Source: a virus
Direction: 5' to 3' (one strand)
IMG/VR virus record: IMGVR_UViG_3300008963_000001
Span: 1 to 64,000 of that record
DNA: 64,000 bases
In this document: positions 1 through 64,000 of the stretch, one piece after another
Position numbering within the stretch: position 1 is the first letter of the stretch
Layout: every line of letters begins with the position of its first letter
Program-made: the position numbers and the translations under genes
Notes under the pieces: generated by a model
What the model was told of the DNA's origin: nothing
The model's input: the letters and a program-made list of their open reading frames with translations, nothing else
The model's database searches: none

Positions 1-1
1 C

Positions 2-154
2 GAGCCAGCTAACAATTATGCTGTGACAATTGACGGCAAACGTTGGAAAGTGTTCAGCTCAGAAAGAGCAGCACAGAAAGCAGCTAACACTATCAAGTCT
101 AAATACGGCAAGGATGCACAGGTCTTTCAAACTGGTTCTCCTGCTACAAACTAA
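2..154 (+). CDS. C-terminal part of an unknown phage protein (5' truncated by window edge)
   Basis: An open frame enters from the left edge and ends at TAA 152-154, giving the last 50 residues of a protein. The visible part is basic and hydrophilic: a short beta-like stretch around YAVTIDGKRWKVF, then an Ala/Lys-rich helix (SERAAQKAANTIKSKYGK), ending in GSPATN. It stops just before a strong rho-independent terminator, as expected for the last gene of a transcription unit. I do not recognise the family, and the missing N-terminus prevents assignment. An alternative 82-codon frame starting at 30 overlaps this tail but runs through the terminator and is judged spurious. Confidence 0.6.
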   Translation, partial: EPANNYAVTIDGKRWKVFSSERAAQKAANTIKSKYGKDAQVFQTGSPATN

Positions 155-196
155 AATAATAACTAGAAAAGCAATTAATAGTTACTACACTTTGAA

Positions 197-228
197 AAGC
201 CAGTCAAAACAATTGACTGGCTTTTTTT
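197..228 (+). terminator. Rho-independent terminator
   Basis: A 9-bp perfect stem (GCCAGTCAA at 199-207 pairing with TTGACTGGC at 213-221) with a 5-nt loop is followed by seven T residues (222-228). A/T pairs extend the base by a few more bp. It ends the transcript of the gene stopping at 154. The 3' arm also supplies the -35 box of the promoter for the next gene, so termination and re-initiation share the same bases. Confidence 0.9.
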
Positions 229-241
229 ATGGCTATATAAT
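213..241 (+). promoter_or_regulatory. Sigma70-type promoter P1 for the DsbA-like gene
   Basis: TTGACT (213-218), a 17-bp spacer, then TATAAT (236-241): 11 of 12 consensus positions at ideal spacing. The -35 box is the 3' arm of the preceding terminator hairpin. Predicted transcription starts near 248 and reads into the gene at 305. Confidence 0.75.
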
Positions 242-291
242 AATAATTTATTTACTGGCTTTTTTTATAGCTATATAATAATAATTTATTT
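216..291 (+). repeat. 38-bp tandem duplication (two copies)
   Basis: Positions 216-253 and 254-291 are two adjacent 38-bp units identical except for one base (G231 versus A269). Each unit holds ACTGGC, a T7 tract, a TATAAT box and an AT-rich tail. The duplication copies the terminator T-tract and the promoter -10 region, but not the 5' arm of the terminator stem. Confidence 0.95.
251..279 (+). promoter_or_regulatory. Second promoter P2 created by the tandem duplication
   Basis: The second 38-bp unit places TATAAT (274-279) exactly 17 bp after TTTACT (251-256). The -10 box is perfect but the -35 box matches only 4 of 6. It probably adds initiation about 38 nt downstream of P1. This is inferred from sequence only. 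Confidence 0.5.
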
Positions 292-304
292 AAGGAGAAC
301 AACA

Positions 305-577
305 ATGGCTAAGATTTACGGCCCCGAAGAAAAGGCAAAACTAGAAAGATTGATTCGCGAAGGCTCGAACGTCCTGCGAGAAGTAGAAGATTTACAGGAA
401 GGCCTTAAAGAAACTGTAAAGGCAGTTGCGGAAGAACTGCAAATCAAACCTGCAATTATCAACAAGAGTATTAAAATTGCCCACAAAGACGAGTGGTACA
501 AGCATCAAGAAGAGTGGGAAGAAATTGAAGGCATTTTAGGCATTACAAAAAATTTACCGGAAGACAAAGACGAATAA
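305..577 (+). CDS. dsbA: DsbA-like double-stranded DNA-binding protein (T4-like)
   Basis: A small, highly charged, helix-rich protein of 90 residues. Its size and layout resemble T4 DsbA, which binds double-stranded DNA near late promoters and helps late transcription. The clearest similarity is a central region (KAVAEELQIKPAIINKSIKIAHKDEW) that parallels the T4 stretch in which a helix ends with Tyr/Ala-His-Lys-Asp; the rest is heptad-like Leu/Glu/Lys helix. The start is fixed by an AAGGAG Shine-Dalgarno about 8 nt upstream of ATG 305. It is expressed from the duplicated promoter just upstream and lies immediately before DNA polymerase. The family assignment is by eye and moderately secure; a different small DNA-binding regulator is possible. 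Confidence 0.6.
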   Translation: MAKIYGPEEKAKLERLIREGSNVLREVEDLQEGLKETVKAVAEELQIKPAIINKSIKIAHKDEWYKHQEEWEEIEGILGITKNLPEDKDE

Positions 578-580
578 ATA
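573..580 (+). promoter_or_regulatory. T4-late-type promoter octamer
   Basis: AATAAATA fits the NATAAATA form of the T4-like late promoter, which is recognised by gp55-bound RNA polymerase. It overlaps the stop codon of the DsbA-like gene and would start transcription near 586, in the leader of the DNA polymerase gene. The motif is short and A/T-rich, so chance occurrence is possible. Confidence 0.4.
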
Positions 581-662
581 TCTTCACTAGCAAGGTAGGC
601 GAGGCCATAAACCGCAAGTCAGGTCAAGCGAGCCGGAAGTCGCAACAAGGAGAAAAAACAAT
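581..662 (+). promoter_or_regulatory. GC-richer leader of the DNA polymerase gene
   Basis: The 82 nt before gp43 are clearly less A/T-rich than the neighbouring intergenic DNA. They contain short self-complementary stretches (GGC-GAG-GCC near 599-607; GCGA/TCGC flanking GCCGGAAG around 628-643), followed by an AAGGAG ribosome site. In T4 and RB69, gp43 represses its own translation by binding a hairpin in this position, so an operator here is plausible. No match to the known operator is evident. Confidence 0.3.
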
Positions 663-3329
663 ATGAGCTATGTTGACGCGATCTATGATCGTGATCAAGA
701 TATGATTCGAGTCGTTGAAAGAAACGACAAGGGAGAGCGCCACTTTAAAGAATTCCCTGCACGTCATATCTTTTACTATGATGACCCCAAAGGTAAATTC
801 CAATCAATTTTTGGTACCCCTGTAAGTCGTGTTTCATGTAAGAATATCAAAGAAATGCGCAAAGAACTTGCGATACACTCTAATCGCAAATTATATGAAA
901 GCGATATAAATCCTATCTATAGATGTCTAGAAGACAACTATCTCAATCAAGATGCACCCAAACTAAATGTAGCGTTTTTCGATATCGAGGTGGATTTTGA
1001 TCCAGAGCGCGGCTATGCTGCACCAGAAGATGCATTTATGCCGATCACTGCAATTGCTGTTCATCTGCAATGGCTAGACACGCTCGTGTGTTTGGCTATT
1101 CCTCCCAAGACACTATCTATGGAAGAAGCAGAAAAGCAAGTGGAAGACTTCCCTAATACCATGCTTTTTGAAACAGAAGCAGAACTATTGGAAACATTCT
1201 TAGATTTAATCGAAGAAGCCGACGTGTTAAGTGGGTGGAACAGCGAAGGATTTGATATTCCCTATACTGTTAACCGCGTGACCAAAGTTCTCAGCAAAGA
1301 AGACACTCGAAGGTTTTGCCTGTGGAACCAACTGCCTAAAAAGCGCGAATACGAAAAGTTTGGTAAAACTTCACAGACATATGATCTTGTGGGGCGCATA
1401 CATGTCGACAGTTTAGAGCTGTACAGAAAATACAATTATGAAGAACGTCACACGTATCGACTGGACGCAATCGGCGAGCTGGAAGTAGGCGAAAAGAAAA
1501 CTGTCTACGAAGGCACACTGGATCAATTATACAACAACGACTTTCGCAAGTTTATCGAATACAACAGGCAGGACACTGCACTGCTAGACAAGTTAGATAA
1601 AAAACTAAAATTTATTGATCTTGCAAACACAATTGCGCACGAAAATACTGTGCTTATTCAAACTACTATGGGTGCTGTTGCTGTAACAGAACAGGCAATT
1701 ATCAATGAAGCACACCGCAGAGGCATGGTGGTGCCAAACAGAGTCAAACGCGAACCTGGCTCGGAGCCTGCGGCAGGTGCATATGTTGCATATCCAAAGA
1801 AAGGTATCCACGAATGGGTAGGATCAGTTGACATCAACTCGCTGTATCCGTCGGTGATTCGTGCGCTTAATATGGGTCCTGAAACAATTGTAGGCCAGTT
1901 GCGACAGGATGGTACACAGGCCATGATTGAAGCAGAAATGGGCAAAGGAAAGAGTTTCGCCAATGCTTGGGAAGGCAAGTTTGGCAGCATGGAATATGAT
2001 GCTGTTATGGCCAAGGAAGTTGGCAGAGAAGTAGCCATCGACTGGGAAAATGGCGAAAGTGACACTCTCAGTGCCGCGCAGATCTACGATCTTGTTTTTG
2101 AAAGCAACCAGCCTTGGATGTTGAGTGCCAATGGAACAATTTTTACGTATGAATTCGAAGGTGTGATACCAGGTTTGTTGGCGCGATGGTATAAAGAACG
2201 TAAAGAAATGCAGGCCAAACTAAAAGAAGTCAGAAATGCAGGTAACACAATTGAAGAAGAATACTGGGACAAACGGCAGTTGGTTAAAAAAATTAATCTA
2301 AACAGTTTGTATGGTGCAATTCTCAACCCCGGTTGCCGCTTCTTTGATAACCGAATCGGACAGAGTACCACACTCACCGGTCGCCAAATTACACGTCACA
2401 TGGCGGCTAAGATTAATGAAATCATCGCGGGAGAATATGACCACGTAGGCAAAGCAATAATATACGGCGACACCGACAGTGCCTATTTTTCTGCATATAC
2501 TACTCTACGCAAGGATATCGACAAGGGCAATATTCCGTGGGACGTTGATAATATAATCGAACTATACGACACAATAGGCGAAGAGGCCAACTCTACGTTT
2601 ACCAAGTTCATGCAGTACGCATTTCATTGTCCTAAAAAACACGGCGATATCATCAAATCCGGTCGAGAAATTGTAGCAAAAAAAGGACTGTTCATTACAA
2701 AAAAACGCTATGCAGTGCTGGTAGTAGACAACGAAGGCAAGCGGCTTGATGTAGAAGGCAAGTCCGGTAAGATCAAACCAATGGGACTTGATCTTAAGCG
2801 TTCGGACACGCCTGTCGTAATCCAAGAATTCCTTTCAACAGTGTTACAAATGGTACTAGAAGGCTATGAAAAAGAAGAAGTGCTAGAATATATTACTGAT
2901 TTTCGCACCGACTTCAAGGCCAGACCGGGTTGGGAAAAGGGCAGTCCTAAGAGAGCAAACAAAATTACAGAATACAAGGCCAAAGAAAAGAAAGCAGGCA
3001 AAGCAAACATGCCCGGGCACGTTCGAGCAAGCATCAATTGGAACACGCTTAAAAACATGCACGGAGACAAGTATTCGATGAGTATCACAGACGGTGCAAA
3101 AGTAATTGTTTGCAAACTAAAACAAAACCCCATGGCATACACGTCTGTGGCCTATCCTGTAGACGAACTAAGACTGCCAGACTGGTTTAAGGAATTGCCG
3201 TTCGATGACGCGGCAATGGAGAATTCAGTCATCGACGAAAAATTAAAAAATCTTATCGGAGAACTGGGTTGGGACATTGCGAGCACAAGATCCGATAATA
3301 CTTTTAACAAATTGTTCGATTTTGAATAA
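663..3329 (+). CDS. 43: DNA polymerase, family B (T4 gp43-like)
   Basis: Replicative DNA polymerase with proofreading 3'-5' exonuclease; 888 residues against 898 in T4. Exonuclease motifs are present: Exo I FFDIEV (D107, E109), Exo II NSEGFDIP (D198) and Exo III YNRQDTALL (D304). Polymerase motifs are intact: motif A DINSLYPS (D390), motif B KKINLNSLYGA, and motif C YGDTDS (601-606, catalytic D603 and D605), followed by a KKRY motif. The C-terminus ends in NTFNKLFDFE, resembling the clamp-binding tail of T4 gp43, which suits the sliding clamp encoded directly downstream. No intein or split (as found in some T4-like phages) is visible. The start has AAGGAG 8-9 nt upstream. Identification is secure. 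Confidence 0.97.
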   Translation: MSYVDAIYDRDQDMIRVVERNDKGERHFKEFPARHIFYYDDPKGKFQSIFGTPVSRVSCKNIKEMRKELAIHSNRKLYESDINPIYRCLEDNYLNQDAPKLNVAFFDIEVDFDPERGYAAPEDAFMPITAIAVHLQWLDTLVCLAIPPKTLSMEEAEKQVEDFPNTMLFETEAELLETFLDLIEEADVLSGWNSEGFDIPYTVNRVTKVLSKEDTRRFCLWNQLPKKREYEKFGKTSQTYDLVGRIHVDSLELYRKYNYEERHTYRLDAIGELEVGEKKTVYEGTLDQLYNNDFRKFIEYNRQDTALLDKLDKKLKFIDLANTIAHENTVLIQTTMGAVAVTEQAIINEAHRRGMVVPNRVKREPGSEPAAGAYVAYPKKGIHEWVGSVDINSLYPSVIRALNMGPETIVGQLRQDGTQAMIEAEMGKGKSFANAWEGKFGSMEYDAVMAKEVGREVAIDWENGESDTLSAAQIYDLVFESNQPWMLSANGTIFTYEFEGVIPGLLARWYKERKEMQAKLKEVRNAGNTIEEEYWDKRQLVKKINLNSLYGAILNPGCRFFDNRIGQSTTLTGRQITRHMAAKINEIIAGEYDHVGKAIIYGDTDSAYFSAYTTLRKDIDKGNIPWDVDNIIELYDTIGEEANSTFTKFMQYAFHCPKKHGDIIKSGREIVAKKGLFITKKRYAVLVVDNEGKRLDVEGKSGKIKPMGLDLKRSDTPVVIQEFLSTVLQMVLEGYEKEEVLEYITDFRTDFKARPGWEKGSPKRANKITEYKAKEKKAGKANMPGHVRASINWNTLKNMHGDKYSMSITDGAKVIVCKLKQNPMAYTSVAYPVDELRLPDWFKELPFDDAAMENSVIDEKLKNLIGELGWDIASTRSDNTFNKLFDFE

Positions 3330-3336
3330 AAAGTTG

Positions 3337-3365
3337 TTGACAAACAGCTCAAACCTAAATAAACT
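3337..3365 (+). promoter_or_regulatory. Candidate sigma70-type promoter for the sliding clamp
   Basis: A perfect TTGACA (3337-3342) is followed after 17 bp by TAAACT (3360-3365, 4 of 6). It lies in the 60-nt gap between gp43 and the clamp gene. A late-promoter-like CCTAAATA (3354-3361) overlaps it. A separate promoter would let the clamp, needed in excess, be made independently of the polymerase. Confidence 0.5.
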
Positions 3366-3389
3366 TGTACTACAAATGGAGAATAAATT

Positions 3390-4127
3390 ATGCAAGACAT
3401 CTTACAAGATATTGTAAGTCACACACAGAATCTCGGCTTCCTTCTTACTGTTAAAGTTGTAGGGGACGAAGACAAAACAGAAATGTTTTCAATGGCTGAC
3501 GATCGATCTGTTATTATGAGCGCAGAGACGCACAATCCTTATGCGGACATGATCGGTACATTTGGCATGCCACAGCTTAACAAGCTGAAGTATTTGTTGG
3601 ACGGTTCTGAGTACAAAGAAGATGCTAAGATCACAGTCACTACTGCCGAGCGCAACGGCGAAACCGTTCCTGTAGGTATTCATTTTGAAAACAAGGATGG
3701 CGATTTCAAGAACGATTACCGTTTTATGAATCAAGACATCATCAACGAAAAAATGAAGACCGTAAAGTTTCGTGGTGCGAATTGGAATGTAACTGTTGTT
3801 CCTAGTCTTGCTAGCGTACAGAGATTTAACTTTCAAGCAGGTGCTAACAGCGAACATCCTACATTTATTGCCCGTACAGAAGATAGCAATTTAAAGTTCA
3901 CGTTTGGCGATGCTAGCACGCACGGCGGCGAGTTTGTATTTGCAACAGACGTCGAAGGTACGCTAGATAAAGGCTGGGCTTGGCCTGTTGCACCTATTCT
4001 TGCAATTCTTAAAATTGCGGATGTCAACAATACCAAGATGAGTTTGAGTAACGACGGTGCAATTCAGATCGAGCTTGATTCAGGACTTGCAAACTACAAA
4101 TATATCATTCCTGCACAAGCGGCCTAA
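3390..4127 (+). CDS. 45: Sliding clamp, DNA polymerase accessory protein (gp45-like)
   Basis: A 245-residue protein with the size and beta-alpha alternation of the T4 gp45/PCNA-type clamp, which encircles DNA as a trimer, tethers gp43 and activates late transcription through gp55 and gp33. Recognisable points are the N-terminal domain ending in FGMPQLNKLKYLL, a PCNA-like helix, and the C-terminal strand near LANYKYIIPAQ. The protein is acidic overall. It sits directly after gp43, whose C-terminus carries a clamp-binding peptide. GGAG precedes ATG 3390 by 8 nt. In T4 the clamp neighbours the loader genes 44/62; no loader subunit is seen in this window. The call rests on position, size and the shared helix. 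Confidence 0.8.
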   Translation: MQDILQDIVSHTQNLGFLLTVKVVGDEDKTEMFSMADDRSVIMSAETHNPYADMIGTFGMPQLNKLKYLLDGSEYKEDAKITVTTAERNGETVPVGIHFENKDGDFKNDYRFMNQDIINEKMKTVKFRGANWNVTVVPSLASVQRFNFQAGANSEHPTFIARTEDSNLKFTFGDASTHGGEFVFATDVEGTLDKGWAWPVAPILAILKIADVNNTKMSLSNDGAIQIELDSGLANYKYIIPAQAA

Positions 4128-4135
4128 ATAATCAT

Positions 4136-5686
4136 ATGAAAAAACCAGTAGACTTAACTCCGTTACAAAAAGACTATGCTGTCTATTTGCCAGCAATAAG
4201 TAGTTTTTACTCTACATATATTGCAAAGCAGAGACAGAGCGAATTTGTACCTAAAGATCGTATCCCTGCAGGCTTTGATCGTGGCATCGAAGGCATGAAC
4301 TTCCTAAACCACGAAGCAGGTTATTACACATACGATTATGCTCTGTACTCTGCAGGCCATGCTCAATTAGATCCGCAGAAAACACTAGAATCAGACATAA
4401 TGATTCATGATCGAGACAAGAGTCGTTCTATGATTTTAGGCGACTCCGGCGGTTATCAGGTAGGTAAAGGCATTCTCAAATTTGATTGGCACAACTTCGA
4501 GGGTGCAGAAGCAAATGCAACTCGAAATAAAATACTCAATTGGCTAGAATTAACAGCAGACTGGTCAATGACGCTGGATGTTCCTACTTGGGCATGCGAC
4601 CATATTCATGCTCCGAAGACTGGATTAAAGAATTTCGAAGACTGCCTCGAAAAAACACGTTTTAATAACCAGTATTGGTTAGAACGTAGGCAAGGCAAAA
4701 CCAAATTCTTAAATGTCTTGCAGGGATCAGACTGGGACACAGCAGAACAGTGGTACGAAGGCGTAAAAGAATTTTCCGACGAAAGCGTTTGGGGCGACAA
4801 GGCCTGCGAAGGCTGGGCAATGGGCGGCGCTAACATGTGCAAAATGCCTATTACACTGCGCCGTTTGATTACTATGAAGTTTGACGGCATGTTAGAAGGC
4901 AAAGATTGGATGCACTTCTTGGGAACTGCCCAGTTAGATTGGAGTTGTTTCCTAACCAGCATTCAGCGACAGGTTCGCAAGCACTGCAACGAGAATTTTA
5001 CCATTTCATTTGATTGTGCTAGTCCGTTTATTGCAACAGCACACGGACTTGTTTATACTAATGCGCAACACAATGCCAAGCGGTGGGCAGTAATCATGGA
5101 CAAGGCTCCCGACAACAAGGCACTGGCAGAACGTCATGACATTCCGTTTCCGTTTGAAAGTGAAATTGGTAGGCGATTGAGCATTGCTGACGTCTGCCAC
5201 TATGCGCCTGGCATGCTCAACAAGATTGGCAAAGAAGGCAAAACATCATGGGACAGTTTTGCATATGCACTGATGATGTCGCACAATGTATACTGTCATA
5301 TCGTAGCAGTGCAACGTGCTAACAATCTCATGGACATCGAGCGTGCAAAGGCACAGCCCGACTGGAGACACTGGAAAAAGGTCAAACAAGCCGATAAGAG
5401 CGACGAGTATTCCGAATGGGTGCCGCGCAATATTTTATACTTCGATCGTTTTGTAGAAGAACTGTTTGAGTGCGAGACAAAACAAGCGGCGTTTGACATG
5501 ATCAAGCAGGCCGATAGTTTCTTAAAAGATCTAGAAGGTGCTAGACTACGCGGCGGTATTACAAACGAATTCAATCGCATGTTTGTGGAAGTAGATGACG
5601 AAGGCGACGAAATTCAACCGTGGACTGATGACAGGGAAGACGACGAACTCGACAAACTCGAAGGAGAGTTAAAGGAGAATGAATGA
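4136..5686 (+). CDS. dpdA: tRNA-guanine transglycosylase-like protein, probable DpdA (7-deazaguanine insertion into DNA)
   Basis: A 516-residue TGT-fold protein. In the family, TGT enzymes exchange guanine in tRNA for preQ1; the DpdA branch, known in phages and bacterial islands, inserts preQ0-type bases into DNA. Visible TGT landmarks in order are DSGGYQ (103-108; D103 matches the general Asp of the TGT active site), LDVPTW (D148), LQGSD (195-199), GWAMGGANM (GG loop near 230) and SFDCASP (D293, matching the nucleophile region of TGT). The classical C-terminal CxC..C..H zinc signature is not evident, which fits DpdA-like divergence. The acidic tail (EDDELDKLEGELKENE) is unusual. It lies 8 nt after the clamp with no obvious Shine-Dalgarno, and shares the region with folE, queE and a QueD-like gene, so a DNA-modifying role is favoured over tRNA modification. 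Confidence 0.75.
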   Translation: MKKPVDLTPLQKDYAVYLPAISSFYSTYIAKQRQSEFVPKDRIPAGFDRGIEGMNFLNHEAGYYTYDYALYSAGHAQLDPQKTLESDIMIHDRDKSRSMILGDSGGYQVGKGILKFDWHNFEGAEANATRNKILNWLELTADWSMTLDVPTWACDHIHAPKTGLKNFEDCLEKTRFNNQYWLERRQGKTKFLNVLQGSDWDTAEQWYEGVKEFSDESVWGDKACEGWAMGGANMCKMPITLRRLITMKFDGMLEGKDWMHFLGTAQLDWSCFLTSIQRQVRKHCNENFTISFDCASPFIATAHGLVYTNAQHNAKRWAVIMDKAPDNKALAERHDIPFPFESEIGRRLSIADVCHYAPGMLNKIGKEGKTSWDSFAYALMMSHNVYCHIVAVQRANNLMDIERAKAQPDWRHWKKVKQADKSDEYSEWVPRNILYFDRFVEELFECETKQAAFDMIKQADSFLKDLEGARLRGGITNEFNRMFVEVDDEGDEIQPWTDDREDDELDKLEGELKENE

Positions 5687-5865
5687 AGTCTGATCAAAGA
5701 TTAAAATTTCTACAAGAATCGCACGCATATCTCGACAAACAAATAGCAGAAGTTTATAGGTCTAGATCTTTTGAAGATTTAGAACTGGTAAAACTCAAGA
5801 AAGAAAAATTAAGGCTGAAAGATGCAATTAGACACTTACAACACTCAACCGAGCGCGTCGATTAG
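5683..5865 (+). CDS. DUF465/YdcH-like small coiled-coil protein
   Basis: A 60-residue, almost entirely helical protein with the pattern of the DUF465 (YdcH-like) family: an early His followed by LDKQIAEV, a short acidic linker, then LKKEKLRLKDAI. The family is widespread in Proteobacteria and their phages and has no established biochemical role. It starts in an ATGA overlap with the DpdA-like stop codon, so it is probably translationally coupled to it. Confidence 0.7.
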   Translation: MKSDQRLKFLQESHAYLDKQIAEVYRSRSFEDLELVKLKKEKLRLKDAIRHLQHSTERVD

Positions 5866-6019
5866 GATCACACGACAGGATTTTGATCGATTACAAGAGC
5901 TTGTTAATGGGTTTAAGCAAATAGACGAAATTGAATGTACGCAGGAACAAAACAGCGTTCGATTTAAATTTTTCCTAGATGGTTATGAAATAAGTTTTAA
6001 GAGGACGCACAATGAATAG
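5822..6019 (+). CDS. Small unknown protein, overlapping reading frames
   Basis: A 65-residue frame beginning inside the preceding gene (44-nt overlap), with TAAGG upstream of ATG 5822, and running into the next gene (8-nt overlap). It contains a predicted helix (RQDFDRLQELVNGF) and two strand-like segments (NSVRFKFFLDG, YEISFKRT), giving a compact alpha-beta shape. No family is recognised. The long overlap is unusual but the next gene leaves no better start, and the frame fills the interval exactly. Confidence 0.55.
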   Translation: MQLDTYNTQPSASIRITRQDFDRLQELVNGFKQIDEIECTQEQNSVRFKFFLDGYEISFKRTHNE

Positions 6020-6524
6020 AGATTATGCTTCGGGGCAGTCGAACAAGGTTGTGTTTTTCCGCGGCGTTGAAGTCGAACACACTCCTGCATATGGTATGGA
6101 AACACTTTTTGTAACAGGCGTACAGGATGCTACAGAAATAGAAAAGCATTTAGAGGCGTGCAAGCATGTTTTCTTCGGTGCGAATCACAGTTTCAATCCA
6201 ACCGAACCTGCACACTACGAGCCGTGGGAAACAATGATTGAACACTTTTTACGCAAGGATATACTATGCACCTTAGATATCCCACTAAGCATAGCAGAAG
6301 AATTTTTAGAGGGACCTCTCGTAGAATATGACAACTTTATTCCTCAGATTAGAGTTGCTATTCCCTATATAAAACAGTATAATTATAACACTATGATTAA
6401 AATTGACGACAAAGATTTTCAAGCAACCAATCCCGGTGTTTGGTGTCATAGATTACACGATCTTATGAACAGCGATGTGTTTACGCCATGGCACGAGTAT
6501 AAAAATGATGAGGTTATCAAGTGA
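6012..6524 (+). CDS. Conserved marine T4-like phage protein in the 7-deazaguanine cluster (unknown function)
   Basis: 170 residues opening with MNRDYASGQSNKVVFFRG and continuing through an EHTPAYGMETLFV segment, a FGANHSFNP stretch, a TLDIPL segment, NYNTMIKIDDKDF, and a closing NPGVWCHRLHDLM. The many His, Cys and acidic residues in conserved-looking turns suggest a metal-binding or catalytic protein rather than a structural one. I associate this sequence type with T4-like marine phages, where it tends to accompany pterin/deazaguanine genes, but know of no assigned activity. It overlaps its neighbours on both sides and sits directly before the QueD-like gene. A role in the same pathway is inference from context. 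Confidence 0.7.
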   Translation: MNRDYASGQSNKVVFFRGVEVEHTPAYGMETLFVTGVQDATEIEKHLEACKHVFFGANHSFNPTEPAHYEPWETMIEHFLRKDILCTLDIPLSIAEEFLEGPLVEYDNFIPQIRVAIPYIKQYNYNTMIKIDDKDFQATNPGVWCHRLHDLMNSDVFTPWHEYKNDEVIK

Positions 6525-6922
6525 CAACTGTTAAGCAAGACGTTCGCCCAAAAAAAATGATCTGGGTAACATTTCAAAAAGAAGGCATTCACAAATATCC
6601 AGCGGCACTGACCGATCCAAAACTCGCAACAGGCGGCTGGGATGATGTAAGTTTTCTCGGCTATCCGCACAGGCATATTTTTAAGTTTAAAGTTTGGATT
6701 GAAGTGTTTACCGACGACCGTGATATTGAATTTATTCAGTTTAAACGCTGGCTAGAACGTCTTTACAGTGGCCAGGACGGTGATGTGTTAGCACTAGACT
6801 ATAAGAGTTGTGAAATGATTTCAGATGAACTTCATGAAATTATTTCGAACAAATATCCCAGCCGAGAGGTTTGGATTGAAGTCTCCGAAGACGGAGAAAA
6901 TGGATCTTTCATCAAATATTAA
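6521..6922 (+). CDS. queD: QueD/6-pyruvoyltetrahydropterin synthase-like T-fold protein (divergent)
   Basis: QueD converts 7,8-dihydroneopterin triphosphate (the FolE product) to 6-carboxytetrahydropterin, the substrate of QueE. This 133-residue protein shows the T-fold outline: a His in the first strand (H24, EGIHKYP), the HxH zinc pair on the second strand (H50, H52 in YPHRHIFKF), a helix starting SCEMISDEL (E98) and a last strand VWIEVSEDGENG resembling the VxVxET segment of QueD. The usual catalytic Cys four residues before HxH is Leu here; C97 next to E98 is the only nearby alternative. Translation starts at GTG 6521, overlapping the previous stop as GTGA. The fold assignment is moderately supported; the exact reaction is uncertain. 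Confidence 0.55.
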   Translation: MTTVKQDVRPKKMIWVTFQKEGIHKYPAALTDPKLATGGWDDVSFLGYPHRHIFKFKVWIEVFTDDRDIEFIQFKRWLERLYSGQDGDVLALDYKSCEMISDELHEIISNKYPSREVWIEVSEDGENGSFIKY

Positions 6923-6935
6923 TAAAGGAAAAGAG

Positions 6936-7133
6936 ATGAAGAAAGAAGTTTTTAAAATTTTTAACGACCTCGAAGAGTATCACGATTTTTGTCGCTTCGA
7001 ATTGCGTGAGTTTGATCCCGCTCACTTGTATCGCAAAAGCAACAGAAACTATAGAGCATTTTTGGCGTACAAAAATGCAAAACGCAACGGCCGAGGACGT
7101 AATTTTAATAAACACAATCACAATAGAAGATAA
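6936..7133 (+). CDS. Small basic protein of unknown function
   Basis: A 65-residue protein starting at ATG 6936 after AAAGGAAAAGAG. The N-terminal half is acidic and aromatic (KIFNDLEEYHDFCRF). The C-terminal half is strongly basic and ends in a tail rich in Arg, Asn and His (NAKRNGRGRNFNKHNHNRR), suggesting nucleic-acid binding. The stop overlaps the start of the glycosyltransferase gene (TAATG). A longer frame starting at 6825 would overlap the QueD-like gene by about 100 nt and lacks a ribosome site, so it was not used. Confidence 0.6.
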   Translation: MKKEVFKIFNDLEEYHDFCRFELREFDPAHLYRKSNRNYRAFLAYKNAKRNGRGRNFNKHNHNRR

Positions 7134-8245
7134 TGACAGTATATATTGTTGACATAGAAGCCGTAGAGACACGCTACACAGGACAGTGGAAGACACACGT
7201 GCCTCGCTTGCTAGGAAAGCGAGGATTTGATGTCTGTGTTGTTGAAGGTGCCAAGGACATTCCTCCTGCAACAACGCCTGGAGCGTTTTTAAACTTTGGC
7301 GGTACAAATGTATACAAAGCATCGCAAGTTGAACAGATCAGCAGAATGTTTTGTGACGGTAAAATCAAAGGAGGGGATCATTTTCTATTCACAGATGCAT
7401 GGCATCCGGGAATTATCAACCTCAAATATATGAGTGAGCTGCTGAATGTTCCTGTTACTATACACGCACTTTGGCATGCAGGCAGTTATGACGAACAAGA
7501 CTTTCTAGGTAGATTGATTGGCGACGCGCCTTGGGTAAGACATGCTGAAAAAAGCATGTACTATGCAATCGATCACAATTACTTTGCTACTGACTTTCAT
7601 GCAAAACTATTCCATAGAGAACTGTTAAACAACGGATATCCTACAGAGAATCCTTGGTTTGAAGAGGATGTGGAAGAACTGTACGACGATGGTAAAATTG
7701 TTCGCTCGGGCTGGCCCATGGAGTATTTAGAAGACACTCTTACGCCTTATAAACACATGGACAAGCGAGATCTTATCTTGTTCCCTCATCGTATTGCTCC
7801 TGAGAAACAGCCAGAAATATTTAACGATCTCAAACAAGCATTACCTCAATACGAGTTTGCAGTATGCCAAAGCTATGATTTAACCAAGAACGAGTATCAT
7901 AACATGCTAGGCGAAGCAAAACTTGTTTTTAGTGCTAATTTACAAGAAACACTCGGTATTAGTTGGTATGAGGGTGCACTTGTAGGCGCACTGCCGATGG
8001 TCCCTAATCGATTAAGCTATAGCGAAATGGCCGAGACTGAATTTTTATATCCCAGCGAGTGGACTACAAATTTTGCAAATTATATAGCACATAAAGAACA
8101 AATTTGTAATCAAATAGTTGATTACATGGAAAACTATAACAGCTATCTGCCTGCACTAAACAAACAGGTTTTTAGACTTAAAGATAACTTTTTTAGCAGT
8201 GATGCCTTGATAAAAAACTTAAAAGGGAAGAAATATTCATGTTAA
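7133..8245 (+). CDS. GT-B-fold glycosyltransferase (family 4-like)
   Basis: A 370-residue protein with two Rossmann-like halves. The C-terminal half has the GT-B donor-binding signature: LILFPHRIAPEKQPEIF (strand and loop that open the second domain), a middle strand YEFAVCQSYD, then SANLQETLGISWYEGALVGALPMV, in which the EGALVGALP part corresponds to the E-x7-E-like helix that contacts the nucleotide sugar. The N-terminal half has a GGTNVYKAS and a HALWHAGSYDEQ stretch. There is no signal peptide or membrane segment, so it acts in the cytoplasm. T4 uses GT-B enzymes to glucosylate modified DNA bases. Its position between the QueD-like gene and folE makes DNA-base glycosylation an attractive but unproved idea. 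A protein or lipid acceptor is equally possible. Confidence 0.65.
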   Translation: MTVYIVDIEAVETRYTGQWKTHVPRLLGKRGFDVCVVEGAKDIPPATTPGAFLNFGGTNVYKASQVEQISRMFCDGKIKGGDHFLFTDAWHPGIINLKYMSELLNVPVTIHALWHAGSYDEQDFLGRLIGDAPWVRHAEKSMYYAIDHNYFATDFHAKLFHRELLNNGYPTENPWFEEDVEELYDDGKIVRSGWPMEYLEDTLTPYKHMDKRDLILFPHRIAPEKQPEIFNDLKQALPQYEFAVCQSYDLTKNEYHNMLGEAKLVFSANLQETLGISWYEGALVGALPMVPNRLSYSEMAETEFLYPSEWTTNFANYIAHKEQICNQIVDYMENYNSYLPALNKQVFRLKDNFFSSDALIKNLKGKKYSC

Positions 8246-8258
8246 AAATTATTATCTA

Positions 8259-8287
8259 TTGCAATTTTAAAAAGTATTGTATATAAT
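8259..8287 (+). promoter_or_regulatory. Sigma70-type promoter of folE
   Basis: TTGCAA (8259-8264), a 17-bp spacer, TATAAT (8282-8287): 5 of 6 plus 6 of 6. It lies in the only sizeable gap (85 nt) of this gene run. A late-like ACTAAATA (8288-8295) abuts the -10 box. Confidence 0.7.
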
Positions 8288-8296
8288 ACTAAATAT

Positions 8297-8313
8297 GATG
8301 AGACATCCTCGTC
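8297..8313 (+). promoter_or_regulatory. Hairpin at the predicted 5' end of the folE transcript
   Basis: GATGAG (8297-8302) can pair with CTCGTC (8308-8313), including one G-U pair, around the 5-nt loop ACATC. It begins about 4 nt after the predicted start site, so it would cap the mRNA 5' end and may protect it from decay. It is not followed by a T-run and is not a terminator. Confidence 0.4.
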
Positions 8314-8330
8314 TATAACTCGGAGAAACA

Positions 8331-9020
8331 ATGAAAAAATACGAAGAAATTATTCAGCGTTGCAAAAGCGCCGACAAGCGTTACTGGGCCGGAGACAATA
8401 TCTCCCGCTTGCTACAAAAAGGTGAGAAAGAACAGCTCATCGAAGAAGCTACAGAAGCATTTGAAACTGTTCTCGACACACTGATTATCGACCGTCACAA
8501 CGACCCCAACAGTAAAGGCACTGCGCGCCGTTTGGCCAAAATGTATTTCAATGAAATAATGGCAGGACGGTATGAACACTGTCCTGATGCAACTGCATTT
8601 CCCAACAACACCACAGACGAGCCGTATGATGGCATGTTGGTTGTTAGATCGGAGCTCAAAAGCATGTGCAGTCACCATCATCAGCCGGTAAGTGGTGTCG
8701 CTTATATAGGCATTCTTGCCGCTGATACTCTAATAGGTCTAAGCAAATACACCCGTATTGCACAATGGTGTGCTCGTCGAGGTACCCTACAGGAAGAGCT
8801 TGCTATGGAGATTGCTCGACAGATTATGCAGAACACTGGATCTAATGACGTAGGAGTTTACATCCAAGCTACGCACGGCTGTTGCGAAAACAGAGGAATT
8901 TCTGCGCACAGCAGTCTCACGCAAACAACAGTGTTAAAAGGCGCGTTTAAAGAGGACTCTGCTACTAAAAAAGAGTTTATGGATAATATCAAATTACAGC
9001 AAGAATTTGCTCCTAGATAA
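8331..9020 (+). CDS. folE: GTP cyclohydrolase I
   Basis: Converts GTP to 7,8-dihydroneopterin triphosphate, the first step of both folate and 7-deazaguanine synthesis. 229 residues, near the family norm. Zinc ligands are C113 (MCSHHHQPV), H116 and C184 (ATHGCCENRG; H182 and C184 align with the HxC of E. coli FolE). Conserved stretches GLSKYTRIAQWCARR and RGISAHSSLTQT match the substrate-binding region. The usual CEHH is CSHH here, a non-standard residue beside the zinc ligand. CGGAG precedes ATG 8331. It has its own promoter and leads a unit of overlapping genes running to queE and beyond. With QueE and the DpdA-like protein nearby, deazaguanine supply is the likely purpose. Confidence 0.93.
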   Translation: MKKYEEIIQRCKSADKRYWAGDNISRLLQKGEKEQLIEEATEAFETVLDTLIIDRHNDPNSKGTARRLAKMYFNEIMAGRYEHCPDATAFPNNTTDEPYDGMLVVRSELKSMCSHHHQPVSGVAYIGILAADTLIGLSKYTRIAQWCARRGTLQEELAMEIARQIMQNTGSNDVGVYIQATHGCCENRGISAHSSLTQTTVLKGAFKEDSATKKEFMDNIKLQQEFAPR

Positions 9021-9057
9021 CTGTAACACAATGTAAAGGAACGCAGAGGATAGTAAA

Positions 9058-9504
9058 ATGTTTAAATTATTTTTAAAACTGCTTGATCGACTCGATAGAA
9101 AAAGAGTTATTACTGATAGAACAGGAAAGATCCCCTATCTTGTTAGATACTATTTGTTTCTCAAAGACAGGAAAAAGTTTCCCGTTAATGTAACTCTTCA
9201 CAAAGTTTTAGTTAGTGACGAGCCTACACTACACGATCATCCATGGGGATATGCTACATTTATTTTGAAAGGCGGTTATTACGAACACACACCAGAAGGA
9301 CGTTTTTGGAGAGGACCGGGACATTTTAGAATTCGCAGGCCCGACGATCTTCATTGGTTAGAGCTGCCTAGAAATACGGAAGGTAATGAAATTCCCTGTT
9401 GGAGTTTGTTTTTTATGGGGGAAAAGAAGCAGGATTGGGGATTCCTCAAAAACGGGGAATGGGTTCACAACGAAGTATATCTCAAGGAAAAATACAATGG
9501 TTAA
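9058..9504 (+). CDS. Cupin-like protein
   Basis: A 148-residue protein with a basic N-terminal helix (to about residue 25) followed by a small beta-barrel pattern. Candidate metal ligands follow cupin spacing: H59 and H61 in LHDHPWGYATFI, then E76/H77 in GGYYEHTPEG, and a second motif around GPGHFRIRRPDDLHWLEL. Cupins of this size may be dioxygenases, epimerases or sugar isomerases, and the motif alone does not choose. GAGG lies upstream of ATG 9058; the last 8 nt overlap the phosphoribosyltransferase gene. Because it is co-transcribed with folE and queE, it may act on a nucleotide-like or sugar substrate. This is inference. Confidence 0.6.
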   Translation: MFKLFLKLLDRLDRKRVITDRTGKIPYLVRYYLFLKDRKKFPVNVTLHKVLVSDEPTLHDHPWGYATFILKGGYYEHTPEGRFWRGPGHFRIRRPDDLHWLELPRNTEGNEIPCWSLFFMGEKKQDWGFLKNGEWVHNEVYLKEKYNG

Positions 9505-10036
9505 GAAACACTATTACTCATGGCACGACATAGAAAACATGTGTGTAAATATTATTACTCAAATGTATGCCGATAACTGGCGGCCGGATTATATTGTCGG
9601 AATTACACGCGGCGGCAATGTTCCTGCTATAATTATATCTCATATGACTGGGATACGTTGCGAATCTTTGAAAATCAGCTTGCGTGACGGCGGTGGCGGA
9701 AGCGAAACCAACTGTTGGATGGCAGATGATGCTTTTGGATACGAATTCGACGAAGTCAACACTGAAAGTCGTACGGTTGATCCTAAAAAGATCTTAGTTG
9801 TAGACGACATAAACGACACAGGCGAAACTTTTAATTGGCTGATGCAAGATTGGGAATCGTCATGCAGACCGCAGGACGAACGCTGGCAATCAATTTGGGG
9901 TGACTCGGTAAGATTTGCAGTGCTTACGGAGAACCTATCTAGTCGTTTTGATCACGTGAATTACAGTGTGCACGAAGTCAACAAGGCGGAAGAAGATGTC
10001 TGGCTTTGCTATCCCTGGGAGGTGGTGGGGAAATGA
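9497..10036 (+). CDS. Type I phosphoribosyltransferase-like protein
   Basis: 179 residues from ATG 9497, which overlaps the cupin stop. The PRPP-binding loop is clear: KILVVDDINDTGETF (residues 98-112), with two acidic residues after the hydrophobic strand and the GE turn that holds the pyrophosphate. An upstream GITRGGNVPA (residues 35-44) matches the first PRT loop. Members salvage purines or pyrimidines or regulate them. An insertion rich in Gly and acidic residues (DGGGGSETNCWMADD) sits where the flexible hood loop usually lies. Its base specificity cannot be read. Position within the FolE-QueE unit suggests handling of a purine or deazapurine base. A longer upstream start at 9386 would overlap the cupin gene by 119 nt and is unlikely. 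Confidence 0.75.
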   Translation: MVKKHYYSWHDIENMCVNIITQMYADNWRPDYIVGITRGGNVPAIIISHMTGIRCESLKISLRDGGGGSETNCWMADDAFGYEFDEVNTESRTVDPKKILVVDDINDTGETFNWLMQDWESSCRPQDERWQSIWGDSVRFAVLTENLSSRFDHVNYSVHEVNKAEEDVWLCYPWEVVGK

Positions 10037-10218
10037 ACAAATATGCAATTAGAATTCCCTTTGACGGCGACTACATTTTAGTTACCGAGGGAAACTGGAA
10101 TGACATTAAAGTTCGTACGTTTGATACCGAAGAAGAAGCAGAAGATCATGCCCGAATTTGGGGGGCTTCCGCAGAAGTTGTTGAGATTACCGAAGACAAG
10201 AACGACGATGAACGTTAA
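10033..10218 (+). CDS. Small acidic protein of unknown function
   Basis: 61 residues from ATG 10033 in an ATGA overlap with the phosphoribosyltransferase stop. The sequence predicts a strand-helix-strand unit (YAIRIPFDGDYILV, then EEEAEDHARIWG, then SAEVVEITED), a layout seen in small ferredoxin-like phage proteins. The tail is acidic. It overlaps the HIT gene by 11 nt. No family is recognised. Confidence 0.6.
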   Translation: MNKYAIRIPFDGDYILVTEGNWNDIKVRTFDTEEEAEDHARIWGASAEVVEITEDKNDDER

Positions 10219-10576
10219 AGACACGCCGTGGTCAGATCCTCTGTGGGAAACCGATAGTTTTTTTGTATTTAAAGACGGGTTTCCCGTAACCAAAGGACAT
10301 TTACTTTTTGTACCAAAACACGACACGCCCTTGAGTATTTCGTCATGCTTGTATGCTGCATATAATCACGGCGAACAAATGATCGGCATGGGAGAGTGCG
10401 AAGGGTTTAACGTAGGTATGAATGTGGGAGAATCTGCTGGTCAAACCGTTATGTATCCGCACATTCATCTTATTCCTAGACGCACGGGCGACATGCAAGA
10501 CCCTAGGGGTGGTGTAAGACATGTAATTCCTGCTAAAGGAAATTACAAAATTGACAGTGCACACGAAAGGTGTTAA
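10208..10576 (+). CDS. HIT-family (histidine triad) nucleotide-binding protein
   Basis: A 122-residue HIT protein. The family hydrolyses or transfers nucleotidyl groups from AMP-linked or dinucleoside substrates. The early KGHLLFVPK (residues 29-37) and the segment FNVGMNVGESAGQTV leading to YPHIHLIPRR are typical. In the triad H-x-H-x-H the first His is Tyr (Y83, H85, H87), while the catalytic second His is kept. It ends RGGVRHVIPAKGNY, a tail form I associate with T4-like marine phages. The start at ATG 10208 gives the usual HIT length; an upstream frame from 10100 overlaps two genes and is rejected. Co-transcribed with folE, the phosphoribosyltransferase and queE. Confidence 0.85.
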   Translation: MNVKDTPWSDPLWETDSFFVFKDGFPVTKGHLLFVPKHDTPLSISSCLYAAYNHGEQMIGMGECEGFNVGMNVGESAGQTVMYPHIHLIPRRTGDMQDPRGGVRHVIPAKGNYKIDSAHERC

Positions 10577-10585
10577 CATACTACT

Positions 10586-11437
10586 ATGAGTAAAATTAAA
10601 ATAGCAGAGCTGTTCTACAGTATTCAAGGTGAAGGTCGCTACATGGGTGTTCCTTCTATTTTCTTACGCACATTCGGTTGTAATTTTACATGCTCAGGCT
10701 TTAACATGCCTAAAGGCGAAAAAAGTATCGAAGCAGACGAGATTGCAAAACAAGTAGACGAGTACAACAGCTACGAAGAGTTGCCTATTATTAATACAGG
10801 ATGCGATTCATATGCATCTTGGCATCCAAAGTTTAAACATCTTTCGCCGCTTATGGAATCAGATGCTATTGCAGAAAAAATAGCCGAGTTGCTTCCTTTT
10901 AAACGGTGGGAGGACGAGCATCTTATTCTCACTGGCGGCGAGCCGTTGTTGGGCTGGCAAAAATCTTTTCCGGATCTGTTAGAGCATCCGAAGATGGCAG
11001 GTTTAAAAGCAATTACATTTGAGACTAACGGCACTCAGCCTTTGCATGATAATTTTAAAGATTATTTGCGCAAGTGGTTAGATGACGGGAAAGGCGAAAA
11101 AGAGATTACTTTTTCCGTAAGTGCAAAACTCAGCTGTTCAGGCGAATCTAGAGAAAAGGCCATCAAGCCAGAGGTTGTATGTGAGTATGAGGACTTTGGC
11201 CCAACATTCCTCAAGTTTGTAGTTGCAACACAAGAAGATGCAGAAGAAGCACTAGAAACTACTGATATATATCGTGCAGAAGGCTTTAAGGGTCATACCT
11301 ATCTCATGCCTGTAGGTGGTACTGCTGATGTTTACAATCTTAACAATCGACAGGTAGCTAAATTTGCAATGGAAAATGGCTTACGATATTCAGATAGATT
11401 GCAAGTTCCGCTGTTTGAAAATGAGTGGGGTACATAA
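10586..11437 (+). CDS. queE: QueE-type radical SAM enzyme (7-carboxy-7-deazaguanine synthase)
   Basis: QueE uses SAM and a 4Fe-4S cluster to contract 6-carboxytetrahydropterin to 7-carboxy-7-deazaguanine. The QueE N-terminus is unmistakable: AELFYSIQGEGRYMGVPSIF then LRTFGCNFTC. C32 and C36 are the first two cluster cysteines, but the third position is F39. About 36 residues later GCDSYASW (C73) reproduces the CDTxxAW that normally follows the third Cys, so a roughly 34-residue insertion appears to separate the second and third ligands. LILTGGEPL (GGEP motif, SAM binding) and ITFETNGT follow. Length 283, somewhat above the ~210-245 of bacterial QueE, as the insertion would explain. Weak ribosome site; ATG 10586 chosen because the conserved region begins at once. 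Confidence 0.9.
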   Translation: MSKIKIAELFYSIQGEGRYMGVPSIFLRTFGCNFTCSGFNMPKGEKSIEADEIAKQVDEYNSYEELPIINTGCDSYASWHPKFKHLSPLMESDAIAEKIAELLPFKRWEDEHLILTGGEPLLGWQKSFPDLLEHPKMAGLKAITFETNGTQPLHDNFKDYLRKWLDDGKGEKEITFSVSAKLSCSGESREKAIKPEVVCEYEDFGPTFLKFVVATQEDAEEALETTDIYRAEGFKGHTYLMPVGGTADVYNLNNRQVAKFAMENGLRYSDRLQVPLFENEWGT

Positions 11438-11832
11438 TGAAGTGGTTAGAGCGCTTAACAGGCTTAGATAAAGTAAAACAAGAAGCACAAGAAAAAATTA
11501 ACGAAGCAGAAGCCATGCTGGAAAAGGCAGAGGAAAAAACTCTGTCGCCAAAAGAAAAGGCAACACGAAAGAAACAGCCTTGGGTCGGAGTTATTGACAC
11601 ACATGTCAACCAAGAAAACGTTCGGAATGGTTTTTTTGAACTGGACTGGAACAAGTATTTTATTGATGTGCTTCGTCAACAGGGTTATGGTCTAGATGGG
11701 GACTCCGACGAGGACATTGTAGATAGATGGTTTAGAGAACTTTGTGCTAATGTTGTTGTAGACGGAGATCTTGGTGGGCAGATCGACACAGGCATGATAG
11801 ACGTTGGAGCGGTAAAGAGAGATAATACATGA
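11437..11832 (+). CDS. Conserved phage protein of unknown function
   Basis: 131 residues starting at ATG 11437, which shares one base with the QueE stop (TAATG). Residues 5-55 form a Lys/Glu/Ala-rich coiled-coil helix. The remainder is a compact acidic domain containing WVGVIDTHVNQENVRNGFFELDW, FIDVLRQQGYG, DIVDRWFRELCANVV and a Gly/Asp-rich end. The C-terminal domain looks well conserved and may bind another phage protein. No function is recognised. It overlaps the RNase H gene by 4 nt. Confidence 0.65.
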   Translation: MKWLERLTGLDKVKQEAQEKINEAEAMLEKAEEKTLSPKEKATRKKQPWVGVIDTHVNQENVRNGFFELDWNKYFIDVLRQQGYGLDGDSDEDIVDRWFRELCANVVVDGDLGGQIDTGMIDVGAVKRDNT

Positions 11833-12827
11833 CATACATTCTTGTAGATACAGCAAATACTTTCTTTAGAGCACGGCATGTAATAAGAGGCGATGCCGAC
11901 ATTAAAGTAGGTATGGCATTTCATATTACTTTAAATTCTATAAGAAAAGCGTGGCAAGACTTCGATGGCAGTCATGTAGTATTCTGTTTAGAAGGCCGCA
12001 GTTGGCGTAAAGATTACTACGAGCCTTACAAGAGAAATCGTTCAGACGCACGAGCCGCTCTTACAGAAAAAGAACAAGAAGAAGATAAGATTTTTTGGGA
12101 AGCTTTCGATACCTTTAAAGATTTTATTAGCGATAAGACAAACTGTACAGTTTTACAACATAAACAATTAGAAGCAGACGACTTAATTGCAGGATGGATT
12201 CAGCAGCATCCCAACGACGATCACGTGATTATAAGCACAGACTCTGATTTTGCACAACTAATTGCATCCAATGTAAAACAGTACAACGGTGTGCAGGAAA
12301 TTACAACCACACACGAAGGGTATTTTGATGCCAAGGGCGGGCCTGTCGTTGATAAAAAAACAAAAGAAGCAAAGCCGGCACCAGACCCCGACTGGCTTTT
12401 GTTTGAGAAGTGTATTAGAGGCGATACAAGCGACAATGTTTTTTCTGCTTATCCGGGTGTAAGAAAGAAAGGAAGCAAGAACAAAGTAGGACTTATTGAA
12501 GCATACGAAGATAAGAATTCAAAAGGATTTAATTGGAACAATTTAATGTTACAGCGCTGGGTTGATCATAACGGCGAAGAGCATCGTGTGCTTGACGACT
12601 ATGAGAGAAATCGCAAACTTATTGATCTAACTGCTCAACCTGACAACATCAAAGAGATAATTAAAAACACCATCGACGAAGCTACAGGCAATGCAAAATC
12701 TGTAAGCCAAGTCGGTATACGTTTAATGAAATTTTGCCACGTTTGGGATCTACAAAAGATTTCCGATCAGGCACAAAGCTATGCAGAACCATTAAACGCA
12801 AAATATGGGCAGAAGGAAACAGCATGA
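11829..12827 (+). CDS. rnh: RNase H / 5'-3' flap exonuclease (T4 rnh-like)
   Basis: A FEN-1/T4 RNase H family nuclease that removes RNA primers and flaps during lagging-strand synthesis. 332 residues against 305 in T4. The metal-site acidic residues appear in order: D7 (ILVDTANTFFRAR), E115/D117/D118 (QLEADDLIAGW), D138/D140 (ISTDSDFAQL) and the pair in RGDTSDNVFSAYPGV, which leads into the helix-hairpin-helix segment. Residues 60-75 (WRKDYYEPYKRNR) match the basic arch that contacts DNA. It starts in an ATGA overlap with the previous gene and ends in one with the next. Its place among replication genes suits it. Confidence 0.9.
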   Translation: MTYILVDTANTFFRARHVIRGDADIKVGMAFHITLNSIRKAWQDFDGSHVVFCLEGRSWRKDYYEPYKRNRSDARAALTEKEQEEDKIFWEAFDTFKDFISDKTNCTVLQHKQLEADDLIAGWIQQHPNDDHVIISTDSDFAQLIASNVKQYNGVQEITTTHEGYFDAKGGPVVDKKTKEAKPAPDPDWLLFEKCIRGDTSDNVFSAYPGVRKKGSKNKVGLIEAYEDKNSKGFNWNNLMLQRWVDHNGEEHRVLDDYERNRKLIDLTAQPDNIKEIIKNTIDEATGNAKSVSQVGIRLMKFCHVWDLQKISDQAQSYAEPLNAKYGQKETA

Positions 12828-13297
12828 CAGATATACACGCAAAACCAGTAATTGATAAAAAATTCTGGATTGTAGAAAAAGACGGAACAAAATTAGCTAC
12901 TCTTAGAAAAAACGAAGATAACAGATATGTTATGAGCAACGAGTCTGGAGTAGAAATTTTTAATAACGAAGAGAGCGTTATAGACAAGTTCGGTGAAAAC
13001 TTTTTCGTAAGCAAGGTAATTGGAGAAACAGGGGAAGAACCGCAGGAAGTGCACGGCTTTCCAGCAAGCACAGCACCTCATAACTCTATGTTCGACATAA
13101 AGAGAAGATTGCCTTTGTTTACAAAAAGCAAAGATTCAAAAAGCCTGTACTGTGCAGGTTATTATTTGATTCGGTTTGACAAAGGATGGGTGAAGAGCTT
13201 TTGCCCAAAACTAATAACTGTTCAAAGGTACGATTATAGAGGACCTTTTAAAACTGATTTAGAAATGAAACAGGCTCTGTCAAATGTCTCAAGGTAA
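12824..13297 (+). CDS. Conserved T4-like phage protein of unknown function
   Basis: 157 residues from ATG 12824 (ATGA overlap with the RNase H stop, GGAAAC upstream). Two parts are visible. The beta-rich N-terminal half has FWIVEKDGTKLATLRK, MSNESGVEIF and FGENFFVSK. The C-terminal half opens with VHGFPASTAPHNSMFDIKRRLP and continues LYCAGYYLIRF, GWVKSFCPKL and YRGPFKTDLEM. The proline- and aromatic-rich centre looks like an ordered, conserved protein. I associate the layout with T4-like marine phages but know of no function. Confidence 0.65.
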   Translation: MTDIHAKPVIDKKFWIVEKDGTKLATLRKNEDNRYVMSNESGVEIFNNEESVIDKFGENFFVSKVIGETGEEPQEVHGFPASTAPHNSMFDIKRRLPLFTKSKDSKSLYCAGYYLIRFDKGWVKSFCPKLITVQRYDYRGPFKTDLEMKQALSNVSR

Positions 13298-13532
13298 TAT
13301 TCCTGCAACACAACCTGCAATTGAGAAATTTATTAGACGAGTGTCTAGTGCCGATAAGTCCAATCAAAAAGAAATCCGTATGACCATACAGGAAGCAAGA
13401 GACCTAGTTCAAGATCTTGCCTTAATATCCAGTAACCTCGGAAAAGTTGTAGCACAAATTAACAACTCACTGTCCGAAATACAAAAAAGTTCAACTGAAG
13501 TAGACATTAAATTTGACGGAGGCGGTTTCTAA
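13284..13532 (+). CDS. Small helical protein of unknown function
   Basis: 82 residues, overlapping the preceding gene by 14 nt. A central helix-rich region (IQEARDLVQDLALISSNLGKVVAQINNSLSEIQK) has heptad spacing of hydrophobic residues, indicating a coiled coil and probable oligomer or adaptor role. The tail VDIKFDGGGF is reminiscent of short C-terminal peptides that bind a partner protein, such as a clamp or helicase, but this is only suggestive. It is the last gene before a small intergenic hairpin. Confidence 0.55.
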   Translation: MSQGNIPATQPAIEKFIRRVSSADKSNQKEIRMTIQEARDLVQDLALISSNLGKVVAQINNSLSEIQKSSTEVDIKFDGGGF

Positions 13533-13535
13533 CAA

Positions 13536-13569
13536 GATAAATAACTACGCACATAACTAGGATGCGTAG
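13536..13569 (+). promoter_or_regulatory. Late-type promoter octamer overlapping an RNA hairpin
   Basis: GATAAATA (13536-13543) matches NATAAATA. It is followed by a 7-bp stem, CTACGCA (13545-13551) with TGCGTAG (13563-13569), whose 11-nt loop contains AGGA, the only Shine-Dalgarno-like sequence before ATG 13575. The hairpin could limit ribosome access in read-through transcripts, while late initiation inside the stem would remove its 5' arm. Confidence 0.4.
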
Positions 13570-13574
13570 AAAAA

Positions 13575-13859
13575 ATGAGTAGACCTAAACCGACAGTGAT
13601 TTTAGAACACGCGAACAAAGAAAATTACAAAATAGAACAGATACTCGAAAGCGAAGCGATTTGGGCTGTTTTCTACAAAGGAAAACCGTTCAATCTAAAA
13701 AGCGGAAGTTTGCTGTCGAGCTATCCAGGACCTAAATACAAAAAAGTAAGTTTTAGCAATCCGGGACATGCAAGAAATCTAGCTAAAAAACTCAACGATT
13801 TGTTTAAAACAAACGACTTTAGTGTTTACAAACTAACCTCAGGAGAAGAGGAAAAATAA
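13575..13859 (+). CDS. Small conserved phage protein of unknown function
   Basis: 94 residues, basic. It has beta-strand-like segments (TVILEHA, EAIWAVFYKGKPFNL) and a long helix near the C-terminus (NPGHARNLAKKLNDLFKTNDF). The fold pattern suggests a small alpha-beta protein, and the GKPFNLKSGS stretch resembles surface loops of nucleic-acid-binding proteins. No family is recognised. It is followed without gap by the next gene, so both probably share a transcript. Confidence 0.55.
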   Translation: MSRPKPTVILEHANKENYKIEQILESEAIWAVFYKGKPFNLKSGSLLSSYPGPKYKKVSFSNPGHARNLAKKLNDLFKTNDFSVYKLTSGEEEK

Positions 13860-14246
13860 ATGGATGTCAAAGATCAGCTAGTGGCTACATTTATGCAGGC
13901 TGCAGGCGATGATCATACAGACACTCGCAAAGCAAAAAAGAATAAAATAGATTGGTTTTATAATATAAGACCAGATGGTGGTTTAAGATTAACTGAATTT
14001 GGTTTTAAGTATTTAACAATTAAAGCAGAATTAAAATCTTATAAGGTAGATTTACCAAAAGACTTTTCAATAACTCCGCAGGTACTAGTATGGCTAGACA
14101 ATTTTATAGAATCTCCCTACTATCTAACAAAAAAACATATTACAGTATTCAAAGAGAGTTCTGCATTTGAATTATATCTGTTTTCCGGTGACATACGCAA
14201 ATACGGTTACAATAAAGCACTAGCAAAAAGATTAATCCAAGATTAA
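13860..14246 (+). CDS. Conserved phage protein of unknown function
   Basis: 128 residues beginning directly after the previous stop. Aromatic-rich: NKIDWFYNIRPDGGLRLTEFGFKYL, then a helical QVLVWLDNFIESPYYL, then ITVFKESSAFELYLFSGDIRKYG. The shape suggests a small globular DNA- or protein-binding domain; RLTEFGFKYL resembles a winged-helix recognition segment but is too short to claim. No function is recognised. The 30 nt after it carry an A/T-rich stretch without a clear terminator. Confidence 0.55.
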   Translation: MDVKDQLVATFMQAAGDDHTDTRKAKKNKIDWFYNIRPDGGLRLTEFGFKYLTIKAELKSYKVDLPKDFSITPQVLVWLDNFIESPYYLTKKHITVFKESSAFELYLFSGDIRKYGYNKALAKRLIQD

Positions 14247-14276
14247 TTATAGTAGCAGTTAATATAGGTAAATATT

Positions 14277-14546
14277 TTGGAAACGAACTTATCGCCATTG
14301 GACATTTTAAATCAAAGAAGAATGAATTTTTTACCTGTTCATTTTTCTGTAACAGAAGTACCCGAAGCACATAAAAGCGATATCAGGCTTTGGATACAGA
14401 ATAGATTACATGGCAGGTATTTTTTAGGAACACGTCCTATTGTAAGTTCGAAAAACAAATTGGTAACACCTACAGTAGTAGGGTTTGAAGACAAGAAAGA
14501 ATTAACATATTTTATGTTGGCATGCCCGTTTCAAAGGAGAAAATAA
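14277..14546 (+). CDS. Small protein of unknown function, probable TTG start
   Basis: 89 residues if started at TTG 14277, which has AGG 8 nt upstream. The first internal ATG (14322) would give 74 residues and has a poorer ribosome site. The protein has a helix (VPEAHKSDIRLWIQNRL) followed by a strand-rich end (RYFLGTRPIV, KLVTPTVVGFEDK). The stop overlaps the next start (TAATG). No family is recognised; the start is uncertain. Confidence 0.5.
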   Translation: METNLSPLDILNQRRMNFLPVHFSVTEVPEAHKSDIRLWIQNRLHGRYFLGTRPIVSSKNKLVTPTVVGFEDKKELTYFMLACPFQRRK

Positions 14547-14779
14547 TGGAAGAGCAAAACGTCGATACAAACGAAGTCGAAAACACCGAACAGCAGCCTG
14601 CAGAAGGTCAGCAGCCCGCAGACTTAAATATCAGCGATTTAGCCGCTCTGAAAAGCATTGTAGAAATTGCAACACAGCGCGGCGCATTTAGAGCAAACGA
14701 GCTCGAAGCTGTAGGCAAAACTTTTAACAAGCTAGAAACATTCCTACAGACTGTTTCATCAGCACAAAAGGAAGAATAA
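14546..14779 (+). CDS. Small acidic conserved phage protein
   Basis: 77 residues from ATG 14546. The first 35 are acidic, Gln/Pro-rich and probably disordered (EEQNVDTNEVENTEQQPAEG). Residues 36-77 form two amphipathic helices, DLAALKSIVEIATQRGAFRANELEAV and KTFNKLETFLQTV. This helix pair resembles a small conserved protein of T4-like marine phages whose role I do not know. It overlaps both neighbours by one base, so the three genes are likely coupled. Confidence 0.6.
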   Translation: MEEQNVDTNEVENTEQQPAEGQQPADLNISDLAALKSIVEIATQRGAFRANELEAVGKTFNKLETFLQTVSSAQKEE

Positions 14780-15420
14780 TGAAAGCAATTAAACACACCG
14801 GCAAAATGAAGAACACGGGAAGCAAAGTTCTTGTAGCATTTAGAACACTTCCCGGAGAAAGCGACAAAGCATTGGTATTTAGAGTAGATACTCTACCCGA
14901 TTCCTATCACGATGCTCTTATGGATATGATCGAAACTGAACAGGTGCAACAGGCATTTGAACTGGGAGAAATGTTGTTTATTAGGAGTTTTCCAGACGGT
15001 AGACCTATGTTGCAGGCGCTTCGCGCAGATGATAGGTTGAAGAAGGTATCTACTGATGATGTCCTAATGACGCCGAATCCCACTTCTGAAGTTGTGCTAT
15101 CAGAGCTTAACAAAATGATTGCAGAGCAAAAGAATATAGCAGTCGATGACCTTTATACTTTTGTTAAGGGGGCGCCGAAAAAAGAAGAAGTGGAAGCTAG
15201 CAATAACACTGTTGCAACTGCGGAAACTTTACCATCCGACGAGCCAGCACCAGTTGCTGCAGACGCAGGTGAAGTTCTCGACGATGCAGCTCTTGCAAAG
15301 TCTTACCGCAGTCAGGCAGACGCTATGTACAAGGAAGCGGCTAGATTAAGAAGAGAAGCAGACGAACTAGATCCGCCTAAGAAGAAGACTACTAAAAAAT
15401 CATCAAAAGAGGAAGCTTAG
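14779..15420 (+). CDS. Conserved T4-like marine phage protein with disordered C-terminus
   Basis: 213 residues. The ordered N-terminal domain (1-120) contains GKMKNTGSKVLVAFRTLPGESDKALVF, DSYHDALMDMIETEQVQQAFELGEML and FPDGRPMLQALRADDRL, a form I recognise from T4-like marine phages without a known role. Residues 125-175 are Ala/Pro/acidic and probably disordered. The end is a Lys/Arg helix and a Lys-Thr-rich tail (KKKTTKKSSKEEA) suggesting nucleic-acid contact. The stop codon lies in the loop of a bidirectional terminator. Confidence 0.65.
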   Translation: MKAIKHTGKMKNTGSKVLVAFRTLPGESDKALVFRVDTLPDSYHDALMDMIETEQVQQAFELGEMLFIRSFPDGRPMLQALRADDRLKKVSTDDVLMTPNPTSEVVLSELNKMIAEQKNIAVDDLYTFVKGAPKKEEVEASNNTVATAETLPSDEPAPVAADAGEVLDDAALAKSYRSQADAMYKEAARLRREADELDPPKKKTTKKSSKEEA

Positions 15421-15432
15421 AGCTTCCTTTTT
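15411..15432. terminator. Bidirectional terminator between converging genes
   Basis: A perfect 7-bp inverted repeat (GGAAGCT 15411-15417, AGCTTCC 15421-15427) has a 3-nt loop. It is followed on the plus strand by five T residues and on the minus strand by TCTTTT. Both converging genes end inside it: TAG 15418-15420 on plus and TAA 15419-15417 on minus. Confidence 0.85.
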
Positions 15433-16652
15433 CGTGTGTTTCCGTAATGAATTACTTTGCTCGCATGCGAGTAGAATTTCCTCCATGGATCGACCACTAT
15501 GCTGCCTATAGGAATAGTGCAGTATAATTCGTCTTTAGCTTGATTCTTTTGCCCGGTATATTCATAAGTAACTTCAGCAGAATGCGCCATTAGAAACACT
15601 CCGGGATCCCTCGGTTCGTAATCATCTCCTGTGTACGGATCTATATAGGTAGGGGTAAAGCCGTGCTCCTTACAATAGTGCCCGACTAACAGGCTATAAC
15701 TCCCGTCTAAATAAGGAACTTTAGGCTTATACGCTTTGCCATGAATGTATATGGGCATGTTTTCTTCGTTGGCAATGTCAATTAAAAATTTAGCAAGATT
15801 CTCTGCTTGTGTTTCTCTCGCGCTCATAATAGCATCGAATAGATCATATCCTAGGTCCAGCTCTTGTGCCATGTATCTAAGCGCAATATTGTCTCTAGGA
15901 TGACATGCTCCGCCGTCTCCCATACCAGCAGTCATATACTGTGGGCTCATAATTCGCATCTTAGACTGCGCTAGAGCGTCTGTAACGACATCTACGTTAA
16001 TATTGCCCTGTTGCATAGCCACGTCTTGAATCATGTTAACAAGGCTTACTTTGGCGCTTATAAAGGTATTGTAAAATACTTTGATACACTCGCATTCGTC
16101 GTATGTACCTATAACATAACGAGGATCGTTTTCCATTATAGTATCATAAAATTGCTTCAACTGTTTTGCATCACCTGTTTCTTTACCGTCGTCGGTGCCT
16201 ATCATAATCATCTCAGGATTGATCATATCCCATGCTACCGATCCCATTGCAATTAGATAAGGATTATATACAAAACGAGTGTTTGTGGCTTTAAGGACAA
16301 ATTCTCTTCGAACAGTGCCGGGAAGCACTGTAGATATTAGAACCAACAATTGATCGTTGTTCATGTGTGTATTGGCTTCGGTTAATACTTCGTTGACTAT
16401 ATTGTAACTAAAATCCCTAGGCTCTAAATGTGCAGTAGGTGCACTTCCGTCGTAGTCTTTATCGTGAGGAGTAGGCACGGCTACAAAAACAATATCAACA
16501 TCGTCGACACAATCTTTAATACTATCAACAATGTCGACTTTATCGCTTGTATACTTTTCAATGTCATATCCTTTTACAGTGTGACCTTTGTCTACTATTG
16601 CCTCTGCGCAGGGCATGCCTAATTTGCCTATTCCGATATAGCCAATATGCAT
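15417..16652 (-). CDS. ugd: Nucleotide-sugar (UDP-glucose type) 6-dehydrogenase
   Basis: Oxidises C6 of an NDP-sugar to the uronic acid using NAD+, typically UDP-glucose to UDP-glucuronate for surface glycans. 411 residues from ATG 16652, which has GGAGG 5 nt upstream. The Rossmann motif is at the N-terminus (GYIGIGKLGMP). The conserved STVLPGT follows (107-113), then the catalytic-domain helix ECIKVFYNTFISAKVS with the general Lys, and AGMGDGGACHPRDN carrying catalytic C250. The C-terminal third is the nucleotide-binding domain. It is transcribed opposite to the replication genes and is the first member of the sugar-related island. The substrate could be a different NDP-hexose. Confidence 0.9.
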   Translation of the reverse strand: MHIGYIGIGKLGMPCAEAIVDKGHTVKGYDIEKYTSDKVDIVDSIKDCVDDVDIVFVAVPTPHDKDYDGSAPTAHLEPRDFSYNIVNEVLTEANTHMNNDQLLVLISTVLPGTVRREFVLKATNTRFVYNPYLIAMGSVAWDMINPEMIMIGTDDGKETGDAKQLKQFYDTIMENDPRYVIGTYDECECIKVFYNTFISAKVSLVNMIQDVAMQQGNINVDVVTDALAQSKMRIMSPQYMTAGMGDGGACHPRDNIALRYMAQELDLGYDLFDAIMSARETQAENLAKFLIDIANEENMPIYIHGKAYKPKVPYLDGSYSLLVGHYCKEHGFTPTYIDPYTGDDYEPRDPGVFLMAHSAEVTYEYTGQKNQAKDELYCTIPIGSIVVDPWRKFYSHASKVIHYGNTRKRKL

Positions 16653-16662
16653 CAATACCTCC

Positions 16663-16670
16663 AATAAATA
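16663..16670 (+). promoter_or_regulatory. T4-late-type promoter octamer for the divergent plus-strand pair
   Basis: AATAAATA, 27 nt before ATG 16697, within the 44-nt divergent gap between the dehydrogenase and the next gene. It overlaps the region upstream of the dehydrogenase ribosome site. It predicts late expression of the two genes to its right. Confidence 0.5.
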
Positions 16671-16696
16671 ATAGTTGTATTTAATTGGAACACGAT

Positions 16697-17911
16697 ATGA
16701 AGAGAATTTTTAACGCAATAGCAGAAAATGAATATGTAGAAGAGACTCTCGACAGTATTTTTACTGTATTGCTTAGAGAGACAACAGAGCAATCACAATT
16801 CCACTATTTAGACAAATATTCTTATATTGAAGGATTGCTTAAATATACCGATTTTACTAAAACCACTGATCTTTTCCAGTATATCAGACCCAAAATTCTC
16901 AAAAAAATAAGAAAAAGACGTTGTTTTTTTGTTTTTGATGCAAGTACCGAAGGCTTTAGCCCAATTTACGATTGGCTGTTTTTTGATTGCTTGTATTACA
17001 GTTGTGAGAAATATTCAATCGATCCCCGTCAAGTAATTTTTGTCAGTGCCAATCTAAGAGACGATCAAAATATAAAAAAATATTGTAGAGACAATAAAAA
17101 AGTACCTTTAAGAGTGTTCTGTTTCCCTAGTTTTGAGCAGGTTCTAGCAATAGATGAGAGACAAAAAGACCAAGAAATTGAAAAATTTTATGATATAGCA
17201 ATCGAAAAGGCACACACTAATTATAATGGAAAAATTCTATCTAGTCTAAGTAGAACCAATAGGCATTATAGAAGCCTGTCAATTTTTCTTACATATCACA
17301 GTAAATTAAGGAATATATCTCTTTTAAGTCATAATACAATAGATATTAGAGACAAAAAAAGATGGTTACAATCATATGGTCTTGCACATTGGGACGAAGG
17401 ATCGGTAGATGAATGGACAAGAGAATTACCGATGACGATTGATAGAAAAGATTTTTCTACAAATTGGGCAATAGATACACCTTATCGACATATACATGAT
17501 CAAACAGTATTTCAGGTTGTAAACGAAACTCATCAAAATAACTGGAATAAAACAAGTATGTTTTTCAGTGAAAAAACATTTAGACCCGTTGCATATTTTC
17601 AACCATTTGTAATTTATGGCCAAGCAGGGTGCAATAGATGGCTATCTAAAATAGGATATCACACCTACGATCCTTGGTTCGATCTATCGTTTGACGATAT
17701 CGAAGATCCTGTAAAACGTTGCCAAACAATGATAGAAATGCTAGAAGATACTGCATCGATGCTATTACAAATGGATCGAGAACAACAATTAAATTGGCGC
17801 TTCAAACAACCTGATCTACTCAAATCGAACTTTAAGACAATGGTAGAATCTCGTTACAGTAGACAAAAACTTCAAGACTTTCTAAAGAAAATTCAATATG
17901 AAAAAATATAA
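16697..17911 (+). CDS. Glycosyltransferase-like conserved marine phage protein
   Basis: 404 residues from ATG 16697 (a TTG 12 nt earlier is possible). The N-terminal two thirds are Lys/Arg/aromatic-rich with Rossmann-like strands (RCFFVFDAS, QVIFVSANL, VPLRVFCF). The C-terminal third has the distinctive MFFSEKTFRPVAYFQPFVIYG, then NRWLSKIGYHTYDPWFD and a helical tail. I associate this C-terminal pattern with a widespread marine-phage protein often found among glycosyltransferases, but no activity is established. It lacks membrane segments. It overlaps the next gene by 14 nt, so both are probably made together. Confidence in the sugar-transfer role is low; that it is a real gene is certain. 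Confidence 0.6.
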   Translation: MKRIFNAIAENEYVEETLDSIFTVLLRETTEQSQFHYLDKYSYIEGLLKYTDFTKTTDLFQYIRPKILKKIRKRRCFFVFDASTEGFSPIYDWLFFDCLYYSCEKYSIDPRQVIFVSANLRDDQNIKKYCRDNKKVPLRVFCFPSFEQVLAIDERQKDQEIEKFYDIAIEKAHTNYNGKILSSLSRTNRHYRSLSIFLTYHSKLRNISLLSHNTIDIRDKKRWLQSYGLAHWDEGSVDEWTRELPMTIDRKDFSTNWAIDTPYRHIHDQTVFQVVNETHQNNWNKTSMFFSEKTFRPVAYFQPFVIYGQAGCNRWLSKIGYHTYDPWFDLSFDDIEDPVKRCQTMIEMLEDTASMLLQMDREQQLNWRFKQPDLLKSNFKTMVESRYSRQKLQDFLKKIQYEKI

Positions 17912-18749
17912 AAGACTTTTTACATTTGGGTGCAGTTTTACTGACTACTGGTGGCTTACATGGCCAGAAATTTTAGGCTACGAACTAGATGTTCCAGTAT
18001 ACAACTATGGCAGATGTGGTGCCGGCAACACTTATATTTTCAACACATTCTGCCAAGCAGATGCAAAATTTAATTTTAACGAACACGACTTAGTAGTAAT
18101 CAGCTGGACCAATGTTGCTAGAGAAGACAGACACGTAAACGGAGATTGGATAACCCCAGGAAATATCTACACTCAAGATATATACGGCGCAAAGTATGTA
18201 AAAAAATGGGCAGATACGTTAGGATATTTAGTAAGAGACCTAGCCTATATACATTCTGCAACAGAAATTTTAAAAACACGCGGTGTAGATTTTTATAATT
18301 TACAGATGTGCGAACTAGTATATCAAGCCGATCAACAGTCTGCAGATTTTAACGTAGCAGATAAAGAAAATAAACATTATCAAAATTTAAAAAAACAATA
18401 CAAAAAAACTATAGACACATTAAAGCCTAGTTTTATGACTGTTCTTTGGGATAATAATATTGGTAGTAACAAACACCTTTTAGATAAAAAATATTTTAAT
18501 TATTTTAGCGACGGGCACCCGCTACCTCTAGAGCACTTGGCATATTTAGAAAATATTTTAAATATAGATTTTTCCAAGAACACTAACAATGTTGTTAGAC
18601 AAAAACAAGAAAAATTTATTTCGATAATCAATCAAGCAGAGCAGGAATATAAAAAAAGTTTTCATTTATTCGAATTACCGCAAATTATACAAAATAGAAT
18701 AACGGAAGAATGTAAGCTAAAGATAGAACTAAAACCAAATGTCTTGTAA
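17898..18749 (+). CDS. SGNH/GDSL-hydrolase-like protein
   Basis: 283 residues. The N-terminal block FTFGCSFTDYW matches GDS-block placement with Cys for Asp before Ser12-13, followed by YNYGRCGAGNTY (block II Gly and Asn) and a C-terminal FSDGHPLPLEHLAYL (block V, Asp and His of the catalytic dyad). Family members remove acetyl or other acyl groups from sugars or lipids. Such proteins are common in marine phages and glycan loci. There is no signal peptide, so it acts in the cytoplasm or on the virion. The last 21 nt overlap the converging radical SAM gene. Confidence 0.65.
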   Translation: MKKYKRLFTFGCSFTDYWWLTWPEILGYELDVPVYNYGRCGAGNTYIFNTFCQADAKFNFNEHDLVVISWTNVAREDRHVNGDWITPGNIYTQDIYGAKYVKKWADTLGYLVRDLAYIHSATEILKTRGVDFYNLQMCELVYQADQQSADFNVADKENKHYQNLKKQYKKTIDTLKPSFMTVLWDNNIGSNKHLLDKKYFNYFSDGHPLPLEHLAYLENILNIDFSKNTNNVVRQKQEKFISIINQAEQEYKKSFHLFELPQIIQNRITEECKLKIELKPNVL

Positions 18750-19904
18750 TTCAGGAAAAGTTTTGCAAAAACTTTGAGATCTTTTAGAATCAAGTTCTTT
18801 GGTAATTGCTTTAAACATTCTATGTATATTGTTGTCGTACTGGCTATTTTGTAAAAAACTAATTACACCGTTTATTTGATTTTCTACATGTTCATTATAT
18901 CTAGTTTTGTTGGATTCTAATTTATCAATAATTTTTTCTTTGAGCGGTTGCGGGATAATTTGGAAAGTATAAAACGACGGGTTTTGGATGCAATATAATA
19001 TTGGATAAAAGTCATCTATATCGAACAAGTTGTTTTCTAAAAGATAGTCAAAAAATTCAGGTATTGTGTATACATTAAACACACTAACTACAGAACTCAG
19101 TGAAAGAGCTACATTATCTCCTAGTGAGTTTATTTCTCTAATATTTTCTTCGATATCTTGCCATTTAGATCCGTCTCTAATATACTCTGCACGACTGCCC
19201 CAGCTATCTAGACTCCCTGAGATTACAATATTATTAATTTTATTCCAATAGTCTACAACTTTCTTGTCCTTAAATTTCAACTTGGATAGATTCGAGTTAT
19301 ACCTTATTTTTACATCGCGCCGATTCATTTTAACTATTTCATCTAAGATATCATAGTGTGTTTGCATCAGCAAGGGTTCGCCGCCTGCAAAATAAAAAGT
19401 ATCTACATAAGGAAAATGCTGTTTTATATCTTCGTACAGTTCTGTATTTTCTTTGCCGCCCGCAAAAACATATGTTTTTGCATGATTGTTTTCTTTTGCC
19501 CAGCTTGAACTAAATGTAGGACTACAGCTTCTGCATTTAAAATTACAGATGTTGCTCCACCTCACGTCTATGTAACGCAGTTTAAACTCAGGCAGGCATC
19601 CGTTATCTTCTGTAACATCTTTGAGATACGCATACTTTTCAAAATCTCTGTTCGCTTCCTGCCTAAAACTTGCATTTCCGTTATCCTCGTTGTTATAACA
19701 ACTTGTGCAAGTATCGCTGCGCTCGCCATTCAACATCTTTTTGCGCAGGTCGCGATATGCTTTTTGATTCCAAATATCTTCTATTCTATCTTGTCTAACA
19801 TTACCTAGAGACAATGTGTGGTTAGCAACACAGCAGGGCAATACTTTACCGTCTGTATCCGCATACATGTGTATCCAAGGCAAAATGCAAAACGTATCGG
19901 CCAT
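18729..19904 (-). CDS. Radical SAM protein with N-terminal SPASM/twitch-type cysteine region (copy 1)
   Basis: 391 residues. The N-terminal 75 residues carry a SPASM/twitch-like set of cysteines: C6 (FCILPWIHMY), C24-C25 (VLPCCVAN) and C66/C69 (CTSCYNNED), with the LGNVRQDRIEDIWN linker typical of such domains. The radical SAM core follows: CNFKCRSC (C120, C124, C127), then TFYFAGGEPLL (GGEP) and strands of a partial barrel. Usual SPASM proteins carry the auxiliary-cluster domain at the C-terminus; here it comes first. Such proteins modify peptides, sugars or other small substrates; the substrate here is unknown. It directly follows a related protein with no gap and ends the nine-gene operon. 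Confidence 0.8.
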   Translation of the reverse strand: MADTFCILPWIHMYADTDGKVLPCCVANHTLSLGNVRQDRIEDIWNQKAYRDLRKKMLNGERSDTCTSCYNNEDNGNASFRQEANRDFEKYAYLKDVTEDNGCLPEFKLRYIDVRWSNICNFKCRSCSPTFSSSWAKENNHAKTYVFAGGKENTELYEDIKQHFPYVDTFYFAGGEPLLMQTHYDILDEIVKMNRRDVKIRYNSNLSKLKFKDKKVVDYWNKINNIVISGSLDSWGSRAEYIRDGSKWQDIEENIREINSLGDNVALSLSSVVSVFNVYTIPEFFDYLLENNLFDIDDFYPILYCIQNPSFYTFQIIPQPLKEKIIDKLESNKTRYNEHVENQINGVISFLQNSQYDNNIHRMFKAITKELDSKRSQSFCKTFPELQDIWF

Positions 19905-21275
19905 CTATGCTACCTCACAATAGTCTTGCATGAATTCTACATATTCTGGAAATGTTTCCTGAAAGTTTGTTTGCCGTCTTCTGTCGTATTCTCTAAACCA
20001 GCGGGCAAAATCTCTCCTGCCTTCTTGAATTTTTGATTCTGAGTACTTTGTTACATTCATGTATTCTACAACACGCTTGAATTTTTCATATTCGATAGTT
20101 GAAAATTTAAATTTATCGTTGTTATCAAGATTATTTCGAATGTAGGCTAGATTTTCTTTCATATATGGCATGAATTTATCTTTCGGTAATATATTCATAT
20201 CATATTGCAGGGGTTCTTTTAAGTAGGGAGTGTCGAACCGGATTCTCTGCCATTGTTTTTGGTTGTCGATATTATATCGACTTCGCCACTCTAGCATTTT
20301 TTCTAACAGGCTAGTAAAATTGGCTACTGTTAGAATGTTGAATGTTATCATAAAGGTGATCGGCAGATTGGTTTTAGTAAGATATAAATCTAAATTGCGT
20401 TCCCAAAGTTCTATATCGAGACCGGTCCTTAAATATTCTGCACGATTGCCCCAGGTGTCTATCGATGTAAAAACTTTAAAATCTTTAATGCAGTTGTTCG
20501 CTATGAGATTGTTGATTTTGTCTGCTAACCGCTCTACTAATTTAGTTTTTACACCTAAATTTGTGTTTATGTTTAATTCTAATTGCGGTTGAGGATTTTT
20601 TTCTAGCTCGTCGAACAATCTCCACGTGCTTTGTTGCAATAATGGCTCCCCGCCGGTGATTCTAAGGATAGTAAGTGTTTTTATTAGTTCTGGCCACCAC
20701 TCCCACCATGCGTCAACATAGGGATTTTCTTCTTCCTTGTAAACATTGAACCAGTCAATGTCGTTCCTATGATTTTTTACCATATCATAGGGTCCAAAAT
20801 CTCTAATTTCTTTGTGGTAAGTGCTAGAATGCTTAGGATGGCAATAGCCACACTTGAAGTTGCACTCATTTCCGAAACTTATTTCCACGTATTGAGGATT
20901 TATATTTTGGTCCCATGAACCTTTTGTTATTTGATCGTATCTCTCTGGTGTGTAGATACTTGCGTTGCGCTCTTTTCTGTCGGAAATGTATTCTTTGCCT
21001 AAATCTTCGATATTCCAGCAATACTGGCACCCCGAAGGTCTTTCTCCCTCTAACATTTCTGCTCTTTCTAACTTCTTAAGTGGTGTATTATGGAGCGCAC
21101 TGGGGTTTTCTTTGAGTTCTTCTATTGGTATCGGGTGCGGTGCAGGATGATAACAACTGTGAGTTTCACCAGTTTGTAAATAAATTGTAGTGTGATGCCA
21201 CTTGGCAAGGCAGAAGCTAGGACTAACTGCGTCCATTAAAGGAATTATCTTATCAATCTGCTCTTTATTACTCAT
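19905..21275 (-). CDS. Radical SAM protein with N-terminal SPASM/twitch-type cysteine region (copy 2)
   Basis: 456 residues from ATG 21275, which overlaps the preceding stop; a TTG 12 nt earlier is less likely. It is built like its neighbour: N-terminal cysteines C22 (FCLAKWHHTTIYL), C41 (HSCYHP), C83/C86 (GCQYCWNIED), then the core CNFKCGYC (C138, C142, C145), a Trp-rich insertion (AWWEWWPELIKTL) and RITGGEPLL. TSIDTWGNRAEYLR corresponds to SLDSWGSRAEYIR in copy 1, showing common ancestry. It ends with an Arg-rich stretch and FPEYVEFMQDY, parallel to FPELQDIWF of copy 1. The substrate is unknown. Tandem radical SAM genes of this type in one operon suggest consecutive or heteromeric action. 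Confidence 0.8.
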   Translation of the reverse strand: MSNKEQIDKIIPLMDAVSPSFCLAKWHHTTIYLQTGETHSCYHPAPHPIPIEELKENPSALHNTPLKKLERAEMLEGERPSGCQYCWNIEDLGKEYISDRKERNASIYTPERYDQITKGSWDQNINPQYVEISFGNECNFKCGYCHPKHSSTYHKEIRDFGPYDMVKNHRNDIDWFNVYKEEENPYVDAWWEWWPELIKTLTILRITGGEPLLQQSTWRLFDELEKNPQPQLELNINTNLGVKTKLVERLADKINNLIANNCIKDFKVFTSIDTWGNRAEYLRTGLDIELWERNLDLYLTKTNLPITFMITFNILTVANFTSLLEKMLEWRSRYNIDNQKQWQRIRFDTPYLKEPLQYDMNILPKDKFMPYMKENLAYIRNNLDNNDKFKFSTIEYEKFKRVVEYMNVTKYSESKIQEGRRDFARWFREYDRRRQTNFQETFPEYVEFMQDYCEVA

Positions 21276-22320
21276 AAACTTTATCAAACTGCTGTTTTAA
21301 CCAATCAAAATCATTTATAGACTCGAATCCGTCTCGATCGGTTCTGTGGGTTAAGCCGAATGCGTAACCTTGTTCGGCACCTGTTAATGCATACTGGCCA
21401 AACGGCTTGTCTGATCCTACAGTTTTCCAAATTTTTAATCTTTCTTCGGTGTCGTCGTCTACTTGATTAGGAATAATTTTACTTGATAACTTGGCACATT
21501 CTCGAAATGCTGATTTCCATGTATTAAAAGGATCAGTATTAAACTCTGTTGTGTTAGAAACAGTGTCGATATATTTAAATTTTCCGCTTATACTAGTAGT
21601 CATGTCGGTTTTTTCGGAGTCGACATCTAACGTGTAGCTTCTTGGTAACAGTTTAACACCACCATACCCGTATTTTAATCCATTTATAGGATTATTGCTT
21701 GCCCAAACATAAACAGTGTCTCTCTGAAATTGATCAGGGGAATGATCAAATCTAAAATTATCATCTATATCAGCATCGCCGTCTACTACATAAAACATTT
21801 CCGACGTAACAAGCTTTGCAGCTTCTCTATGTGCATTATGGATTCCTTTAACACCATGAATTCTGTGAGCAGCGGGCGCCTTTTGTTTTAGTTTTCTAAA
21901 GTTTTTTTCTGCATTTGGTTCATTGTAACTAATAAAGACCACTTCAAAGAATTCATCCTGCTTTTTAGGGCGGCTTATTTCTAGGTTAACTTCTTTTCGG
22001 TTAATAAAAAATTTATGTTTAAATTCAACTTTACTAGGATTTAGGTTTTTTGGGAACAAGCAAACACCGTCAAATGTTCCGCCGTTCTTAAAAATATGAA
22101 CAAACATGTCGTCGTATTTGTCAGCACGATATGAATTTAAGTCAAAGTCGTAATCAATTTCTAGATTATCCCATACAACCCAAAACATCTTTGTTAGAGA
22201 TTTTTTCTTCAGCTGATCAAACTCGGCATCCGGAGGCATTCTATATGCTCTTGGATAATGAATCTTAAATTCATCCCAATCTTTATTGTTCGTGCCTAGG
22301 TATATTATATCGTAGTTCAT
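21268..22320 (-). CDS. GT-A-like glycosyltransferase-type protein with internally duplicated domain
   Basis: 350 residues. The C-terminal two thirds (from about residue 125) match the neighbouring upstream gene: FEVVFISYNEPNAEKNF, HRIHGVKGIHNAHREAA, FYVVDGDADI (a DxD-type metal site), then NPINGLKYGYGGVKLLPR and PFNTWKSAFREC. The first 120 residues look like a worn copy of the same unit: a Pro-Arg-Ala-Tyr-Arg segment, MFWVVWDNLEIDYDFDL in place of the DGD strand, then MFVHIFKNGGTFDGVCLFPK. The family is common in T4-like marine phages and is assigned to nucleotide-sugar transferases only by its GT-A pattern. It overlaps its neighbours by 4 and 8 nt. Confidence 0.6.
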   Translation of the reverse strand: MNYDIIYLGTNNKDWDEFKIHYPRAYRMPPDAEFDQLKKKSLTKMFWVVWDNLEIDYDFDLNSYRADKYDDMFVHIFKNGGTFDGVCLFPKNLNPSKVEFKHKFFINRKEVNLEISRPKKQDEFFEVVFISYNEPNAEKNFRKLKQKAPAAHRIHGVKGIHNAHREAAKLVTSEMFYVVDGDADIDDNFRFDHSPDQFQRDTVYVWASNNPINGLKYGYGGVKLLPRSYTLDVDSEKTDMTTSISGKFKYIDTVSNTTEFNTDPFNTWKSAFRECAKLSSKIIPNQVDDDTEERLKIWKTVGSDKPFGQYALTGAEQGYAFGLTHRTDRDGFESINDFDWLKQQFDKVYE

Positions 22321-23207
22321 GATAGATAATAGGTTTTGCAGAGATTGATAGTTTCGTTATAGACATCTAAGGCGTATTCACTCATATCGCAATCTAAACA
22401 AGGAAAGTTTAATCCTAATCGCAATTTAATTTCTTGACCTAGAGTTTTAATAGTGTCGGTTACTTCTGATCCTGTTAATTTTGATACTTTTTCATTGTAA
22501 ATCTCAGTTAATTTTTCAAAATCTCTCACATCTACATGATCCCAGTCAGTGCAATACGTCATATGTACACCCATTCTTGCACCAAGCACCGCAAATTCGC
22601 CATTTTCAACATGTGACCCGACTGTGCACCACTGTCTTAATCTGTGTAAGTTGTGCCACCACACCTCTTCTTTAATTCTATCTGGATTTACCTTTTCTCC
22701 ATCGGCCAGTGTCATTTTTACACCTTCTCTAAAGCCGGCGCGCCATGCTTGAAAAGGCGTTTTATTAATATTTGTATCACTAAAAACTTGTGGAAACGCT
22801 CTATAACCGTTTTCCCAACAAAAGTCTACTTCTGCACGCTTGTTTTCTGCGGCCTCGTGTGTTTTCATGCCCAAAATAAAATCTTTTTTCCACAACTTTA
22901 ACCCGCCGTTGCCGTATCTTAGCCCGTTGATGTTGTTTTGCCCGCACCAACTGTATACTTCTATATTGTTGTCTGTCATATCTAAATCGAGATTAAAAAA
23001 ATCCGTTCTTACAACGTTGTCTGCATCAACTGTCAACAAACACTCTGTTTCACTTAATTCGGCGGCTGCTTTGTGGGCAGCGTCTGATCCCTTAACTCCG
23101 TGTATTCTTTTGGTCCAAGGTACTTTATCACAGAGGTCTGCGAAGTTTTCTTCCGCATTAGGTTCGTCATAACTGATAAAAACTACATCAAATTCGAGTG
23201 GTTTCAT
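22317..23207 (-). CDS. GT-A-like glycosyltransferase-type protein, paralogue of the next gene
   Basis: 296 residues with FDVVFISYDEPNAEENF at the start, TKRIHGVKGSDAAHKAAAEL, LLTVDADNVV (DxD), NNINGLRYGNGGLKLW and PFQAWRAGFREGVKM. It shares these landmarks in the same order with the protein encoded just downstream, so the two arose by duplication. The C-terminal 60 residues, with CLDCDMSEYALDVYNETI, are not shared and could bind metal through two Cys. Likely cytoplasmic. The sugar-transfer assignment is inferred from the GT-A-like strand-DxD pattern, not from a recognised CAZy family. Confidence 0.6.
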   Translation of the reverse strand: MKPLEFDVVFISYDEPNAEENFADLCDKVPWTKRIHGVKGSDAAHKAAAELSETECLLTVDADNVVRTDFFNLDLDMTDNNIEVYSWCGQNNINGLRYGNGGLKLWKKDFILGMKTHEAAENKRAEVDFCWENGYRAFPQVFSDTNINKTPFQAWRAGFREGVKMTLADGEKVNPDRIKEEVWWHNLHRLRQWCTVGSHVENGEFAVLGARMGVHMTYCTDWDHVDVRDFEKLTEIYNEKVSKLTGSEVTDTIKTLGQEIKLRLGLNFPCLDCDMSEYALDVYNETINLCKTYYLS

Positions 23208-23830
23208 ACAAAATCCATTACATATTTCTTAAAAAGTCGCCTAGTATATAAGCTGATATTGTCATGCGGCACGGTTATTTGAAACTCCATATCTCCGTTG
23301 ACTAGGTCTATAATATTAAAAGAAAATTTATCAAAAATAATGTTAGGGTCGTTGTATTCTGTTACCAAAAAATCCATTTCGGTATCGCCTGACCAGTGTA
23401 TCTTTCTAGACTTTGGCTGATTGGTTGATTCTAAATCTACATAATTGCCTCCCCATTGCTTGCCTAATTGTATTTTTAAGCTGCTGGTCACGGTGTTATG
23501 ACACACAAAAACGTCTGCATCTTCGTGTTCGCACCATTTTTTTGATGGGATTCTGTGTAGAACGTCATCGATTTTGGTTAAACTTTGTGTTTCTACAATA
23601 TCAACACCGCCGCTATCGATGTCTAGGTAACAGTTGTGTATCTTTATTTCGCCATTTAGTATTCTTTCTGCTAATTCCTCGTCAAGGTCGACGATGTTTA
23701 CATCGTCATTAAAAGAAATAGACGGGCCGACTTTGACTATTTTAAAGCTGTCTGGGTCGAATCTTGCTTTGTATTGTATTTTCTCTGCTTCGGCGTTTTG
23801 AATTTCTTGTAATAAATCTACTTCTGCCAT
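23204..23830 (-). CDS. Unknown protein of the sugar/radical-SAM operon
   Basis: 208 residues, acidic and beta-rich, opening with MAEVDLLQEIQNAEAEKIQY (helix) and then alternating strands: FKIVKVGPSISF, IVDLDEELAERILNGEIKI, NCYLDIDSGG, DADVFVCHNTVTSSLKIQLG, KIHWSGDTEMDFLV and KFSFNIIDLVNGDMEFQITV. No catalytic signature is recognised. The beta-sandwich-like look would suit a binding or scaffold protein. It overlaps its neighbours by 13 and 4 nt, so it belongs to the coupled operon. Confidence 0.55.
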   Translation of the reverse strand: MAEVDLLQEIQNAEAEKIQYKARFDPDSFKIVKVGPSISFNDDVNIVDLDEELAERILNGEIKIHNCYLDIDSGGVDIVETQSLTKIDDVLHRIPSKKWCEHEDADVFVCHNTVTSSLKIQLGKQWGGNYVDLESTNQPKSRKIHWSGDTEMDFLVTEYNDPNIIFDKFSFNIIDLVNGDMEFQITVPHDNISLYTRRLFKKYVMDFV

Positions 23831-24657
23831 GCTTTGTGCTCCAACGTACTGATTATTTCTCTAGTCATTAGATCTTTTTCAACATAGTGCACAATATCGT
23901 TCTGTTGATAATTGCCAATTTTTAAATTTGCGTCTTTGTTGATATAGAATCCCACATGATTAGTAGATTTGTTTGCTGGCCAAGGCCAATTTTGCACCAT
24001 GGGCTTAAAATGAACTACTCTAGGAAACGCAAGATCGTAGGCAATATCGTCTTCGATCCCTAGAATCTTTGCTGACAGTGCAAATGCTTCGTCGGTCCCT
24101 ATGACTTTGGGTTTGTGTTTGCTTAGGAATAAATTTGAAAAAGCATCGCTGTCTTTTAAAATTTCTCTCTGTAGGTTAAAAAAATCTCTGCAGAGGTCAC
24201 TGTTCTTAACAAAAAATGTGTAAAAGGAATAAAGATTAGGCAAATCGTTTGCTGTGAATGTTTTTCTGTAATAGTCATCTTGAATCTGTTCTCCCCTATA
24301 CGTATACGCACAAGAAGGAATATACAATTCACAGTTGTCTAAGAAATAGTCGATCCAATGACTGTAATCTCTCAAAAAAATCATATCAGCATCGAGACAC
24401 ACTGTTGCATCCCACGGCGAGTATAGATCCATATTGGATCTTCCGTCCCAGCCTTCGGGCAGTGATTCTATAATCACTGTATCGAACACCCATGAACTTT
24501 CTATATTATCTAAAAGGCCGCCATCTTCTAAAACAAGTGCTACCTTGTCGTATCCGTGCTTTTGGGTAGTTTTTATACTCAAGGCAAGTGCATATGCAAG
24601 ATTGATGTAATCCATATCATCGTGCTGTTTGCAAACTATTAAATATCCAAAATTCAT
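23818..24657 (-). CDS. GT-A glycosyltransferase (GT8-like)
   Basis: 279 residues. The N-terminal Rossmann-like part (GYLIVCKQHDD, VALVLEDGGLL) leads to DATVCLDADMIFLRDYS, a classic DxD strand-loop for Mn-nucleotide-sugar binding. It is followed by a second half with GTDEAFALSAKILG (acceptor-side Asp-Glu) and VVHFKPMVQNWPW (His that contacts the diphosphate in GT8-type enzymes). It has the glycogenin-like topology of GT8 proteins that use UDP- or other NDP-sugars. The adjacent upstream gene is a relative. The acceptor is unknown; the dehydrogenase nearby could supply a uronic-acid donor. Confidence 0.7.
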   Translation of the reverse strand: MNFGYLIVCKQHDDMDYINLAYALALSIKTTQKHGYDKVALVLEDGGLLDNIESSWVFDTVIIESLPEGWDGRSNMDLYSPWDATVCLDADMIFLRDYSHWIDYFLDNCELYIPSCAYTYRGEQIQDDYYRKTFTANDLPNLYSFYTFFVKNSDLCRDFFNLQREILKDSDAFSNLFLSKHKPKVIGTDEAFALSAKILGIEDDIAYDLAFPRVVHFKPMVQNWPWPANKSTNHVGFYINKDANLKIGNYQQNDIVHYVEKDLMTREIISTLEHKAWQK

Positions 24658-25514
24658 ATGCTGTCTAACAGTGCCTCGTAATTTCTTGTTATGCTCTTTT
24701 TATTCATAACGTGGACGTCTCTCTCTGCTAGAGAAGTTACATAATATTTTCCGGTTAAGTCTTTGTCAATTAAAAAACACAATCTGTCGTTGTTAACATG
24801 TGAAAGACAGTCTTTGTCTAGTGTTGTAAGCACGTCTGGTAAAAAATAATCAGTTGATTCCTCAAAACCGTCGGCAATATGTTTAGCAACACTAAAAGCA
24901 ATGTCGTTGCGATATTGAAGACTGTCAAACCTATATAAACTAGCAAATGTAGTATAATTTTCTCTAATAGTTTCAACCAAATCAAATATTAATTTAGATT
25001 CTAGATCTTTTTTAAACATTACAGTAGTAGCCCAAAGCATTTTGGGCCCGGTGGATGAAACGTATCTATCCATATATTTCAGGCGATCTTCTGTGTTGAT
25101 GTCTAGGGCCGCGCTGCTGATTAGAAAAGACTGATCAATGTCCCAATAGCTGTTTAACCGGTTTGATTGGACAATGAAATCACAATCGATTAACAGTGTT
25201 TCTTGGTAAGGTGTTAGATACCATGCACTAGACCTATTTTGGTTTGTAAACAGTACATTATGGCAGGCCTGCATGTCTTGTAATTTTCTAGTGTTGTTGG
25301 GCTCGGGTCTTTCGTCAACAATAATTTGATCGAACACAGATTGTGCTGTTGGGTATATGTTGGAAGACTGCATCCACTCCGTTGTCGAATCGTCTGTTAC
25401 TAGAGACACAGGAAGACCTAAATTTTTCTTAGCAAGAGATGCTGACACAATAGCAATGCGGGCATAGTCCACATCTCTATTGTTGTGTGCATACATCAAC
25501 ACACCTCTAGTCAT
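24654..25514 (-). CDS. GT-A glycosyltransferase-like protein, related to the next gene
   Basis: 286 residues with the same plan as its downstream neighbour: VLMYAHNNRDVDYARIAIVSA, LPVSLVTDD, TPYQETLLIDCDFIV (D-C-D in place of DxD), an alpha-helical middle, FDSLQYRNDIAFSVAKHI (Asp before Ile-Ala-Phe parallels GTDEAFALSAKI), and a C-terminal DVHVMNKKSITRNY segment where the partner has its His motif. It is probably a nucleotide-sugar transferase of the same broad group, possibly with altered metal use. It overlaps the previous gene by 8 nt and the next by 4 nt. Confidence 0.6.
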   Translation of the reverse strand: MTRGVLMYAHNNRDVDYARIAIVSASLAKKNLGLPVSLVTDDSTTEWMQSSNIYPTAQSVFDQIIVDERPEPNNTRKLQDMQACHNVLFTNQNRSSAWYLTPYQETLLIDCDFIVQSNRLNSYWDIDQSFLISSAALDINTEDRLKYMDRYVSSTGPKMLWATTVMFKKDLESKLIFDLVETIRENYTTFASLYRFDSLQYRNDIAFSVAKHIADGFEESTDYFLPDVLTTLDKDCLSHVNNDRLCFLIDKDLTGKYYVTSLAERDVHVMNKKSITRNYEALLDSI

Positions 25515-25857
25515 TCAGTAGTTTCTCCACTGATCGTTTTTTACTGAATTCTTTGTATTCTTCGTAATACTCAAAACTAGTAGTAAAATATCGATCAAAA
25601 ACTTCATCTTTGAATACTTCCACGTCTTTGATTAAAACCGGATTGTCGTTGCTGTCGAGAAGGACAACATTGTGTGTTCTCCCCATATCGATTAAAGTGT
25701 GAACAAAGTTTAAAAGAGTTTGATCTATTTTAAATAGGCCGCCATTATAACCAAATGTAAGACGTGCTTCGGCCTTTTCTTTAAGTAGGCGTTTTTGAGA
25801 TGATAGTGTTTGACGATAATTTGCAAAGTCAAGGGCTTGCTGAAACTGCTCGTTCAT
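25507..25857 (-). CDS. Small conserved phage protein, first gene of the operon
   Basis: 116 residues: an N-terminal coiled-coil helix (NEQFQQALDFANYRQTLSSQKRLLKEKAEARL), a short beta region (TFGYNGGLFKIDQTLLNFVHTLID, VVLLDSNDNPVLIKDVEVF) and a charged helical end (YYEEYKEFSKKRSVEKLLND). I have an impression of similar proteins near tail-fibre genes in T4-like marine phages but no known role. GGAG lies about 7 nt before ATG 25857, and a strong promoter begins 21 nt upstream. Confidence 0.6.
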   Translation of the reverse strand: MNEQFQQALDFANYRQTLSSQKRLLKEKAEARLTFGYNGGLFKIDQTLLNFVHTLIDMGRTHNVVLLDSNDNPVLIKDVEVFKDEVFDRYFTTSFEYYEEYKEFSKKRSVEKLLND

Positions 25858-25877
25858 AATTTCTCCAAATTAAAATT

Positions 25878-25906
25878 ATAGTAGCAGTTTATTTAAGCAT
25901 TGTCAA
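25878..25906 (-). promoter_or_regulatory. Sigma70-type promoter of the nine-gene sugar/radical-SAM operon
   Basis: Read on the minus strand: perfect TTGACA (25906-25901), a 17-bp spacer, TACTAT (25883-25878) preceded by TGC (extended -10). A second box TATAAT lies 3 bp further at 25880-25875. It sits in the 61-nt gap between the operon and the structural genes. It predicts early or middle expression by host polymerase, unlike the late structural genes upstream. Confidence 0.75.
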
Positions 25907-25918
25907 CTACAATAGAGG

Positions 25919-27649
25919 TTAATTAGATACTCTTCCTAGCACGGTTCCGATATCTCTAAACGCAACATTATTTGCACCTTTAACAGACAGTCCTGCGAGG
26001 CCGCCGAATCCTCCTAGATACGAGTCTTGGTCGTATACTATAGAATCGGTGTTTTCTATTCCTCGCCCACCGTTAAGACCGTTTTCGCCCCAGTTGCCTC
26101 CTCGTCCGCCGCTTCCGCCTTGCGCCGTTAAGCCTCCTGAGCTAGAACTACTGCCAGACCCGCCTGCGCCTTCGCTAGTAAATGTTCCAGCGGCACCGTC
26201 TGCGGCGGCACTCGGGCCGCTGCCTCCTGAAGACGAGGATAGGCTTGACTGGCCGCCGCCGCCACCGGCGCCATAACCTAACAGATTAGGAGTGTTATCA
26301 CGTTTATCTCTTAATTGCGCAAAGCCGCCGCCGCCACCGCCGCCGCCACCGCCGGCTATGGTGCCTTGATTATCAATTAAACATTCTACAAAGGTAGTTA
26401 AGGCAGTACCTCCAGGCGAACCGCTAGAACCATTGCCGCCGCTGCCTCCGCTACCGCCATTACCGCCTCGTCCTACGATAGTTCCGTTATTAATTAAACT
26501 TACGCCGCTAGGAAAGCTTCCTGAAATTGTACAAGCAGCCGTGCTGTCGCCGGCGGTATCGCCCGAAACAACAACTCCGCTAGCAATTGTAATAACAATA
26601 TGATCAGAACCGTTCCATCCGCTGTTTTGTGCAAACGTTCTAATATCTAAATTAGTAGTATCGGAACTTACGGTAGCACGGAATGTAGATGCATCGTCTG
26701 GGTCTACATTCAAAACATTGATATCTCTTACTGTCACGTCTGGAACAGGAATATCGACTGCATTGACCGTAGCCGGAACCATGTTAAAAATTGGATTTTT
26801 AGTAGAGATAAAGTATTTTAGTTCTCCATCGACGCCGTCTGGACCGATTCCCGTAGGCGGATGATCGTCTTGATATCTTATGAGAAATTCGAGAGTAGAA
26901 GCATCACCATTGCTGTTGTCTGACACTCCTGGAGTTCTAGCAAATATTTGATAGACGTTTGCGCCGTATGGCGATGACGCATTAAATTGTTCTACCAGCT
27001 GATAGGATCCGCCGAGTCTATAAAAGTTTTGAGCGTCATTCGGCTCAATTCCGGTTTCTGGTATAACAGCGCCGAACTCGTATGTGCCTACAGTCTCAAG
27101 CAATTCAGTCCATTTTTCGTTCTGCGCACGAATTGTTCCGATGTCGCCAGTGGCGTTTCCGCCAGTTCTTTGACTGAGTATTCTAACTGTCCCGCCGGCA
27201 TTAAAGAAAAAACGAGCTTGGTCGGCTGACCCAAACTCTAGTGTTACGATTGCTTGAGCACGTTCACGCCAAAAACCGTTATATGATCCTGATCCGTGGT
27301 CTGTTATTGTAAACTGTCCGTTAGCTACGTTAAACCTGTTTGCATCGACAGTTTGAGACTCGGTTAAATATCTCTCATATGGTTCTGTTGTGTTGTCGTA
27401 CTTTATAGTTTCGTTTGCTACCGCGTCGGGCAGCGTTGGTATCGTTCCTGTTTGATGTCTTATACAATTAATTAGATCATTTTTAAGTGCTGCCCATTCA
27501 TTCACTGTAATACTATTGCTTTCGTCTACAGGAGAACTTTGAACAACTTGTCCGTAGCCTCGGTTGTTAGCACCGTTACCTAGAACGCTGGAAACAAGTT
27601 GTTGAACGGTATTATAGTCACTTTTTGCTATTTTATCATTAACGGCCAT
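25919..27649 (-). CDS. Distal tail-fibre / adhesin-like structural protein with glycine-rich tip
   Basis: 576 residues. Residues 1-290 (beginning SDYNTVQQLVSSVLGNG, GYGQVVQSSPV, ITVNEWAALKNDLINCIRHQTG) are paralogous to the protein encoded just upstream. A central region ends in SGVVVSGDTAGDSTAACTISG. From about residue 390 to 545 come glycine runs (GGNGGSGGSGGNGSSGSPGG, a stretch of nine or more Gly, SSSSGGLTAQGGSGGRGGNWG). Such runs form packed polyglycine-II helices in the T2/S16-type gp38 receptor-binding adhesins. The protein closes with YLGGFGGLAGLSVKG and a conserved GTVLGRV end. It is placed last in the late operon, as expected for a receptor-binding tip. Homology to gp38 is not claimed, only similar composition. 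Confidence 0.65.
   Translation of the reverse strand: MAVNDKIAKSDYNTVQQLVSSVLGNGANNRGYGQVVQSSPVDESNSITVNEWAALKNDLINCIRHQTGTIPTLPDAVANETIKYDNTTEPYERYLTESQTVDANRFNVANGQFTITDHGSGSYNGFWRERAQAIVTLEFGSADQARFFFNAGGTVRILSQRTGGNATGDIGTIRAQNEKWTELLETVGTYEFGAVIPETGIEPNDAQNFYRLGGSYQLVEQFNASSPYGANVYQIFARTPGVSDNSNGDASTLEFLIRYQDDHPPTGIGPDGVDGELKYFISTKNPIFNMVPATVNAVDIPVPDVTVRDINVLNVDPDDASTFRATVSSDTTNLDIRTFAQNSGWNGSDHIVITIASGVVVSGDTAGDSTAACTISGSFPSGVSLINNGTIVGRGGNGGSGGSGGNGSSGSPGGTALTTFVECLIDNQGTIAGGGGGGGGGGFAQLRDKRDNTPNLLGYGAGGGGGQSSLSSSSGGSGPSAAADGAAGTFTSEGAGGSGSSSSSGGLTAQGGSGGRGGNWGENGLNGGRGIENTDSIVYDQDSYLGGFGGLAGLSVKGANNVAFRDIGTVLGRVSN
26251..26355. repeat. GC-rich trinucleotide-repeat tract within the adhesin-like gene
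   Basis: Two clusters (26251-26270 and 26324-26355) of GCC/ACC trinucleotides encode runs of glycine on the minus strand. They stand out against an A/T-rich genome and are prone to slippage in multiples of three, which would change the length of the glycine runs without breaking the frame. Confidence 0.8.
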
Positions 27650-27664
27650 TCTTTAAAACCTTAC

Positions 27665-28582
27665 TTAAGAAGCTGATATATTAGATACTGAGTATGTTGG
27701 GCTTGTAACGTTAAACTGTCCGGTCCCAGTCGGAAGCAACGAACTAGCAGCTTTAACTTCTACTATGTTAAAGTTTAGTTCGCCGTCGACAAAGCCCGAA
27801 GGGGGATTTGTATTTGCTGGGAATCCAGACACAACATCGGGATCGACATAATCGTCCTTTAACGACAGCCTAATATCTACTTTAGTGGCGCCGCCATTGC
27901 TGTTATCCGGTACATTGCTTTTTGCTTCGAGCAAAACACTGTTGTTTGCATATGCAGCACTCGAAAACTGTTGGAAAATAGATTGGTAGTCGTCAGTTAG
28001 ATCGTAAAAGTTTACGTCATTATTATAATCCATTCCAAATATAACTGCTCCTACTTCTGTTAATAAACTGTTCCAAGAATTATTTTGAGCGGTAGTAGTA
28101 TAGTTTTCTAAAGTTGGTGTGATTTCAACTCTAGAGCCGCTGTTAAAGAAGTAGCGGGCATCGTTTGTATTTTGAAAATCTAATGAAATTTCTAACACTG
28201 CTTGATCATTCCATTGTCCTGAGAACGCAGGGGGCGAATTGATCTGTTCAATATCAACACCGCTAGGGGCAAGTTTAAATCTATTTTCTCTAAGTTCGCT
28301 GATAACATTGGCATAATTTACTTTGGGATCTCCTGACTGGTCTCCTATTACATCGCCCACTTCAGCATCTACAACAGAAGGCAAAACTCCGTCTTGGTGT
28401 AGTTTGGCATTAATAATATCAAAACGCAGGTCATCCCACTGCTGTGCTGTAATAATATTTCCTGCAAACACCGGAGAGCTAACCACAGTTTGGCCGTAAC
28501 CAAAACTGCCTGTTCCAGGGCCCATTACCTCTACAATTAGATTGCGTAATGAGTTATAATCCGAATCTTGTATATCAGTCAT
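27665..28582 (-). CDS. Virion structural protein, paralogue of the adhesin N-terminus
   Basis: 305 residues. The sequence SDYNSLRNLIVEVMGPG, FGYGQTVVSSPV, ITAQQWDDLRFDIINAKLHQDG at the start, then ARYFFNSGSRVEI and LTEVGAVIFG, repeats in the same order in the adhesin-like protein encoded downstream (ARFFFNAGGTVRI, LETVGTYEFG). It lacks the glycine-rich tip. The form matches a structural protein I associate with T4-like marine phages. Its ATG shares a base with the previous stop. It is probably a fibre-shaft or connector subunit; the precise location is unknown. Confidence 0.65.
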   Translation of the reverse strand: MTDIQDSDYNSLRNLIVEVMGPGTGSFGYGQTVVSSPVFAGNIITAQQWDDLRFDIINAKLHQDGVLPSVVDAEVGDVIGDQSGDPKVNYANVISELRENRFKLAPSGVDIEQINSPPAFSGQWNDQAVLEISLDFQNTNDARYFFNSGSRVEITPTLENYTTTAQNNSWNSLLTEVGAVIFGMDYNNDVNFYDLTDDYQSIFQQFSSAAYANNSVLLEAKSNVPDNSNGGATKVDIRLSLKDDYVDPDVVSGFPANTNPPSGFVDGELNFNIVEVKAASSLLPTGTGQFNVTSPTYSVSNISAS

Positions 28583-30345
28583 TACAATATAACCGCTTCT
28601 ATTTTAGTAATGCCCTCATCGTCTTTGTTTTCTAATGCTATTGCAAAAATGTGTCCTGCGTCGCTTGCAACTGCATATCCATTCTGGCCTGCAACAAGAG
28701 TATCGCCTTTGCGGACGCGGCCGCCTACTTTCATCGGTACTCTGCCTTTTAATGCAATGTAAACACCATTTTCTAATTCTGTATTCATCATAAATGCAGG
28801 GTTTGTAGATACTGCACCAATTGCTCTCGAGCTAGCGGTACATGCTGTTACTTCTGCAGATCCGCCTACTATAACCACTGTGCCAGTTTCGTAATCGTCG
28901 TCAGGCAAGTATTTTTCAGCGAGGTCGGCGTATTGCGCAGCAGTGGCTGTTCCTTCGAAAAGGTTTGCTTTTAAATTTCCTGCAGAAGTTCTAGCTGCAA
29001 TTGTATCCGCAACCGGATTAGTCTTTGCACTTCTATAATCAGGATCGGTATCGGTTGCAGCATCGTCTATTTTTAATCTATCAGCAAAGTTTGCGGTGCC
29101 TTGCAGTTGATTAACAAAAATGTCTCCTGCGCTATCCCTAATCACTACACTTTGTTTATTTGCGCTGATTGGTAATTGTATGCTAGGTAAATTATCTCCT
29201 AGTCTATCTGCGTTGTCTGCTGTTCCCTGTAAACTGCCCTGTACATTACCTACAAGAGTTCCTCTAAGATCCGCACCAGTATATCCAATTATTAAATTTT
29301 CTGCATCAATTATTTTTTGAGCACCGCCGAACACACTGCCAGTTACGTTTCCTGTTACATCGCCGGTTACATCACCGGTTAAATCGCCTATAAATGTATT
29401 TGCATAGATATTGTCATACTTTAACAACGGCGTTCCGACATTAAATGTACTGTCTGAGCCGGGCGTAATACCATCTGCATTTACAATAAGCACATCGCGC
29501 TCGTCTGTGATAGGGCTTACAACTACGCGGAATCGTAAATCATTTCCCAGCTGATTTCTAAAATACAGAACATCGTTTTCTACACTAACTTTAAGATCAT
29601 TAGTGTCTCCTAGAGTATAACCGCTATCATCAAAAGAAACACCACCATCAAAAGATATGTTTCCTCGCTGTACAAAATTCTCCGGCGAGATGCCGTCTAA
29701 AGTTAAAGCGTTTGCGGCGGTGCCCCAGTAAACATATGAATCGCCGCTGATGCCGTTGACATCTGTATTGGTTAGAGTAAAACCTTTTTTAATAGTTGTA
29801 AAACCTTCGATAGGGTTTAGTGATGTGTTTAACTGGAATTCATCGTCACTGACGATGCCTACTGTTTCGCCACCGGCATTTAATTTTAGTATTGTATAAT
29901 TAGTTCCGCCTGTGTCTTTTACTACTTGAGGCACTGCGGCAGATACACCCTGTGTATTGCTAGTTTCCGGTCCAACCAAAACGAATTCTGATCCAGACCA
30001 AGTGTACAATTGATTGGTAGAGTTATCCCACCAGAACTCGCCAGGCTCTAGTCCAGCGGGTGCTGTTGAGCCTACTTCTGCACCATTAGCAATTTTAAAT
30101 TTGGAGCCATCATAAAATTTTAAACGTTTGTTTGCACTGTCATACCAAATTTGACCTTGTAATGCTCTTGGCGGTGCCGTAGTGTTGGCAAAATTTTCTA
30201 ATAGGTGTAGGAAATTTTCATTTTGAACTTCGCCGTATCCTGCATAGTTTTTACCAACAAATCTAATATCTGTCGAATTATCAATAGAACCGTCTTCTAC
30301 TGATGTTAAAAATTCTCCGTTAAATTTATCTACTTGATAACTCAT
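28582..30345 (-). CDS. Tail-fibre paralogue 4, with C-terminal AERY-type domain
   Basis: 587 residues. The N-terminal ~130 residues are the fibre-base module shared by four neighbouring genes (GKNYAGYGEVQNENFLHLLENFA, GQIWYDSANKRLKFYDG, LGPGEFWW-like turn, FVLVGPE). Residues 130-470 are a repetitive shaft with pseudo-repeats such as LTGDVTGDVTGNVTGSVFGG. The C-terminal domain (about 480-587) contains LAEKYLPDDDYETGTVVIVGG, STNPAFMMNTELENGVYIALKGRVP and KGDTLVAGQNGYAV, a domain found at the ends of many marine phage fibres. A late promoter octamer lies 24 nt upstream of the start. Receptor-binding or structural, location at the tail fibre. Confidence 0.7.
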   Translation of the reverse strand: MSYQVDKFNGEFLTSVEDGSIDNSTDIRFVGKNYAGYGEVQNENFLHLLENFANTTAPPRALQGQIWYDSANKRLKFYDGSKFKIANGAEVGSTAPAGLEPGEFWWDNSTNQLYTWSGSEFVLVGPETSNTQGVSAAVPQVVKDTGGTNYTILKLNAGGETVGIVSDDEFQLNTSLNPIEGFTTIKKGFTLTNTDVNGISGDSYVYWGTAANALTLDGISPENFVQRGNISFDGGVSFDDSGYTLGDTNDLKVSVENDVLYFRNQLGNDLRFRVVVSPITDERDVLIVNADGITPGSDSTFNVGTPLLKYDNIYANTFIGDLTGDVTGDVTGNVTGSVFGGAQKIIDAENLIIGYTGADLRGTLVGNVQGSLQGTADNADRLGDNLPSIQLPISANKQSVVIRDSAGDIFVNQLQGTANFADRLKIDDAATDTDPDYRSAKTNPVADTIAARTSAGNLKANLFEGTATAAQYADLAEKYLPDDDYETGTVVIVGGSAEVTACTASSRAIGAVSTNPAFMMNTELENGVYIALKGRVPMKVGGRVRKGDTLVAGQNGYAVASDAGHIFAIALENKDDEGITKIEAVIL

Positions 30346-30655
30346 GGGGGTGTCCTTGCTTATTGATATATTTATCGTCTATCATATGGCTGATATAATC
30401 GTAAACATCTGGATTATTTTTTAAAAATTCTATTATTTTATCCACAGCGTCATTATGTTTATCAATTTCTTCTATCGTCCAATTAGAGTTTGTAAATCTT
30501 GCTATTTGTTTGTTACTATCGAAATTAGGAACAGGAATTTCGGTAGTATTTCTAGGAAACAAAAAAGTACCTGGTTCTAATGGCGATTCGTCTGCTTCAG
30601 TTACAAAAAGAAAATATCCATTGTCGTCATATTGATATACAGTTTTAGATCGCAT
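30326..30655 (-). CDS. Tail-fibre-assembly (Tfa)-like protein
   Basis: 109 residues. The N-terminal half follows the Tfa-type pattern: YQYDDNGYFLFVTEADESPLEPGTFLFPRNTTEIPVP, then FDSNKQIARFTNSNWTIEE. The C-terminal half is helical with a basic, His-containing end (DKYINKQGHPHELSSR). Tfa proteins assist folding or trimerisation of phage fibres and can remain bound. It lies among four fibre genes and overlaps the next one by 20 nt. The pattern is recognisable though short. Confidence 0.65.
   Translation of the reverse strand: MRSKTVYQYDDNGYFLFVTEADESPLEPGTFLFPRNTTEIPVPNFDSNKQIARFTNSNWTIEEIDKHNDAVDKIIEFLKNNPDVYDYISHMIDDKYINKQGHPHELSSR
30369..30376 (-). promoter_or_regulatory. T4-late-type promoter octamer
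   Basis: Minus-strand GATAAATA (forward TATTTATC), 24 nt before the start of the fibre gene at 30345 and inside the Tfa-like coding sequence. It predicts a separate late transcript for the distal fibre genes. Confidence 0.5.
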
Positions 30656-30656
30656 A

Positions 30657-32780
30657 CTAATATTTTATACATGCAAGCAATGCTATGTTTCTAGGTCTGG
30701 TTTCGTTGCCCCCAGAAAATCCTATAGAATCAAGATCATTTGCAGTCCTCTCGGCATCATCTTGGTATAGTCCTGGCGCAAAAAGTTGTGACCCTATAGT
30801 TCCTCTGTTATTACCTACTACCGTATGATTGTGTCTTCTAAACTCGTCTGCTTGAAAGCTTGCAAAACTTCTTCCGCTGTCTACACCTCTACCGTCGTCC
30901 CAGCCTCTAATAAACTCGCCTCGCAGGTCTGGCAAATTAAATGTTGTAGAACCGTTGCCGCCTCCGAACACAGTTCCAATTTTTGCAAACAGTTCGCTAT
31001 ATGTAGCTCTTGACACTTCTGCTCCGTTTGCCTTAAGCCAGCCGTCGGGTGCAGATGACATGGCAAAATATGCTACTTGTCCTGTAAACCCAAAATCTAA
31101 CTCTTCGATTTTATTATCTACATAATTTTTTGTAGCGGCATGCAGACTATTAATAGGATCGGCATGTAAAGTTAAAAATCCAGTCATTGTGTCGCCAGAA
31201 TTCTCAACAAATTTCAGCGTTGGGTCATCCCATACCGGTTCAGAAGCGCTGTTTAAACTTAGATATAGTCCTGGAGCCGACGGTGCAACAAAACCGGTTG
31301 TGCTTGCGCCTGTTTGATAAGGTATTGCCCCTTGGCCGCCGCCAATTATATTGTTGGCTAGCGTGCTTGTGTCAGCCGAAGTAGCATTACCTTCAAATGT
31401 ATTTGCATATATCTTGTCAAATTTGCTAGACGAATGTCCTAAGTTAACAGTTTCTGAATCTTCGGTATATATTGTATTGATATTTTCGCCGCCTAGTGCA
31501 AGAGATGTCGAAGAAGGAATAAATTTTAGATAGTTATTATCATCAAGGTTGATGCTAAAACTTGTTTTTGCAGTAATGTTAGGCGATCCTAAATTGTTTA
31601 ATAACAATTGAGCATTATTTCCAATCACCACACCGTTATCTGCAATTCCTAGTGCCTCTAAAGTTCCTACGCGTTGTAGATTAGAAAATAATATAGTAGA
31701 CGCAAGCGCATCGTTTGTGAGTGTTTTTGCATTGGCAGTAACTGTTATATCTTCTGTGCCGTCAAATGACACGCCGTTAATAGTTCTCGGAGTTCTCAGT
31801 CTAGTTGCAGTAGCGGCGTTGCCTGATAGACTTTGACCAATAAATTGATTGGCTTCAACAACATTAAACCTGCTAGTACCGACAGAAACATCGATATTAC
31901 CCTCAACATTACCTACGAGATCTGCTGTAATAGTTCCTGCAGAAAAATCTCCGCGACTATCTCTTGCTACTATTGTTCCGATTACATTGTTGTCAGTGGC
32001 ATCTATGTCCCACGTTATCTCTTGTTCTCCGTTAAAACTGCTTCCTTTAATATATTCGCCAGGAACAAGACGATTAGGTGTAGGAGCAAAAATGCTTATA
32101 TCTCTGCTGCCATTAAAACCAACACCATTTATAGTCCTGGTGTTATCTAATATTTCTGCACGACTAGCTAGGCCTATCAAATTGCCATCTATTACTGTAT
32201 TATCTCTTAGAGTCATTCCCGGCGATATGCTGTCAAAACCAGGCAAATCATTAATTTCTTGATTTACATTAAAATTATTATTAGATGAAATAGCAATCAC
32301 TGCGTTATCAATCGTATGCAGTATTACCGGGTAATCTTTGCCGTCTTGTCCCCTAATTTCGCTTGATACGTCGCGAGTGGTTTCGAAATTAGCAAGATTG
32401 TTCGGTCCAACAAATTCCCAATTTGTGCCGTCGTAAACAAAAAGAATATTATCTGTGGTACGCAACCAAAAGGAACCCAAAGGAGGATTTTCTGGCTCAA
32501 CATCTGAGCGAGCAGCCGATCCTACAGGATTCCAGGAATCTCCGTCATAACTGTTTAGTGTGTTATCTACGTTATTAAACCATAGCTGACCCGATATTGG
32601 CGTGCTTGGCGGAGCATCATTGGAAAAGTTTTCTAACAGAAAAACAAAATTTTCGTTCTGTATTTCACCATAACCGGTTGTATTTCGTCCTACAAGAGGA
32701 AGTGTGGTTGTTGTATCTATTGTTCCATCTTGTAAGACAGTTAATACAGCCCCGTTAAATCTGTTTATTTGATAACTCAT
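30657..32780 (-). CDS. Tail-fibre paralogue 3, with phage tail-collar domain (gp12-like end)
   Basis: 707 residues. The shared fibre-base module comes first (LVGRNTTGYGEIQNENFVFLLENFS, GQLWFNNVDNTLNSYDG, LGSFWLRTTDNILFVYDG, FVGPNN), followed by a long repetitive shaft with recurring INGVxFDG-type turns. Near the C-terminus are a linker (LHAATKNYVDNKIEELDFGF), then a tail-collar domain, PDGWLKANGAEVSRATYSELFAKIG, TFNLPDLRGEFIRGWDDGRG, ending in ETRPRNIALLACIKY. This domain occurs in T4 gp12 short tail fibres and many fibre ends, where it holds metal ions and binds lipopolysaccharide. It is probably a receptor-binding fibre. Confidence 0.8.
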   Translation of the reverse strand: MSYQINRFNGAVLTVLQDGTIDTTTTLPLVGRNTTGYGEIQNENFVFLLENFSNDAPPSTPISGQLWFNNVDNTLNSYDGDSWNPVGSAARSDVEPENPPLGSFWLRTTDNILFVYDGTNWEFVGPNNLANFETTRDVSSEIRGQDGKDYPVILHTIDNAVIAISSNNNFNVNQEINDLPGFDSISPGMTLRDNTVIDGNLIGLASRAEILDNTRTINGVGFNGSRDISIFAPTPNRLVPGEYIKGSSFNGEQEITWDIDATDNNVIGTIVARDSRGDFSAGTITADLVGNVEGNIDVSVGTSRFNVVEANQFIGQSLSGNAATATRLRTPRTINGVSFDGTEDITVTANAKTLTNDALASTILFSNLQRVGTLEALGIADNGVVIGNNAQLLLNNLGSPNITAKTSFSINLDDNNYLKFIPSSTSLALGGENINTIYTEDSETVNLGHSSSKFDKIYANTFEGNATSADTSTLANNIIGGGQGAIPYQTGASTTGFVAPSAPGLYLSLNSASEPVWDDPTLKFVENSGDTMTGFLTLHADPINSLHAATKNYVDNKIEELDFGFTGQVAYFAMSSAPDGWLKANGAEVSRATYSELFAKIGTVFGGGNGSTTFNLPDLRGEFIRGWDDGRGVDSGRSFASFQADEFRRHNHTVVGNNRGTIGSQLFAPGLYQDDAERTANDLDSIGFSGGNETRPRNIALLACIKY

Positions 32781-32794
32781 TTATCGCTCCGTGT

Positions 32795-34669
32795 TTATGG
32801 TGGTAAAATTTCATCGCTAACAAACGTCCAAGTACCGCCTAATATTTGAAATGTTTTTATTATTCTTGTGACAGTTACGGACGATCCAGCAACTGTTGCT
32901 GTAGAAACATTTACATTAGTAACTGCTGGCGCTGTGCCTGTTGGTGTGACAAAAGTCGCCGTGCTTTCGTTTACTAAAGGATTTATATCTAATGTTACAG
33001 CATTATTATTAAGGATATTGCAGAGAATTCGAGCAAGAGTTCCGTTTCTGTATTCTACAGGAGGTGCTAGATTTGTTAATATTTCATTAGCAATATAGTT
33101 ATTGGGCTTGGCATCTGATAAATCAATGCTAAACACTAAGTTCCTTGTTTCAATAGTATCATCCACATACTCTTTAGATGCAGCATCTTGCTGATCGATT
33201 GGATCTGCAAGTCCTGTAATTCTAGGAGAGCCGAGGAGAGCAACATTTCCGTCTCCGTCTGGTTCTAATTCTAAATCATCATTGTTCGCGACAGTAGAAA
33301 TTTTATGATTTTCTAGGCGCATTTCTGTCACAGGCGGAATGCCAGGGCCTATATTTACTACATTCTGTGTACCAAAACTAGTAACACCAGGAATGCTTGT
33401 TATGCCGGGGCCTAAACTACTGCCATCGATAACAGTCTTTCCGTCTATTTTAAATGCTTTTCCGCTAACAAGATTAATGTGATCCGAACTTGTCCATGCT
33501 TGTGACGCTAGTGTAGGCAATAAATTTGTTCCAGTCTGGCCTTGGTCGCTCCATAGAAACACGTGATCGTTAGTTCCTTTGAGGATTAAGCCGCCGCCGT
33601 CGGCAATCTCGTCAGAATTAGAGCCGCTATCGCCGGTTTGTGCAAGCACCATGACTTTGTCTTCGATAACAAGTTCTGAAGTTTTAATTTGAGAAACATC
33701 ACCGTCGTTTATCGTTAAATTGCCTTTGATAGTAATATCGCCAGCAATTTCGATGTCACCACCGAGATTTAATTTGCTGTCTGTAAATCCAGGATATACA
33801 TTTACAGTTCTATCAGCTGGATTTATAAGAAGCGCATTTTCTTGGTTTATGCCTCGTCTTACATTTAGAATAAGATTTCTATCAGTTGCCGCGTTTCTTA
33901 AAACAACATCGCCTTGATTTTCAACCAATAATCTTGCTTGGCTACCAGAACCAACTTGAATTCCTAGATCTGTGTTGATACTAATCGAGCCGTTAATTTG
34001 ATTTGCAGTATCGGTTCTTACATAACTTGATGCAGGAGCGCCTCCTAGACTTTCGGCATTTGTAGCAGTCACATCAAACTTTAGCCCTGCTAGATTACCT
34101 GCATTAAAACCAGGAACAATATCTCCAGTAAACCCTTCTATTGTTTCTTTCGGCGTAAAACTGTCTTTAGAGAAAATACCTAACAGTATGCCATTATTGT
34201 AAAACAGAGTCACAACTCTGCTTTGGTTCAAACTGTCTAAAATAGTTTGTACTTCAATACCGCTTTTAAGCTGTGTTTCGCTAAAAGACGGTCCTAATAA
34301 TATAGTGTTTTCGCCGTCGAAAAAATACAATTGTTTATCTATGTCATTGAACCAAAGATCGCCTACACCTAATGTCTGCGGCTGGACGTTAGAAATAGTT
34401 GCAGAGCTTACAGGAACAAATGCAGTTCCTGTATATACTTTAAGTTTTAGTTCGTTTGTATCAAACCATACTTGGCCAGCAATTGGTTTTTCTGGTTCTG
34501 CTGTGCTTGCAAAATTTTCAAGCAATTGAATAAGATTTTCATTATAGGCTTCGCCGAAACCACTATAGTTTTTACCTATTAATGTCAAATCAGTAGTTTG
34601 GTCATCGATTTGGCCATCTGCTACTGTCGTTAATAGTGTTCCGTCTGTTTTGTTAATCTGATATGCCAT
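32795..34669 (-). CDS. Tail-fibre paralogue 2
   Basis: 624 residues with the fibre-base module (IGKNYSGFGEAYNENLIQLLENFA, GQVWFDTNELKLKVYTG, VGDLWFNDIDKQLYFFDG, LLGPSF). The shaft has signature steps LNLGGDIEIAGDITIKGNLTINDGDV, in which hexad-like repeats alternate, as in beta-helical shafts, and then ITGLADPIDQQDAASKEYVDDTIE, a coiled-coil neck like that of the collar-bearing paralogue. The C-terminus lacks the collar domain and instead ends with a small beta domain (TFQILGGTWTFVSDE). GGAAAT stands before ATG 34669. Confidence 0.7.
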   Translation of the reverse strand: MAYQINKTDGTLLTTVADGQIDDQTTDLTLIGKNYSGFGEAYNENLIQLLENFASTAEPEKPIAGQVWFDTNELKLKVYTGTAFVPVSSATISNVQPQTLGVGDLWFNDIDKQLYFFDGENTILLGPSFSETQLKSGIEVQTILDSLNQSRVVTLFYNNGILLGIFSKDSFTPKETIEGFTGDIVPGFNAGNLAGLKFDVTATNAESLGGAPASSYVRTDTANQINGSISINTDLGIQVGSGSQARLLVENQGDVVLRNAATDRNLILNVRRGINQENALLINPADRTVNVYPGFTDSKLNLGGDIEIAGDITIKGNLTINDGDVSQIKTSELVIEDKVMVLAQTGDSGSNSDEIADGGGLILKGTNDHVFLWSDQGQTGTNLLPTLASQAWTSSDHINLVSGKAFKIDGKTVIDGSSLGPGITSIPGVTSFGTQNVVNIGPGIPPVTEMRLENHKISTVANNDDLELEPDGDGNVALLGSPRITGLADPIDQQDAASKEYVDDTIETRNLVFSIDLSDAKPNNYIANEILTNLAPPVEYRNGTLARILCNILNNNAVTLDINPLVNESTATFVTPTGTAPAVTNVNVSTATVAGSSVTVTRIIKTFQILGGTWTFVSDEILPP

Positions 34670-34677
34670 TTAATTTC

Positions 34678-36825
34678 CTATTCAAAAGTAGTCTCGAACT
34701 CGGCTGGTCCAGATCGTATTATATAATTTAGAGTCAAATAAGGGTTCATAATACCAACAGCAGTTCCTAAATTTACAGTTTCTGGTTTCTTTATACCGCC
34801 CGAATCATATAGGTATTGTGCTTGTCCAGGCTGTGTTCCGCCAAGGCCCGATACACCCGATGCGTTAATTGCTGAATCTGGCAGTACTGCACCGTACTGT
34901 ATGCCGTCTGCTATCATATCGTGGCTGTGCTCAGGAAGATTACTTAACTGTAGTTCGACGTTGCTCGCGCCGCTTGATGCGCCTAAGGTTGTTGATTCGA
35001 TGCCTTCTACGCGCTCAGGCGACGGTATGCCGCCGCCGGCGTCTACATAGGCACCTGTTGGGCTTCCTGTTAACGGAACCTGATCGCCGTTGTCCATGTT
35101 ATGTCTACCCAAAGCAAATCTTCCTCTTAGATCGGGTAGCCTAAAAGTGTTTATCCCTCGCACCGGTTCTGTTCCGTTGTATGTTGTACCTAAGATATCG
35201 AACAACTGAGGATATTTTGCAATTTCTACCTCACTGCCGTCACAAAGCAAATAACCAACTGGAGGATTTTGTCCTGCATATGGAATGATTGCGCCGATTG
35301 GCATGCCTAAGTCGCCAACAAACACATCACGTGACTGTTTGTATAAACCTGTATCTGAGCCTTCGGATCTAAATGTTAAAACAAAGTCTGATCGTTGACT
35401 TTGTGTCGGAAAAGGTTCAGGTTTATCGTTAATAATCGCAGATGTAAGCGAAGTTTGGAATATTTTTGTTCTAGTCCCAACTTGGCCGTCAAATTGTATT
35501 GGAGCAGAAGTTACATCTCCTGCCAACTGAAAACTGGTTATGTCTTGTAGTGCTGTTGCGGTTGCGGCATTTCCTGATATGTTACCGTCGATTGTTCCTA
35601 CAATTTCGTCTGCTCGAATGCGTACAGCATTAATTTCTTTCCATCGACTATTTTGCGTGCCTAAAACATATTGTCCGGTATTAGAGGGAAGTATATCTGT
35701 CGCGGTTGTTTGATCAAGCACTTCTAAAGTGCTTCCTATTTTTAAGTTTTTTGTAATAGACATCCCGCCAGCGGTAGAAATGCTACCATTGTTGAGATTT
35801 GTACTTTCCGAATTATCTTGTATCGATAATCTACCTTCTGCGATTCCTACATTGCCTACTACATCTAAGGCATTTGTAGGAGATAACGTATTGATGCCTA
35901 CCCTGTCATCTATTATACGCACAATAGTAGAAGGAATATTATTTCTATTTGTCTGTATGTCTATCGAACTTCCTACAGCATTGTTAAAAATTTTCGCTGT
36001 GTTTGCGCCGTCTGACAACAACCGAAAGCTGCTATCGATGCCAATATTAAGTCCATTATTATTTCTAATATTAAATGATTGATCAGTTGTGTTGACGGTG
36101 TCGTTACGCAAAAATCTACTCGAGGGGACTGTTTCGCTTCCTACAACTAAGCTTTCTGATTCAGTTGCTGTTCCTATTAATTTAGGTAACACTCCGCCGA
36201 AAAGTTCTGTAAACTGATTACGTTCGTTTTCGTCGCCGGGTGTAGTTATATTAATTCCTGCCGATATACTATCAAAACCAGTAATTTCTACCTTTGGTGT
36301 AAATGTGTCTTTACTTACTATAGCTACTGGGAGATCTGCCAAATAAAGTATCAATATAGATCTACTTATATTATTGGTATCAGTTATAGTTTCAACAGCA
36401 GGCCCGTATCTCAAACCATCAATTGTGCTTTCTTGAGGACCAACAAGAAGCCATCTCTGTCCAGTAAATATCCTCAGTTGCTGATTTGCAGTATCAACCC
36501 ACAATTCTCCTACATTAGAATCTTCAACGGCAGGCTGAGCTACGCCTCGTTGTATATTAGATGCAGCACGCCAATTTGTATTATCGAATATTTGTAAAAT
36601 ACCACTGTCTGTGTCGTACCACAATTGTCCTTCTACAGGGTTGACGGGTTGCTCATTGTCTGCAAAATTTTCGAGCAACTTTAGAAAGTTTTCTCCGATT
36701 ATCTGTCCATAGCCTGTTACATTTCTCCCTGGAAAAGTAAGGCTTGTGTCGGTATTAGATGTATTATCAAATACAGTAATAGGACTTTTATTTTCGCTGT
36801 CTGTAAAATTAATAATATATGGCAT
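34678..36825 (-). CDS. Tail-fibre paralogue 1, with phage tail-collar domain
   Basis: 715 residues. The fibre-base module has diverged somewhat at its start (PGRNVTGYGQIIGENFLKLLENFA, GQLWYDTDSGILQIFDN, VGELWVDTANQQLRIFTG, LLVGPQE). The shaft contains VGINTLSPTNALDVVGNVGI, a motif of trimeric beta fibres. The C-terminal collar domain has PPVGYLLCDGSEVEIAKYPQLF and TFRLPDLRGRFALGRHNMD, then a His-rich loop (LSNLPEHSHDMI) and a final beta strand NPYLTLNYIIRSG, typical of gp12/gp37-like ends with His-x-His metal sites. It is the first fibre gene of the late run. Confidence 0.8.
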   Translation of the reverse strand: MPYIINFTDSENKSPITVFDNTSNTDTSLTFPGRNVTGYGQIIGENFLKLLENFADNEQPVNPVEGQLWYDTDSGILQIFDNTNWRAASNIQRGVAQPAVEDSNVGELWVDTANQQLRIFTGQRWLLVGPQESTIDGLRYGPAVETITDTNNISRSILILYLADLPVAIVSKDTFTPKVEITGFDSISAGINITTPGDENERNQFTELFGGVLPKLIGTATESESLVVGSETVPSSRFLRNDTVNTTDQSFNIRNNNGLNIGIDSSFRLLSDGANTAKIFNNAVGSSIDIQTNRNNIPSTIVRIIDDRVGINTLSPTNALDVVGNVGIAEGRLSIQDNSESTNLNNGSISTAGGMSITKNLKIGSTLEVLDQTTATDILPSNTGQYVLGTQNSRWKEINAVRIRADEIVGTIDGNISGNAATATALQDITSFQLAGDVTSAPIQFDGQVGTRTKIFQTSLTSAIINDKPEPFPTQSQRSDFVLTFRSEGSDTGLYKQSRDVFVGDLGMPIGAIIPYAGQNPPVGYLLCDGSEVEIAKYPQLFDILGTTYNGTEPVRGINTFRLPDLRGRFALGRHNMDNGDQVPLTGSPTGAYVDAGGGIPSPERVEGIESTTLGASSGASNVELQLSNLPEHSHDMIADGIQYGAVLPDSAINASGVSGLGGTQPGQAQYLYDSGGIKKPETVNLGTAVGIMNPYLTLNYIIRSGPAEFETTFE

Positions 36826-36828
36826 CTA

Positions 36829-37461
36829 TTAAACCTCGTTGAAGCCCGTCAAACTTTGAATACGTATAGTGTAGTCTATTTGGAGCAGTCGATTAAGTGA
36901 CTTCTGAACAGGATGGAAAATAACATGTGTTAAAAGTTTGCCAGAACCGTTTGGATCAAACGATCTAAGACCCAGTTCGTCAAAAACAAATTCGCCATCA
37001 AGGTCAACGGAATTATCAAATGCTTCTTGTTCATCCGGCTCGCCATAATCTAGCAAACAGCTTACAACTATATCACTGTAAGTTGCACCACTAATATGTC
37101 TCACTTCGGTTTTATTTCTAAACGGATCACTATTTTCTATGGAATTTTGATCTATTACTTTAGAATATGTTTGATTATAAAGACTAGAATTTGTTCCAAT
37201 TGTATTTGGAGTAAGATATGTAATTAATCCCGTAGGATCAACTGTTGTTCCTCCAGATCCGAAATCCATTTGAAAAAGCGTTCCAATGCCTTGATTTGAC
37301 AAAGAATTGGCTAGTGCAATACTCATGTTTTCATAATGTATTGCATTTCTTTTGTCTATAAAAACCTCATTAGACGCAGGATCGTATATTTTTATATGGC
37401 CTTCGACATGAAAACCTGTTGTTTCGTCTGGTTTTTTAGATGGTTGCGTGTTATTTTCCAT
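36829..37461 (-). CDS. T4-like marine phage virion structural protein
   Basis: 210 residues from ATG 37461; an ATG two codons earlier has no room for its ribosome site (GAGA ends only at the codon). It starts with a polar tail, then beta-rich segments: GFHVEGHIKIYDPASNEVFIDKRNAIHYENM, FQMDFGSGGTTVDPTGLITYL, EVRHISGATYSDIVVSCLLD and FVFDELGLRSFDPNG, ending KLLTHVIFHPVQKSLNRLLQIDYTIRI. The form recalls a baseplate or fibre-connector protein located between the large baseplate proteins and the fibres. In T4 this position is held by gp8-gp10, but no direct similarity is visible. A late promoter octamer lies upstream. Confidence 0.65.
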   Translation of the reverse strand: MENNTQPSKKPDETTGFHVEGHIKIYDPASNEVFIDKRNAIHYENMSIALANSLSNQGIGTLFQMDFGSGGTTVDPTGLITYLTPNTIGTNSSLYNQTYSKVIDQNSIENSDPFRNKTEVRHISGATYSDIVVSCLLDYGEPDEQEAFDNSVDLDGEFVFDELGLRSFDPNGSGKLLTHVIFHPVQKSLNRLLQIDYTIRIQSLTGFNEV

Positions 37462-37483
37462 TGACATCTCTTAATTTGCTATG

Positions 37484-37491
37484 TATTTATT
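37484..37491 (-). promoter_or_regulatory. T4-late-type promoter octamer for the fibre genes
   Basis: Minus-strand AATAAATA (forward TATTTATT), 23 nt upstream of the 210-residue structural protein start and spanning the stop codon of the giant gene. It would allow fibre genes to be transcribed without passing through the 14-kb giant gene. Confidence 0.55.
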
Positions 37492-40400
37492 CAGGTAATT
37501 CGGTATTCTTTTCCTGTATGAATTTTGCGATAACAGAGTTGTTATCAATCAGCGATTCTCCAGTTGTAGCTGTGCTTTCGCCTCTGTCATACCAAGAAGA
37601 GCCGGTTTTCTTAATCACTGTAATTCTAGTTCCGGCCTCAGGAACAGCAGTAAGTCTGATAAAAGTGTCTTCGCCAGACACACTAAAATCTGCTTCAACT
37701 GTTTCGTCAGATTCTGGGCTGTATGCTCCTAATTCGGCATTAAACATTTGTCTAGGTGTTTTAACCAGTCGGCGACCGCCTACAAAAACTTCAACGTCGT
37801 TGCACTGATAATAGTTGTTTGGAATTGTGTTTCTAAACCAATTTTTTATATCAGTCTTTTGAGGAATAAACGGTAGAGGTCCTATCAAGTTCGAACTGCC
37901 GTCAGATACAAAATCAATTCTTTCTTGCGATTCTGAATATGGAATTATATCACTTATTCCCTGTGATACTATTTTAGAACCTGCTGAATAAGACTCACCA
38001 ATAGGCGATCCTAGTGCTCCTCTTCTAAGTTGGCTTAGTGTATTGCCTGTTTTGTTAAAATATTCAATTTTTTCGCCGTCGATTTCGATCATTCCCGGCC
38101 GATTTTTCTCTGTATCAGGTTCATATAGTAATTCTGCATTTGAGACTACAATTTCTGTGTCATAATAATTCAAATCCTGCTGTAATACAATATCATTTTT
38201 ACTGTATCTAAAGAATCTATCTACATTAAGCATGTCTTTGTGTATCTCATAGGCACTAGGCAGAGAGAATACATCATTGCCGAAGGCAAATATTTTAATG
38301 ATGTCTGATTCCGTTGTTTGACTGTTTAAATAAACACTTCTTTTGTCTGGTGACAAATAATATTCGCTGTCCAATGTTAATCGTTCTCCGTTTAGGTAAA
38401 CGTAAAGGAAACTGGCAGATACTGGTTCAAAATTCAGCTCAAATTTTACTTGGCCTCCTGAATATTCGTCGCTGATAAATTCTTGCGAAGGGTACTGTCT
38501 AAACCATGTAATCTGAATTGTGTCACTGTGCTGTAAGTCTACAGATTCTGATATAATTAAATTGTTTTCGTTAATTCTAAAATCTGTTCTAAAGTCGTTT
38601 TCTATTTTTATAACGTCTCCTTCTACAAGAGCTTCTTCATTTATAATAACAGTTTTAGTTGTTCCATTAAACACGTAATCAGTAATAAATTCTAACTGCT
38701 CATTGTTTTTAAACACAGTTAAATTAGCATTTAATATAGATCCTGCACTTTCTTCAGGATCTGTGCCAATTACAATTTCATTATTGGTCCCGTCATATAT
38801 TTTAACAACTGTGTCAACACCTCGCAGTACACGATTATTGACTTCTACAAGAACACTGCTGTTTTCAGCACCTTCTTGCAGATTAGCATAGTCAGTAATT
38901 TCAAAAGATCTCGTGCTGCCATCGTGCTGGGAAGATTCTTGGTTAATGGTCACTATGTCCGACTCGCTAGAAGTTAAATTAGAATAAGCACCAAGTGCAA
39001 CAATCTTTATTGAGTCATTAAATTCTGGAGCATTACCAAACTGGACTAAAGTTTTATCTGGCTGATCAGTTAGCTCGGTACTATCAATAAATTCAACATC
39101 GGTTTGTATTCCGTTTACTGTAACAAAAATTGAGCTTGTTAGATCAAAATTAGCACTTGTTAAAAACAGCGAAGTTTCTCCGTCGCCTACATATTCTTTA
39201 AAATCAATTATTCTAAGACCGCCTAAACCAATTGAAAATATTTCTATAGTAGATCCTGTTGCGGGCGGGTCAAAGAATTCCAATGTATAACTATTGAGAT
39301 TTAAATCGTAGTCTGTTTCAAAAGTTTTCTGCTGTTTGTCAACGTAAACTATTACAGATTTTGTTTCTAGAATCGTTTGGCCTATGTCGAAAAATCTAGT
39401 GCTTCCGTCTCCAACGATTTTACGAGTAAGTGCTGGTGTTGTACCAGAAATTGAATTCTGATAAACTGTAATTGACAAACTGTCTAAAACCTGTCCTGGA
39501 ACATTTTCTTCGGTTGCAGGAGTATTTTCTGGAGTATTATAGCCATCGCCGTCTATGGATATTTCCTCTGGCGTGCTTCCGTTTGCAGTAATGTAGGCAT
39601 TGTCTATACTGGAAAGAGTGCCTCCCGACAGTCTTGTGTCTAATACATTAATATCATTTATTGTTACAGAACCGTCAGAATCTGCAGGACGGAATATTAA
39701 GGTATCTCCGTCATTTAGACTAACGTATGACCCTATCTCAACAGTTCTACTTGTGCCATCGCCTACAAATGTAGGCATAACTGCATTTTTGTTTGTTACA
39801 AGACTAGAATCTCCGTCGGAAGCAAAATTAGGGTCGTCTATCCGTACTGTAGTAGGCATATTGAATTCCGAAGAATACTGCAAATTATCAATTGTAGGTT
39901 CCGGTATATTTTGTTGCCTTTGCAGATAAACGTTTATTTCTTGCCCTTGTGCAGGAATAAAGGGCAAATCTATGGAGTTAGTCGACCCATCTACAACAAC
40001 ATAAAAATCGGATTCGGACTCAACACTGTCCCAGGAATCCGTAAACCATGGAAGTGCATCCCAACCGCCGGTAACATCAAACGTTGTTCCTTGAATCTTA
40101 ACACCGCCATAATCAACGCCGGTCATTAGCTGATCTAAATCTTTCCCTTTCATTCCTGTTCCAGGACTGTAAAAGGAATCAATACGATCTACTGCATCGA
40201 AAATTTCTTGGTTAATGGTGTATGTAATTTCAATACTATCGCCAACAGCAGGTGGTTCGACAAAAGTAATCTGTCCTTTAAGGGCATTATAACCATTTAC
40301 GTTCTGTTTAAACAGTGTAATCGAATAATCGCTATCTAGTGCAAGTTGGTTGTTAATGCTAACTGAAATATTCTCGTTGGAATTAGACGGCGGATACTTT

Positions 40401-43400
40401 AACGAATAAACCGCAGACGAGCCCGTTCCAACAAATGTTTCAGAGTTGGTAAATTTTTGGTAATTGCCTAGCGCAGAAAGTCTATCAAACTTAATTGTTA
40501 AGTCCATTGATCTCACTTTCGAATCGCCTATTATTGCTACTGCTCTTGCAACGGTATCGCCGGTGCTTGTTCCTCCAACTAGTTTAATTTGAGGTGCTTT
40601 GGTATATCCTTGTCCTTGATTAAGTATTTTTACACCACGCACTCGGCCATTGGCAATATAGGCAATTGCCTCTGCTCCTGTGCCGTCTCCTTCAATAAGC
40701 ACTCTCGGCTGTGCCACATAATTGCTACCTGGATCGGTAACTTCAATATTGACAACCCCAAATCCGTTGTTGTCTAACCACCATCTCCACGGATATTCCT
40801 GAACAATAGGATCCGTAGATTGAGTTGGAACAACCCGGCCTTGTGTAGAATTATAATAGGCAGGCAAGTCGAAATCGGTTGTAGAAGTTCTCGACTCGTC
40901 TGTGTTTTTATATTTGCTTACAAATTCTCTAATAGAAGATCGATAGGGTTTTACTTCATTGACATAATCTTCGTAACTTTCGAGGCTGTCATTTTCATAG
41001 TTTATTTTCTGTTTTAGATTACCTACACGATGAGTTGCTTTGAGAAAACTTGTTTTAAACAACCAATCTACATATGCCTGCTCTACTAACACATATCGCA
41101 TGGTTGCAAAGAACAGTTTATTGTATTCCTGTGCGTAAGTTCCTATAAAAATGTCATTTTTAACAGCTTTTAAAATATTCCTTATTTCTTGCGAATTATT
41201 ATTGTCATAAAAGCCGCCATCATAGGCACTTGCAGAGTCATAACCTATTCCAGCTAGTGAAGTATCAAAAATAGATCTGTCAAATTGAATAGTGCCACGT
41301 TCACGACCTACTAGTGTGTATTTGTTTAAGAAATCACTTTCACTGTCGGATACTTTTTCAAAAACAGCCCAGCCGCCTGAACCGTATTCTTGTATTCTTA
41401 ACAGATCTCCTATTTCAACTTCTACAGTCGGTTCTTGTGCAACACTTTGTATTTCTTTAACGATGCTGCGTTCGGCGCTATAACCTTCCTTCCAAAAATC
41501 TGCAAACGACCAATATCTTGCGGTGTCGAACGCCTGAGATAAGCTTCGGAAAAATACTTGTCTCTGGTCGTCCCAACTGTAAATCCCCCAAAATCCATTT
41601 GCGTTAGAATCTGATTTTACTAGAACTGCAAATCTTCTTGCTTTTAAGGTAATTTCTGTGTAATTTCGACCTCTCCTAGTGACAGTCACGCCGTTTACTC
41701 TGCCCTGATTATCTATTGTAACTTCAACTTCAGCATTTTCCCCGTTACCTTCTATTTCTACAATAGGAGCAATTTTATATCCAAACCCAGGATCTAAAAT
41801 TTCTACTGTTTCCAGTTCTCCGTCGGCTAGATTGGGTTTTAAAACTGCCTGTTTTAATCTAGATGTTCCGATAGACTGTAAATCTTCAAACACATCCACT
41901 TCAGTATCATACAGATTTAGCAAAGGACTAGGTGTAGTATCTACTAAATTCAAATTCTCAAAACTGATAGTGTCTGCAAACGGTTCTTGCCTTAGCACAG
42001 TATTAACTCGATCAGTTACGATTTCTAAAGCTTTAAACCTGTCAACAAACATACTTTGTCTTGGCCTATACAGTATACCATACTTTTGTTTTGTTGGAAG
42101 ATTTTCAGCAGGGACCTTTAACCCTGCAGAGTTGTACCCTACAAGACTGTCTATCCATTTGTTTTCTAATTTTTTATTAGGAACGCTTGTTGCTACGCCT
42201 TCTGACAACAACTGCCACTCGCTGTGAACAGGATTTTGTTTTTGTAGTGATGTATAAAATTCAAAGTTTACTAACGATGTTGACTCATTAACAACATTAT
42301 CAAAATTATATAGAATAAAACTGTTGGGTCCGCTTAGGCCTATAAATGCAGATCCGACGCTTTGTGGGTTTTCAATTAAATCTCTAATGCTAGCTGCGCT
42401 AAGATTCTTGGTTAACTCGTCGCCGACAATTGTTTTATTTCTTACCCAGTAGTAGTATAAGGTTTGTGTTGGCTGTTGAGTATCGGGGTCGAACAAGGTT
42501 TTAACCGAATACACGTTGTCTTCAGGATACAACGGTTGTCCTGAAACTCCAAGGTTTAACCCTTCTGTTGTGTCGGCTAAAAGACTCCATTGGCTAGGTA
42601 GCAGGCGCGACTCGACCCATTCGTAGATGTCGATCCTCGATCCTGTCACTTGTCGATTCCAATTTCCTAATCTATAAGATAGTTCTCCTTGTTCGTAATC
42701 TAGCCACTTCGCTGTAGAGACATCCCACCAAATTTTTCCTACGTTTCGATCAGCCCACGCGGTTTGAGGATCAACCACCGCATCGAGCTCTAAGCTAAAG
42801 CTATATACTGCCGGATCGTAGCTGGTTTTAAAATCTATCTGTGATTCTGCAATGTTTAAAATTTTTCCTTTGGCAGAATCTACAACATCTAGGTCTTGTA
42901 TCTTAACACTGTTTATGTTATCGTATAATTCAGTAGATTTTACTAGATCAATATTAGTTTTAGCTTGTTGTTGCGCAATGGTCCTCAATGATTCTGCGTT
43001 TACAAGTTTATTGAAGGTTCTAAATTTCCCTCTGCCGCCATCTTCTAATCTATAGTGCGGAGATCCCACAACAATATTATTACCTTCTGCATCTACGCTA
43101 GAACCAAAACCTTCGTTTGCTTGTAAATCTTCTTGTATTTTTTCGGCTAAGAAATATTTGCTTCCTTTTAGTTCAAACAGGTAGACCGAGCCTGCATATC
43201 CCGGCTCTTCAAAAAACTCTGTAGTACGTTCGTCAAACACTGTTGAGTTGTTGTCGAATCTCACAGGTGGTGCGTAAGGAGAGTTTTTAGCTCCTACTGC
43301 AATTTTACTAGTATCCGAGCTGATAGAAATGCTGCTTCCAAAAAATTCATTAGGATATCTTTCAAAGCTGCTGATGTCCTGTGCTAGACTGAATGTGTTT

Positions 43401-46400
43401 CCAGTATTTCGAAATATGTATACAGAACCTTGATTTTGTAAGTTTATATCGGCCTTGGGGCTAGATACTACCAGCAATGATCCGGCAGCGTCAACATCTA
43501 AATCAAAACCAAACTCGTCGCCCGAGCTTATTTCTATAAACTGGCTGTCGTCGGCTAAAATCGTGCTGGTTGATATTGTCTGGTCTAAGACATATTTTCC
43601 TAGATCATTTTTCTTAAATACAAAAACTTTACCGGTCGGAGTTGCGGTGCTGTCTCCAATATTTTTCCACGGCAGGCCGACTGGTTCTTGTCCGTAACTG
43701 AATATTGAGGAATCAGATGTTTCTAGATCATTTACCAATTGATGATACGATCCTTGATATTTTACAACATCATTTTCTTTGTATTCGTAATCACTTCTCC
43801 AGACGCCTTTGTAGTTTTCAAAATATTGATCGTCGGCAAACGGTGCGCTGACAGCAAGAACAGAACCATCTGTGTTTGATTTTATTCTATGGCCAAACTG
43901 CTCGCCTTCAGAAATAAGTGGTAATACTTCTGTGTCTGTTGCGCCGAAGTTCAGTGTAGAATCAAAAAATGTTTGTGTTGTGTCTAACTGCAACATCGGT
44001 CCTAAATGACCAGCGGAAGCAATTGTCCATGCGTTGCTTTCGACCGGGTATTTGATATTTGCCTCGCTAGCAGGGAAAACATTTTGCTGAGCTTGATAAA
44101 GATTTCCATCAAACCATACAATACTGCCCACCGGATAGAAAGGATTAGTTCTTACAGTTCCGTTGCTGATAAAACCAGCCTGGTCACCGTCAATCTTTGC
44201 TATGATTCTATCACCCACAGAATAGAATATTCCAGTAGAGCCGTTAATTTCATTCCAATCTGTATCACCTAGTGTTTCTATGAGTAGATCTTGGCCTGTT
44301 TTAATTTGATTAATAGGCAAGACTGTGCCAGGATCATAAGCACCTGCAAAACTATAATCTGTAGCATGTATCCAATCATTGCCTACGTATTTGTACACAT
44401 AGACGGCACCGGTGCTGTTGTTTGCTCCGGGAGCAGAAACAAACATTGTATATTCGTCGTTGTTTTTGCTGATTGAAATTTGTGATCCGAACAGCTCTAG
44501 GTCTGTCGGTCTAGGACTTACAAAGCTAAACTCATGCTCCCATTGATCATTCTTATATTCATATATGTCTATCATCCCTTGAGATGCAAGCGAGCTTCTT
44601 CGACCGGTGAATGTTGCTGGAATGTTTTTAGCAAATTGCCATCTATCATTATATACATCAATTGTGCTGCCGTCGCCTTCGATTTCTTCTTTGGGTGTCC
44701 ATAATAGTCCATCGTGCAACACAATATCTCGACTAGAATAATTGCCTCTTGGGTCAAAAGCACCTTTATAGTTGCTTGGAACATCGCCGGCCTTAGGAGA
44801 GCCTACAGCAAGCCATTTTTCGTCAGGGCTTACAGCTATTGATTCTCCGAACGACCTTTCTACGAAGCTGGATAGGCCAGGAACAGGTTGGACAATTTGT
44901 TTTAAATCCAACGATTTTCTATTATCTAGGTAAACAGGAATACTAGCTGTAGCTGGATCTGACGCTAATATTTGCTTTTTATTTGCAATGTACTTTACAA
45001 CAGAGCCTAATCTACCCGGTTGACTGATAGCATCTTCGCTAACGTTTTTTGATTGATATAATTTTTGTTTTTCTAAGACTGACCATTTATTATTTTGATC
45101 GCTATCAACAAACAATTTAGAGCCTTCGCGAAGATGTGCAACAGCATCTTCTGGCATGCTTTCGTAATCAACAAATCTTGCTTCTTCGAGTCTATAAACT
45201 GATGCCTGGGTGCTATCGTCTGGCTCGGGATCGTCTGCATCGGGCGCCTTTAGTATGGTTACGGTTTTAGGTCCAATGCTTTGGATCTGATAGATACCAT
45301 TAAAATTTGTAATATTTTTAAAACCAACATATTCATCTGGTTGAAAATTGTGATAACGATTAAACTCAACTGTTATCGTATTGGTATCAGCAACGATTCC
45401 TGTTACACTTAGTTCAGGAGTAAGTAAAAATCTTAAAACAGTCCAATCTCTTCCGTCGAACGTAATCCAAATATGATCTCCATCGACTATATCTTCGATG
45501 TTAAGTGCCGGCAAGTCTTGTCTAGTACGAACTACAAATTCAGTTTGATCTGTTCTTACGTACCCTGCTGTTCGAGATGCATGTGTCGCGGCCGTTACAG
45601 GTATTACATCAGTAACAAACTTATCGTTGCCGATAGTAAAGTTGTCTGCATTAATTCTATAATAAAAATCGGCTGCGTTGTCTGTGTTTCCGTCAATTAA
45701 AACCAGTTGCGGGTCTGATTCGAATTTATCCTTTCTTAGTTCAATTTCATATTCTTGAGTCTGATCTATACCTCCCAAGAAGCCCGAACGAATTGCCCAT
45801 TCCTCATTTAATTCTAGACTGTCTTCGTCTGCGTTGTCACTTAATTTATCGAAAACCTTGTCTAGTGCATTTCTTGTGCCTTTTTCCTGTATAAATCCTT
45901 GATATAATCTAAATTGTGTTACAGGATCTTCCGCAATATTCTGCAGATATTGTCTAGGTTGATATCCAATATTGTGTCGTGCAAGCAGTTTTTGATTTTC
46001 GCTGATTCCGCTGCTTGTTACTTCAAAATAGTCTTCAAAGCTGTTAATTCTATAATCAAAGTTAGGAACAAGTTGTTTTTCTGGCTGAGAATCTAGTTTA
46101 GACCAATTGCTGTCATCAAAAAACTCTTTACCAGTTTGATTTCTAAGGCTTACCCAATTATAACTTTTATATCTAACAATGTCGCCTAAGTTATAGTCTA
46201 CAAACGGCTGCCAGTCTCTAATGTTTACGTTATCGAACAAGAAACCAGGAGAAGTATAATCGCCGTCCCAATCTACAGTTCTAAAACCTTGTGATTTAAT
46301 TCTACCTTGCCTATAACCTGTGGATTTGTCATATATTACATCATTAAACACTGTTCTATCAGTAAACACTGTGACGTGTTCTTTGAGCACATAATTCAAT

Positions 46401-49400
46401 TGTAGGAAGAATATGCCGTCGTTTATGTTTTCTACGCCGATTTCGAAAGATTGAAAGGATCTTTCTACGTTGATAAATTTTGGGTCAATAGTTCGTCCGT
46501 CACTCTTTAATAGATTATAAGGATAAAATCCATCCAGTAGGTTTTCCGCTACACCTACGGGCTTTCTTACTTTGAGTTTTTGCGCTCCTGGCGACACAGT
46601 AAGCAAACTTCCTATTTCCCAATTGTTTTTTGTCCAGAATAAAAATTCTTTTGCTGACGTTGTCCAGTCTTGCGGAGTTTGATTTTCAAAGTCATATTCA
46701 TCAAAAACAAAACCTTGATCGGAGAGATATTCTCCGTACCCCAGTAAGAAATCTACCACGTCCTGTATTGTAGTAAGAGTTGTTCCGTAGGTGAGTCGAG
46801 ATACAGATCTCTTGTTAAACCTTCTGCGTTTAAATGCCTGTGTGCCACCTGTTACAGGAAGTTTAGGCAACTGCGCATACAAGGATGAATCAAATGTCTC
46901 TCCAGATGTGTGTGTTTGGGTAGCACGGTAATAAGTTCCGTTTCTTTCTACGATCGTACCATTGTTATATCTTTGATTTGCAGCCCACGTTACGAACTCT
47001 TCGGATATTCCGCCAACTGTTATGACAGGATCTTGTTGGTTTGACAGAGCATCGTAGTATTCGAAAAATGGATTTATATTGTTATAACCTCTAACACTCC
47101 AACCGTTGTCCTGTTTCTCAAAAATCACACCACTATAAATCAGTGTTTCTACAGGACTGCTCACATTGAAAATGATATCGTAGTTTTCTGGCGGAATAAA
47201 AATACTTTCGTTGGTTGACGAAGGTGACTTCGAGTCTAGCAAAAATTTCTGCTGAGCCTTGTCTACAAACCCGCTCATTCTTACACTGAGATTGGTGTCA
47301 ATATTTTGTATTTTATTTTCTAGAGATTCTCTACCTACACCTAAATCACTTAGATAGTCTTTGACATAATTGATAAGTCCAGCAGTTTGAATTCCGTCGA
47401 TGCTGGGAATTTCAATGTCACTGGGTTTAAAAAATGTTTTGGTATTTGTGTCAACCAATTGTCCTAAGAGATTGCGCTCTGTGGTTTGGCGATCTAAATT
47501 AGTGGTAATAAATTTGAATGGCTTTAACAGGCACATTGCAATCACATAGGCAAATGGCAATTCGGAACTTCTTCTCCAAGCGGCTTCTGCCGGTGCAACA
47601 TCGCCTACCAAGAATGATCCTCGATTGTTGACCAATGCAAAGTTTTTAGCAAACCCGCTGTCTAACGGACTTAATAAATTGCCAGCATCGTCTACGGGTA
47701 TGTGTCCTAGTATTGTCGAACGAGCATATCTAGAATCGAAACCTTGCCTTTCACCTTGTCTGATGTACCCGCGACTGATGTCTTCCCATAAGATGAGGTT
47801 GCCACTAGTGTAAGGTGCAGGGCCGTATTCTTCTTCCCACCACTCAGGCATTTCGGAAAAGCCTAGCATTTCCCAAGGATGCACGTGCGGCTCGTCTGTG
47901 TCATAGATGTATAGATACACACCTCTCCACCAGCCTGGAAGATTTTCAGTGTTAGTATAATCTGTTAGGTTAGAATAGGTGTAGGTAAAACTGTTTTCCG
48001 AATCCAAATAGACGTTGTTAGAGTAATCTATGTTAGAATCAGTTACCCATCTTAGAAATTCTGCAGCAAGTATGCTGTCTAGGTCTTCTTTAGAAAAGTC
48101 TCCCTTGTAATAATAACCGCCAACTACTTGATCTATATCAAAGAAATCTTTATCATAATTTACTTTGATGTTATTGTAAATTCTTTTTTCAAGTTCTAAT
48201 ATTAAATCGTCTCGAAAGTCTCCATAAGTAGTAGTTAGGCTTCCGTCGTGTCCTTGAATGACTTCTCTAGGTTGTGTGAAAGTTGTATCAACATATTTTT
48301 TTGGTTTGAATCGTTTATACGAGCCTAGAGCAGTTGGCGTTGGCGGAATATAATTAGCAGAAGTATTAACATATTCTCTTATCTGTATTCTGTCGCCTTC
48401 GCTTAGGGGTGTAAGAATTGTAATAAAACCAAAATCTGTGTCAAACACATAATCTTGCCCGTGCAACAACTGTTGATCGTTTATGTAGGCATATACTGCA
48501 CGCCTTGATAGAGAATCTAAATCAAAATTTTCGTCTAATGTAAAAGTGGTTATACCCGGATCGTCCACTGTTATGTCTATTGTTGTGTACGCCCCGCTTC
48601 CTATCATGTCGCTGTCAGAGAACGGAGACGCCGGGCTCATTGTTTTTCCAAGATCAGTAATAATTTCGTCTAAGAAGTCTGGAATACTATCATTAAAATC
48701 TATTTCGACGGCCTTTTTAACAAATCTATTTTTAAAATTTGTATAGGATCTTTCAGCAAATTGTATAGCCCGTACTAAATTAGATTGTTTATCACACAGC
48801 ATCAATACACTCAAAGGAGCAATACCGCTGTGCTTTACAAAACGTGTTGCATTTTGTATGTAATTGTTTAGATCACGAACATTGGTGTTACCAGGCAACT
48901 GTCCTGTTAGGCGCGCATCAAATTCAAAAGCGGATTTTAGATGATCTGTTGCTTGTCCTAGTGTAAGGGTTGTAAGAGCCGCATTAAACGGGTTATTTTG
49001 AAGTCCAATGGGTAATTCATAATAGCCTAAGTCAGGGTCTACGTCTCCTATGACCTTAACTGTTACAATGTCATCAGAGTCAAATTGTCTTTCAAATATG
49101 AACGAGTTCTGCTGTCGTTCGTAATTGCTTGATATTTGTTTTCCGTTAACATAAAATCTTATTTCGTGGTCGGGATCGTTTGACAAATTGTCCCAATCAA
49201 CAGTTTGGAAAGTAACTGTGTTTGTCTGTTGTTCTATGTTTGCAAAGTCTACGATTGGTTGTAGATATTTTGAATCTGTTTGGCGCCAGCCGTTGCCTAA
49301 ATTGCCGTCCAAAAGATAGAATGTGGTGTTTATTGGAATTTCAAATGTTTCTATGTTTTCGCCGTATGTAACTGTGCCTCTATCTAAATGCCATTCGAAC

Positions 49401-51367
49401 TGTATATCACCTACATTGTCAATGTTTAGATAGCTGATTGAAAATCCTAACTCACTATCCACAGGCCCGTTTCCTTGAGCATAAGAAAAGATCGAGTTTC
49501 CTCTAAACGTAGACACAGGATAGACATTTGTGTTGCCCAGAATGTTACCTGCGTCATCGAAAAGATCAAACAGGGGTGCTTGGTTTACAGAATCTTTGCG
49601 TTGCGCACGCTGCCAATTCGCTCCATCAAAAAAGAACATAGAGTTACTGTATTGATCGCCTCGTCTAACAAGAACACAGTCGTCCTGTTGAGAGGTTGCG
49701 TCGACGTCTTCGGCCAAATGAATCTGCCTATTGCCATTAAAAGTAATAAACTCTACTCGATAAATTTTGTTGTTGGTTAGCGGATCGGTATCATTTACAA
49801 CAAGAAGTCTTGCTCCGTTAAACAATCTTTCACCGTCTACGCTGTACCCTGCGGATCCTTCTATGGTAGAAAGCACATCTGTTGTAAAGTCGTCAACAAA
49901 GTCCACCGTTTGTTTAGCGGTTATGCCGTGCTGGAAAAGTTTAAGGTTTGGTTTAAATTCAATAATTGGACGTTTTGCACGCAGTTCTTCCGGTGCGGCA
50001 AAATCTTGACCTCGTGTTCTATATGCTTGCTCCAGCACAGATCTATGGAACCATCTGTTGTAGCGGCTCCAGGGGTTTCGATCTCTACTGTCTCTGCGAA
50101 TTAAAACATAATCTTTTTGGCCAGGGAAATTATTGGCGTCGTCAAAAGGCTGTGTGTCGAATCCTGCATTATCAAAAAATACTTCTGGGCTTGTGCCTGA
50201 AATTTCGGGCGGAATCAAATCTTCAAAGTTAGTAAGCGTGATTCCATCGCCTACGCCCTCAATTAACCACGACCCTTTGCTGTATTTTTCTGGAACTGTT
50301 TGGCCAGTGAATTCAATTACAAGGCCGTTTGTAAACTCTATACCGTTAGAGCTGGTATAATTTACTTTTCCGATTATGTCCTTTTCAACATCTAAGAAAG
50401 TATTAGTGTCAGCATCGGCTATAATAAACTGTCCAAGTCTGTTTGGATCGTTAGCACTTTGATAATACAGCAGGTCTGGGGCGTCTAGCGGTACCTCGAA
50501 CGTTATTGTTCCTTGTTCTGCTCCGTTATTTTCAATGCCTTCATTGTACTCAAAACTGTTTCCTGTTGCATTGCTGTCAATCAACTCCCAATCCTGCGAG
50601 TCTACATCTATTGTGCTGTTGTCACTAGGAGTGTTTTCTGCTAGAGATTTAAACAATTGTCCATTTACTACAGCTAAATCGCCAGGAAAATAAGTTTTTG
50701 TGGGATCAAATTGTAGCGACCCCACATCATAATTGGTCTTTATTACAAAACCCTCGTTGGGAGAATTAACTTGGAATTTATAAGTTTGTCCACGATACAG
50801 TGTAATTGTAGGATTATTTGTAAGACCATCTGGTGTAAAGATCCAAGAAGATCCCACACCCTGAATTACTCTATATGTGCTTTGTATAGATTGTGTTTGG
50901 CCCGCAACGTCGAGCGACGGTGGCCCTAGAGGAGCCCAAAAATATTCTCTATAGTTTGTAAATTTGTCCCAATCTATAGGAGGATTCCAAGAATAATGAT
51001 CCTGATCCGAAATTAGGTCATCACGTTCGTTGTTGTTGTTAAAAAATTTAAGCTGGTTTTTTAAATCTAGATAATCATAAAAATCAGTGATTTCGTTTTT
51101 ATCGTTTTTTACATTTACACCGGGTTCAAGCTGGTATCTACTGCGTAGAGTCTCATCAGAATCTAAATAGACACTGTCCCCTCTAAATGTTTTTCCGTAG
51201 CGTTGGCCAAAATACCCTACAATACGTTCTAAACTGCCTGGTTGCGTAATAGGATCTACGACACCAGAAAAGAATTTGTTGTTACTGGCTGTTTGAAAAA
51301 CTTGTGGTAACAGCTCTTGTGTCTTTCTAATAGGGATTCCGCTGTTTGGGTACTTTTTACCAGCCAT
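37487..51367 (-). CDS. Giant multidomain virion structural protein (4626 residues), probable baseplate/fibre component
   Basis: One uninterrupted frame of 13.9 kb. The N-terminus (LLPQVFQTASNNKFFSG, LERIVGYFGQRYGKTF, NPPIDWDKFTNYREYFWAPLGPP) is a form I associate with very large structural proteins of T4-like marine phages. Recognisable modules: W/Y-rich carbohydrate-binding (CBM5/12)-like units near residues 220, 1465, 1720, 2205, 2410 and 2525; six FG-GAP-like propeller blades between about 2165 and 2780 (SFGESIAVSPD, LFGSQISIS, QFGHRIKS, EFGFDLDVD, FFGSSISIS, GFGSSVDAE, each followed by VVGSP- or VSAP-type turns); two GYxxAPxVxIxG units near 3200 and 3560; and seven or more beta repeats starting (V)GDGST near 3640-4360. 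An IDGEKIEYFNKTG motif lies near 4420. It follows gp6, the place of gp7/gp8 in T4. No membrane segments, and no protease or enzyme motif seen. Confidence 0.85.
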   Translation of the reverse strand: MAGKKYPNSGIPIRKTQELLPQVFQTASNNKFFSGVVDPITQPGSLERIVGYFGQRYGKTFRGDSVYLDSDETLRSRYQLEPGVNVKNDKNEITDFYDYLDLKNQLKFFNNNNERDDLISDQDHYSWNPPIDWDKFTNYREYFWAPLGPPSLDVAGQTQSIQSTYRVIQGVGSSWIFTPDGLTNNPTITLYRGQTYKFQVNSPNEGFVIKTNYDVGSLQFDPTKTYFPGDLAVVNGQLFKSLAENTPSDNSTIDVDSQDWELIDSNATGNSFEYNEGIENNGAEQGTITFEVPLDAPDLLYYQSANDPNRLGQFIIADADTNTFLDVEKDIIGKVNYTSSNGIEFTNGLVIEFTGQTVPEKYSKGSWLIEGVGDGITLTNFEDLIPPEISGTSPEVFFDNAGFDTQPFDDANNFPGQKDYVLIRRDSRDRNPWSRYNRWFHRSVLEQAYRTRGQDFAAPEELRAKRPIIEFKPNLKLFQHGITAKQTVDFVDDFTTDVLSTIEGSAGYSVDGERLFNGARLLVVNDTDPLTNNKIYRVEFITFNGNRQIHLAEDVDATSQQDDCVLVRRGDQYSNSMFFFDGANWQRAQRKDSVNQAPLFDLFDDAGNILGNTNVYPVSTFRGNSIFSYAQGNGPVDSELGFSISYLNIDNVGDIQFEWHLDRGTVTYGENIETFEIPINTTFYLLDGNLGNGWRQTDSKYLQPIVDFANIEQQTNTVTFQTVDWDNLSNDPDHEIRFYVNGKQISSNYERQQNSFIFERQFDSDDIVTVKVIGDVDPDLGYYELPIGLQNNPFNAALTTLTLGQATDHLKSAFEFDARLTGQLPGNTNVRDLNNYIQNATRFVKHSGIAPLSVLMLCDKQSNLVRAIQFAERSYTNFKNRFVKKAVEIDFNDSIPDFLDEIITDLGKTMSPASPFSDSDMIGSGAYTTIDITVDDPGITTFTLDENFDLDSLSRRAVYAYINDQQLLHGQDYVFDTDFGFITILTPLSEGDRIQIREYVNTSANYIPPTPTALGSYKRFKPKKYVDTTFTQPREVIQGHDGSLTTTYGDFRDDLILELEKRIYNNIKVNYDKDFFDIDQVVGGYYYKGDFSKEDLDSILAAEFLRWVTDSNIDYSNNVYLDSENSFTYTYSNLTDYTNTENLPGWWRGVYLYIYDTDEPHVHPWEMLGFSEMPEWWEEEYGPAPYTSGNLILWEDISRGYIRQGERQGFDSRYARSTILGHIPVDDAGNLLSPLDSGFAKNFALVNNRGSFLVGDVAPAEAAWRRSSELPFAYVIAMCLLKPFKFITTNLDRQTTERNLLGQLVDTNTKTFFKPSDIEIPSIDGIQTAGLINYVKDYLSDLGVGRESLENKIQNIDTNLSVRMSGFVDKAQQKFLLDSKSPSSTNESIFIPPENYDIIFNVSSPVETLIYSGVIFEKQDNGWSVRGYNNINPFFEYYDALSNQQDPVITVGGISEEFVTWAANQRYNNGTIVERNGTYYRATQTHTSGETFDSSLYAQLPKLPVTGGTQAFKRRRFNKRSVSRLTYGTTLTTIQDVVDFLLGYGEYLSDQGFVFDEYDFENQTPQDWTTSAKEFLFWTKNNWEIGSLLTVSPGAQKLKVRKPVGVAENLLDGFYPYNLLKSDGRTIDPKFINVERSFQSFEIGVENINDGIFFLQLNYVLKEHVTVFTDRTVFNDVIYDKSTGYRQGRIKSQGFRTVDWDGDYTSPGFLFDNVNIRDWQPFVDYNLGDIVRYKSYNWVSLRNQTGKEFFDDSNWSKLDSQPEKQLVPNFDYRINSFEDYFEVTSSGISENQKLLARHNIGYQPRQYLQNIAEDPVTQFRLYQGFIQEKGTRNALDKVFDKLSDNADEDSLELNEEWAIRSGFLGGIDQTQEYEIELRKDKFESDPQLVLIDGNTDNAADFYYRINADNFTIGNDKFVTDVIPVTAATHASRTAGYVRTDQTEFVVRTRQDLPALNIEDIVDGDHIWITFDGRDWTVLRFLLTPELSVTGIVADTNTITVEFNRYHNFQPDEYVGFKNITNFNGIYQIQSIGPKTVTILKAPDADDPEPDDSTQASVYRLEEARFVDYESMPEDAVAHLREGSKLFVDSDQNNKWSVLEKQKLYQSKNVSEDAISQPGRLGSVVKYIANKKQILASDPATASIPVYLDNRKSLDLKQIVQPVPGLSSFVERSFGESIAVSPDEKWLAVGSPKAGDVPSNYKGAFDPRGNYSSRDIVLHDGLLWTPKEEIEGDGSTIDVYNDRWQFAKNIPATFTGRRSSLASQGMIDIYEYKNDQWEHEFSFVSPRPTDLELFGSQISISKNNDEYTMFVSAPGANNSTGAVYVYKYVGNDWIHATDYSFAGAYDPGTVLPINQIKTGQDLLIETLGDTDWNEINGSTGIFYSVGDRIIAKIDGDQAGFISNGTVRTNPFYPVGSIVWFDGNLYQAQQNVFPASEANIKYPVESNAWTIASAGHLGPMLQLDTTQTFFDSTLNFGATDTEVLPLISEGEQFGHRIKSNTDGSVLAVSAPFADDQYFENYKGVWRSDYEYKENDVVKYQGSYHQLVNDLETSDSSIFSYGQEPVGLPWKNIGDSTATPTGKVFVFKKNDLGKYVLDQTISTSTILADDSQFIEISSGDEFGFDLDVDAAGSLLVVSSPKADINLQNQGSVYIFRNTGNTFSLAQDISSFERYPNEFFGSSISISSDTSKIAVGAKNSPYAPPVRFDNNSTVFDERTTEFFEEPGYAGSVYLFELKGSKYFLAEKIQEDLQANEGFGSSVDAEGNNIVVGSPHYRLEDGGRGKFRTFNKLVNAESLRTIAQQQAKTNIDLVKSTELYDNINSVKIQDLDVVDSAKGKILNIAESQIDFKTSYDPAVYSFSLELDAVVDPQTAWADRNVGKIWWDVSTAKWLDYEQGELSYRLGNWNRQVTGSRIDIYEWVESRLLPSQWSLLADTTEGLNLGVSGQPLYPEDNVYSVKTLFDPDTQQPTQTLYYYWVRNKTIVGDELTKNLSAASIRDLIENPQSVGSAFIGLSGPNSFILYNFDNVVNESTSLVNFEFYTSLQKQNPVHSEWQLLSEGVATSVPNKKLENKWIDSLVGYNSAGLKVPAENLPTKQKYGILYRPRQSMFVDRFKALEIVTDRVNTVLRQEPFADTISFENLNLVDTTPSPLLNLYDTEVDVFEDLQSIGTSRLKQAVLKPNLADGELETVEILDPGFGYKIAPIVEIEGNGENAEVEVTIDNQGRVNGVTVTRRGRNYTEITLKARRFAVLVKSDSNANGFWGIYSWDDQRQVFFRSLSQAFDTARYWSFADFWKEGYSAERSIVKEIQSVAQEPTVEVEIGDLLRIQEYGSGGWAVFEKVSDSESDFLNKYTLVGRERGTIQFDRSIFDTSLAGIGYDSASAYDGGFYDNNNSQEIRNILKAVKNDIFIGTYAQEYNKLFFATMRYVLVEQAYVDWLFKTSFLKATHRVGNLKQKINYENDSLESYEDYVNEVKPYRSSIREFVSKYKNTDESRTSTTDFDLPAYYNSTQGRVVPTQSTDPIVQEYPWRWWLDNNGFGVVNIEVTDPGSNYVAQPRVLIEGDGTGAEAIAYIANGRVRGVKILNQGQGYTKAPQIKLVGGTSTGDTVARAVAIIGDSKVRSMDLTIKFDRLSALGNYQKFTNSETFVGTGSSAVYSLKYPPSNSNENISVSINNQLALDSDYSITLFKQNVNGYNALKGQITFVEPPAVGDSIEITYTINQEIFDAVDRIDSFYSPGTGMKGKDLDQLMTGVDYGGVKIQGTTFDVTGGWDALPWFTDSWDSVESESDFYVVVDGSTNSIDLPFIPAQGQEINVYLQRQQNIPEPTIDNLQYSSEFNMPTTVRIDDPNFASDGDSSLVTNKNAVMPTFVGDGTSRTVEIGSYVSLNDGDTLIFRPADSDGSVTINDINVLDTRLSGGTLSSIDNAYITANGSTPEEISIDGDGYNTPENTPATEENVPGQVLDSLSITVYQNSISGTTPALTRKIVGDGSTRFFDIGQTILETKSVIVYVDKQQKTFETDYDLNLNSYTLEFFDPPATGSTIEIFSIGLGGLRIIDFKEYVGDGETSLFLTSANFDLTSSIFVTVNGIQTDVEFIDSTELTDQPDKTLVQFGNAPEFNDSIKIVALGAYSNLTSSESDIVTINQESSQHDGSTRSFEITDYANLQEGAENSSVLVEVNNRVLRGVDTVVKIYDGTNNEIVIGTDPEESAGSILNANLTVFKNNEQLEFITDYVFNGTTKTVIINEEALVEGDVIKIENDFRTDFRINENNLIISESVDLQHSDTIQITWFRQYPSQEFISDEYSGGQVKFELNFEPVSASFLYVYLNGERLTLDSEYYLSPDKRSVYLNSQTTESDIIKIFAFGNDVFSLPSAYEIHKDMLNVDRFFRYSKNDIVLQQDLNYYDTEIVVSNAELLYEPDTEKNRPGMIEIDGEKIEYFNKTGNTLSQLRRGALGSPIGESYSAGSKIVSQGISDIIPYSESQERIDFVSDGSSNLIGPLPFIPQKTDIKNWFRNTIPNNYYQCNDVEVFVGGRRLVKTPRQMFNAELGAYSPESDETVEADFSVSGEDTFIRLTAVPEAGTRITVIKKTGSSWYDRGESTATTGESLIDNNSVIAKFIQEKNTELPE

Positions 51368-54300
51368 TAGTAAGTGCTTCCTCCGGTAGTGCTAGATCCA
51401 GTCATTGTACTATTCAAATCAGTAATAGAAGAAGTTACAGTAGTTGATATTTGACTAGAACTCTGTGCTGTTGTATCGCCTTCGTTGCCCAGCACAGTGT
51501 TGTTAATGCTGGTAACTATTTCTACTGTGTCGACTGTTGCGCCACTTATAAAGATTTCGTTTGGTGCGCTTTGTATTTCAAACAAGCTTCCAAATGCTTC
51601 ACCTGCTTGCTTGCTTACAATTGTAAAGTTACTTATAAAAGGCGCTAGCTGATTAAAAATATATGTATTCATTTCACTTACATAAAATCTATCGCCAAAG
51701 TCCCAATTGTTAATATCAAAAAACGCGTTTACAGCATTAATAATTCTAACTTTTAGATCATTGTCGCTTATTCTCTGCTCTGGATTCTTTACAACAAGGA
51801 ATCGAGCTTGAAGTTCTGGCTCAGCGTCTTTGCCAAAAAGCACTTTATATGCAACAGGATGATAAACAATTTCGTCAGAAATGCTCTTGATATTGTTAAG
51901 CTGTTGTCCAAACTGTATTCTTAATTCGTCTGTGGTAGGCAATTCGGGCTTTGTTGCAGTACCGTTGATATAGTTTCTAAATTGAGTGTCGTAAGAACGT
52001 GTTAAAATAAACAGGTCTATGATATTGCTGACGCTGGGGTCAATTCTTCTTTCTTCGCTTGCATTGTGAATGTATTCAAATCTTATGCCATCTCGGCCGT
52101 AGACTGCTTTAAATTCAGGCCTAAGAATCAGCGTGTTTGTATTTCTATCAACCTGTTTGACTCTATTTTGATTTACGTCATAAAAATAAATCAGCTGTCC
52201 GTTTTCTTCAGAGTTGATATCGACATCCTCTTCTGACTCTAAAATTTTAAATAGTGTAGGATCTTGATATTCAAAGCTAGTAGATCCGTACTCGTCAATT
52301 TCTCTTTTAAATATTAAGAAATTCAATTCCGAGTCTGCGCCTGCAATTTGCTCAAACGAATCTGGGTTGTCGATAACACCGTCTTGATCTTTGTCGCTAA
52401 ATGCAAGCTTGATTTCTTTGGTGCTTTCGTAACCGTCTGCAAATTTAATTGTGTCGCTTATTTCAAAATCTATATCGTTCACAAGCGGGGTTGTAAAATC
52501 ACTACCGGTATTAATACCTAGAACACTAACGGTATCTTTAACAACTTCGCCGGTGCGTGAATTATAGGATCTATCTGTGCTGTCAAAATAGAATCGATTT
52601 TGATTTAAGCTTCCGAATACATAGTCTAATTTTCTAATTCTTACTTCATACCTGTCAGCTTTCTGTACAAATGCTACAAACCAGCTAGAGTCTAAAGAAT
52701 TGTTACTTGTGTCTCCGGCAGACCCCAAATTAAAATCATCTATCAAATTTAAATTTGATTCCTCTACGAGATTCCAAGTGGCCGTGTTGTTGTCGTACCG
52801 AATACCAAAATCAAAACCCTGTAGTATTTGATTTATCATTTCATTTTCAAAACCTAATGGAAGGTTCTGAACAAATTTTGGTATAATTCGCTCCGCAATT
52901 GCGCCTGTAGGGATGCTGTCGCTGAACCTAATCGGTCCTAACCCACTTTCAAGTGTTCCGCGGCCAGCTACGGTACCGTCTCCAGATACACTTACTACCT
53001 TGGTCCATAGAGAATCACTAGACCCTTCGTGATCCGCTGGTCCGGGCATTAGTGTTCCTGCAGGATAGTCTAAATGATCCGCAACTGTTTTTGTCATAAA
53101 ATGAAAACCTGCAGGCGCTTTAAACTTGATCAAAGCATTCGGAGTTACGTATTTTAAAGCACTTGTAGAAAAAGTTCCTACTTGTAATAGCCTAGAATCT
53201 ATCCCGCTTTCAAAATACCCAGTGCTAGACCCGTCATCGTTTGTAATCTGTTGCCAGAGCGAATTGTCGTCTGCAAATAGTATTTTTGGATAATTTGTAA
53301 AATAAAAATTATAAGTGCCGACGTCTTCGAGCTCTGGTTCGATTTCTTGTCTGATAAAATTGATAACTTCATTTCGATTTGTAAAAGTAAGTGTTTTGCT
53401 TATTTCTTTGTTTTCTTTATAGATATATCCGTCAGAAGCAAACAATCTTACATCGCTGTATTTGCCTGTTGCATCTACAATATCAAAGTTTCTGCTGATG
53501 CCGCTCGAAGTTCTATTAACACTTCTTACTTTTAATATATTTTGGCTCGATGTTAAGGGAGCAAGGTTATAATCTTCTCCAGTAATCATTCTGTTTTGAG
53601 TATAATAACTCGCCGGAGCTCGGGTTCGAATACTGTCAATACTTTCAGATGCAGAAGCATTGTTGATACTAGATTGCAAGGCAAGACCTACTGTAAGTGT
53701 GTGCCTTACTCCGTTAGAATTAAAATAATCAAAAGAAATATTAATTCCTTTCATTTCATTAGGAGCAATTGTATATTCTATACCGTTGCTCACTCTATAA
53801 AAGATTCTAAACGGACCTCTTGGGAGATTTCCATACACGCCATCTGCAAACTGTAGTCTTATTCTGTCGTTTTCTCTAGTTTCGACCGCGTAAATATTTC
53901 TAACGTTGTTTTCGATACTGTTAAATGCAATATTATTCCCGCTGAGATTATTAACCTGCGTCCATTCTTGCGTTTGCACAGCGTTGGCATCTAAGGAATA
54001 TAACCAAACGTCGTTGTCGTTGATATTTTGAGCATCTACATCAACAGTTTCGTTAGTTGTGGGCGTGTCGATAGTAAAATCCGCTGTTTCTAAACTTCCT
54101 TGTTTAAAAAGAAGATAAAAACCAGTATTAGCACTGCCAGGACCTCTGCCGTCTTGTCTGTATACAAAGCCCAATTGATTGCCGGGCACAGGCGCTTCTT
54201 CATATAAAAATTCTCTGTTTTGAAAGCTAGTGCTTAAGATTTCAAAACTCATGTTCCTGCCGGCTACTGTCTTGTCAAAGCTGAATACAGGCACATCAGT

Positions 54301-54879
54301 TGATGCTGATCTAAATCTATACTGTTCTGTAGGTATTCCTTGTATAGTTGCATTCCCTTGACTTCGACCAAACTGAGTGTTGTCTGCCATTGCAGAATTT
54401 AGGATAGTTAAAAACTGTTCTGACCAGTTTTCGTTGGTGGGGTCGTTCCAAGATATAACCTGTTGTGCTAGGTTTCTGCCGTTGCTGTCGAACACTGCTT
54501 CTGTTGTGCTCACAGTAGTAAATTTAAGCAGTCCTTCCGACGGTGTGTTGCGAGATGCTTTGTAACTAAGCATTTTGGCAATGCGTAGCACACTCTCTTT
54601 GCGTTCTGCCAGTTCGATAAAATTTTCTCGGCTGGCTAGATCTATTCTAAAAGACAGGCTTTGGCCTAGAAACGCAATTGCATCGATCAGTGCAAGATAT
54701 TCTGAGCTCTCTATATAATCGTTAAAATCTTCGGGATAATTTTCTCTGAGATAGGTTATAATAACTCGACGTAGATTTTCAAAATCATAGGATTTGAAAT
54801 CTGCATTTTTAAAAGTTTGATAGATTCTAGTCCAATCTTCATTGAGAATAAGATTGTTTTGTCTTTCAGTAGTGCTCAT
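51367..54879 (-). CDS. 6: Baseplate wedge protein gp6-like
   Basis: 1170 residues, much longer than T4 gp6 (660). The N-terminus fits the gp6 type of T4-like marine phages: NEDWTRIYQTFKNADF, YDFENLRRVIITYLRENYPEDFNDYI, SSEYLALIDAIAFLGQSLSFRIDL, RENFIELAERKESVLRIAKML. A Baseplate_J-like middle has ITGEDYNLAPLTSSQNILKVRSVNRTSSG. The C-terminal part has the usual domain with ADEPELQARF-type segment, INAVNAFFDINNWDFGDRFYVSEM and a low-complexity Ser/Thr end. gp6 forms the ring of wedges that holds the baseplate together. It shares one base with the giant gene start. Confidence 0.9.
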   Translation of the reverse strand: MSTTERQNNLILNEDWTRIYQTFKNADFKSYDFENLRRVIITYLRENYPEDFNDYIESSEYLALIDAIAFLGQSLSFRIDLASRENFIELAERKESVLRIAKMLSYKASRNTPSEGLLKFTTVSTTEAVFDSNGRNLAQQVISWNDPTNENWSEQFLTILNSAMADNTQFGRSQGNATIQGIPTEQYRFRSASTDVPVFSFDKTVAGRNMSFEILSTSFQNREFLYEEAPVPGNQLGFVYRQDGRGPGSANTGFYLLFKQGSLETADFTIDTPTTNETVDVDAQNINDNDVWLYSLDANAVQTQEWTQVNNLSGNNIAFNSIENNVRNIYAVETRENDRIRLQFADGVYGNLPRGPFRIFYRVSNGIEYTIAPNEMKGINISFDYFNSNGVRHTLTVGLALQSSINNASASESIDSIRTRAPASYYTQNRMITGEDYNLAPLTSSQNILKVRSVNRTSSGISRNFDIVDATGKYSDVRLFASDGYIYKENKEISKTLTFTNRNEVINFIRQEIEPELEDVGTYNFYFTNYPKILFADDNSLWQQITNDDGSSTGYFESGIDSRLLQVGTFSTSALKYVTPNALIKFKAPAGFHFMTKTVADHLDYPAGTLMPGPADHEGSSDSLWTKVVSVSGDGTVAGRGTLESGLGPIRFSDSIPTGAIAERIIPKFVQNLPLGFENEMINQILQGFDFGIRYDNNTATWNLVEESNLNLIDDFNLGSAGDTSNNSLDSSWFVAFVQKADRYEVRIRKLDYVFGSLNQNRFYFDSTDRSYNSRTGEVVKDTVSVLGINTGSDFTTPLVNDIDFEISDTIKFADGYESTKEIKLAFSDKDQDGVIDNPDSFEQIAGADSELNFLIFKREIDEYGSTSFEYQDPTLFKILESEEDVDINSEENGQLIYFYDVNQNRVKQVDRNTNTLILRPEFKAVYGRDGIRFEYIHNASEERRIDPSVSNIIDLFILTRSYDTQFRNYINGTATKPELPTTDELRIQFGQQLNNIKSISDEIVYHPVAYKVLFGKDAEPELQARFLVVKNPEQRISDNDLKVRIINAVNAFFDINNWDFGDRFYVSEMNTYIFNQLAPFISNFTIVSKQAGEAFGSLFEIQSAPNEIFISGATVDTVEIVTSINNTVLGNEGDTTAQSSSQISTTVTSSITDLNSTMTGSSTTGGSTY

Positions 54880-54920
54880 AATACCGTCCTATATGGTATT
54901 TACCTTACGTAGTTAAATGC

Positions 54921-55358
54921 TTAGTTTATGATAGAGTTATTTCTATCAAAGTTAAAGGTCATGCGCTCGTTTACATTAAAGGGTATGTAAAGTAATTCCG
55001 CTTCTATTCTAATGCCCTGCTGAGTGCTGTCGATCGTCAATTGTCGCACTGACACTCTTGGATCATAATTGATTATAGCTTCGACATCTTTTGAGATAGC
55101 TTCTTTGGTTTCTTCGGTAAATTGATCGAATAACAAGTCCCAAATAATTGTTCCGAACTCTGGATTTTCTAATTTTTCGCCTTTGCGAATATAAAAATGA
55201 TTGATTATGTCCTGCTTAACTAGATCTATATCGTAGAGTTTAAAACCGCGGTCTTTGCTCTTGCTGCTAAATCCTTTGTAGGTCTGAGTAAAGGGACTCT
55301 CGTCGCCTACACTTACTGAATTTTGTCCTACTTTTTTGGTATTAAAAAGTGTTGCCAT
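54921..55358 (-). CDS. 25: Baseplate wedge protein gp25 (lysozyme-like fold)
   Basis: 145 residues, close to T4 gp25 (132). Gp25 motifs are clear: DIINHFYIRKGEKLENPEFG and TIIWDLLFDQFTEETKEAI, then NYDPRVSVRQL and the closing strand LLYIPFNVNERMTFNF. The conserved EKxxNPxFG and DPRV elements mark the GPW/gp25 family, shared with phage P2 gpW and T6SS TssE; it has no lytic activity in T4. It links wedge proteins and the tail sheath. It shares one base with the gp5 stop and lies next to gp6 as in T4. Confidence 0.92.
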   Translation of the reverse strand: MATLFNTKKVGQNSVSVGDESPFTQTYKGFSSKSKDRGFKLYDIDLVKQDIINHFYIRKGEKLENPEFGTIIWDLLFDQFTEETKEAISKDVEAIINYDPRVSVRQLTIDSTQQGIRIEAELLYIPFNVNERMTFNFDRNNSIIN

Positions 55359-57043
55359 TATTTTTCTCTATCTGTGCTAGCGGGCTTTAGAAATTCTGGA
55401 GCTAGATTTTCATGCAGTGCCCACGGCTCGTGCATCGGAATGCGTTTCATAATACTATTTAATGTAAAAGTTTCTTGGTATTTTGAGGCGGCATATGTTA
55501 GAGATCCGTTTGTTACCGAATTTTCGTGTGTTATTAGATCTGTAACCACACCAGCGACGCCAGCTTGAGCCGCAGGCGGGCCGTTCATATCTATTTTAGG
55601 TGCTGTTTCTGTGTGATTACCTGCTATGCTTAAAATGTCTGTGTTTTGTGAGGCTGTAAACAAATTGTCTCCGTCGGTGTAGAGTTCAAACTTGTAGGCC
55701 GGCTGAACCGAGCCTTGTCCTGCCGCAACAGAAATATTGCCTTTGACGTTAACAGCGAGATTTCCATCTACAGGCGTGTCGTTTGCGTCTAGATATTGTC
55801 TTGTTTCAATTCTACCGTTTGCGCCTATTAGAATATTGGTATTGTAGGCGCTTTCAATCTGAACTCTGCCTGACTCGAGGTCTTCTGAATCTCTTATTCG
55901 TCCTTTGTCGTCGCTAGGTTCGGTTTTGCTGTACTCTGCGCTGGCTTTGATGTTTACGTTTCTACCAGCCTCCATGTTTATGTCTCTGTCTGCATATAGA
56001 TTTAAATCGTTTTGCGAATGCACAGACACACTGTCGTTGGCAAATATATCAATTTTTCCATCGGACGACATTTCAATCCAGCTGGTGCCGCGCGAATTTC
56101 CTAAATAAATTAAATCTTCAGAATTATGGAACAGCAATTGGTGGCCTGTTCTTGTTCTTATTCTTGTGTATTCGTCGGCAGGTATAGTAGGATCGCCCTG
56201 TTCTCCATTTTGAGTGTCTGCATATGCGTTGCCTTCTCCTATCTGGCTGGCTGGCGCCCTGCGCTGAAATCTGTCATCGCCGTCGTCAATTACAAATTGT
56301 GTTCCTCCTAGCCTGCTTACAGGAACAGGGTTAGGAGTTCTATTGAGCGTATCGCCTCTTACCGCACGTTTGGCACCGTTGCGTCTATCTAGCGGCCCGG
56401 GCGTAGAAATACCATAAACACTGTTGGGCGGTACTCTGCGAGAAGTTGTTGTGGTCACTCCCCTCGAATAATCTTCTATAAGTCCCTGCTCGAGGAACCT
56501 ATCTGCAATAGGATGCACAGGCTTTTGAACTTTATCTTCGTCTTTGATGCGATCCTGTTGACCATTGAGTCTTCGATTTATTTCGCCTACAGGCAAAGGC
56601 CCTGTAGTGCCGTATTTTTGTTGGTCTTCAGGTGTAAGCGCAACTTGATCAGTTGCTCCGATTGCAGGAACCATTCTGTGTGCAAACCTAGGCGGAATGC
56701 AACCCAGCCAGTAGCCCTGTGCAGGATCGTCATTAACAAAAACCACTAAAACATCAGTGCCTACATCTGGCGGCACAAACCACATGCCATATGATTTCTG
56801 TGTATCGTTAAAATCTTCTAGATTATTGCCTTGATGTTCGTAGGCTGTATTGCCAAAAAAAGGAAATGCAGGTCTAACAACATAAGGAACCTCGCCTTGT
56901 TTGTTGCCTTGATCTCTATATAGTGTGACCTGAAGAGCTCCTCCTAGAGTAGGATCTGCGTGTCCTATTATTCTAGCTGTTTGTATGCCGCTTAGTTTAG
57001 ACTGTGTCGTCTGATTATACGGTCTTCTTTTTTCTATGCTCAT
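55358..57043 (-). CDS. 5: Baseplate central spike protein gp5-like (OB-fold and beta-helix, no lysozyme domain)
   Basis: 561 residues. An N-terminal OB-fold (ARIIGHADPTLGGALQVTLYRD, PFFGNTAYEHQGN, SYGMWFVPPDVGTDVLVVFVNDD, GYWLGCIPP) matches the gp5/VgrG gating domain. A Pro/Arg-rich linker (residues 130-290) follows. A C-terminal repeat series (SSDGKIDIFANDSVSVHSQNDLNLYADRDINMEAGRNVNIKAS) has the eight-residue periodicity of the triple-stranded beta-helix needle. T4 gp5 has a lysozyme domain between these parts, with a Glu-Asp-Thr triad; nothing comparable is visible here, so cell-wall lysis would need another protein. The extreme C-terminal region is polar. It starts 43 nt after the preceding gene. 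Confidence 0.8.
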   Translation of the reverse strand: MSIEKRRPYNQTTQSKLSGIQTARIIGHADPTLGGALQVTLYRDQGNKQGEVPYVVRPAFPFFGNTAYEHQGNNLEDFNDTQKSYGMWFVPPDVGTDVLVVFVNDDPAQGYWLGCIPPRFAHRMVPAIGATDQVALTPEDQQKYGTTGPLPVGEINRRLNGQQDRIKDEDKVQKPVHPIADRFLEQGLIEDYSRGVTTTTSRRVPPNSVYGISTPGPLDRRNGAKRAVRGDTLNRTPNPVPVSRLGGTQFVIDDGDDRFQRRAPASQIGEGNAYADTQNGEQGDPTIPADEYTRIRTRTGHQLLFHNSEDLIYLGNSRGTSWIEMSSDGKIDIFANDSVSVHSQNDLNLYADRDINMEAGRNVNIKASAEYSKTEPSDDKGRIRDSEDLESGRVQIESAYNTNILIGANGRIETRQYLDANDTPVDGNLAVNVKGNISVAAGQGSVQPAYKFELYTDGDNLFTASQNTDILSIAGNHTETAPKIDMNGPPAAQAGVAGVVTDLITHENSVTNGSLTYAASKYQETFTLNSIMKRIPMHEPWALHENLAPEFLKPASTDREK

Positions 57044-57086
57044 CTATTTCTCTTTAGGTGTAGTCTGTAATTTTTTTATTGTCACA

Positions 57087-59711
57087 TTAAAACGTGGAAT
57101 AAGAAGAAGAATTATTATTATTTCTATTTTCTAAATCAGCCGGATTTTCCTGCGGTTTTCTTTGCACAGTGGTTTGTGTTGCCAATTGATTATCTTGATC
57201 TATGTCAAGCGGCTGGTTATCAAAGTCTACACTTTGTCCTGGCATTCTAAGACATGTTAGGTTTTGTTTAAAGATTCCTTCTTCGAACGTGTTTTCTACG
57301 ATTACTACTTTGTAAATCCCGCTGAACGGGCTTTCCTGACCCTGCGTGGGAAATTTATATAAGCCTGTGTTTGTGTCTACGTCCGCTGGGGTTCTAAAAG
57401 TAATGTAAATGAAAACGTCTTGGCCTTCATAGTTCATCGAGCCGTCCTGTAGAATCTGTTCTGTGATTCCAGTGGCACTAAAATAGTTTGCTAGGCCGCT
57501 GGTAGAAAGATAGTAAGGATCACCCAGTATTTCCAAGTTGACTTTAATTAAATCCTGACTCGAACCTTCGATAAATGCTTGGTGAAATGCATCGGCAACT
57601 TGTTTTTCAGTGCTGGTTGTTCCGGTGCCGCCTTTGATAGACAAGTCTATTGGTTTTGGTCGTAACCTTCCTGTACCCAAGCTTGCGGCTTGCGCTCTAT
57701 CGTCGCCGCCACGGGGAGTTTCGGTCTCTACAGGCGGATCTTCTGCAATTCCTTGTTGATTGGGGTTGGCTTCGGACGTAGTATCTGCTTCGGGCGAAGG
57801 ATTGTTACCTACATAGAATAAATTGTTGATTTGAACGTCAAATTTTAATATATCTGTGTTTTGTCCTGTGTAGATATAATTGTAGCCTTTTACAATTTTT
57901 TCTTGTAGTTTTTCGTATCCAATGCCTGGTGTAGAAGGATTAGAAAACACACTTTGATGGACCAAAAACGGAACTACACGATATGTTATTTTTCTAGCAT
58001 AGTCTGCAATTAGAGGATCATAGTCTAAAAATTCTATTTGTACATCTAGTCTAAACCATCTTATAAAACCATCTACAGTATTGTCTGGATTGATTGCATC
58101 AGCTGCATATTTGCTGCTTAGAACAACTTTTGTGATAATATCGGTCAGAGTTTGCTTTTGAGTAAACTGAAAGGTTCGGTTTTTTGGATCGATGACCATT
58201 TTATCTCGTATCAATCTACCCTCTTCGTCTGTTACTTCGTCTTCTCTTCTAAAAGCAAAATTTCCTCCGTCTGACTGATCGAAACCAAAATCGCTTTGAC
58301 CTATTTCGTTCTTTCCAAAATCTGTTATCACAGGCGCATTTGTAGAAGATATCGTTCTCTGAGGCTGTCTTCTTACCGACTGTGTAGCGGAACGCTCGTT
58401 GGGAGATTCTGCTCTAATAAAATCGTTTGATTGTTCTGGAAATTGTACTTCATAGACATCAGGCACAGATATTCTACCTGCTTCGACTAAACGTTTTTCG
58501 TTTCGATTTAGAACAGAACAAAGACTGCGAGGATTTTTTGGGTCTACCAGTACTTCTTTGACCGTTCCTTCTGTGCTGGCTTCGAGGTTAATGTCTGTAA
58601 ACAAGGTGTTTATAGTGTCTCCGAATCCTGCATGATTGTACGGAATTCCTTTGACATTATATCTGCTTCCAGACTCGTCAACATTGAAATCTACATTTGT
58701 TAGACGCATTACAAAATACTTAGAGCTCACACTTTCGAATGCTTCGCCTGACTCTGAAAAGCCTTGAAAATCCAACTTTAATAGATACGGAGCATTATCT
58801 AAATAGTTTGCATAGCCTGCTTTAATAGCGGCATTTTGCATGCTTTGTAGCAACAGTCCCATGCTGTAAGGTTCGAGAATTTCGAAACTAAAGCTAACAG
58901 CGTTTTGGTTTCCGCTCTGCGTGTTTGCAGAAGTAAGCACTTTCATTTGAAAGTTATCGACAAAATATTCTGGTGCAACTTCCCCAAAAATTCCAGTTCT
59001 ATCTGCGTCGAATCTACCCGCGCTCGAAAAAACAACCGTAGAACTGTTGCTTTCACCTGAAATTTCGTTGTCAAACTCTGCTCCGGCGAAGTTATTATTA
59101 TTTCTATAGAGTTCTGGGTTGTTGAACTGTTCTGGCGTTAAACAGGCCATTGTCCATAAAGGTGCGTATGAAGCAAAATCTTCCAACTGATTTCTCTGTA
59201 GTCGAGGCAGATTAGCTGTCAGCTTAGTAGATGTTGTATTAGGATCTGATCTTGTAGGCTCGGTTTCTTTTTGTTGGCCGTTTCCGGAGACGACATTGGC
59301 AGACGCTCCCGGCTCGCTTTCACCGGTCGAAACTGATGCATTACCTTTGTTAACTTTTAAGCCGCTAGTGGACTGGGTTACTGCTGAGCCGTCGGGCTTG
59401 CTTGCCGGGAGGTTTCTCCCTGATCTTGCTTCCGCTTTTGCCCTAGATCTTGCTTCTGATTCATCAGATGTATTTCGTTGAGCTAGCTCTGCTCGAAGTC
59501 GGTCGGCTTGCCTTTGAGCTGAGCGGCTTAGACCACGAAAGTCGTTTGCTAACCACTCTGCTCTCTCTATTTGCTCACTAGGTGCGCCGCGAGCCCGCAA
59601 AGACCTGGCTGTTTGCGCAAAGTCTTCTGCATCTCTTGCTTTGCCTCTAGCATTTCTCTCATTTGATTCGATCCGAGCAAGTAAATCTTCTGTTCCTTCT
59701 TGTTCGGCCAC
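57087..59711 (-). CDS. Large structural protein, probable baseplate hub component
   Basis: 874 residues. Residues 1-165 are polar and disordered (Arg/Glu-rich helices, then Ser/Thr/Gly stretches). The ordered remainder begins LTPEQFNNPELYRNN and includes FSFEILEPYSMGLLLQSMQNAAIKAGY, YLLKLDFQGFSESGEAFESV, KYFVMRLTNVDFNV, RYNVKGIPYNHAGF, and in the last third GYEKLQEKIVKGYNYIYTGQN, LKFDVQINNLFYVG and QDVFIYITFRTP, VIVENTFEEGIFKQNLTCLRMPG. The last motifs fit a hub-like beta-barrel protein that contacts the spike; the place next to gp5 corresponds to gp27/gp5.4 in T4. No direct gp27 similarity is visible. A structural role is firm; the hub assignment is inference. Confidence 0.65.
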   Translation of the reverse strand: MAEQEGTEDLLARIESNERNARGKARDAEDFAQTARSLRARGAPSEQIERAEWLANDFRGLSRSAQRQADRLRAELAQRNTSDESEARSRAKAEARSGRNLPASKPDGSAVTQSTSGLKVNKGNASVSTGESEPGASANVVSGNGQQKETEPTRSDPNTTSTKLTANLPRLQRNQLEDFASYAPLWTMACLTPEQFNNPELYRNNNNFAGAEFDNEISGESNSSTVVFSSAGRFDADRTGIFGEVAPEYFVDNFQMKVLTSANTQSGNQNAVSFSFEILEPYSMGLLLQSMQNAAIKAGYANYLDNAPYLLKLDFQGFSESGEAFESVSSKYFVMRLTNVDFNVDESGSRYNVKGIPYNHAGFGDTINTLFTDINLEASTEGTVKEVLVDPKNPRSLCSVLNRNEKRLVEAGRISVPDVYEVQFPEQSNDFIRAESPNERSATQSVRRQPQRTISSTNAPVITDFGKNEIGQSDFGFDQSDGGNFAFRREDEVTDEEGRLIRDKMVIDPKNRTFQFTQKQTLTDIITKVVLSSKYAADAINPDNTVDGFIRWFRLDVQIEFLDYDPLIADYARKITYRVVPFLVHQSVFSNPSTPGIGYEKLQEKIVKGYNYIYTGQNTDILKFDVQINNLFYVGNNPSPEADTTSEANPNQQGIAEDPPVETETPRGGDDRAQAASLGTGRLRPKPIDLSIKGGTGTTSTEKQVADAFHQAFIEGSSQDLIKVNLEILGDPYYLSTSGLANYFSATGITEQILQDGSMNYEGQDVFIYITFRTPADVDTNTGLYKFPTQGQESPFSGIYKVVIVENTFEEGIFKQNLTCLRMPGQSVDFDNQPLDIDQDNQLATQTTVQRKPQENPADLENRNNNNSSSYSTF

Positions 59712-59712
59712 C

Positions 59713-60012
59713 TTATACTCCTAAAAATCTTTGTAGATTGGATTTTTTTGGTATTTTTATCCTAACACCTGGCTCAAAATCATAGATAGGATCTTTTATA
59801 ACACTCATGTTGCGCTGAACAAACACCCACCATAGTTTGGAATTTCCGTATAGATCGTATGCAAGTAGGTCTGGTCTGTGCCTATACTGGCTTTCGATTG
59901 TGTATTCGAAGTCGTCCGATTCTGATGGTACAGGTCTTATGTTTAACAATTCGAGATATGAACGATTTTGTCTAGTGTCCGAATAAGGACTGTATTTAGA
60001 ATAAGTTGCCAT
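59713..60012 (-). CDS. 53: Baseplate wedge protein gp53-like
   Basis: 99 residues, half the length of T4 gp53 (196) but with the domain signature in full: YTIESQYRHRPDLLAYDLYG, then NSKLWWVFVQRNMSVIKDPI and YDFEPGVRIKIP. The fold is a LysM-like element. gp53 connects neighbouring wedges in the baseplate. It overlaps the preceding start by one base and is separated by a single base from the next gene, so it is translated together with the hub and tube proteins. Confidence 0.85.
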   Translation of the reverse strand: MATYSKYSPYSDTRQNRSYLELLNIRPVPSESDDFEYTIESQYRHRPDLLAYDLYGNSKLWWVFVQRNMSVIKDPIYDFEPGVRIKIPKKSNLQRFLGV

Positions 60013-61172
60013 TAGATGTATCCTTGACCTGTTCCGCTTGCGCCGGTTGTCATAGAGCCATTAGCATACTCTTGCAAACTAAACTGACGCATTTTGCTTC
60101 TGCTGTAGATCGGCTTGCAAGTAACTGATATACTGCTCAACACAGGGACCCAGGTATTGGTCTTTTCATACTTAACATAGTTAACATCTTCGTTGAGCTG
60201 AACGTTAAAATTAGTAATAACCACAGGCACATTATTAAAGATGCTTGCACCATAACCAGACAGTTGGCAAATTATAGGCGGATTGCCGGCGTTTGTGCTG
60301 GCACCGTAAAACATTTTTGTTGCTGTTTTTAAGAAAGTAGTTGCAGCAATCCAATATTCTGCATCTGTGCTGGTTTCTGCCGAAAATTCCCCTACAATTT
60401 GTATGTCATCTACTTGGCTGCTTTTGTAACCTAGAATTGGATAATTTGTGTGCACGGGATCAATTTGATTGTAGTTTGCTGTAGTAGACACAGTTACCTG
60501 TGGAATATATGGCCAAACTAAGCCTCCCGTGTCTTCTAAACGCTTAAATAACTTGCTGTTAAACTGGTTCCATTGGCAATTGATTTTTACCCTCCAATCA
60601 TTTTTAGGTGTTGCTTTTATTTCTATGGGCTGGCCTGTAGACTGGAAAAGTTCGCCGCCCGCTGGCAGATTTGCGCCTCTTTTAAGGCTGAGTATGTTGT
60701 TGAGAGCACCTGCCGCGCCGGAAATATTGCCTAGTGCGTCTTGCACGCCCGATGCCAAACTGCCTCCGGTGATCTGTTCGAGATTGCCTGCTAGGTCCGA
60801 CGTTATGTTGGATATCGCAGGTACTGCCTCAGATAAAGTGTCTAAACCGGCTGAATCTACTCTGTTCTGCACTGATTCTATGCCAGGCCCGATGCCCCTA
60901 ACGTTCGGCGGGGCACCGCCGCCGAGGCTAGTGTTTGCATCAAACTCACTGATAGCATTGTCTAAATATGATCCCTCAAGAGGCGAAGGTCCTAAACCGC
61001 TGCCTAGTCCGCCTGCTAACTGGTTAGTAAGGCCGTCGACACCTTGCTTGGCAGCTTGCGAGATTTCCGACAACCCTTGGGAAAAACCATCTGTCGCAGA
61101 AGATGCGGCTGCGGATATTTCCGAGGAAACATTCGATACCAGTTTAGCTAGAGGGGAAGTCGATCGTGCCAT
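60012..61172 (-). CDS. Tail-tube/baseplate junction protein (gp48/gp54-like)
   Basis: 386 residues. The first 150 are low-complexity Ser/Ala/Gly helices (LGSGLGPSPLEGSYL). The C-terminal 200 residues have the tube-like fold: DWRVKINCQWNQFNSKLF, VWPYIPQVTVSTTANYNQIDP, DDIQIVGEFSAETSTDAEYWIAA, PPIICQLSGYG, NVPVVITNFNVQLNEDVNYVKY and VPVLSSISVTCKPIYSRSKM. gp48 and gp54 of T4 both resemble the tail tube and start its assembly; I cannot say which one this is. It is the first gene of the minus-strand structural block, and a late promoter lies 27 nt upstream. Confidence 0.6.
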   Translation of the reverse strand: MARSTSPLAKLVSNVSSEISAAASSATDGFSQGLSEISQAAKQGVDGLTNQLAGGLGSGLGPSPLEGSYLDNAISEFDANTSLGGGAPPNVRGIGPGIESVQNRVDSAGLDTLSEAVPAISNITSDLAGNLEQITGGSLASGVQDALGNISGAAGALNNILSLKRGANLPAGGELFQSTGQPIEIKATPKNDWRVKINCQWNQFNSKLFKRLEDTGGLVWPYIPQVTVSTTANYNQIDPVHTNYPILGYKSSQVDDIQIVGEFSAETSTDAEYWIAATTFLKTATKMFYGASTNAGNPPIICQLSGYGASIFNNVPVVITNFNVQLNEDVNYVKYEKTNTWVPVLSSISVTCKPIYSRSKMRQFSLQEYANGSMTTGASGTGQGYI

Positions 61173-61198
61173 TTTTTTAAAAAATCTCCATATAACTC

Positions 61199-61206
61199 TA
61201 TTTATT
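61199..61206 (-). promoter_or_regulatory. T4-late-type promoter octamer for the structural block
   Basis: Minus-strand AATAAATA (forward TATTTATT), 27 nt before the junction-protein start, with GGAGAT as ribosome site between them. It drives the whole minus-strand morphogenesis run and sits back to back with the gp55 promoter. Confidence 0.6.
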
Positions 61207-61218
61207 TTTAAAATTATG

Positions 61219-61227
61219 TGCTACTAT
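61219..61227 (+). promoter_or_regulatory. Candidate extended -10 promoter of the late sigma gene
   Basis: TGCTACTAT (TG-n-TACTAT, an extended -10 form) lies 27 nt before ATG 61254. The same TGCTACTAT core occurs in the promoter of the minus-strand operon at 25878-25906. No -35 box is evident; an alternative -10 reading is TATTAT at 61225-61230. Confidence 0.35.
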
Positions 61228-61253
61228 TATTATATAAGGAGAATATTAACAAC

Positions 61254-62102
61254 ATGACCAGAAGAGTAAAGTATCTAAACAATCGTGATCTACTAAAAGA
61301 AATACACAAAAGCAAAACTACTTATTGTAGTTACATCCAGCCTGAATATCATCAATTTGATATTATTGTTCCCAGTATCGACAAGATCAACATAAGAACA
61401 ACAGCAGAAGCCAAAAGAAATCAAGCCGCAAGAATTGCAAAAGCAAATTGGGAAGCTGCTTGCGAACAGGTTACCTCAGGCAAAAAACCTAGTCAAAAAG
61501 AATTCGAAATCGATTATAAAAAAATCAAAAAACAAGACGTAGTATTTCGTGTAATGACCTTTGAGCACATTCCGCTTGCGCCTGGACGCAAGAAAACAGT
61601 CAAGACCGTTGCAGACGCACACGAAAAAGTTAACTTTCCTCCCTTTCAGCACTGGAAGTTTGACGAAAACGATAACCTAATATGCGTGGGCAAAAGCCAC
61701 TGGAAAGGCGACGTTCACAATGGTGAATTTTCTAAAACACACGGACACACCACAGAAGAACTTGCAAAAATGTGGATGAAACTGTGTGAACGTTATGCTA
61801 CCAGAGGCAATGTGCGTGGCTATACCTATAACGATGAGATGCGCGGTCAAGCAATACTTCAGCTTACACAAATCGGTCTACAGTTTGACGAAAGCAAATC
61901 TGACAATCCGTTTGCATACTATACCGCAGCAGTTACCAACAGTTTTGTGAGAATCATTAATATTGAAAAACGAAATCAATCAATCAGAGACGACATATTG
62001 GAAATGAACGGCATGAATCCAAGCTGGACTAGACAAAACGAAGGAAGAGACAACGGCCTAGAACAGCCCCGCGCTATCTATCAGGGCAAAGAGGACAGTT
62101 GA
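61254..62102 (+). CDS. 55: RNA polymerase sigma factor for late transcription (gp55-like)
   Basis: 282 residues against 185 in T4. The C-terminal half matches gp55: MWMKLCERYATRGNVRGYTYND, EMRGQAILQLTQIGLQFDESKSDNPFAYYTAAVTNSFVRIINIEKRNQSIRDDIL, i.e. the region-2-like part that contacts core polymerase and melts late promoters. The first ~140 residues are an addition rich in Lys and Glu with its own conserved-looking stretches (FRVMTFEHIPLAPGRKK, FPPFQHWKFDENDNLI). It starts at ATG 61254 with AAGGAG 11 nt upstream; an upstream ATG at 61218 is preceded by no ribosome site. It recognises the NATAAATA octamers found in this window. Confidence 0.92.
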   Translation: MTRRVKYLNNRDLLKEIHKSKTTYCSYIQPEYHQFDIIVPSIDKINIRTTAEAKRNQAARIAKANWEAACEQVTSGKKPSQKEFEIDYKKIKKQDVVFRVMTFEHIPLAPGRKKTVKTVADAHEKVNFPPFQHWKFDENDNLICVGKSHWKGDVHNGEFSKTHGHTTEELAKMWMKLCERYATRGNVRGYTYNDEMRGQAILQLTQIGLQFDESKSDNPFAYYTAAVTNSFVRIINIEKRNQSIRDDILEMNGMNPSWTRQNEGRDNGLEQPRAIYQGKEDS

Positions 62103-62127
62103 CATATGATCGTTGATATTGTATTAT
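62099..62127 (+). promoter_or_regulatory. Sigma70-type promoter of gp47/gp46
   Basis: TTGACA (62099-62104, perfect), a 17-bp spacer, TATTAT (62122-62127, 5 of 6). It overlaps the stop codon of the gp55 gene (TGA 62100-62102). Transcription would begin near 62134, 9 nt before ATG 62143, leaving just the GGAGG ribosome site. Confidence 0.75.
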
Positions 62128-62142
62128 ACATGTGGAGGATTT

Positions 62143-63153
62143 ATGTCACTGTTTAAAAAAGCCGCATGTTTTACCGACATACACTTTGGTATGAAAAACG
62201 GCAGTCGCATTCATAATTCAGATTGTGAAGAATTTGTCAAATGGTTTTGCGAACAGGCAAAACAGGAAGGTTGCGAGACCTGTATCTTTCTAGGCGATTG
62301 GCATCACAACAGAAGTAGTGTGGATGTCAGTACTATGAACTATTCTGTGTCGAATCTCGAAAGATTGAGTAAATCATTTACAGATGTGTATGTAATACTA
62401 GGCAACCACGACGAATATTACAAAGACAAGAGAGAAATACATTCGGTTGAATTTGCAAGACTGTTTCCCAACGTCCACCTAGTAAACGAAATTTTCACTG
62501 ACGGCGATGTAAGCATTGTACCGTGGCTGGTAGGCGATGAGTGGCAAGAAATCTCTAAAATCCAATCTCGTTATATTTTTGGTCATTTTGAACTGCCCAG
62601 CTTTTACATGAACGCAATGGTACAGATGCCTGATCACGGCAGCTTGCGAGCAAGCCACTTTCAGAATCAAGAATATGTGTTTACAGGTCACTTTCACAAG
62701 CGTCAGCAGAGAAACAATATTGTGTACATGGGCAATGCATTTCCTCACAACTATGCAGACGCCGGCGACGACGAACGCGGTATGATGATTTTAGAGTGGG
62801 GCAAGGAGCCTGTGTATCGTGCATGGCCCGATCAGCCCAAATATCGTGTGTACAAACTGAGCCAAATACTGGAAAAGCCAGATGAACTGCTGTTCCCAAA
62901 AATGCACTGCCGTGCAACTATTGATGTAGAATTGAGCTTTGAAGAAGCCAACTTTATCAAAGAACAGTTTATTCCGCAATATGATCTACGAGAGTTACAG
63001 ATGATTCCAGAGAAAGTTGAGGTGGATTCGCAGACCGCAGTAGTTGACATGAATTTTGAAAGCGTTGACACTATTGTTATGAATTCTCTCACAAGTCTTG
63101 ACACAGAAAGTTATGATCATAAACTGTTATTGGATCTATACAAAGACCTATGA
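62143..63153 (+). CDS. 47: Recombination endonuclease subunit gp47 (Mre11-like)
   Basis: 336 residues, near T4 gp47 (339). The metallophosphatase motifs are complete: FTDIHFG (D12, H14), GDWHHN (51-56), GNHD (87-90), FGHFEL and TGHFHKRQ. With gp46 it forms the Mre11/Rad50-type nuclease that resects DNA ends for recombination-dependent replication. It starts at ATG 62143 with GGAGG 6-7 nt upstream; earlier in-frame starts would fall inside the promoter. It shares ATGA with gp46, so the two subunits are translationally coupled. Confidence 0.95.
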   Translation: MSLFKKAACFTDIHFGMKNGSRIHNSDCEEFVKWFCEQAKQEGCETCIFLGDWHHNRSSVDVSTMNYSVSNLERLSKSFTDVYVILGNHDEYYKDKREIHSVEFARLFPNVHLVNEIFTDGDVSIVPWLVGDEWQEISKIQSRYIFGHFELPSFYMNAMVQMPDHGSLRASHFQNQEYVFTGHFHKRQQRNNIVYMGNAFPHNYADAGDDERGMMILEWGKEPVYRAWPDQPKYRVYKLSQILEKPDELLFPKMHCRATIDVELSFEEANFIKEQFIPQYDLRELQMIPEKVEVDSQTAVVDMNFESVDTIVMNSLTSLDTESYDHKLLLDLYKDL

Positions 63154-64000
63154 TTAAAATAAAAAATCTAACCGTACAGAATTTCATGAGCGTTGGAAAT
63201 CAGACGCAGGCCATTGACTTTGATCGAGGACACCTTACATTGGTGTTAGGCGAAAATCTCGATCTCGGCGGAGACGATGGTGGCAATCGCAACGGCACTG
63301 GCAAAACAACTATAGTTAACAGTTTGAGCTATGCGCTGTATGGTCAGGCTCTTACAAATATTAAAAAAGATAATCTAGTAAACAAAATCAACAACAAGCA
63401 CATGCTTGTGACCTGTACTTTTGAAAAAGACGGTGTTGAATATCACATTGAACGCGGCCGTAGGCCTAATGTATTAAAACTAAAAATTAACGGGCACGAT
63501 CAAGTGCCAGAAGACAGCGACGAAAGCCAAGGCGACAGTCGAGAAACACAAAAAGCCATTGAAGATATCATAGGCATGAGTCACATGATGTTCAAACATC
63601 TTGTAGCTCTCAACACCTATACTGAACCGTTTCTTTCGATGCGAGCTAACGATCAGCGCGATATCATCGAGCAGTTGCTTGGCATAACCATGCTGTCTGA
63701 AAAAGCAGAAAAGCTGAAAGAAAACAATAAGTTTATCAAAGACGAAATCAAGACCGAAACTGCTAAAATAGACGCAATCAAAAGCAGCAACGATAAGATT
63801 CTAGAATCGATTCACGGCCTCGAAAGAAAACAAAAAATTTGGAACGACAACAAAACACGCGACCTTAACGATATCGAAGTGGCTATAGAAAAACTGGCTC
63901 ATATAGACATCGAACAAGAAATTGAAAATCAACGTTTGTTAACAGAATGGCGAGAGCGCAAGCGAGAACGAGAAAACATCGAAAGCATGCTGGCTAGACA
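63150..64000 (+). CDS. 46: Recombination endonuclease subunit gp46 (Rad50/SbcC-like), 3' end beyond window
   Basis: The first 283 residues of the SMC-like ATPase. Starts MIKIKNLTVQNFMSVG, then a Walker A in which an 11-residue Gly/Asp insertion follows G34-E35-N36 before NGTGKTT (48-54); many Rad50-like proteins have GENGxGKS without it. The region IIGMSHMMFKHLVALN and SMRANDQRDIIEQLLGITMLSEKAE are the Q-loop/lobe segments; after residue 185 the coiled coil begins. It works with gp47 in DNA-end processing. The C-terminal Walker B half is missing because the window ends. Confidence 0.93.
   Translation, partial: MIKIKNLTVQNFMSVGNQTQAIDFDRGHLTLVLGENLDLGGDDGGNRNGTGKTTIVNSLSYALYGQALTNIKKDNLVNKINNKHMLVTCTFEKDGVEYHIERGRRPNVLKLKINGHDQVPEDSDESQGDSRETQKAIEDIIGMSHMMFKHLVALNTYTEPFLSMRANDQRDIIEQLLGITMLSEKAEKLKENNKFIKDEIKTETAKIDAIKSSNDKILESIHGLERKQKIWNDNKTRDLNDIEVAIEKLAHIDIEQEIENQRLLTEWRERKRERENIESMLAR

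Follow-up and report, generated by a model that had tools for sequence, protein, structure and literature searches.

Host recognition clusters (HRCs) of pelagimyophages are hypervariable tail-fiber islands that carry GT8 transferases, a UDP-glucose 6-dehydrogenase and radical-SAM cassettes (PMC7029224). Moraphages, which are large aquatic phages, possess four putative glycosyltransferase orthogroups in their core genome, and virion glycosylation has been mentioned as one possible role of these enzymes (PMC12619734). Transferases encoded by mycobacteriophages decorate virion proteins (Freeman et al., 2023, as cited in PMC12619734). Glycosyltransferase and radical-SAM genes of marine phages have hitherto been regarded either as auxiliary genes of scattered occurrence or as modifiers of the host O-chain. 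Here we analyzed a 64,000-nt stretch of viral DNA (the window; positions 1 to 64,000 of IMG/VR record IMGVR_UViG_3300008963_000001) and found that, across more than 150 related loci of uncultured aquatic phages, an island within it consists of two parts, an invariant operon and variable cargo. We tentatively propose, with confidence just short of even, that the island is a fiber-linked glycan module of an uncultured, T4-related lineage of aquatic myophages, which decorates its own fibers with a variable glycan.

Island layout and conservation in relatives

The island spans positions 15417-25857 and contains 11 ORFs. A sequence-only reading had announced 12 genes, although its own list also sums to 11; its placement of the island between replication-side genes and tail fibers agrees with the PHROG matches of the neighboring genes. 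A terminator-like hairpin (15406..15432; 12-bp stem and + strand T tract) marks the convergent junction between a replication-side gene and the dehydrogenase gene of the island. Genes resembling folE and queE lie upstream in the window. At the opposite end, the tail-fiber genes fib576, fib305, and fib587 (25919..30345, - strand), whose products are the proposed acceptors, adjoin U116, the first gene of the core operon. PHROG tail matches were obtained for fib576 and fib587. The latter is similar to gp359 of phage PA5oct, which is annotated as MS-detected, and PA5oct gp360, also MS-detected, shares by eye the fib305-type N-terminus.

The core has an invariant order, U116-GT286-GT279-U208-GT296, behind which lie GT350 and one or more genes for twitch radical-SAM enzymes. 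Because the relatives' loci were retrieved with core-gene queries, the following adjacency figures are conditional on presence of the core. A fiber gene was found directly before U116 in 135/135 loci, and adjacency held for U116-GT286 in 143/143, GT286-GT279 in 151/153, GT279-U208 in 146/153, and U208-GT296 in 137/146; GT350 was present in 11/11 complete intervals. Overlaps of 4-13 bp between neighboring core genes make the core operon-like. Gene order is conserved above chance, being constant in more than 150 loci at identities down to about 30%. At least 573 relatives of GT286 were found in IMG/VR, and a tblastn search with GT296, GT286, GT279, and rSAM2 against a collection of cultured phages (50,697 phage records) gave no match. 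A sugar-transfer and radical-SAM module tied to tail fibers is thus kept together across relatives, but the joint inheritance expected for all the island's genes holds for the core and fails for the dehydrogenase (UGDH), GTB, and SGNH-like genes, which vary independently.

The earlier suggestion of a complete pathway was not supported. The UGDH, GTB, and SGNH-like genes are optional, each occurring in 3/11 complete intervals (the SGNH count includes SGNH-like relatives), and the island has a single donor-making enzyme, with no epimerase-family gene found throughout the 128.7-kb record. Moreover, UGDH alone is common to the window and marine virus AG-345-E15, in which it occurs without the core. 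In the first 45 kb of MH319741, the dehydrogenase was the one shared gene out of those of the window that were tested.

A promoter-like site (TTGACA-17-TACTAT with TG; 25878..25906, - strand) precedes U116 and overlaps a conserved TAAATAAnnTGC. TAAATA was found in 75/105 distinct sequences upstream of U116, mostly at -31 to -35 (shuffle mean, 6), in a set in which some upstreams are mis-anchored at an internal ATG; the remaining 30/105 were without the motif, some of them having sigma-70-like boxes. Upstream of fib587 it occurred in 33/77 (shuffle mean, 3.9), and upstream of GT286, GT279, and GT296 in 0-1. Enrichment before both U116 and a fiber gene suggests a promoter class common to the two. 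The count of TAAATAAnnTGC (≤1 mismatch) within the window alone was not above chance; therefore, the motif argument rests on conservation across loci.

Core and cargo proteins

U116 (25507..25857, - strand) is a 116-aa protein that could be aligned across relatives and had no Pfam or PHROG match. GT286 (24654..25514, - strand) overlaps U116 by 8 bp and is itself overlapped by GT279 (23818..24657, - strand) by 4 bp. Both are GT-A/GT8-like glycosyltransferases and tandem paralogues (E 8e-27) with invariant DxD motifs (D110/D112 and D89/D91, respectively). Their N-terminal ~100 residues and DxD region match glycogenin-1 by profile (E 0.005 for GT286; E 1.8e-4 for GT279), a resemblance that is remote, and no Pfam family was matched at E 0.1. 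U208 (23204..23830, - strand) is fast-diverging and mainly beta, and its position between GT279 and GT296 is fixed. A PDB profile search with U208 gave no significant match, and a fold search with its AF2 model (pLDDT 77) yielded nothing in the PDB at E≤0.001 and three viral matches, two of which are named uncultured Caudovirales phage.

GT296 (22317..23207, - strand) likewise had no significant match in a PDB profile search by sequence. Its AF2 model (pLDDT 92.5) had 51 Foldseek matches in the PDB at E≤0.001, and among the matches listed almost all were glycosyltransferases, including a capsid-glycosylation enzyme of PBCV-1 and the peptide S-glycosyltransferase SunS, at low TM-scores of about 0.24-0.42. 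GT296 is accordingly modeled as a GT-A fold with an invariant DxD (D61/D63). GT350 (21268..22320, - strand) is a GT296 paralogue with an extra N-terminal region (GT296-alignment profile, E 2.7e-48).

The presence of two radical-SAM proteins was strongly borne out. The twitch/SPASM protein rSAM1 (18729..19904, - strand) and the twitch-domain protein rSAM2 (19905..21272, - strand; alternative upstream TTG start at 21287) match the NF033640 twitch-domain radical-SAM family over their full length at 392.8 and 321.8 bits, respectively, far above the cut-off of 170, and rSAM1 also exceeds the Pfam cut-offs for SPASM and Radical_SAM. The motifs of rSAM2 are intact, and CxxxCxxC plus four N-terminal cysteines are invariant among 27 aligned sequences. 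The NF033640 family carries no reaction assignment that these proteins could inherit. At least one twitch radical-SAM gene belongs to the core, and extra radical-SAM genes are cargo.

The remaining three genes are cargo. The first encodes a UDP-glucose/GDP-mannose dehydrogenase-like protein (15417..16649, - strand; alternative TTG start at 16664) in which GxGxxG and the catalytic-Cys motif GGACHPRD were recognized by eye. Its NAD-binding and central domains exceed the Pfam cut-offs (PF03721, 55.8 bits; PF00984, 60.8 bits), which upholds its assignment as a nucleotide-sugar dehydrogenase. The C-terminal UDP-binding domain (PF03720, 19.4 vs. 30 bits) and TIGR03026 (143.4 vs. 189.8 bits) are below cut-off, and UDP-glucose and GDP-mannose are accordingly candidate substrates only. 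GTB (16697..17911, + strand) is a putative 404-aa GT-B-like glycosyltransferase, so classed by a conserved SEKTF motif only, and a PDB search returned no match. Five glycosyltransferase-type proteins had been counted in the island; the glycogenin profile (GT286 and GT279), the structural model (GT296), and paralogy (GT350) speak for four of them, and none of the five exceeds a curated Pfam or NCBIfam cut-off. The SGNH-like hydrolase or acyltransferase (17898..18749, + strand) retains that name from motifs seen by eye (GCSF...GxGN...DGHP), with no Pfam or NCBIfam match. No clear transmembrane stretch was found in any island protein, and neither a flippase nor a polymerase was seen among the 11 genes.

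Proposed fiber decoration and rival readings

Our proposal is that the module is late and soluble and builds a glycan on the adjacent fibers, with the core probably co-transcribed with the fiber genes. In the host cytoplasm during infection, GT286/GT279 and the two GT-A transferases would use host nucleotide sugars and build a short glycan, the phage dehydrogenase, where present, supplying UDP-uronate-type sugars. The glycan would be placed on a newly made fiber or fiber-associated protein, the twitch radical-SAM enzymes would alter the sugar or the acceptor residue, and the SGNH-like and GT-B-like cargo would add acyl groups and end sugars, respectively. Related phages could diversify this decoration by exchanging cargo. 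We infer the acceptor, linkage, order of steps, and biological benefit. The fiber is favored over the capsid or host envelope as acceptor because of the synteny and the shared promoter-like motif. The first acceptor of glycogenin is a protein, and the resemblance of GT286/GT279 to that enzyme was therefore counted in favor of a protein acceptor, as were the fold matches of GT296 to the PBCV-1 enzyme and SunS; the invariant DxD and radical-SAM motifs and the lack of a clear transmembrane protein in the island are also consistent with fiber decoration, as are the radical-SAM enzymes that the cultured relatives Phosso and Atu_ph07 have behind their fib587 homologs. On the other hand, LPS synthesis also employs GT8-type enzymes, lipid-linked glycans are possible substrates for soluble cytoplasmic transferases, and the fiber synteny could reflect merely a shared late operon. 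A wider claim, that this is a widespread, dedicated phage operon for a variable fiber glycan in which radical-SAM chemistry alters the glycan or its attachment site on the protein, appears rather unlikely. If true, it would be a fiber-diversification system in which the receptor-binding apparatus is varied by chemistry and not by sequence alone.

The main rival, which we consider somewhat unlikely, is host-surface remodeling during infection: the island's products would alter the O-chain or capsule and thereby block superinfection or free progeny from the receptor. Islands like this one in pelagimyophages have been proposed to modify the O-chain (PMC7029224). Cargo of the UDP-glucose dehydrogenase, epimerase, and acyltransferase-like kinds is characteristic of surface glycans, and contigs of Bdellovibrionota MAGs carry a GT296-like gene with methyltransferase and radical-SAM genes and without fiber genes. 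However, a clear membrane protein is lacking from the island, as are a lipid-carrier transferase, a flippase, and a polymerase. Its core is locked behind fibers at every locus scored and is kept while donor-making cargo is optional, and its promoter-like motif is common with a fiber gene, whereas genes for exclusion would be expected to act early.

Peptides are frequent substrates of twitch/SPASM radical-SAM enzymes, and the radical-SAM enzymes and transferases might instead generate or alter a peptide-type product or crosslink in a virion protein (either a fiber or U208), with the sugar genes secondary. U208, fixed in position yet fast-diverging, would suit such a role. The cultured jumbo phages Phosso and Atu_ph07, which gave the best matches to the window phage's DNA polymerase (47-50%), also have several radical-SAM genes in the slot behind the fib587 homolog; there, peptide-maturase-related enzymes flank a protein whose tail, CHxSCHASCHxSRSRR, is invariant. 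These enzymes belong to families other than NF033640, and the core glycosyltransferases were not seen in that slot. A regular-expression scan of the relatives' fibers, U208, and other ORFs detected no CHxS-type repeat or Cys-rich substrate motif, and we regard a peptide product as improbable. An IMG/VR scan for CHxS-tailed proteins found one contig of 490,380 bases. Radical-SAM clusters of Vibrio phages K566 and D479 were rejected as a counterpart, the core being absent.

A chance assembly of unconnected auxiliary genes in a hypervariable region, making nothing jointly, is very improbable: the independent variation of UGDH, GTB, and SGNH and the occurrence of UGDH alone in AG-345-E15 favor this reading, which remains true of the cargo, but the fixed order at low identity contradicts it for the core. 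Glycosylation of phage DNA bases, an acceptor also raised at first, is the least credible reading. Phage glycosyltransferases are known to act on DNA (PMC12619734) and the upstream folE- and queE-like genes would fit, but the 128.7-kb record yielded no QueC, TGT, or enzyme of the thymidylate-synthase/hydroxymethylase type, a PDB search with the GT296 sequence matched no DNA glucosyltransferase, and the module travels with fibers rather than replication genes.

Comparison with known systems

That a fixed core is locked to fibers suggests a virion-related function, conserved across a large group of phages for which the searched collection contains no closely related cultured member, and it narrows direct tests of the acceptor to a few genes. 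The four core transferases of moraphages can be likened to GT286, GT279, GT296, and GT350 by description only, and "radical SAM" is absent from the main text of that report (PMC12619734). In mycobacteriophages, as described in the citing article, glycans occur on capsid and tail tube subunits, whereas fibers are the proposed acceptors in the window phage and radical-SAM enzymes are added. Like the pelagimyophage HRC, the island adjoins tail fibers and contains a UDP-glucose dehydrogenase-like gene, radical-SAM genes, and, by remote profile similarity only, GT8-type transferases. The HRC lies between VrlC and gp14 (Tevenvirinae); the window island lies between fibers and replication-side genes. 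Finally, gene content is hypervariable in the HRC; in the window island the cargo varies, and the core, of constant order and separate from the cargo, does not.

Gene content of the island

The sequence-only reading had counted twelve genes at 15417-25857, and we found 11. The minus-strand series is transcribed in the order U116, GT286, GT279, U208, GT296, GT350, rSAM2, rSAM1, in which U and GT denote uncharacterized and glycosyltransferase-like proteins and rSAM the radical-SAM proteins. It begins with U116 (25857-25507, minus), downstream of the fibre genes fib587, fib305 and fib576 (25919-30345, minus), and ends with rSAM1 at 18729. From U116 through GT350, each gene overlaps the next by 4-13 bp; GT350 also overlaps rSAM2 slightly, and rSAM1 follows rSAM2 directly, with no gap. 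Beyond rSAM1 come two plus-strand genes, one SGNH-like and one GT-B-like, and then a minus-strand nucleotide-sugar dehydrogenase gene with its 3′ end at a terminator-like hairpin (15406-15432). Elsewhere in the window, a single 4,626-aa open reading frame (37487-51367) separates the fibres from a baseplate-wedge gene.

Both rSAM1 and rSAM2 are members of NF033640, with scores well above cut-off, and their radical-SAM CxxxCxxC, GGEP and four N-terminal cysteines were invariant across 27 sequences. Two of the three dehydrogenase domains scored above cut-off. A Pfam search gave no match for GT279 or GT286; profile comparison with glycogenin-1 gave E 1.8e-4 and 0.005, respectively. The two are paralogues (hhalign E 8e-27), each with an invariant DxD. 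The predicted model of GT296 (pLDDT 92.5) matched folds of GT-A enzymes at low TM-scores (~0.24-0.42), including WrtF fucosyltransferase, the PBCV-1 capsid glycosyltransferase and SunS. GT350 is a paralogue of GT296, and no relationship between this pair and GT286/GT279 was detectable by sequence. Relatives of known function were not found for U208 or U116.

A fixed core and exchangeable cargo

Two IMG/VR scans yielded 158 related loci, which we annotated with profiles built in this analysis. Among these loci, which include near-duplicates and were retrieved via core genes, so that adjacency is conditional on core presence, a fibre gene directly preceded U116 in 135/135, GT286 followed U116 in 143/143, GT279 followed GT286 in 151/153, a U208-type gene followed GT279 in 146/153, and GT296 came next in 137/146. 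Between GT296 and the flanking 213-aa gene, all 11 distinct complete intervals carried GT350 together with one or more radical-SAM genes; three carried a dehydrogenase gene, three a GT-B-like gene and three an SGNH-like gene. In several islands the only genes besides GT350 were a single radical-SAM gene and a short ORF, plus thyX in some. Cargo elsewhere included an epimerase, a methyltransferase, additional radical-SAM types and, by inspection of sequences, oxygenase-like and amidinotransferase-like proteins. Marine virus AG-345-E15 has the dehydrogenase without the core within the 45 kb read. Given this constant core order and variable cargo, the twelve-gene list had mixed a fixed module with exchangeable genes; the observation was confirmed in part, and its interpretation supported in part.

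The closest DNA polymerase relatives belong to Sinorhizobium phage Phosso (49.5% identity) and Agrobacterium phage Atu_ph07 (47.3%), and PHROG matches of the baseplate and tail proteins were T4-like. GT296, rSAM2, GT286 and GT279 had no matches among 50,697 phage records; rSAM1 matched only distantly (~23% identity), in Vibrio phages and one marine virus contig. The fibre-U116-GT operon also occurred in MAG bins assigned to Neomarinimicrobiota, Rickettsiales, Gammaproteobacteria and Rhodobacteraceae (L168-L172, L174, L180, L182); these contigs are probably phage sequences that were grouped with bacterial ones, and the binning possibly hints at hosts. Three loci binned as Bdellovibrionota MAGs (L176, L177, L178) had GT296-like genes accompanied by a methyltransferase gene and multiple radical-SAM genes; fibre genes and the rest of the core were absent from L177 and L178, and PP-loop and Asp-hydroxylase-like genes were additionally present in L178. 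GT350/GT296-like proteins (~30-35% identity) were also seen in high-GC bacterial genomes (L181, L183-L186, L188-L192), among them Parvibaculum, Micromonospora, Streptomyces and Nocardia. In Vibrio phage K566 (L196:17971-35338), five ORFs are radical-SAM-like and distantly resemble the twitch family; no island core genes lie nearby.

Promoter-like motifs

A TAAATA element was found upstream of U116 in 75 of 105 distinct relatives' sequences, against a mean of 6.0 and at most 12 after shuffling; in almost all cases it began 31-35 nt ahead of the start codon. It preceded fib587 in 33/77 (shuffled 3.9), and GT286, GT279 and GT296 in 0, 0 and 1. The T4 late promoter core is TATAAATA, so TAAATA likely marks a late promoter class common to U116 and a fibre gene. 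Within the window alone the motif count was not over chance; a TTGACA-17-TACTAT box occupies the same place upstream of U116.

Candidate acceptors

The fibres are the most economical acceptor, because their adjacency is constant, the promoter-like motif is common to the core and a fibre gene, the transferases are glycogenin-like, and fold relatives glycosylate viral capsid or peptide. Phage PA5oct encodes a fib587 homologue and, next to it, a protein whose N-terminus is of the fib305 type; according to their annotation, MS found both in the virion. The radical-SAM step may act on a sugar or a peptide. Modification of the host surface, the published proposal for similar pelagimyophage islands (PMC7029224), is the main alternative; island proteins show no clear membrane segment, and the 11 genes include no look-alike of a lipid-carrier transferase, flippase or polymerase. 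DNA is an unlikely target of modification, since the source record (128,677 bases, possibly incomplete) yielded no thymidylate-synthase/hydroxymethylase-type, QueC or TGT gene. The window also carries folE (GTP cyclohydrolase), phosphoribosyltransferase-domain, HIT-domain and QueE-like radical-SAM genes at 8331-11437.

In a parallel case, the slot behind the fib587 homologue in Phosso (L162:13999-21742) and Atu_ph07 (L163:14811-22460) holds three to four radical-SAM genes, whose products matched peptide-maturase models under cut-off, and, by eye, a cupin-like protein. It also encodes a ~300-aa protein with an invariant C-terminus (CHxSCHASCHxSRSRR), although overall identity between the two phages' versions is only 46%; the protein looks like a His-Xaa-Ser-type modification substrate, and searches returned no functional description of it. 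This cluster and tailed protein suggest, by analogy, that the slot behind fib587 may recruit virion-protein-modifying enzymes. The island type was already known, and its fixed core is newly resolved here.

Follow-up and report, generated by a model that had tools for sequence, protein, structure and literature searches.

The window, a stretch of 64,000 nucleotides belonging to a 128,677-base IMG/VR virus record, contains on its minus strand a single reading frame of 4626 codons, and the question raised by this locus is which role such a giant protein plays directly downstream of a baseplate wedge gene. An intact frame over 13.9 kb had been described in a first-pass annotation that did not give the strand, and this is confirmed, as the gene starts with ATG and has no internal stop. 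An assembly chimera could be ruled out, since residues 1-3590 are 100% identical on an independent contig (L011) and several further contigs encode full-length relatives of 4.9 kaa that span residues 1-4626 at ~44% identity; the frame is therefore no assembly accident. A nucleotide search among phage records found no near relative.

At the protein level, the product belongs to the family phrog_10938, which it matches over its core in four stretches, and many columns of a 13-way alignment of the family are invariant. In T4-related jumbo phages the orthologues range from 3,313 to 4,555 aa (Atu_ph07, 4449; Phosso, 4555; PA5oct, 3857; SCTP-2, 3807; Vibrio 2.275.O, 3771; CBB, 3340; Kaldavass, 3339; XaC1, 3332; RaK2, 3326; 121Q, 3323; XacN1, 3313), and in the annotated relatives the orthologue lies immediately downstream of a gp6-like gene, with the exception of Salicola phage SCTP-2. 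There, a second giant frame of ~3,096 aa (L004:8624-17914) directly precedes the orthologue in the place held by gp6 elsewhere, and the gp6-like gene is found at a different place in the genome. Two scans of IMG/VR returned at least 558 and at least 578 relatives. The 96 complete frames among the matches listed, a sample biased towards the relatives of the window, measure 2,193 to 6,307 aa with a median of 4,575, and 34 of them exceed 4,626 aa, the longest (L178, L150 and L170) reaching 6,190-6,307 aa. A record or unique size can thus be ruled out; given orthologues of 3,313-4,555 aa after gp6 and environmental members of up to 6,307 aa, both the size of the protein and its position after gp6 are ordinary for the family. 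Some members (L194-L199) come from contigs assigned to MAGs of bacteria (Neomarinimicrobiota, Endomicrobia, Puniceicoccaceae, Gammaproteobacteria); these are most likely mis-binned phage contigs, and as hints at a host they are weak at best.

The structural role proposed earlier, which absence from virions would have contradicted, is supported through the orthologues: in CBB, the orthologue CBB_236 is reported among the virion proteins detected by mass spectrometry with 21 unique peptides (PMC5259590), and the record of the PA5oct orthologue carries the note 'ESI-MS/MS'. The same evidence bears on whether the giant protein might be a polyprotein whose processing yields a set of separate baseplate proteins, such as gp7-like, gp8-like and fibre-connector-like ones. 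Its great length would suit such a processing, as would the finding that no clear gp8 was found in the genomes searched. Against this, neither a cleavage site nor a neighbouring baseplate-specific protease was found, and what the CBB proteomics report gives (PMC5259590), peptide positions not included, shows no sign of fragments, so that we regard a polyprotein as highly improbable.

The placement directly after gp6 is borne out by the PHROG matches of the upstream gene (Table 1) and by a start codon that overlaps the gp6-like stop codon by one base (ACTTACTAATGGCTGG; TAATG, with GGAGG upstream). Genes for gp25-like and gp5-like proteins lie upstream of the gp6-like gene, and the T4 order 25/6/7 as well as the overlap with gene 6 are found in the window. 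On the other side, a gene similar in size to the one that follows the giant gene also comes next in several relatives. Five fibre-, collar- or adhesin-like genes come after the giant gene on the minus strand (25919-36825). Four of their products have an N-terminal PHROG match in common (phrog_15511 and 14394), and therefore probably an attachment domain as well, and the protein encoded at 25919-27649 (minus strand) ends in a Gp38-like adhesin (PF05268). Elsewhere in the window, genes for GTP cyclohydrolase I, a phosphoribosyltransferase, a HIT-domain protein and a QueE-like radical SAM protein stand close together on the plus strand (8331-11437), a group that suggests a 7-deazaguanine pathway (queuosine/preQ0-type), possibly serving DNA modification. 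The region 15417-25857 encodes a UDP-glucose dehydrogenase and a pair of radical-SAM proteins, of which one has a SPASM domain, together with five consecutive frames of 208-350 aa that have no Pfam or PHROG match.

Table 1. Features of the giant gene, its product and the adjoining genes (positions in the window; residues of the giant protein)
Feature	Residues	Position	Strand	Evidence or remark
Giant gene, 4626 aa, phrog_10938 'virion structural protein'	1-4626	37487..51367	-	1039 bits
Core block 1	1-150	50918..51367	-	occupied in 92-98% of distant homologues
CBM5/12-like module 1	219-264	50576..50713	-	iterated HMM, E 1e-13
Core block 2	401-900	48668..50167	-	occupancy in distant homologues
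Core block 3, most conserved, HPWEMLGF motif	1001-1950	45518..48367	-	occupancy and alignment
CBM5/12-like module 2	1461-1500	46868..46987	-	Pfam CBM_5_12 and iterated HMM
CBM5/12-like module 3	1718-1759	46091..46216	-	iterated HMM
KGT motif, YQGFIQEKGTRNALDKVFDKLS region	1818-1842	45842..45916	-	reminiscent of gp7 KG(T/I) motif; best E 0.0016-0.012, decoy range
Inserted seven-bladed FG-GAP beta-propeller, integrin-alpha-like	~2102-2796	42980..45064	-	Pfam, HMM, AlphaFold, fold search
CBM5/12-like module 4, nested in propeller	2204-2246	44630..44758	-	iterated HMM and model
CBM5/12-like module 5, nested in propeller	2406-2449	44021..44152	-	iterated HMM and model
CBM5/12-like module 6, nested in propeller	2522-2570	43658..43804	-	iterated HMM and model
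Core block 4, W-FKTS and EVKPYRxxIR motifs at end	2801-3500	40868..42967	-	occupancy and alignment
GSGYT-type beta module	3183-3240	41648..41821	-	module scan
GSGYT-type beta module, accounts for phrog_438 match	3536-3594	40586..40762	-	PHROG and module scan
C-terminal array of T7-tail-fibre-N-like beta domains, eight matches	3645-4584	37616..40435	-	PF03906
Small domain in common with N-terminus of cyanophage giant gp7	~4391-4470	37958..38197	-	E 4e-6, probability 87%
gp6-like baseplate wedge subunit, 1170 aa, one-base overlap with giant start		51367..54879	-	phrog_10646 and phrog_219 matches
gp25-like baseplate wedge subunit		54921..55358	-	PF04965
gp5-like hub subunit/tail lysozyme family protein		55358..57043	-	PHROG and Pfam matches
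212-aa protein, next gene downstream of giant		36829..37467	-	phrog_11259

In the first-pass annotation the gene had been assigned to the site of gp7/gp8 in T4, which holds for gene order (gp25-gp6-giant) but not for sequence, as homology to T4 gp7 or gp8 was not detected. For gp7, the family was negative by HMM, by profile-profile slices (hhalign) and with the Pfam gp7 domains, the last of which also miss the annotated gp7 of Synechococcus phage Bellamy. A gp6 model matches the genomes of all six complete relatives; the hits of a gp7 model are confined to T4 and Vibrio phage F86, with nothing in these six jumbo genomes, and a gp8 model matches T4 and F86 and otherwise only a marginal fragment in Atu_ph07 (E 0.008). 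Likewise, the T4 gp7, gp7 N-terminal and Tail_P2_I models reveal no alternative gp7 in the six genomes, the latter two models also missing the gp7 of Bellamy. The match to phrog_438 had to be discarded as a sign of gp8 homology, since it is limited to a GSGYT module (3539-3623). T4 and cyanophage gp7 have a KG(T/I) motif in common. The KGT motif of the family aligns with that of cyanophage gp7 by hhalign at E 0.0016-0.012, and because shuffled decoys reach 0.0014 this alignment is a lead only; a second motif, the KPYRT region, gave no significant match to the C-terminal regions of T4 and cyanophage gp7. Compared with the giant protein, T4 gp7 shares the gene order and the overlap with gene 6, but it is 4.5 times shorter and has no detectable sequence homology to it, and the Pfam gp7 domains are missing from the giant protein. 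Gene order and elimination are therefore the grounds for calling the giant protein a gp7-position wedge protein, which is not a demonstrated homologue of gp7.

The earlier statement that T4 has nothing of comparable size at this site is correct for T4 itself (gene 7, 1032 aa) but does not extend to its relatives, which include the jumbo orthologues of 3.3-4.6 kaa and a cyanophage wedge protein of 4,067 aa. The latter, gp111 of Bellamy (L202:28571-40774; phrog_2885), is annotated as 'baseplate wedge initiator' and follows directly after gp25-gp6; the gp7 HMM recognises its KGT motif at 7e-7, and a Bellamy-type profile matches T4 gp7 at E 7.5e-11. Very large proteins in the gp7 position thus already exist among T4 relatives. 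Bellamy gp111 resembles the giant protein in size, in its place after gp25-gp6, in its GSGYT modules and in one small domain (E 4e-6), which may be a mobile module. In contrast, its core has no overall homology, it carries neither a propeller nor a clear CBM-like module, and its KGT motif is near the N-terminus and not near residue 1829. Two other PHROGs of giant proteins, phrog_701 (6,136 positions) and phrog_4406 (3,231 positions), have modules in common with Bellamy gp111, a hint that giants in the gp7 position are general among the aquatic relatives of T4. In a search of BFVD, the strong matches were, where named, either uncharacterised proteins of phages or the Atu_ph07 member of the family, the Bellamy wedge initiator appearing only at E 0.14.

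The architecture of the protein follows from its occupancy in distant homologues, which is high for residues 1-150, 401-900, 1001-1950 and 2801-3500 and low for 151-400, 1951-2800 and much of 3500-4626, a block pattern that reveals a conserved core with inserts. This core of ~2,300 residues is common to all relatives, whereas the adhesive modules are not. An AlphaFold model of a core segment (CBB 1293-2469) is mediocre (pLDDT 65, pTM 0.46), and a PDB fold search with it found no significant match; below significance, leads include an AlgoCIS chain (7aeb_G, rank 3, E 0.049), and there is a weak fold match to a chain of the phiKZ baseplate peripheral region (9xqs_U, Z 5.5 over 85 residues). This last match, although weak the best one for the core, agrees with a reading in which the giant protein is a peripheral component of the baseplate, part of an outer ring or fibre network that merely follows gp6, while a small undetected protein serves as gp7. 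The missing gp7 homology and the adhesive type of the modules point the same way. However, the gene order agrees with T4, none of the models applied to the six genomes yields another gp7 (with the reservation made above for two of them), and it is the core and not the adhesive modules that all relatives share; taken as a whole, we consider a peripheral protein rather unlikely.

Among the inserts, residues ~2100-2800 form a seven-bladed, integrin-alpha-like propeller. Pfam detects FG-GAP_2 (9.5e-17) and CBM_5_12 (9.8e-15; residues 1460-1488) in the giant protein, and the propeller region (residues 2102-2796) shows six FG motifs, with a further repeat that is degenerate. The assignment rests on an AlphaFold model built with 25 sequences of the window's clade (pLDDT 75.7, pTM 0.76), on its VIA-align match to the headpiece of integrin alpha-L (5e6u_A; Z 27.0, rmsd 2.8 over 360 residues), which is far above what the tool calls 'middling', and on a Foldseek search in which an integrin alpha chain ranks first (E 7e-11). 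The seven FG-GAP-type repeats and the fold are held in common with the beta-propeller of integrin alpha subunits. Integrin alpha-I domains sit as inserts in the integrin propeller, and the domains inserted into the phage propeller parallel them, but these are CBM5/12-like and not alpha-I. The blades further differ from those of integrin in that calcium-type DxDxD motifs are almost absent, and identity is below 20%, so that a common fold is claimed and integrin function is not.

An iterated HMM seeded from the giant protein locates CBM5/12-like modules in six places, half of them inside the propeller. Together, the propeller and CBM-like region would have a putative role in polysaccharide binding and host contact, as suggested by the type of the modules. 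In the first environmental scan, each of the 48 complete frames among the matches listed contains at least one FG-GAP match and 42 of them contain at least three; such matches also occur in many members listed from the second scan, and in the environmental members listed they nearly always lie between the KGT motif, which precedes them, and the KPYRT motif, which follows. None of the 11 cultured orthologues scanned contains the propeller, which is thus general in the window's environmental clade and absent from the cultured relatives examined. The named members of the family (the RaK2 ORF070w product, CBB_236, 121Q gp582, PA5oct gp355 and Atu_ph07 gp180) share the core and the place after gp6 with the giant protein, identity being 22-26% over 2.9-3.4 kaa where measured, but the FG-GAP propeller is missing from them, as is a long C-terminal array of T7-tail-fibre-N-like domains, and their CBM-like modules number zero to two. 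A literature search did not find a description of an FG-GAP or integrin-like domain in a tail protein of a jumbo phage. The new element is an integrin-alpha-like propeller with nested modules of carbohydrate-binding type in an environmental clade.

The earlier view of the protein as a sequential chain of modules fits the C-terminal ~1,000 residues, which look like a serial array of beta domains and contain eight of the nine T7-tail-fibre-N-like domains; it does not fit the core, which is interrupted by nested modules. The same array is the evidence for a fused baseplate-fibre polypeptide, as the first-pass annotation had suggested, in which an N-terminal scaffold and a C-terminal fibre would share one chain. 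This appears quite improbable, as the domain that the repeats resemble is, in T7, the attachment domain and neither fibre shaft nor tip, as separate collar, fibre and adhesin genes follow downstream, and as the cultured relatives lack the array. In place of the propeller and the array, the orthologues of Atu_ph07 and Phosso have ten GSGYT modules, and those of the RaK2 type are almost without extra modules. Within the family, the core is therefore constant and the decoration is exchanged.

Taken together, the giant protein is probably a baseplate wedge protein that occupies the place of gp7 in a jumbo-type myophage related to T4 and has been enlarged by surface-recognition modules. The gp7-position reading draws on the family and gene order, on the one-base overlap with gp6 as in T4 genes 6 and 7, on the orthologues found in virions and on the precedent of Bellamy. 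The broad claim of the earlier annotation, a structural protein at the gp7/gp8 site that combines recognition with scaffolding, is thereby partly right: structure and, by gene order, site are upheld, and recognition is suggested by the kind of modules present. In the proposed wedge protein, the core, made next to gp6, would join the gp6-like product in the six wedges, presumably in six copies, while the propeller, the CBM-like modules and the C-terminal domains would project outward. These outward modules could make contact with polysaccharide, either on the cell surface or extracellular, and hold the fibres that are encoded separately by the downstream genes, and the polysaccharide contact may help to set off the rearrangement of the wedges with which sheath contraction begins. 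A stronger version, in which the wedge protein is itself the host sensor and a glycan contact made by the propeller with its sugar-binding modules is relayed within one polypeptide to trigger contraction apart from the fibres, seems unlikely to us.

The family phrog_10938 includes some of the largest structural proteins of phages and is abundant in environmental viruses, and its members are currently annotated as 'virion structural protein' or 'hypothetical'. A wedge scaffold in the gp7 position with swappable modules offers a testable model for how the baseplates of large myophages grow, namely by adding lineage-specific inserts, be they a propeller with CBM-like modules, GSGYT arrays or almost none, to a fixed core. 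If the propeller and CBM-like region does bind glycans, host recognition would be partly built into the wedge itself.
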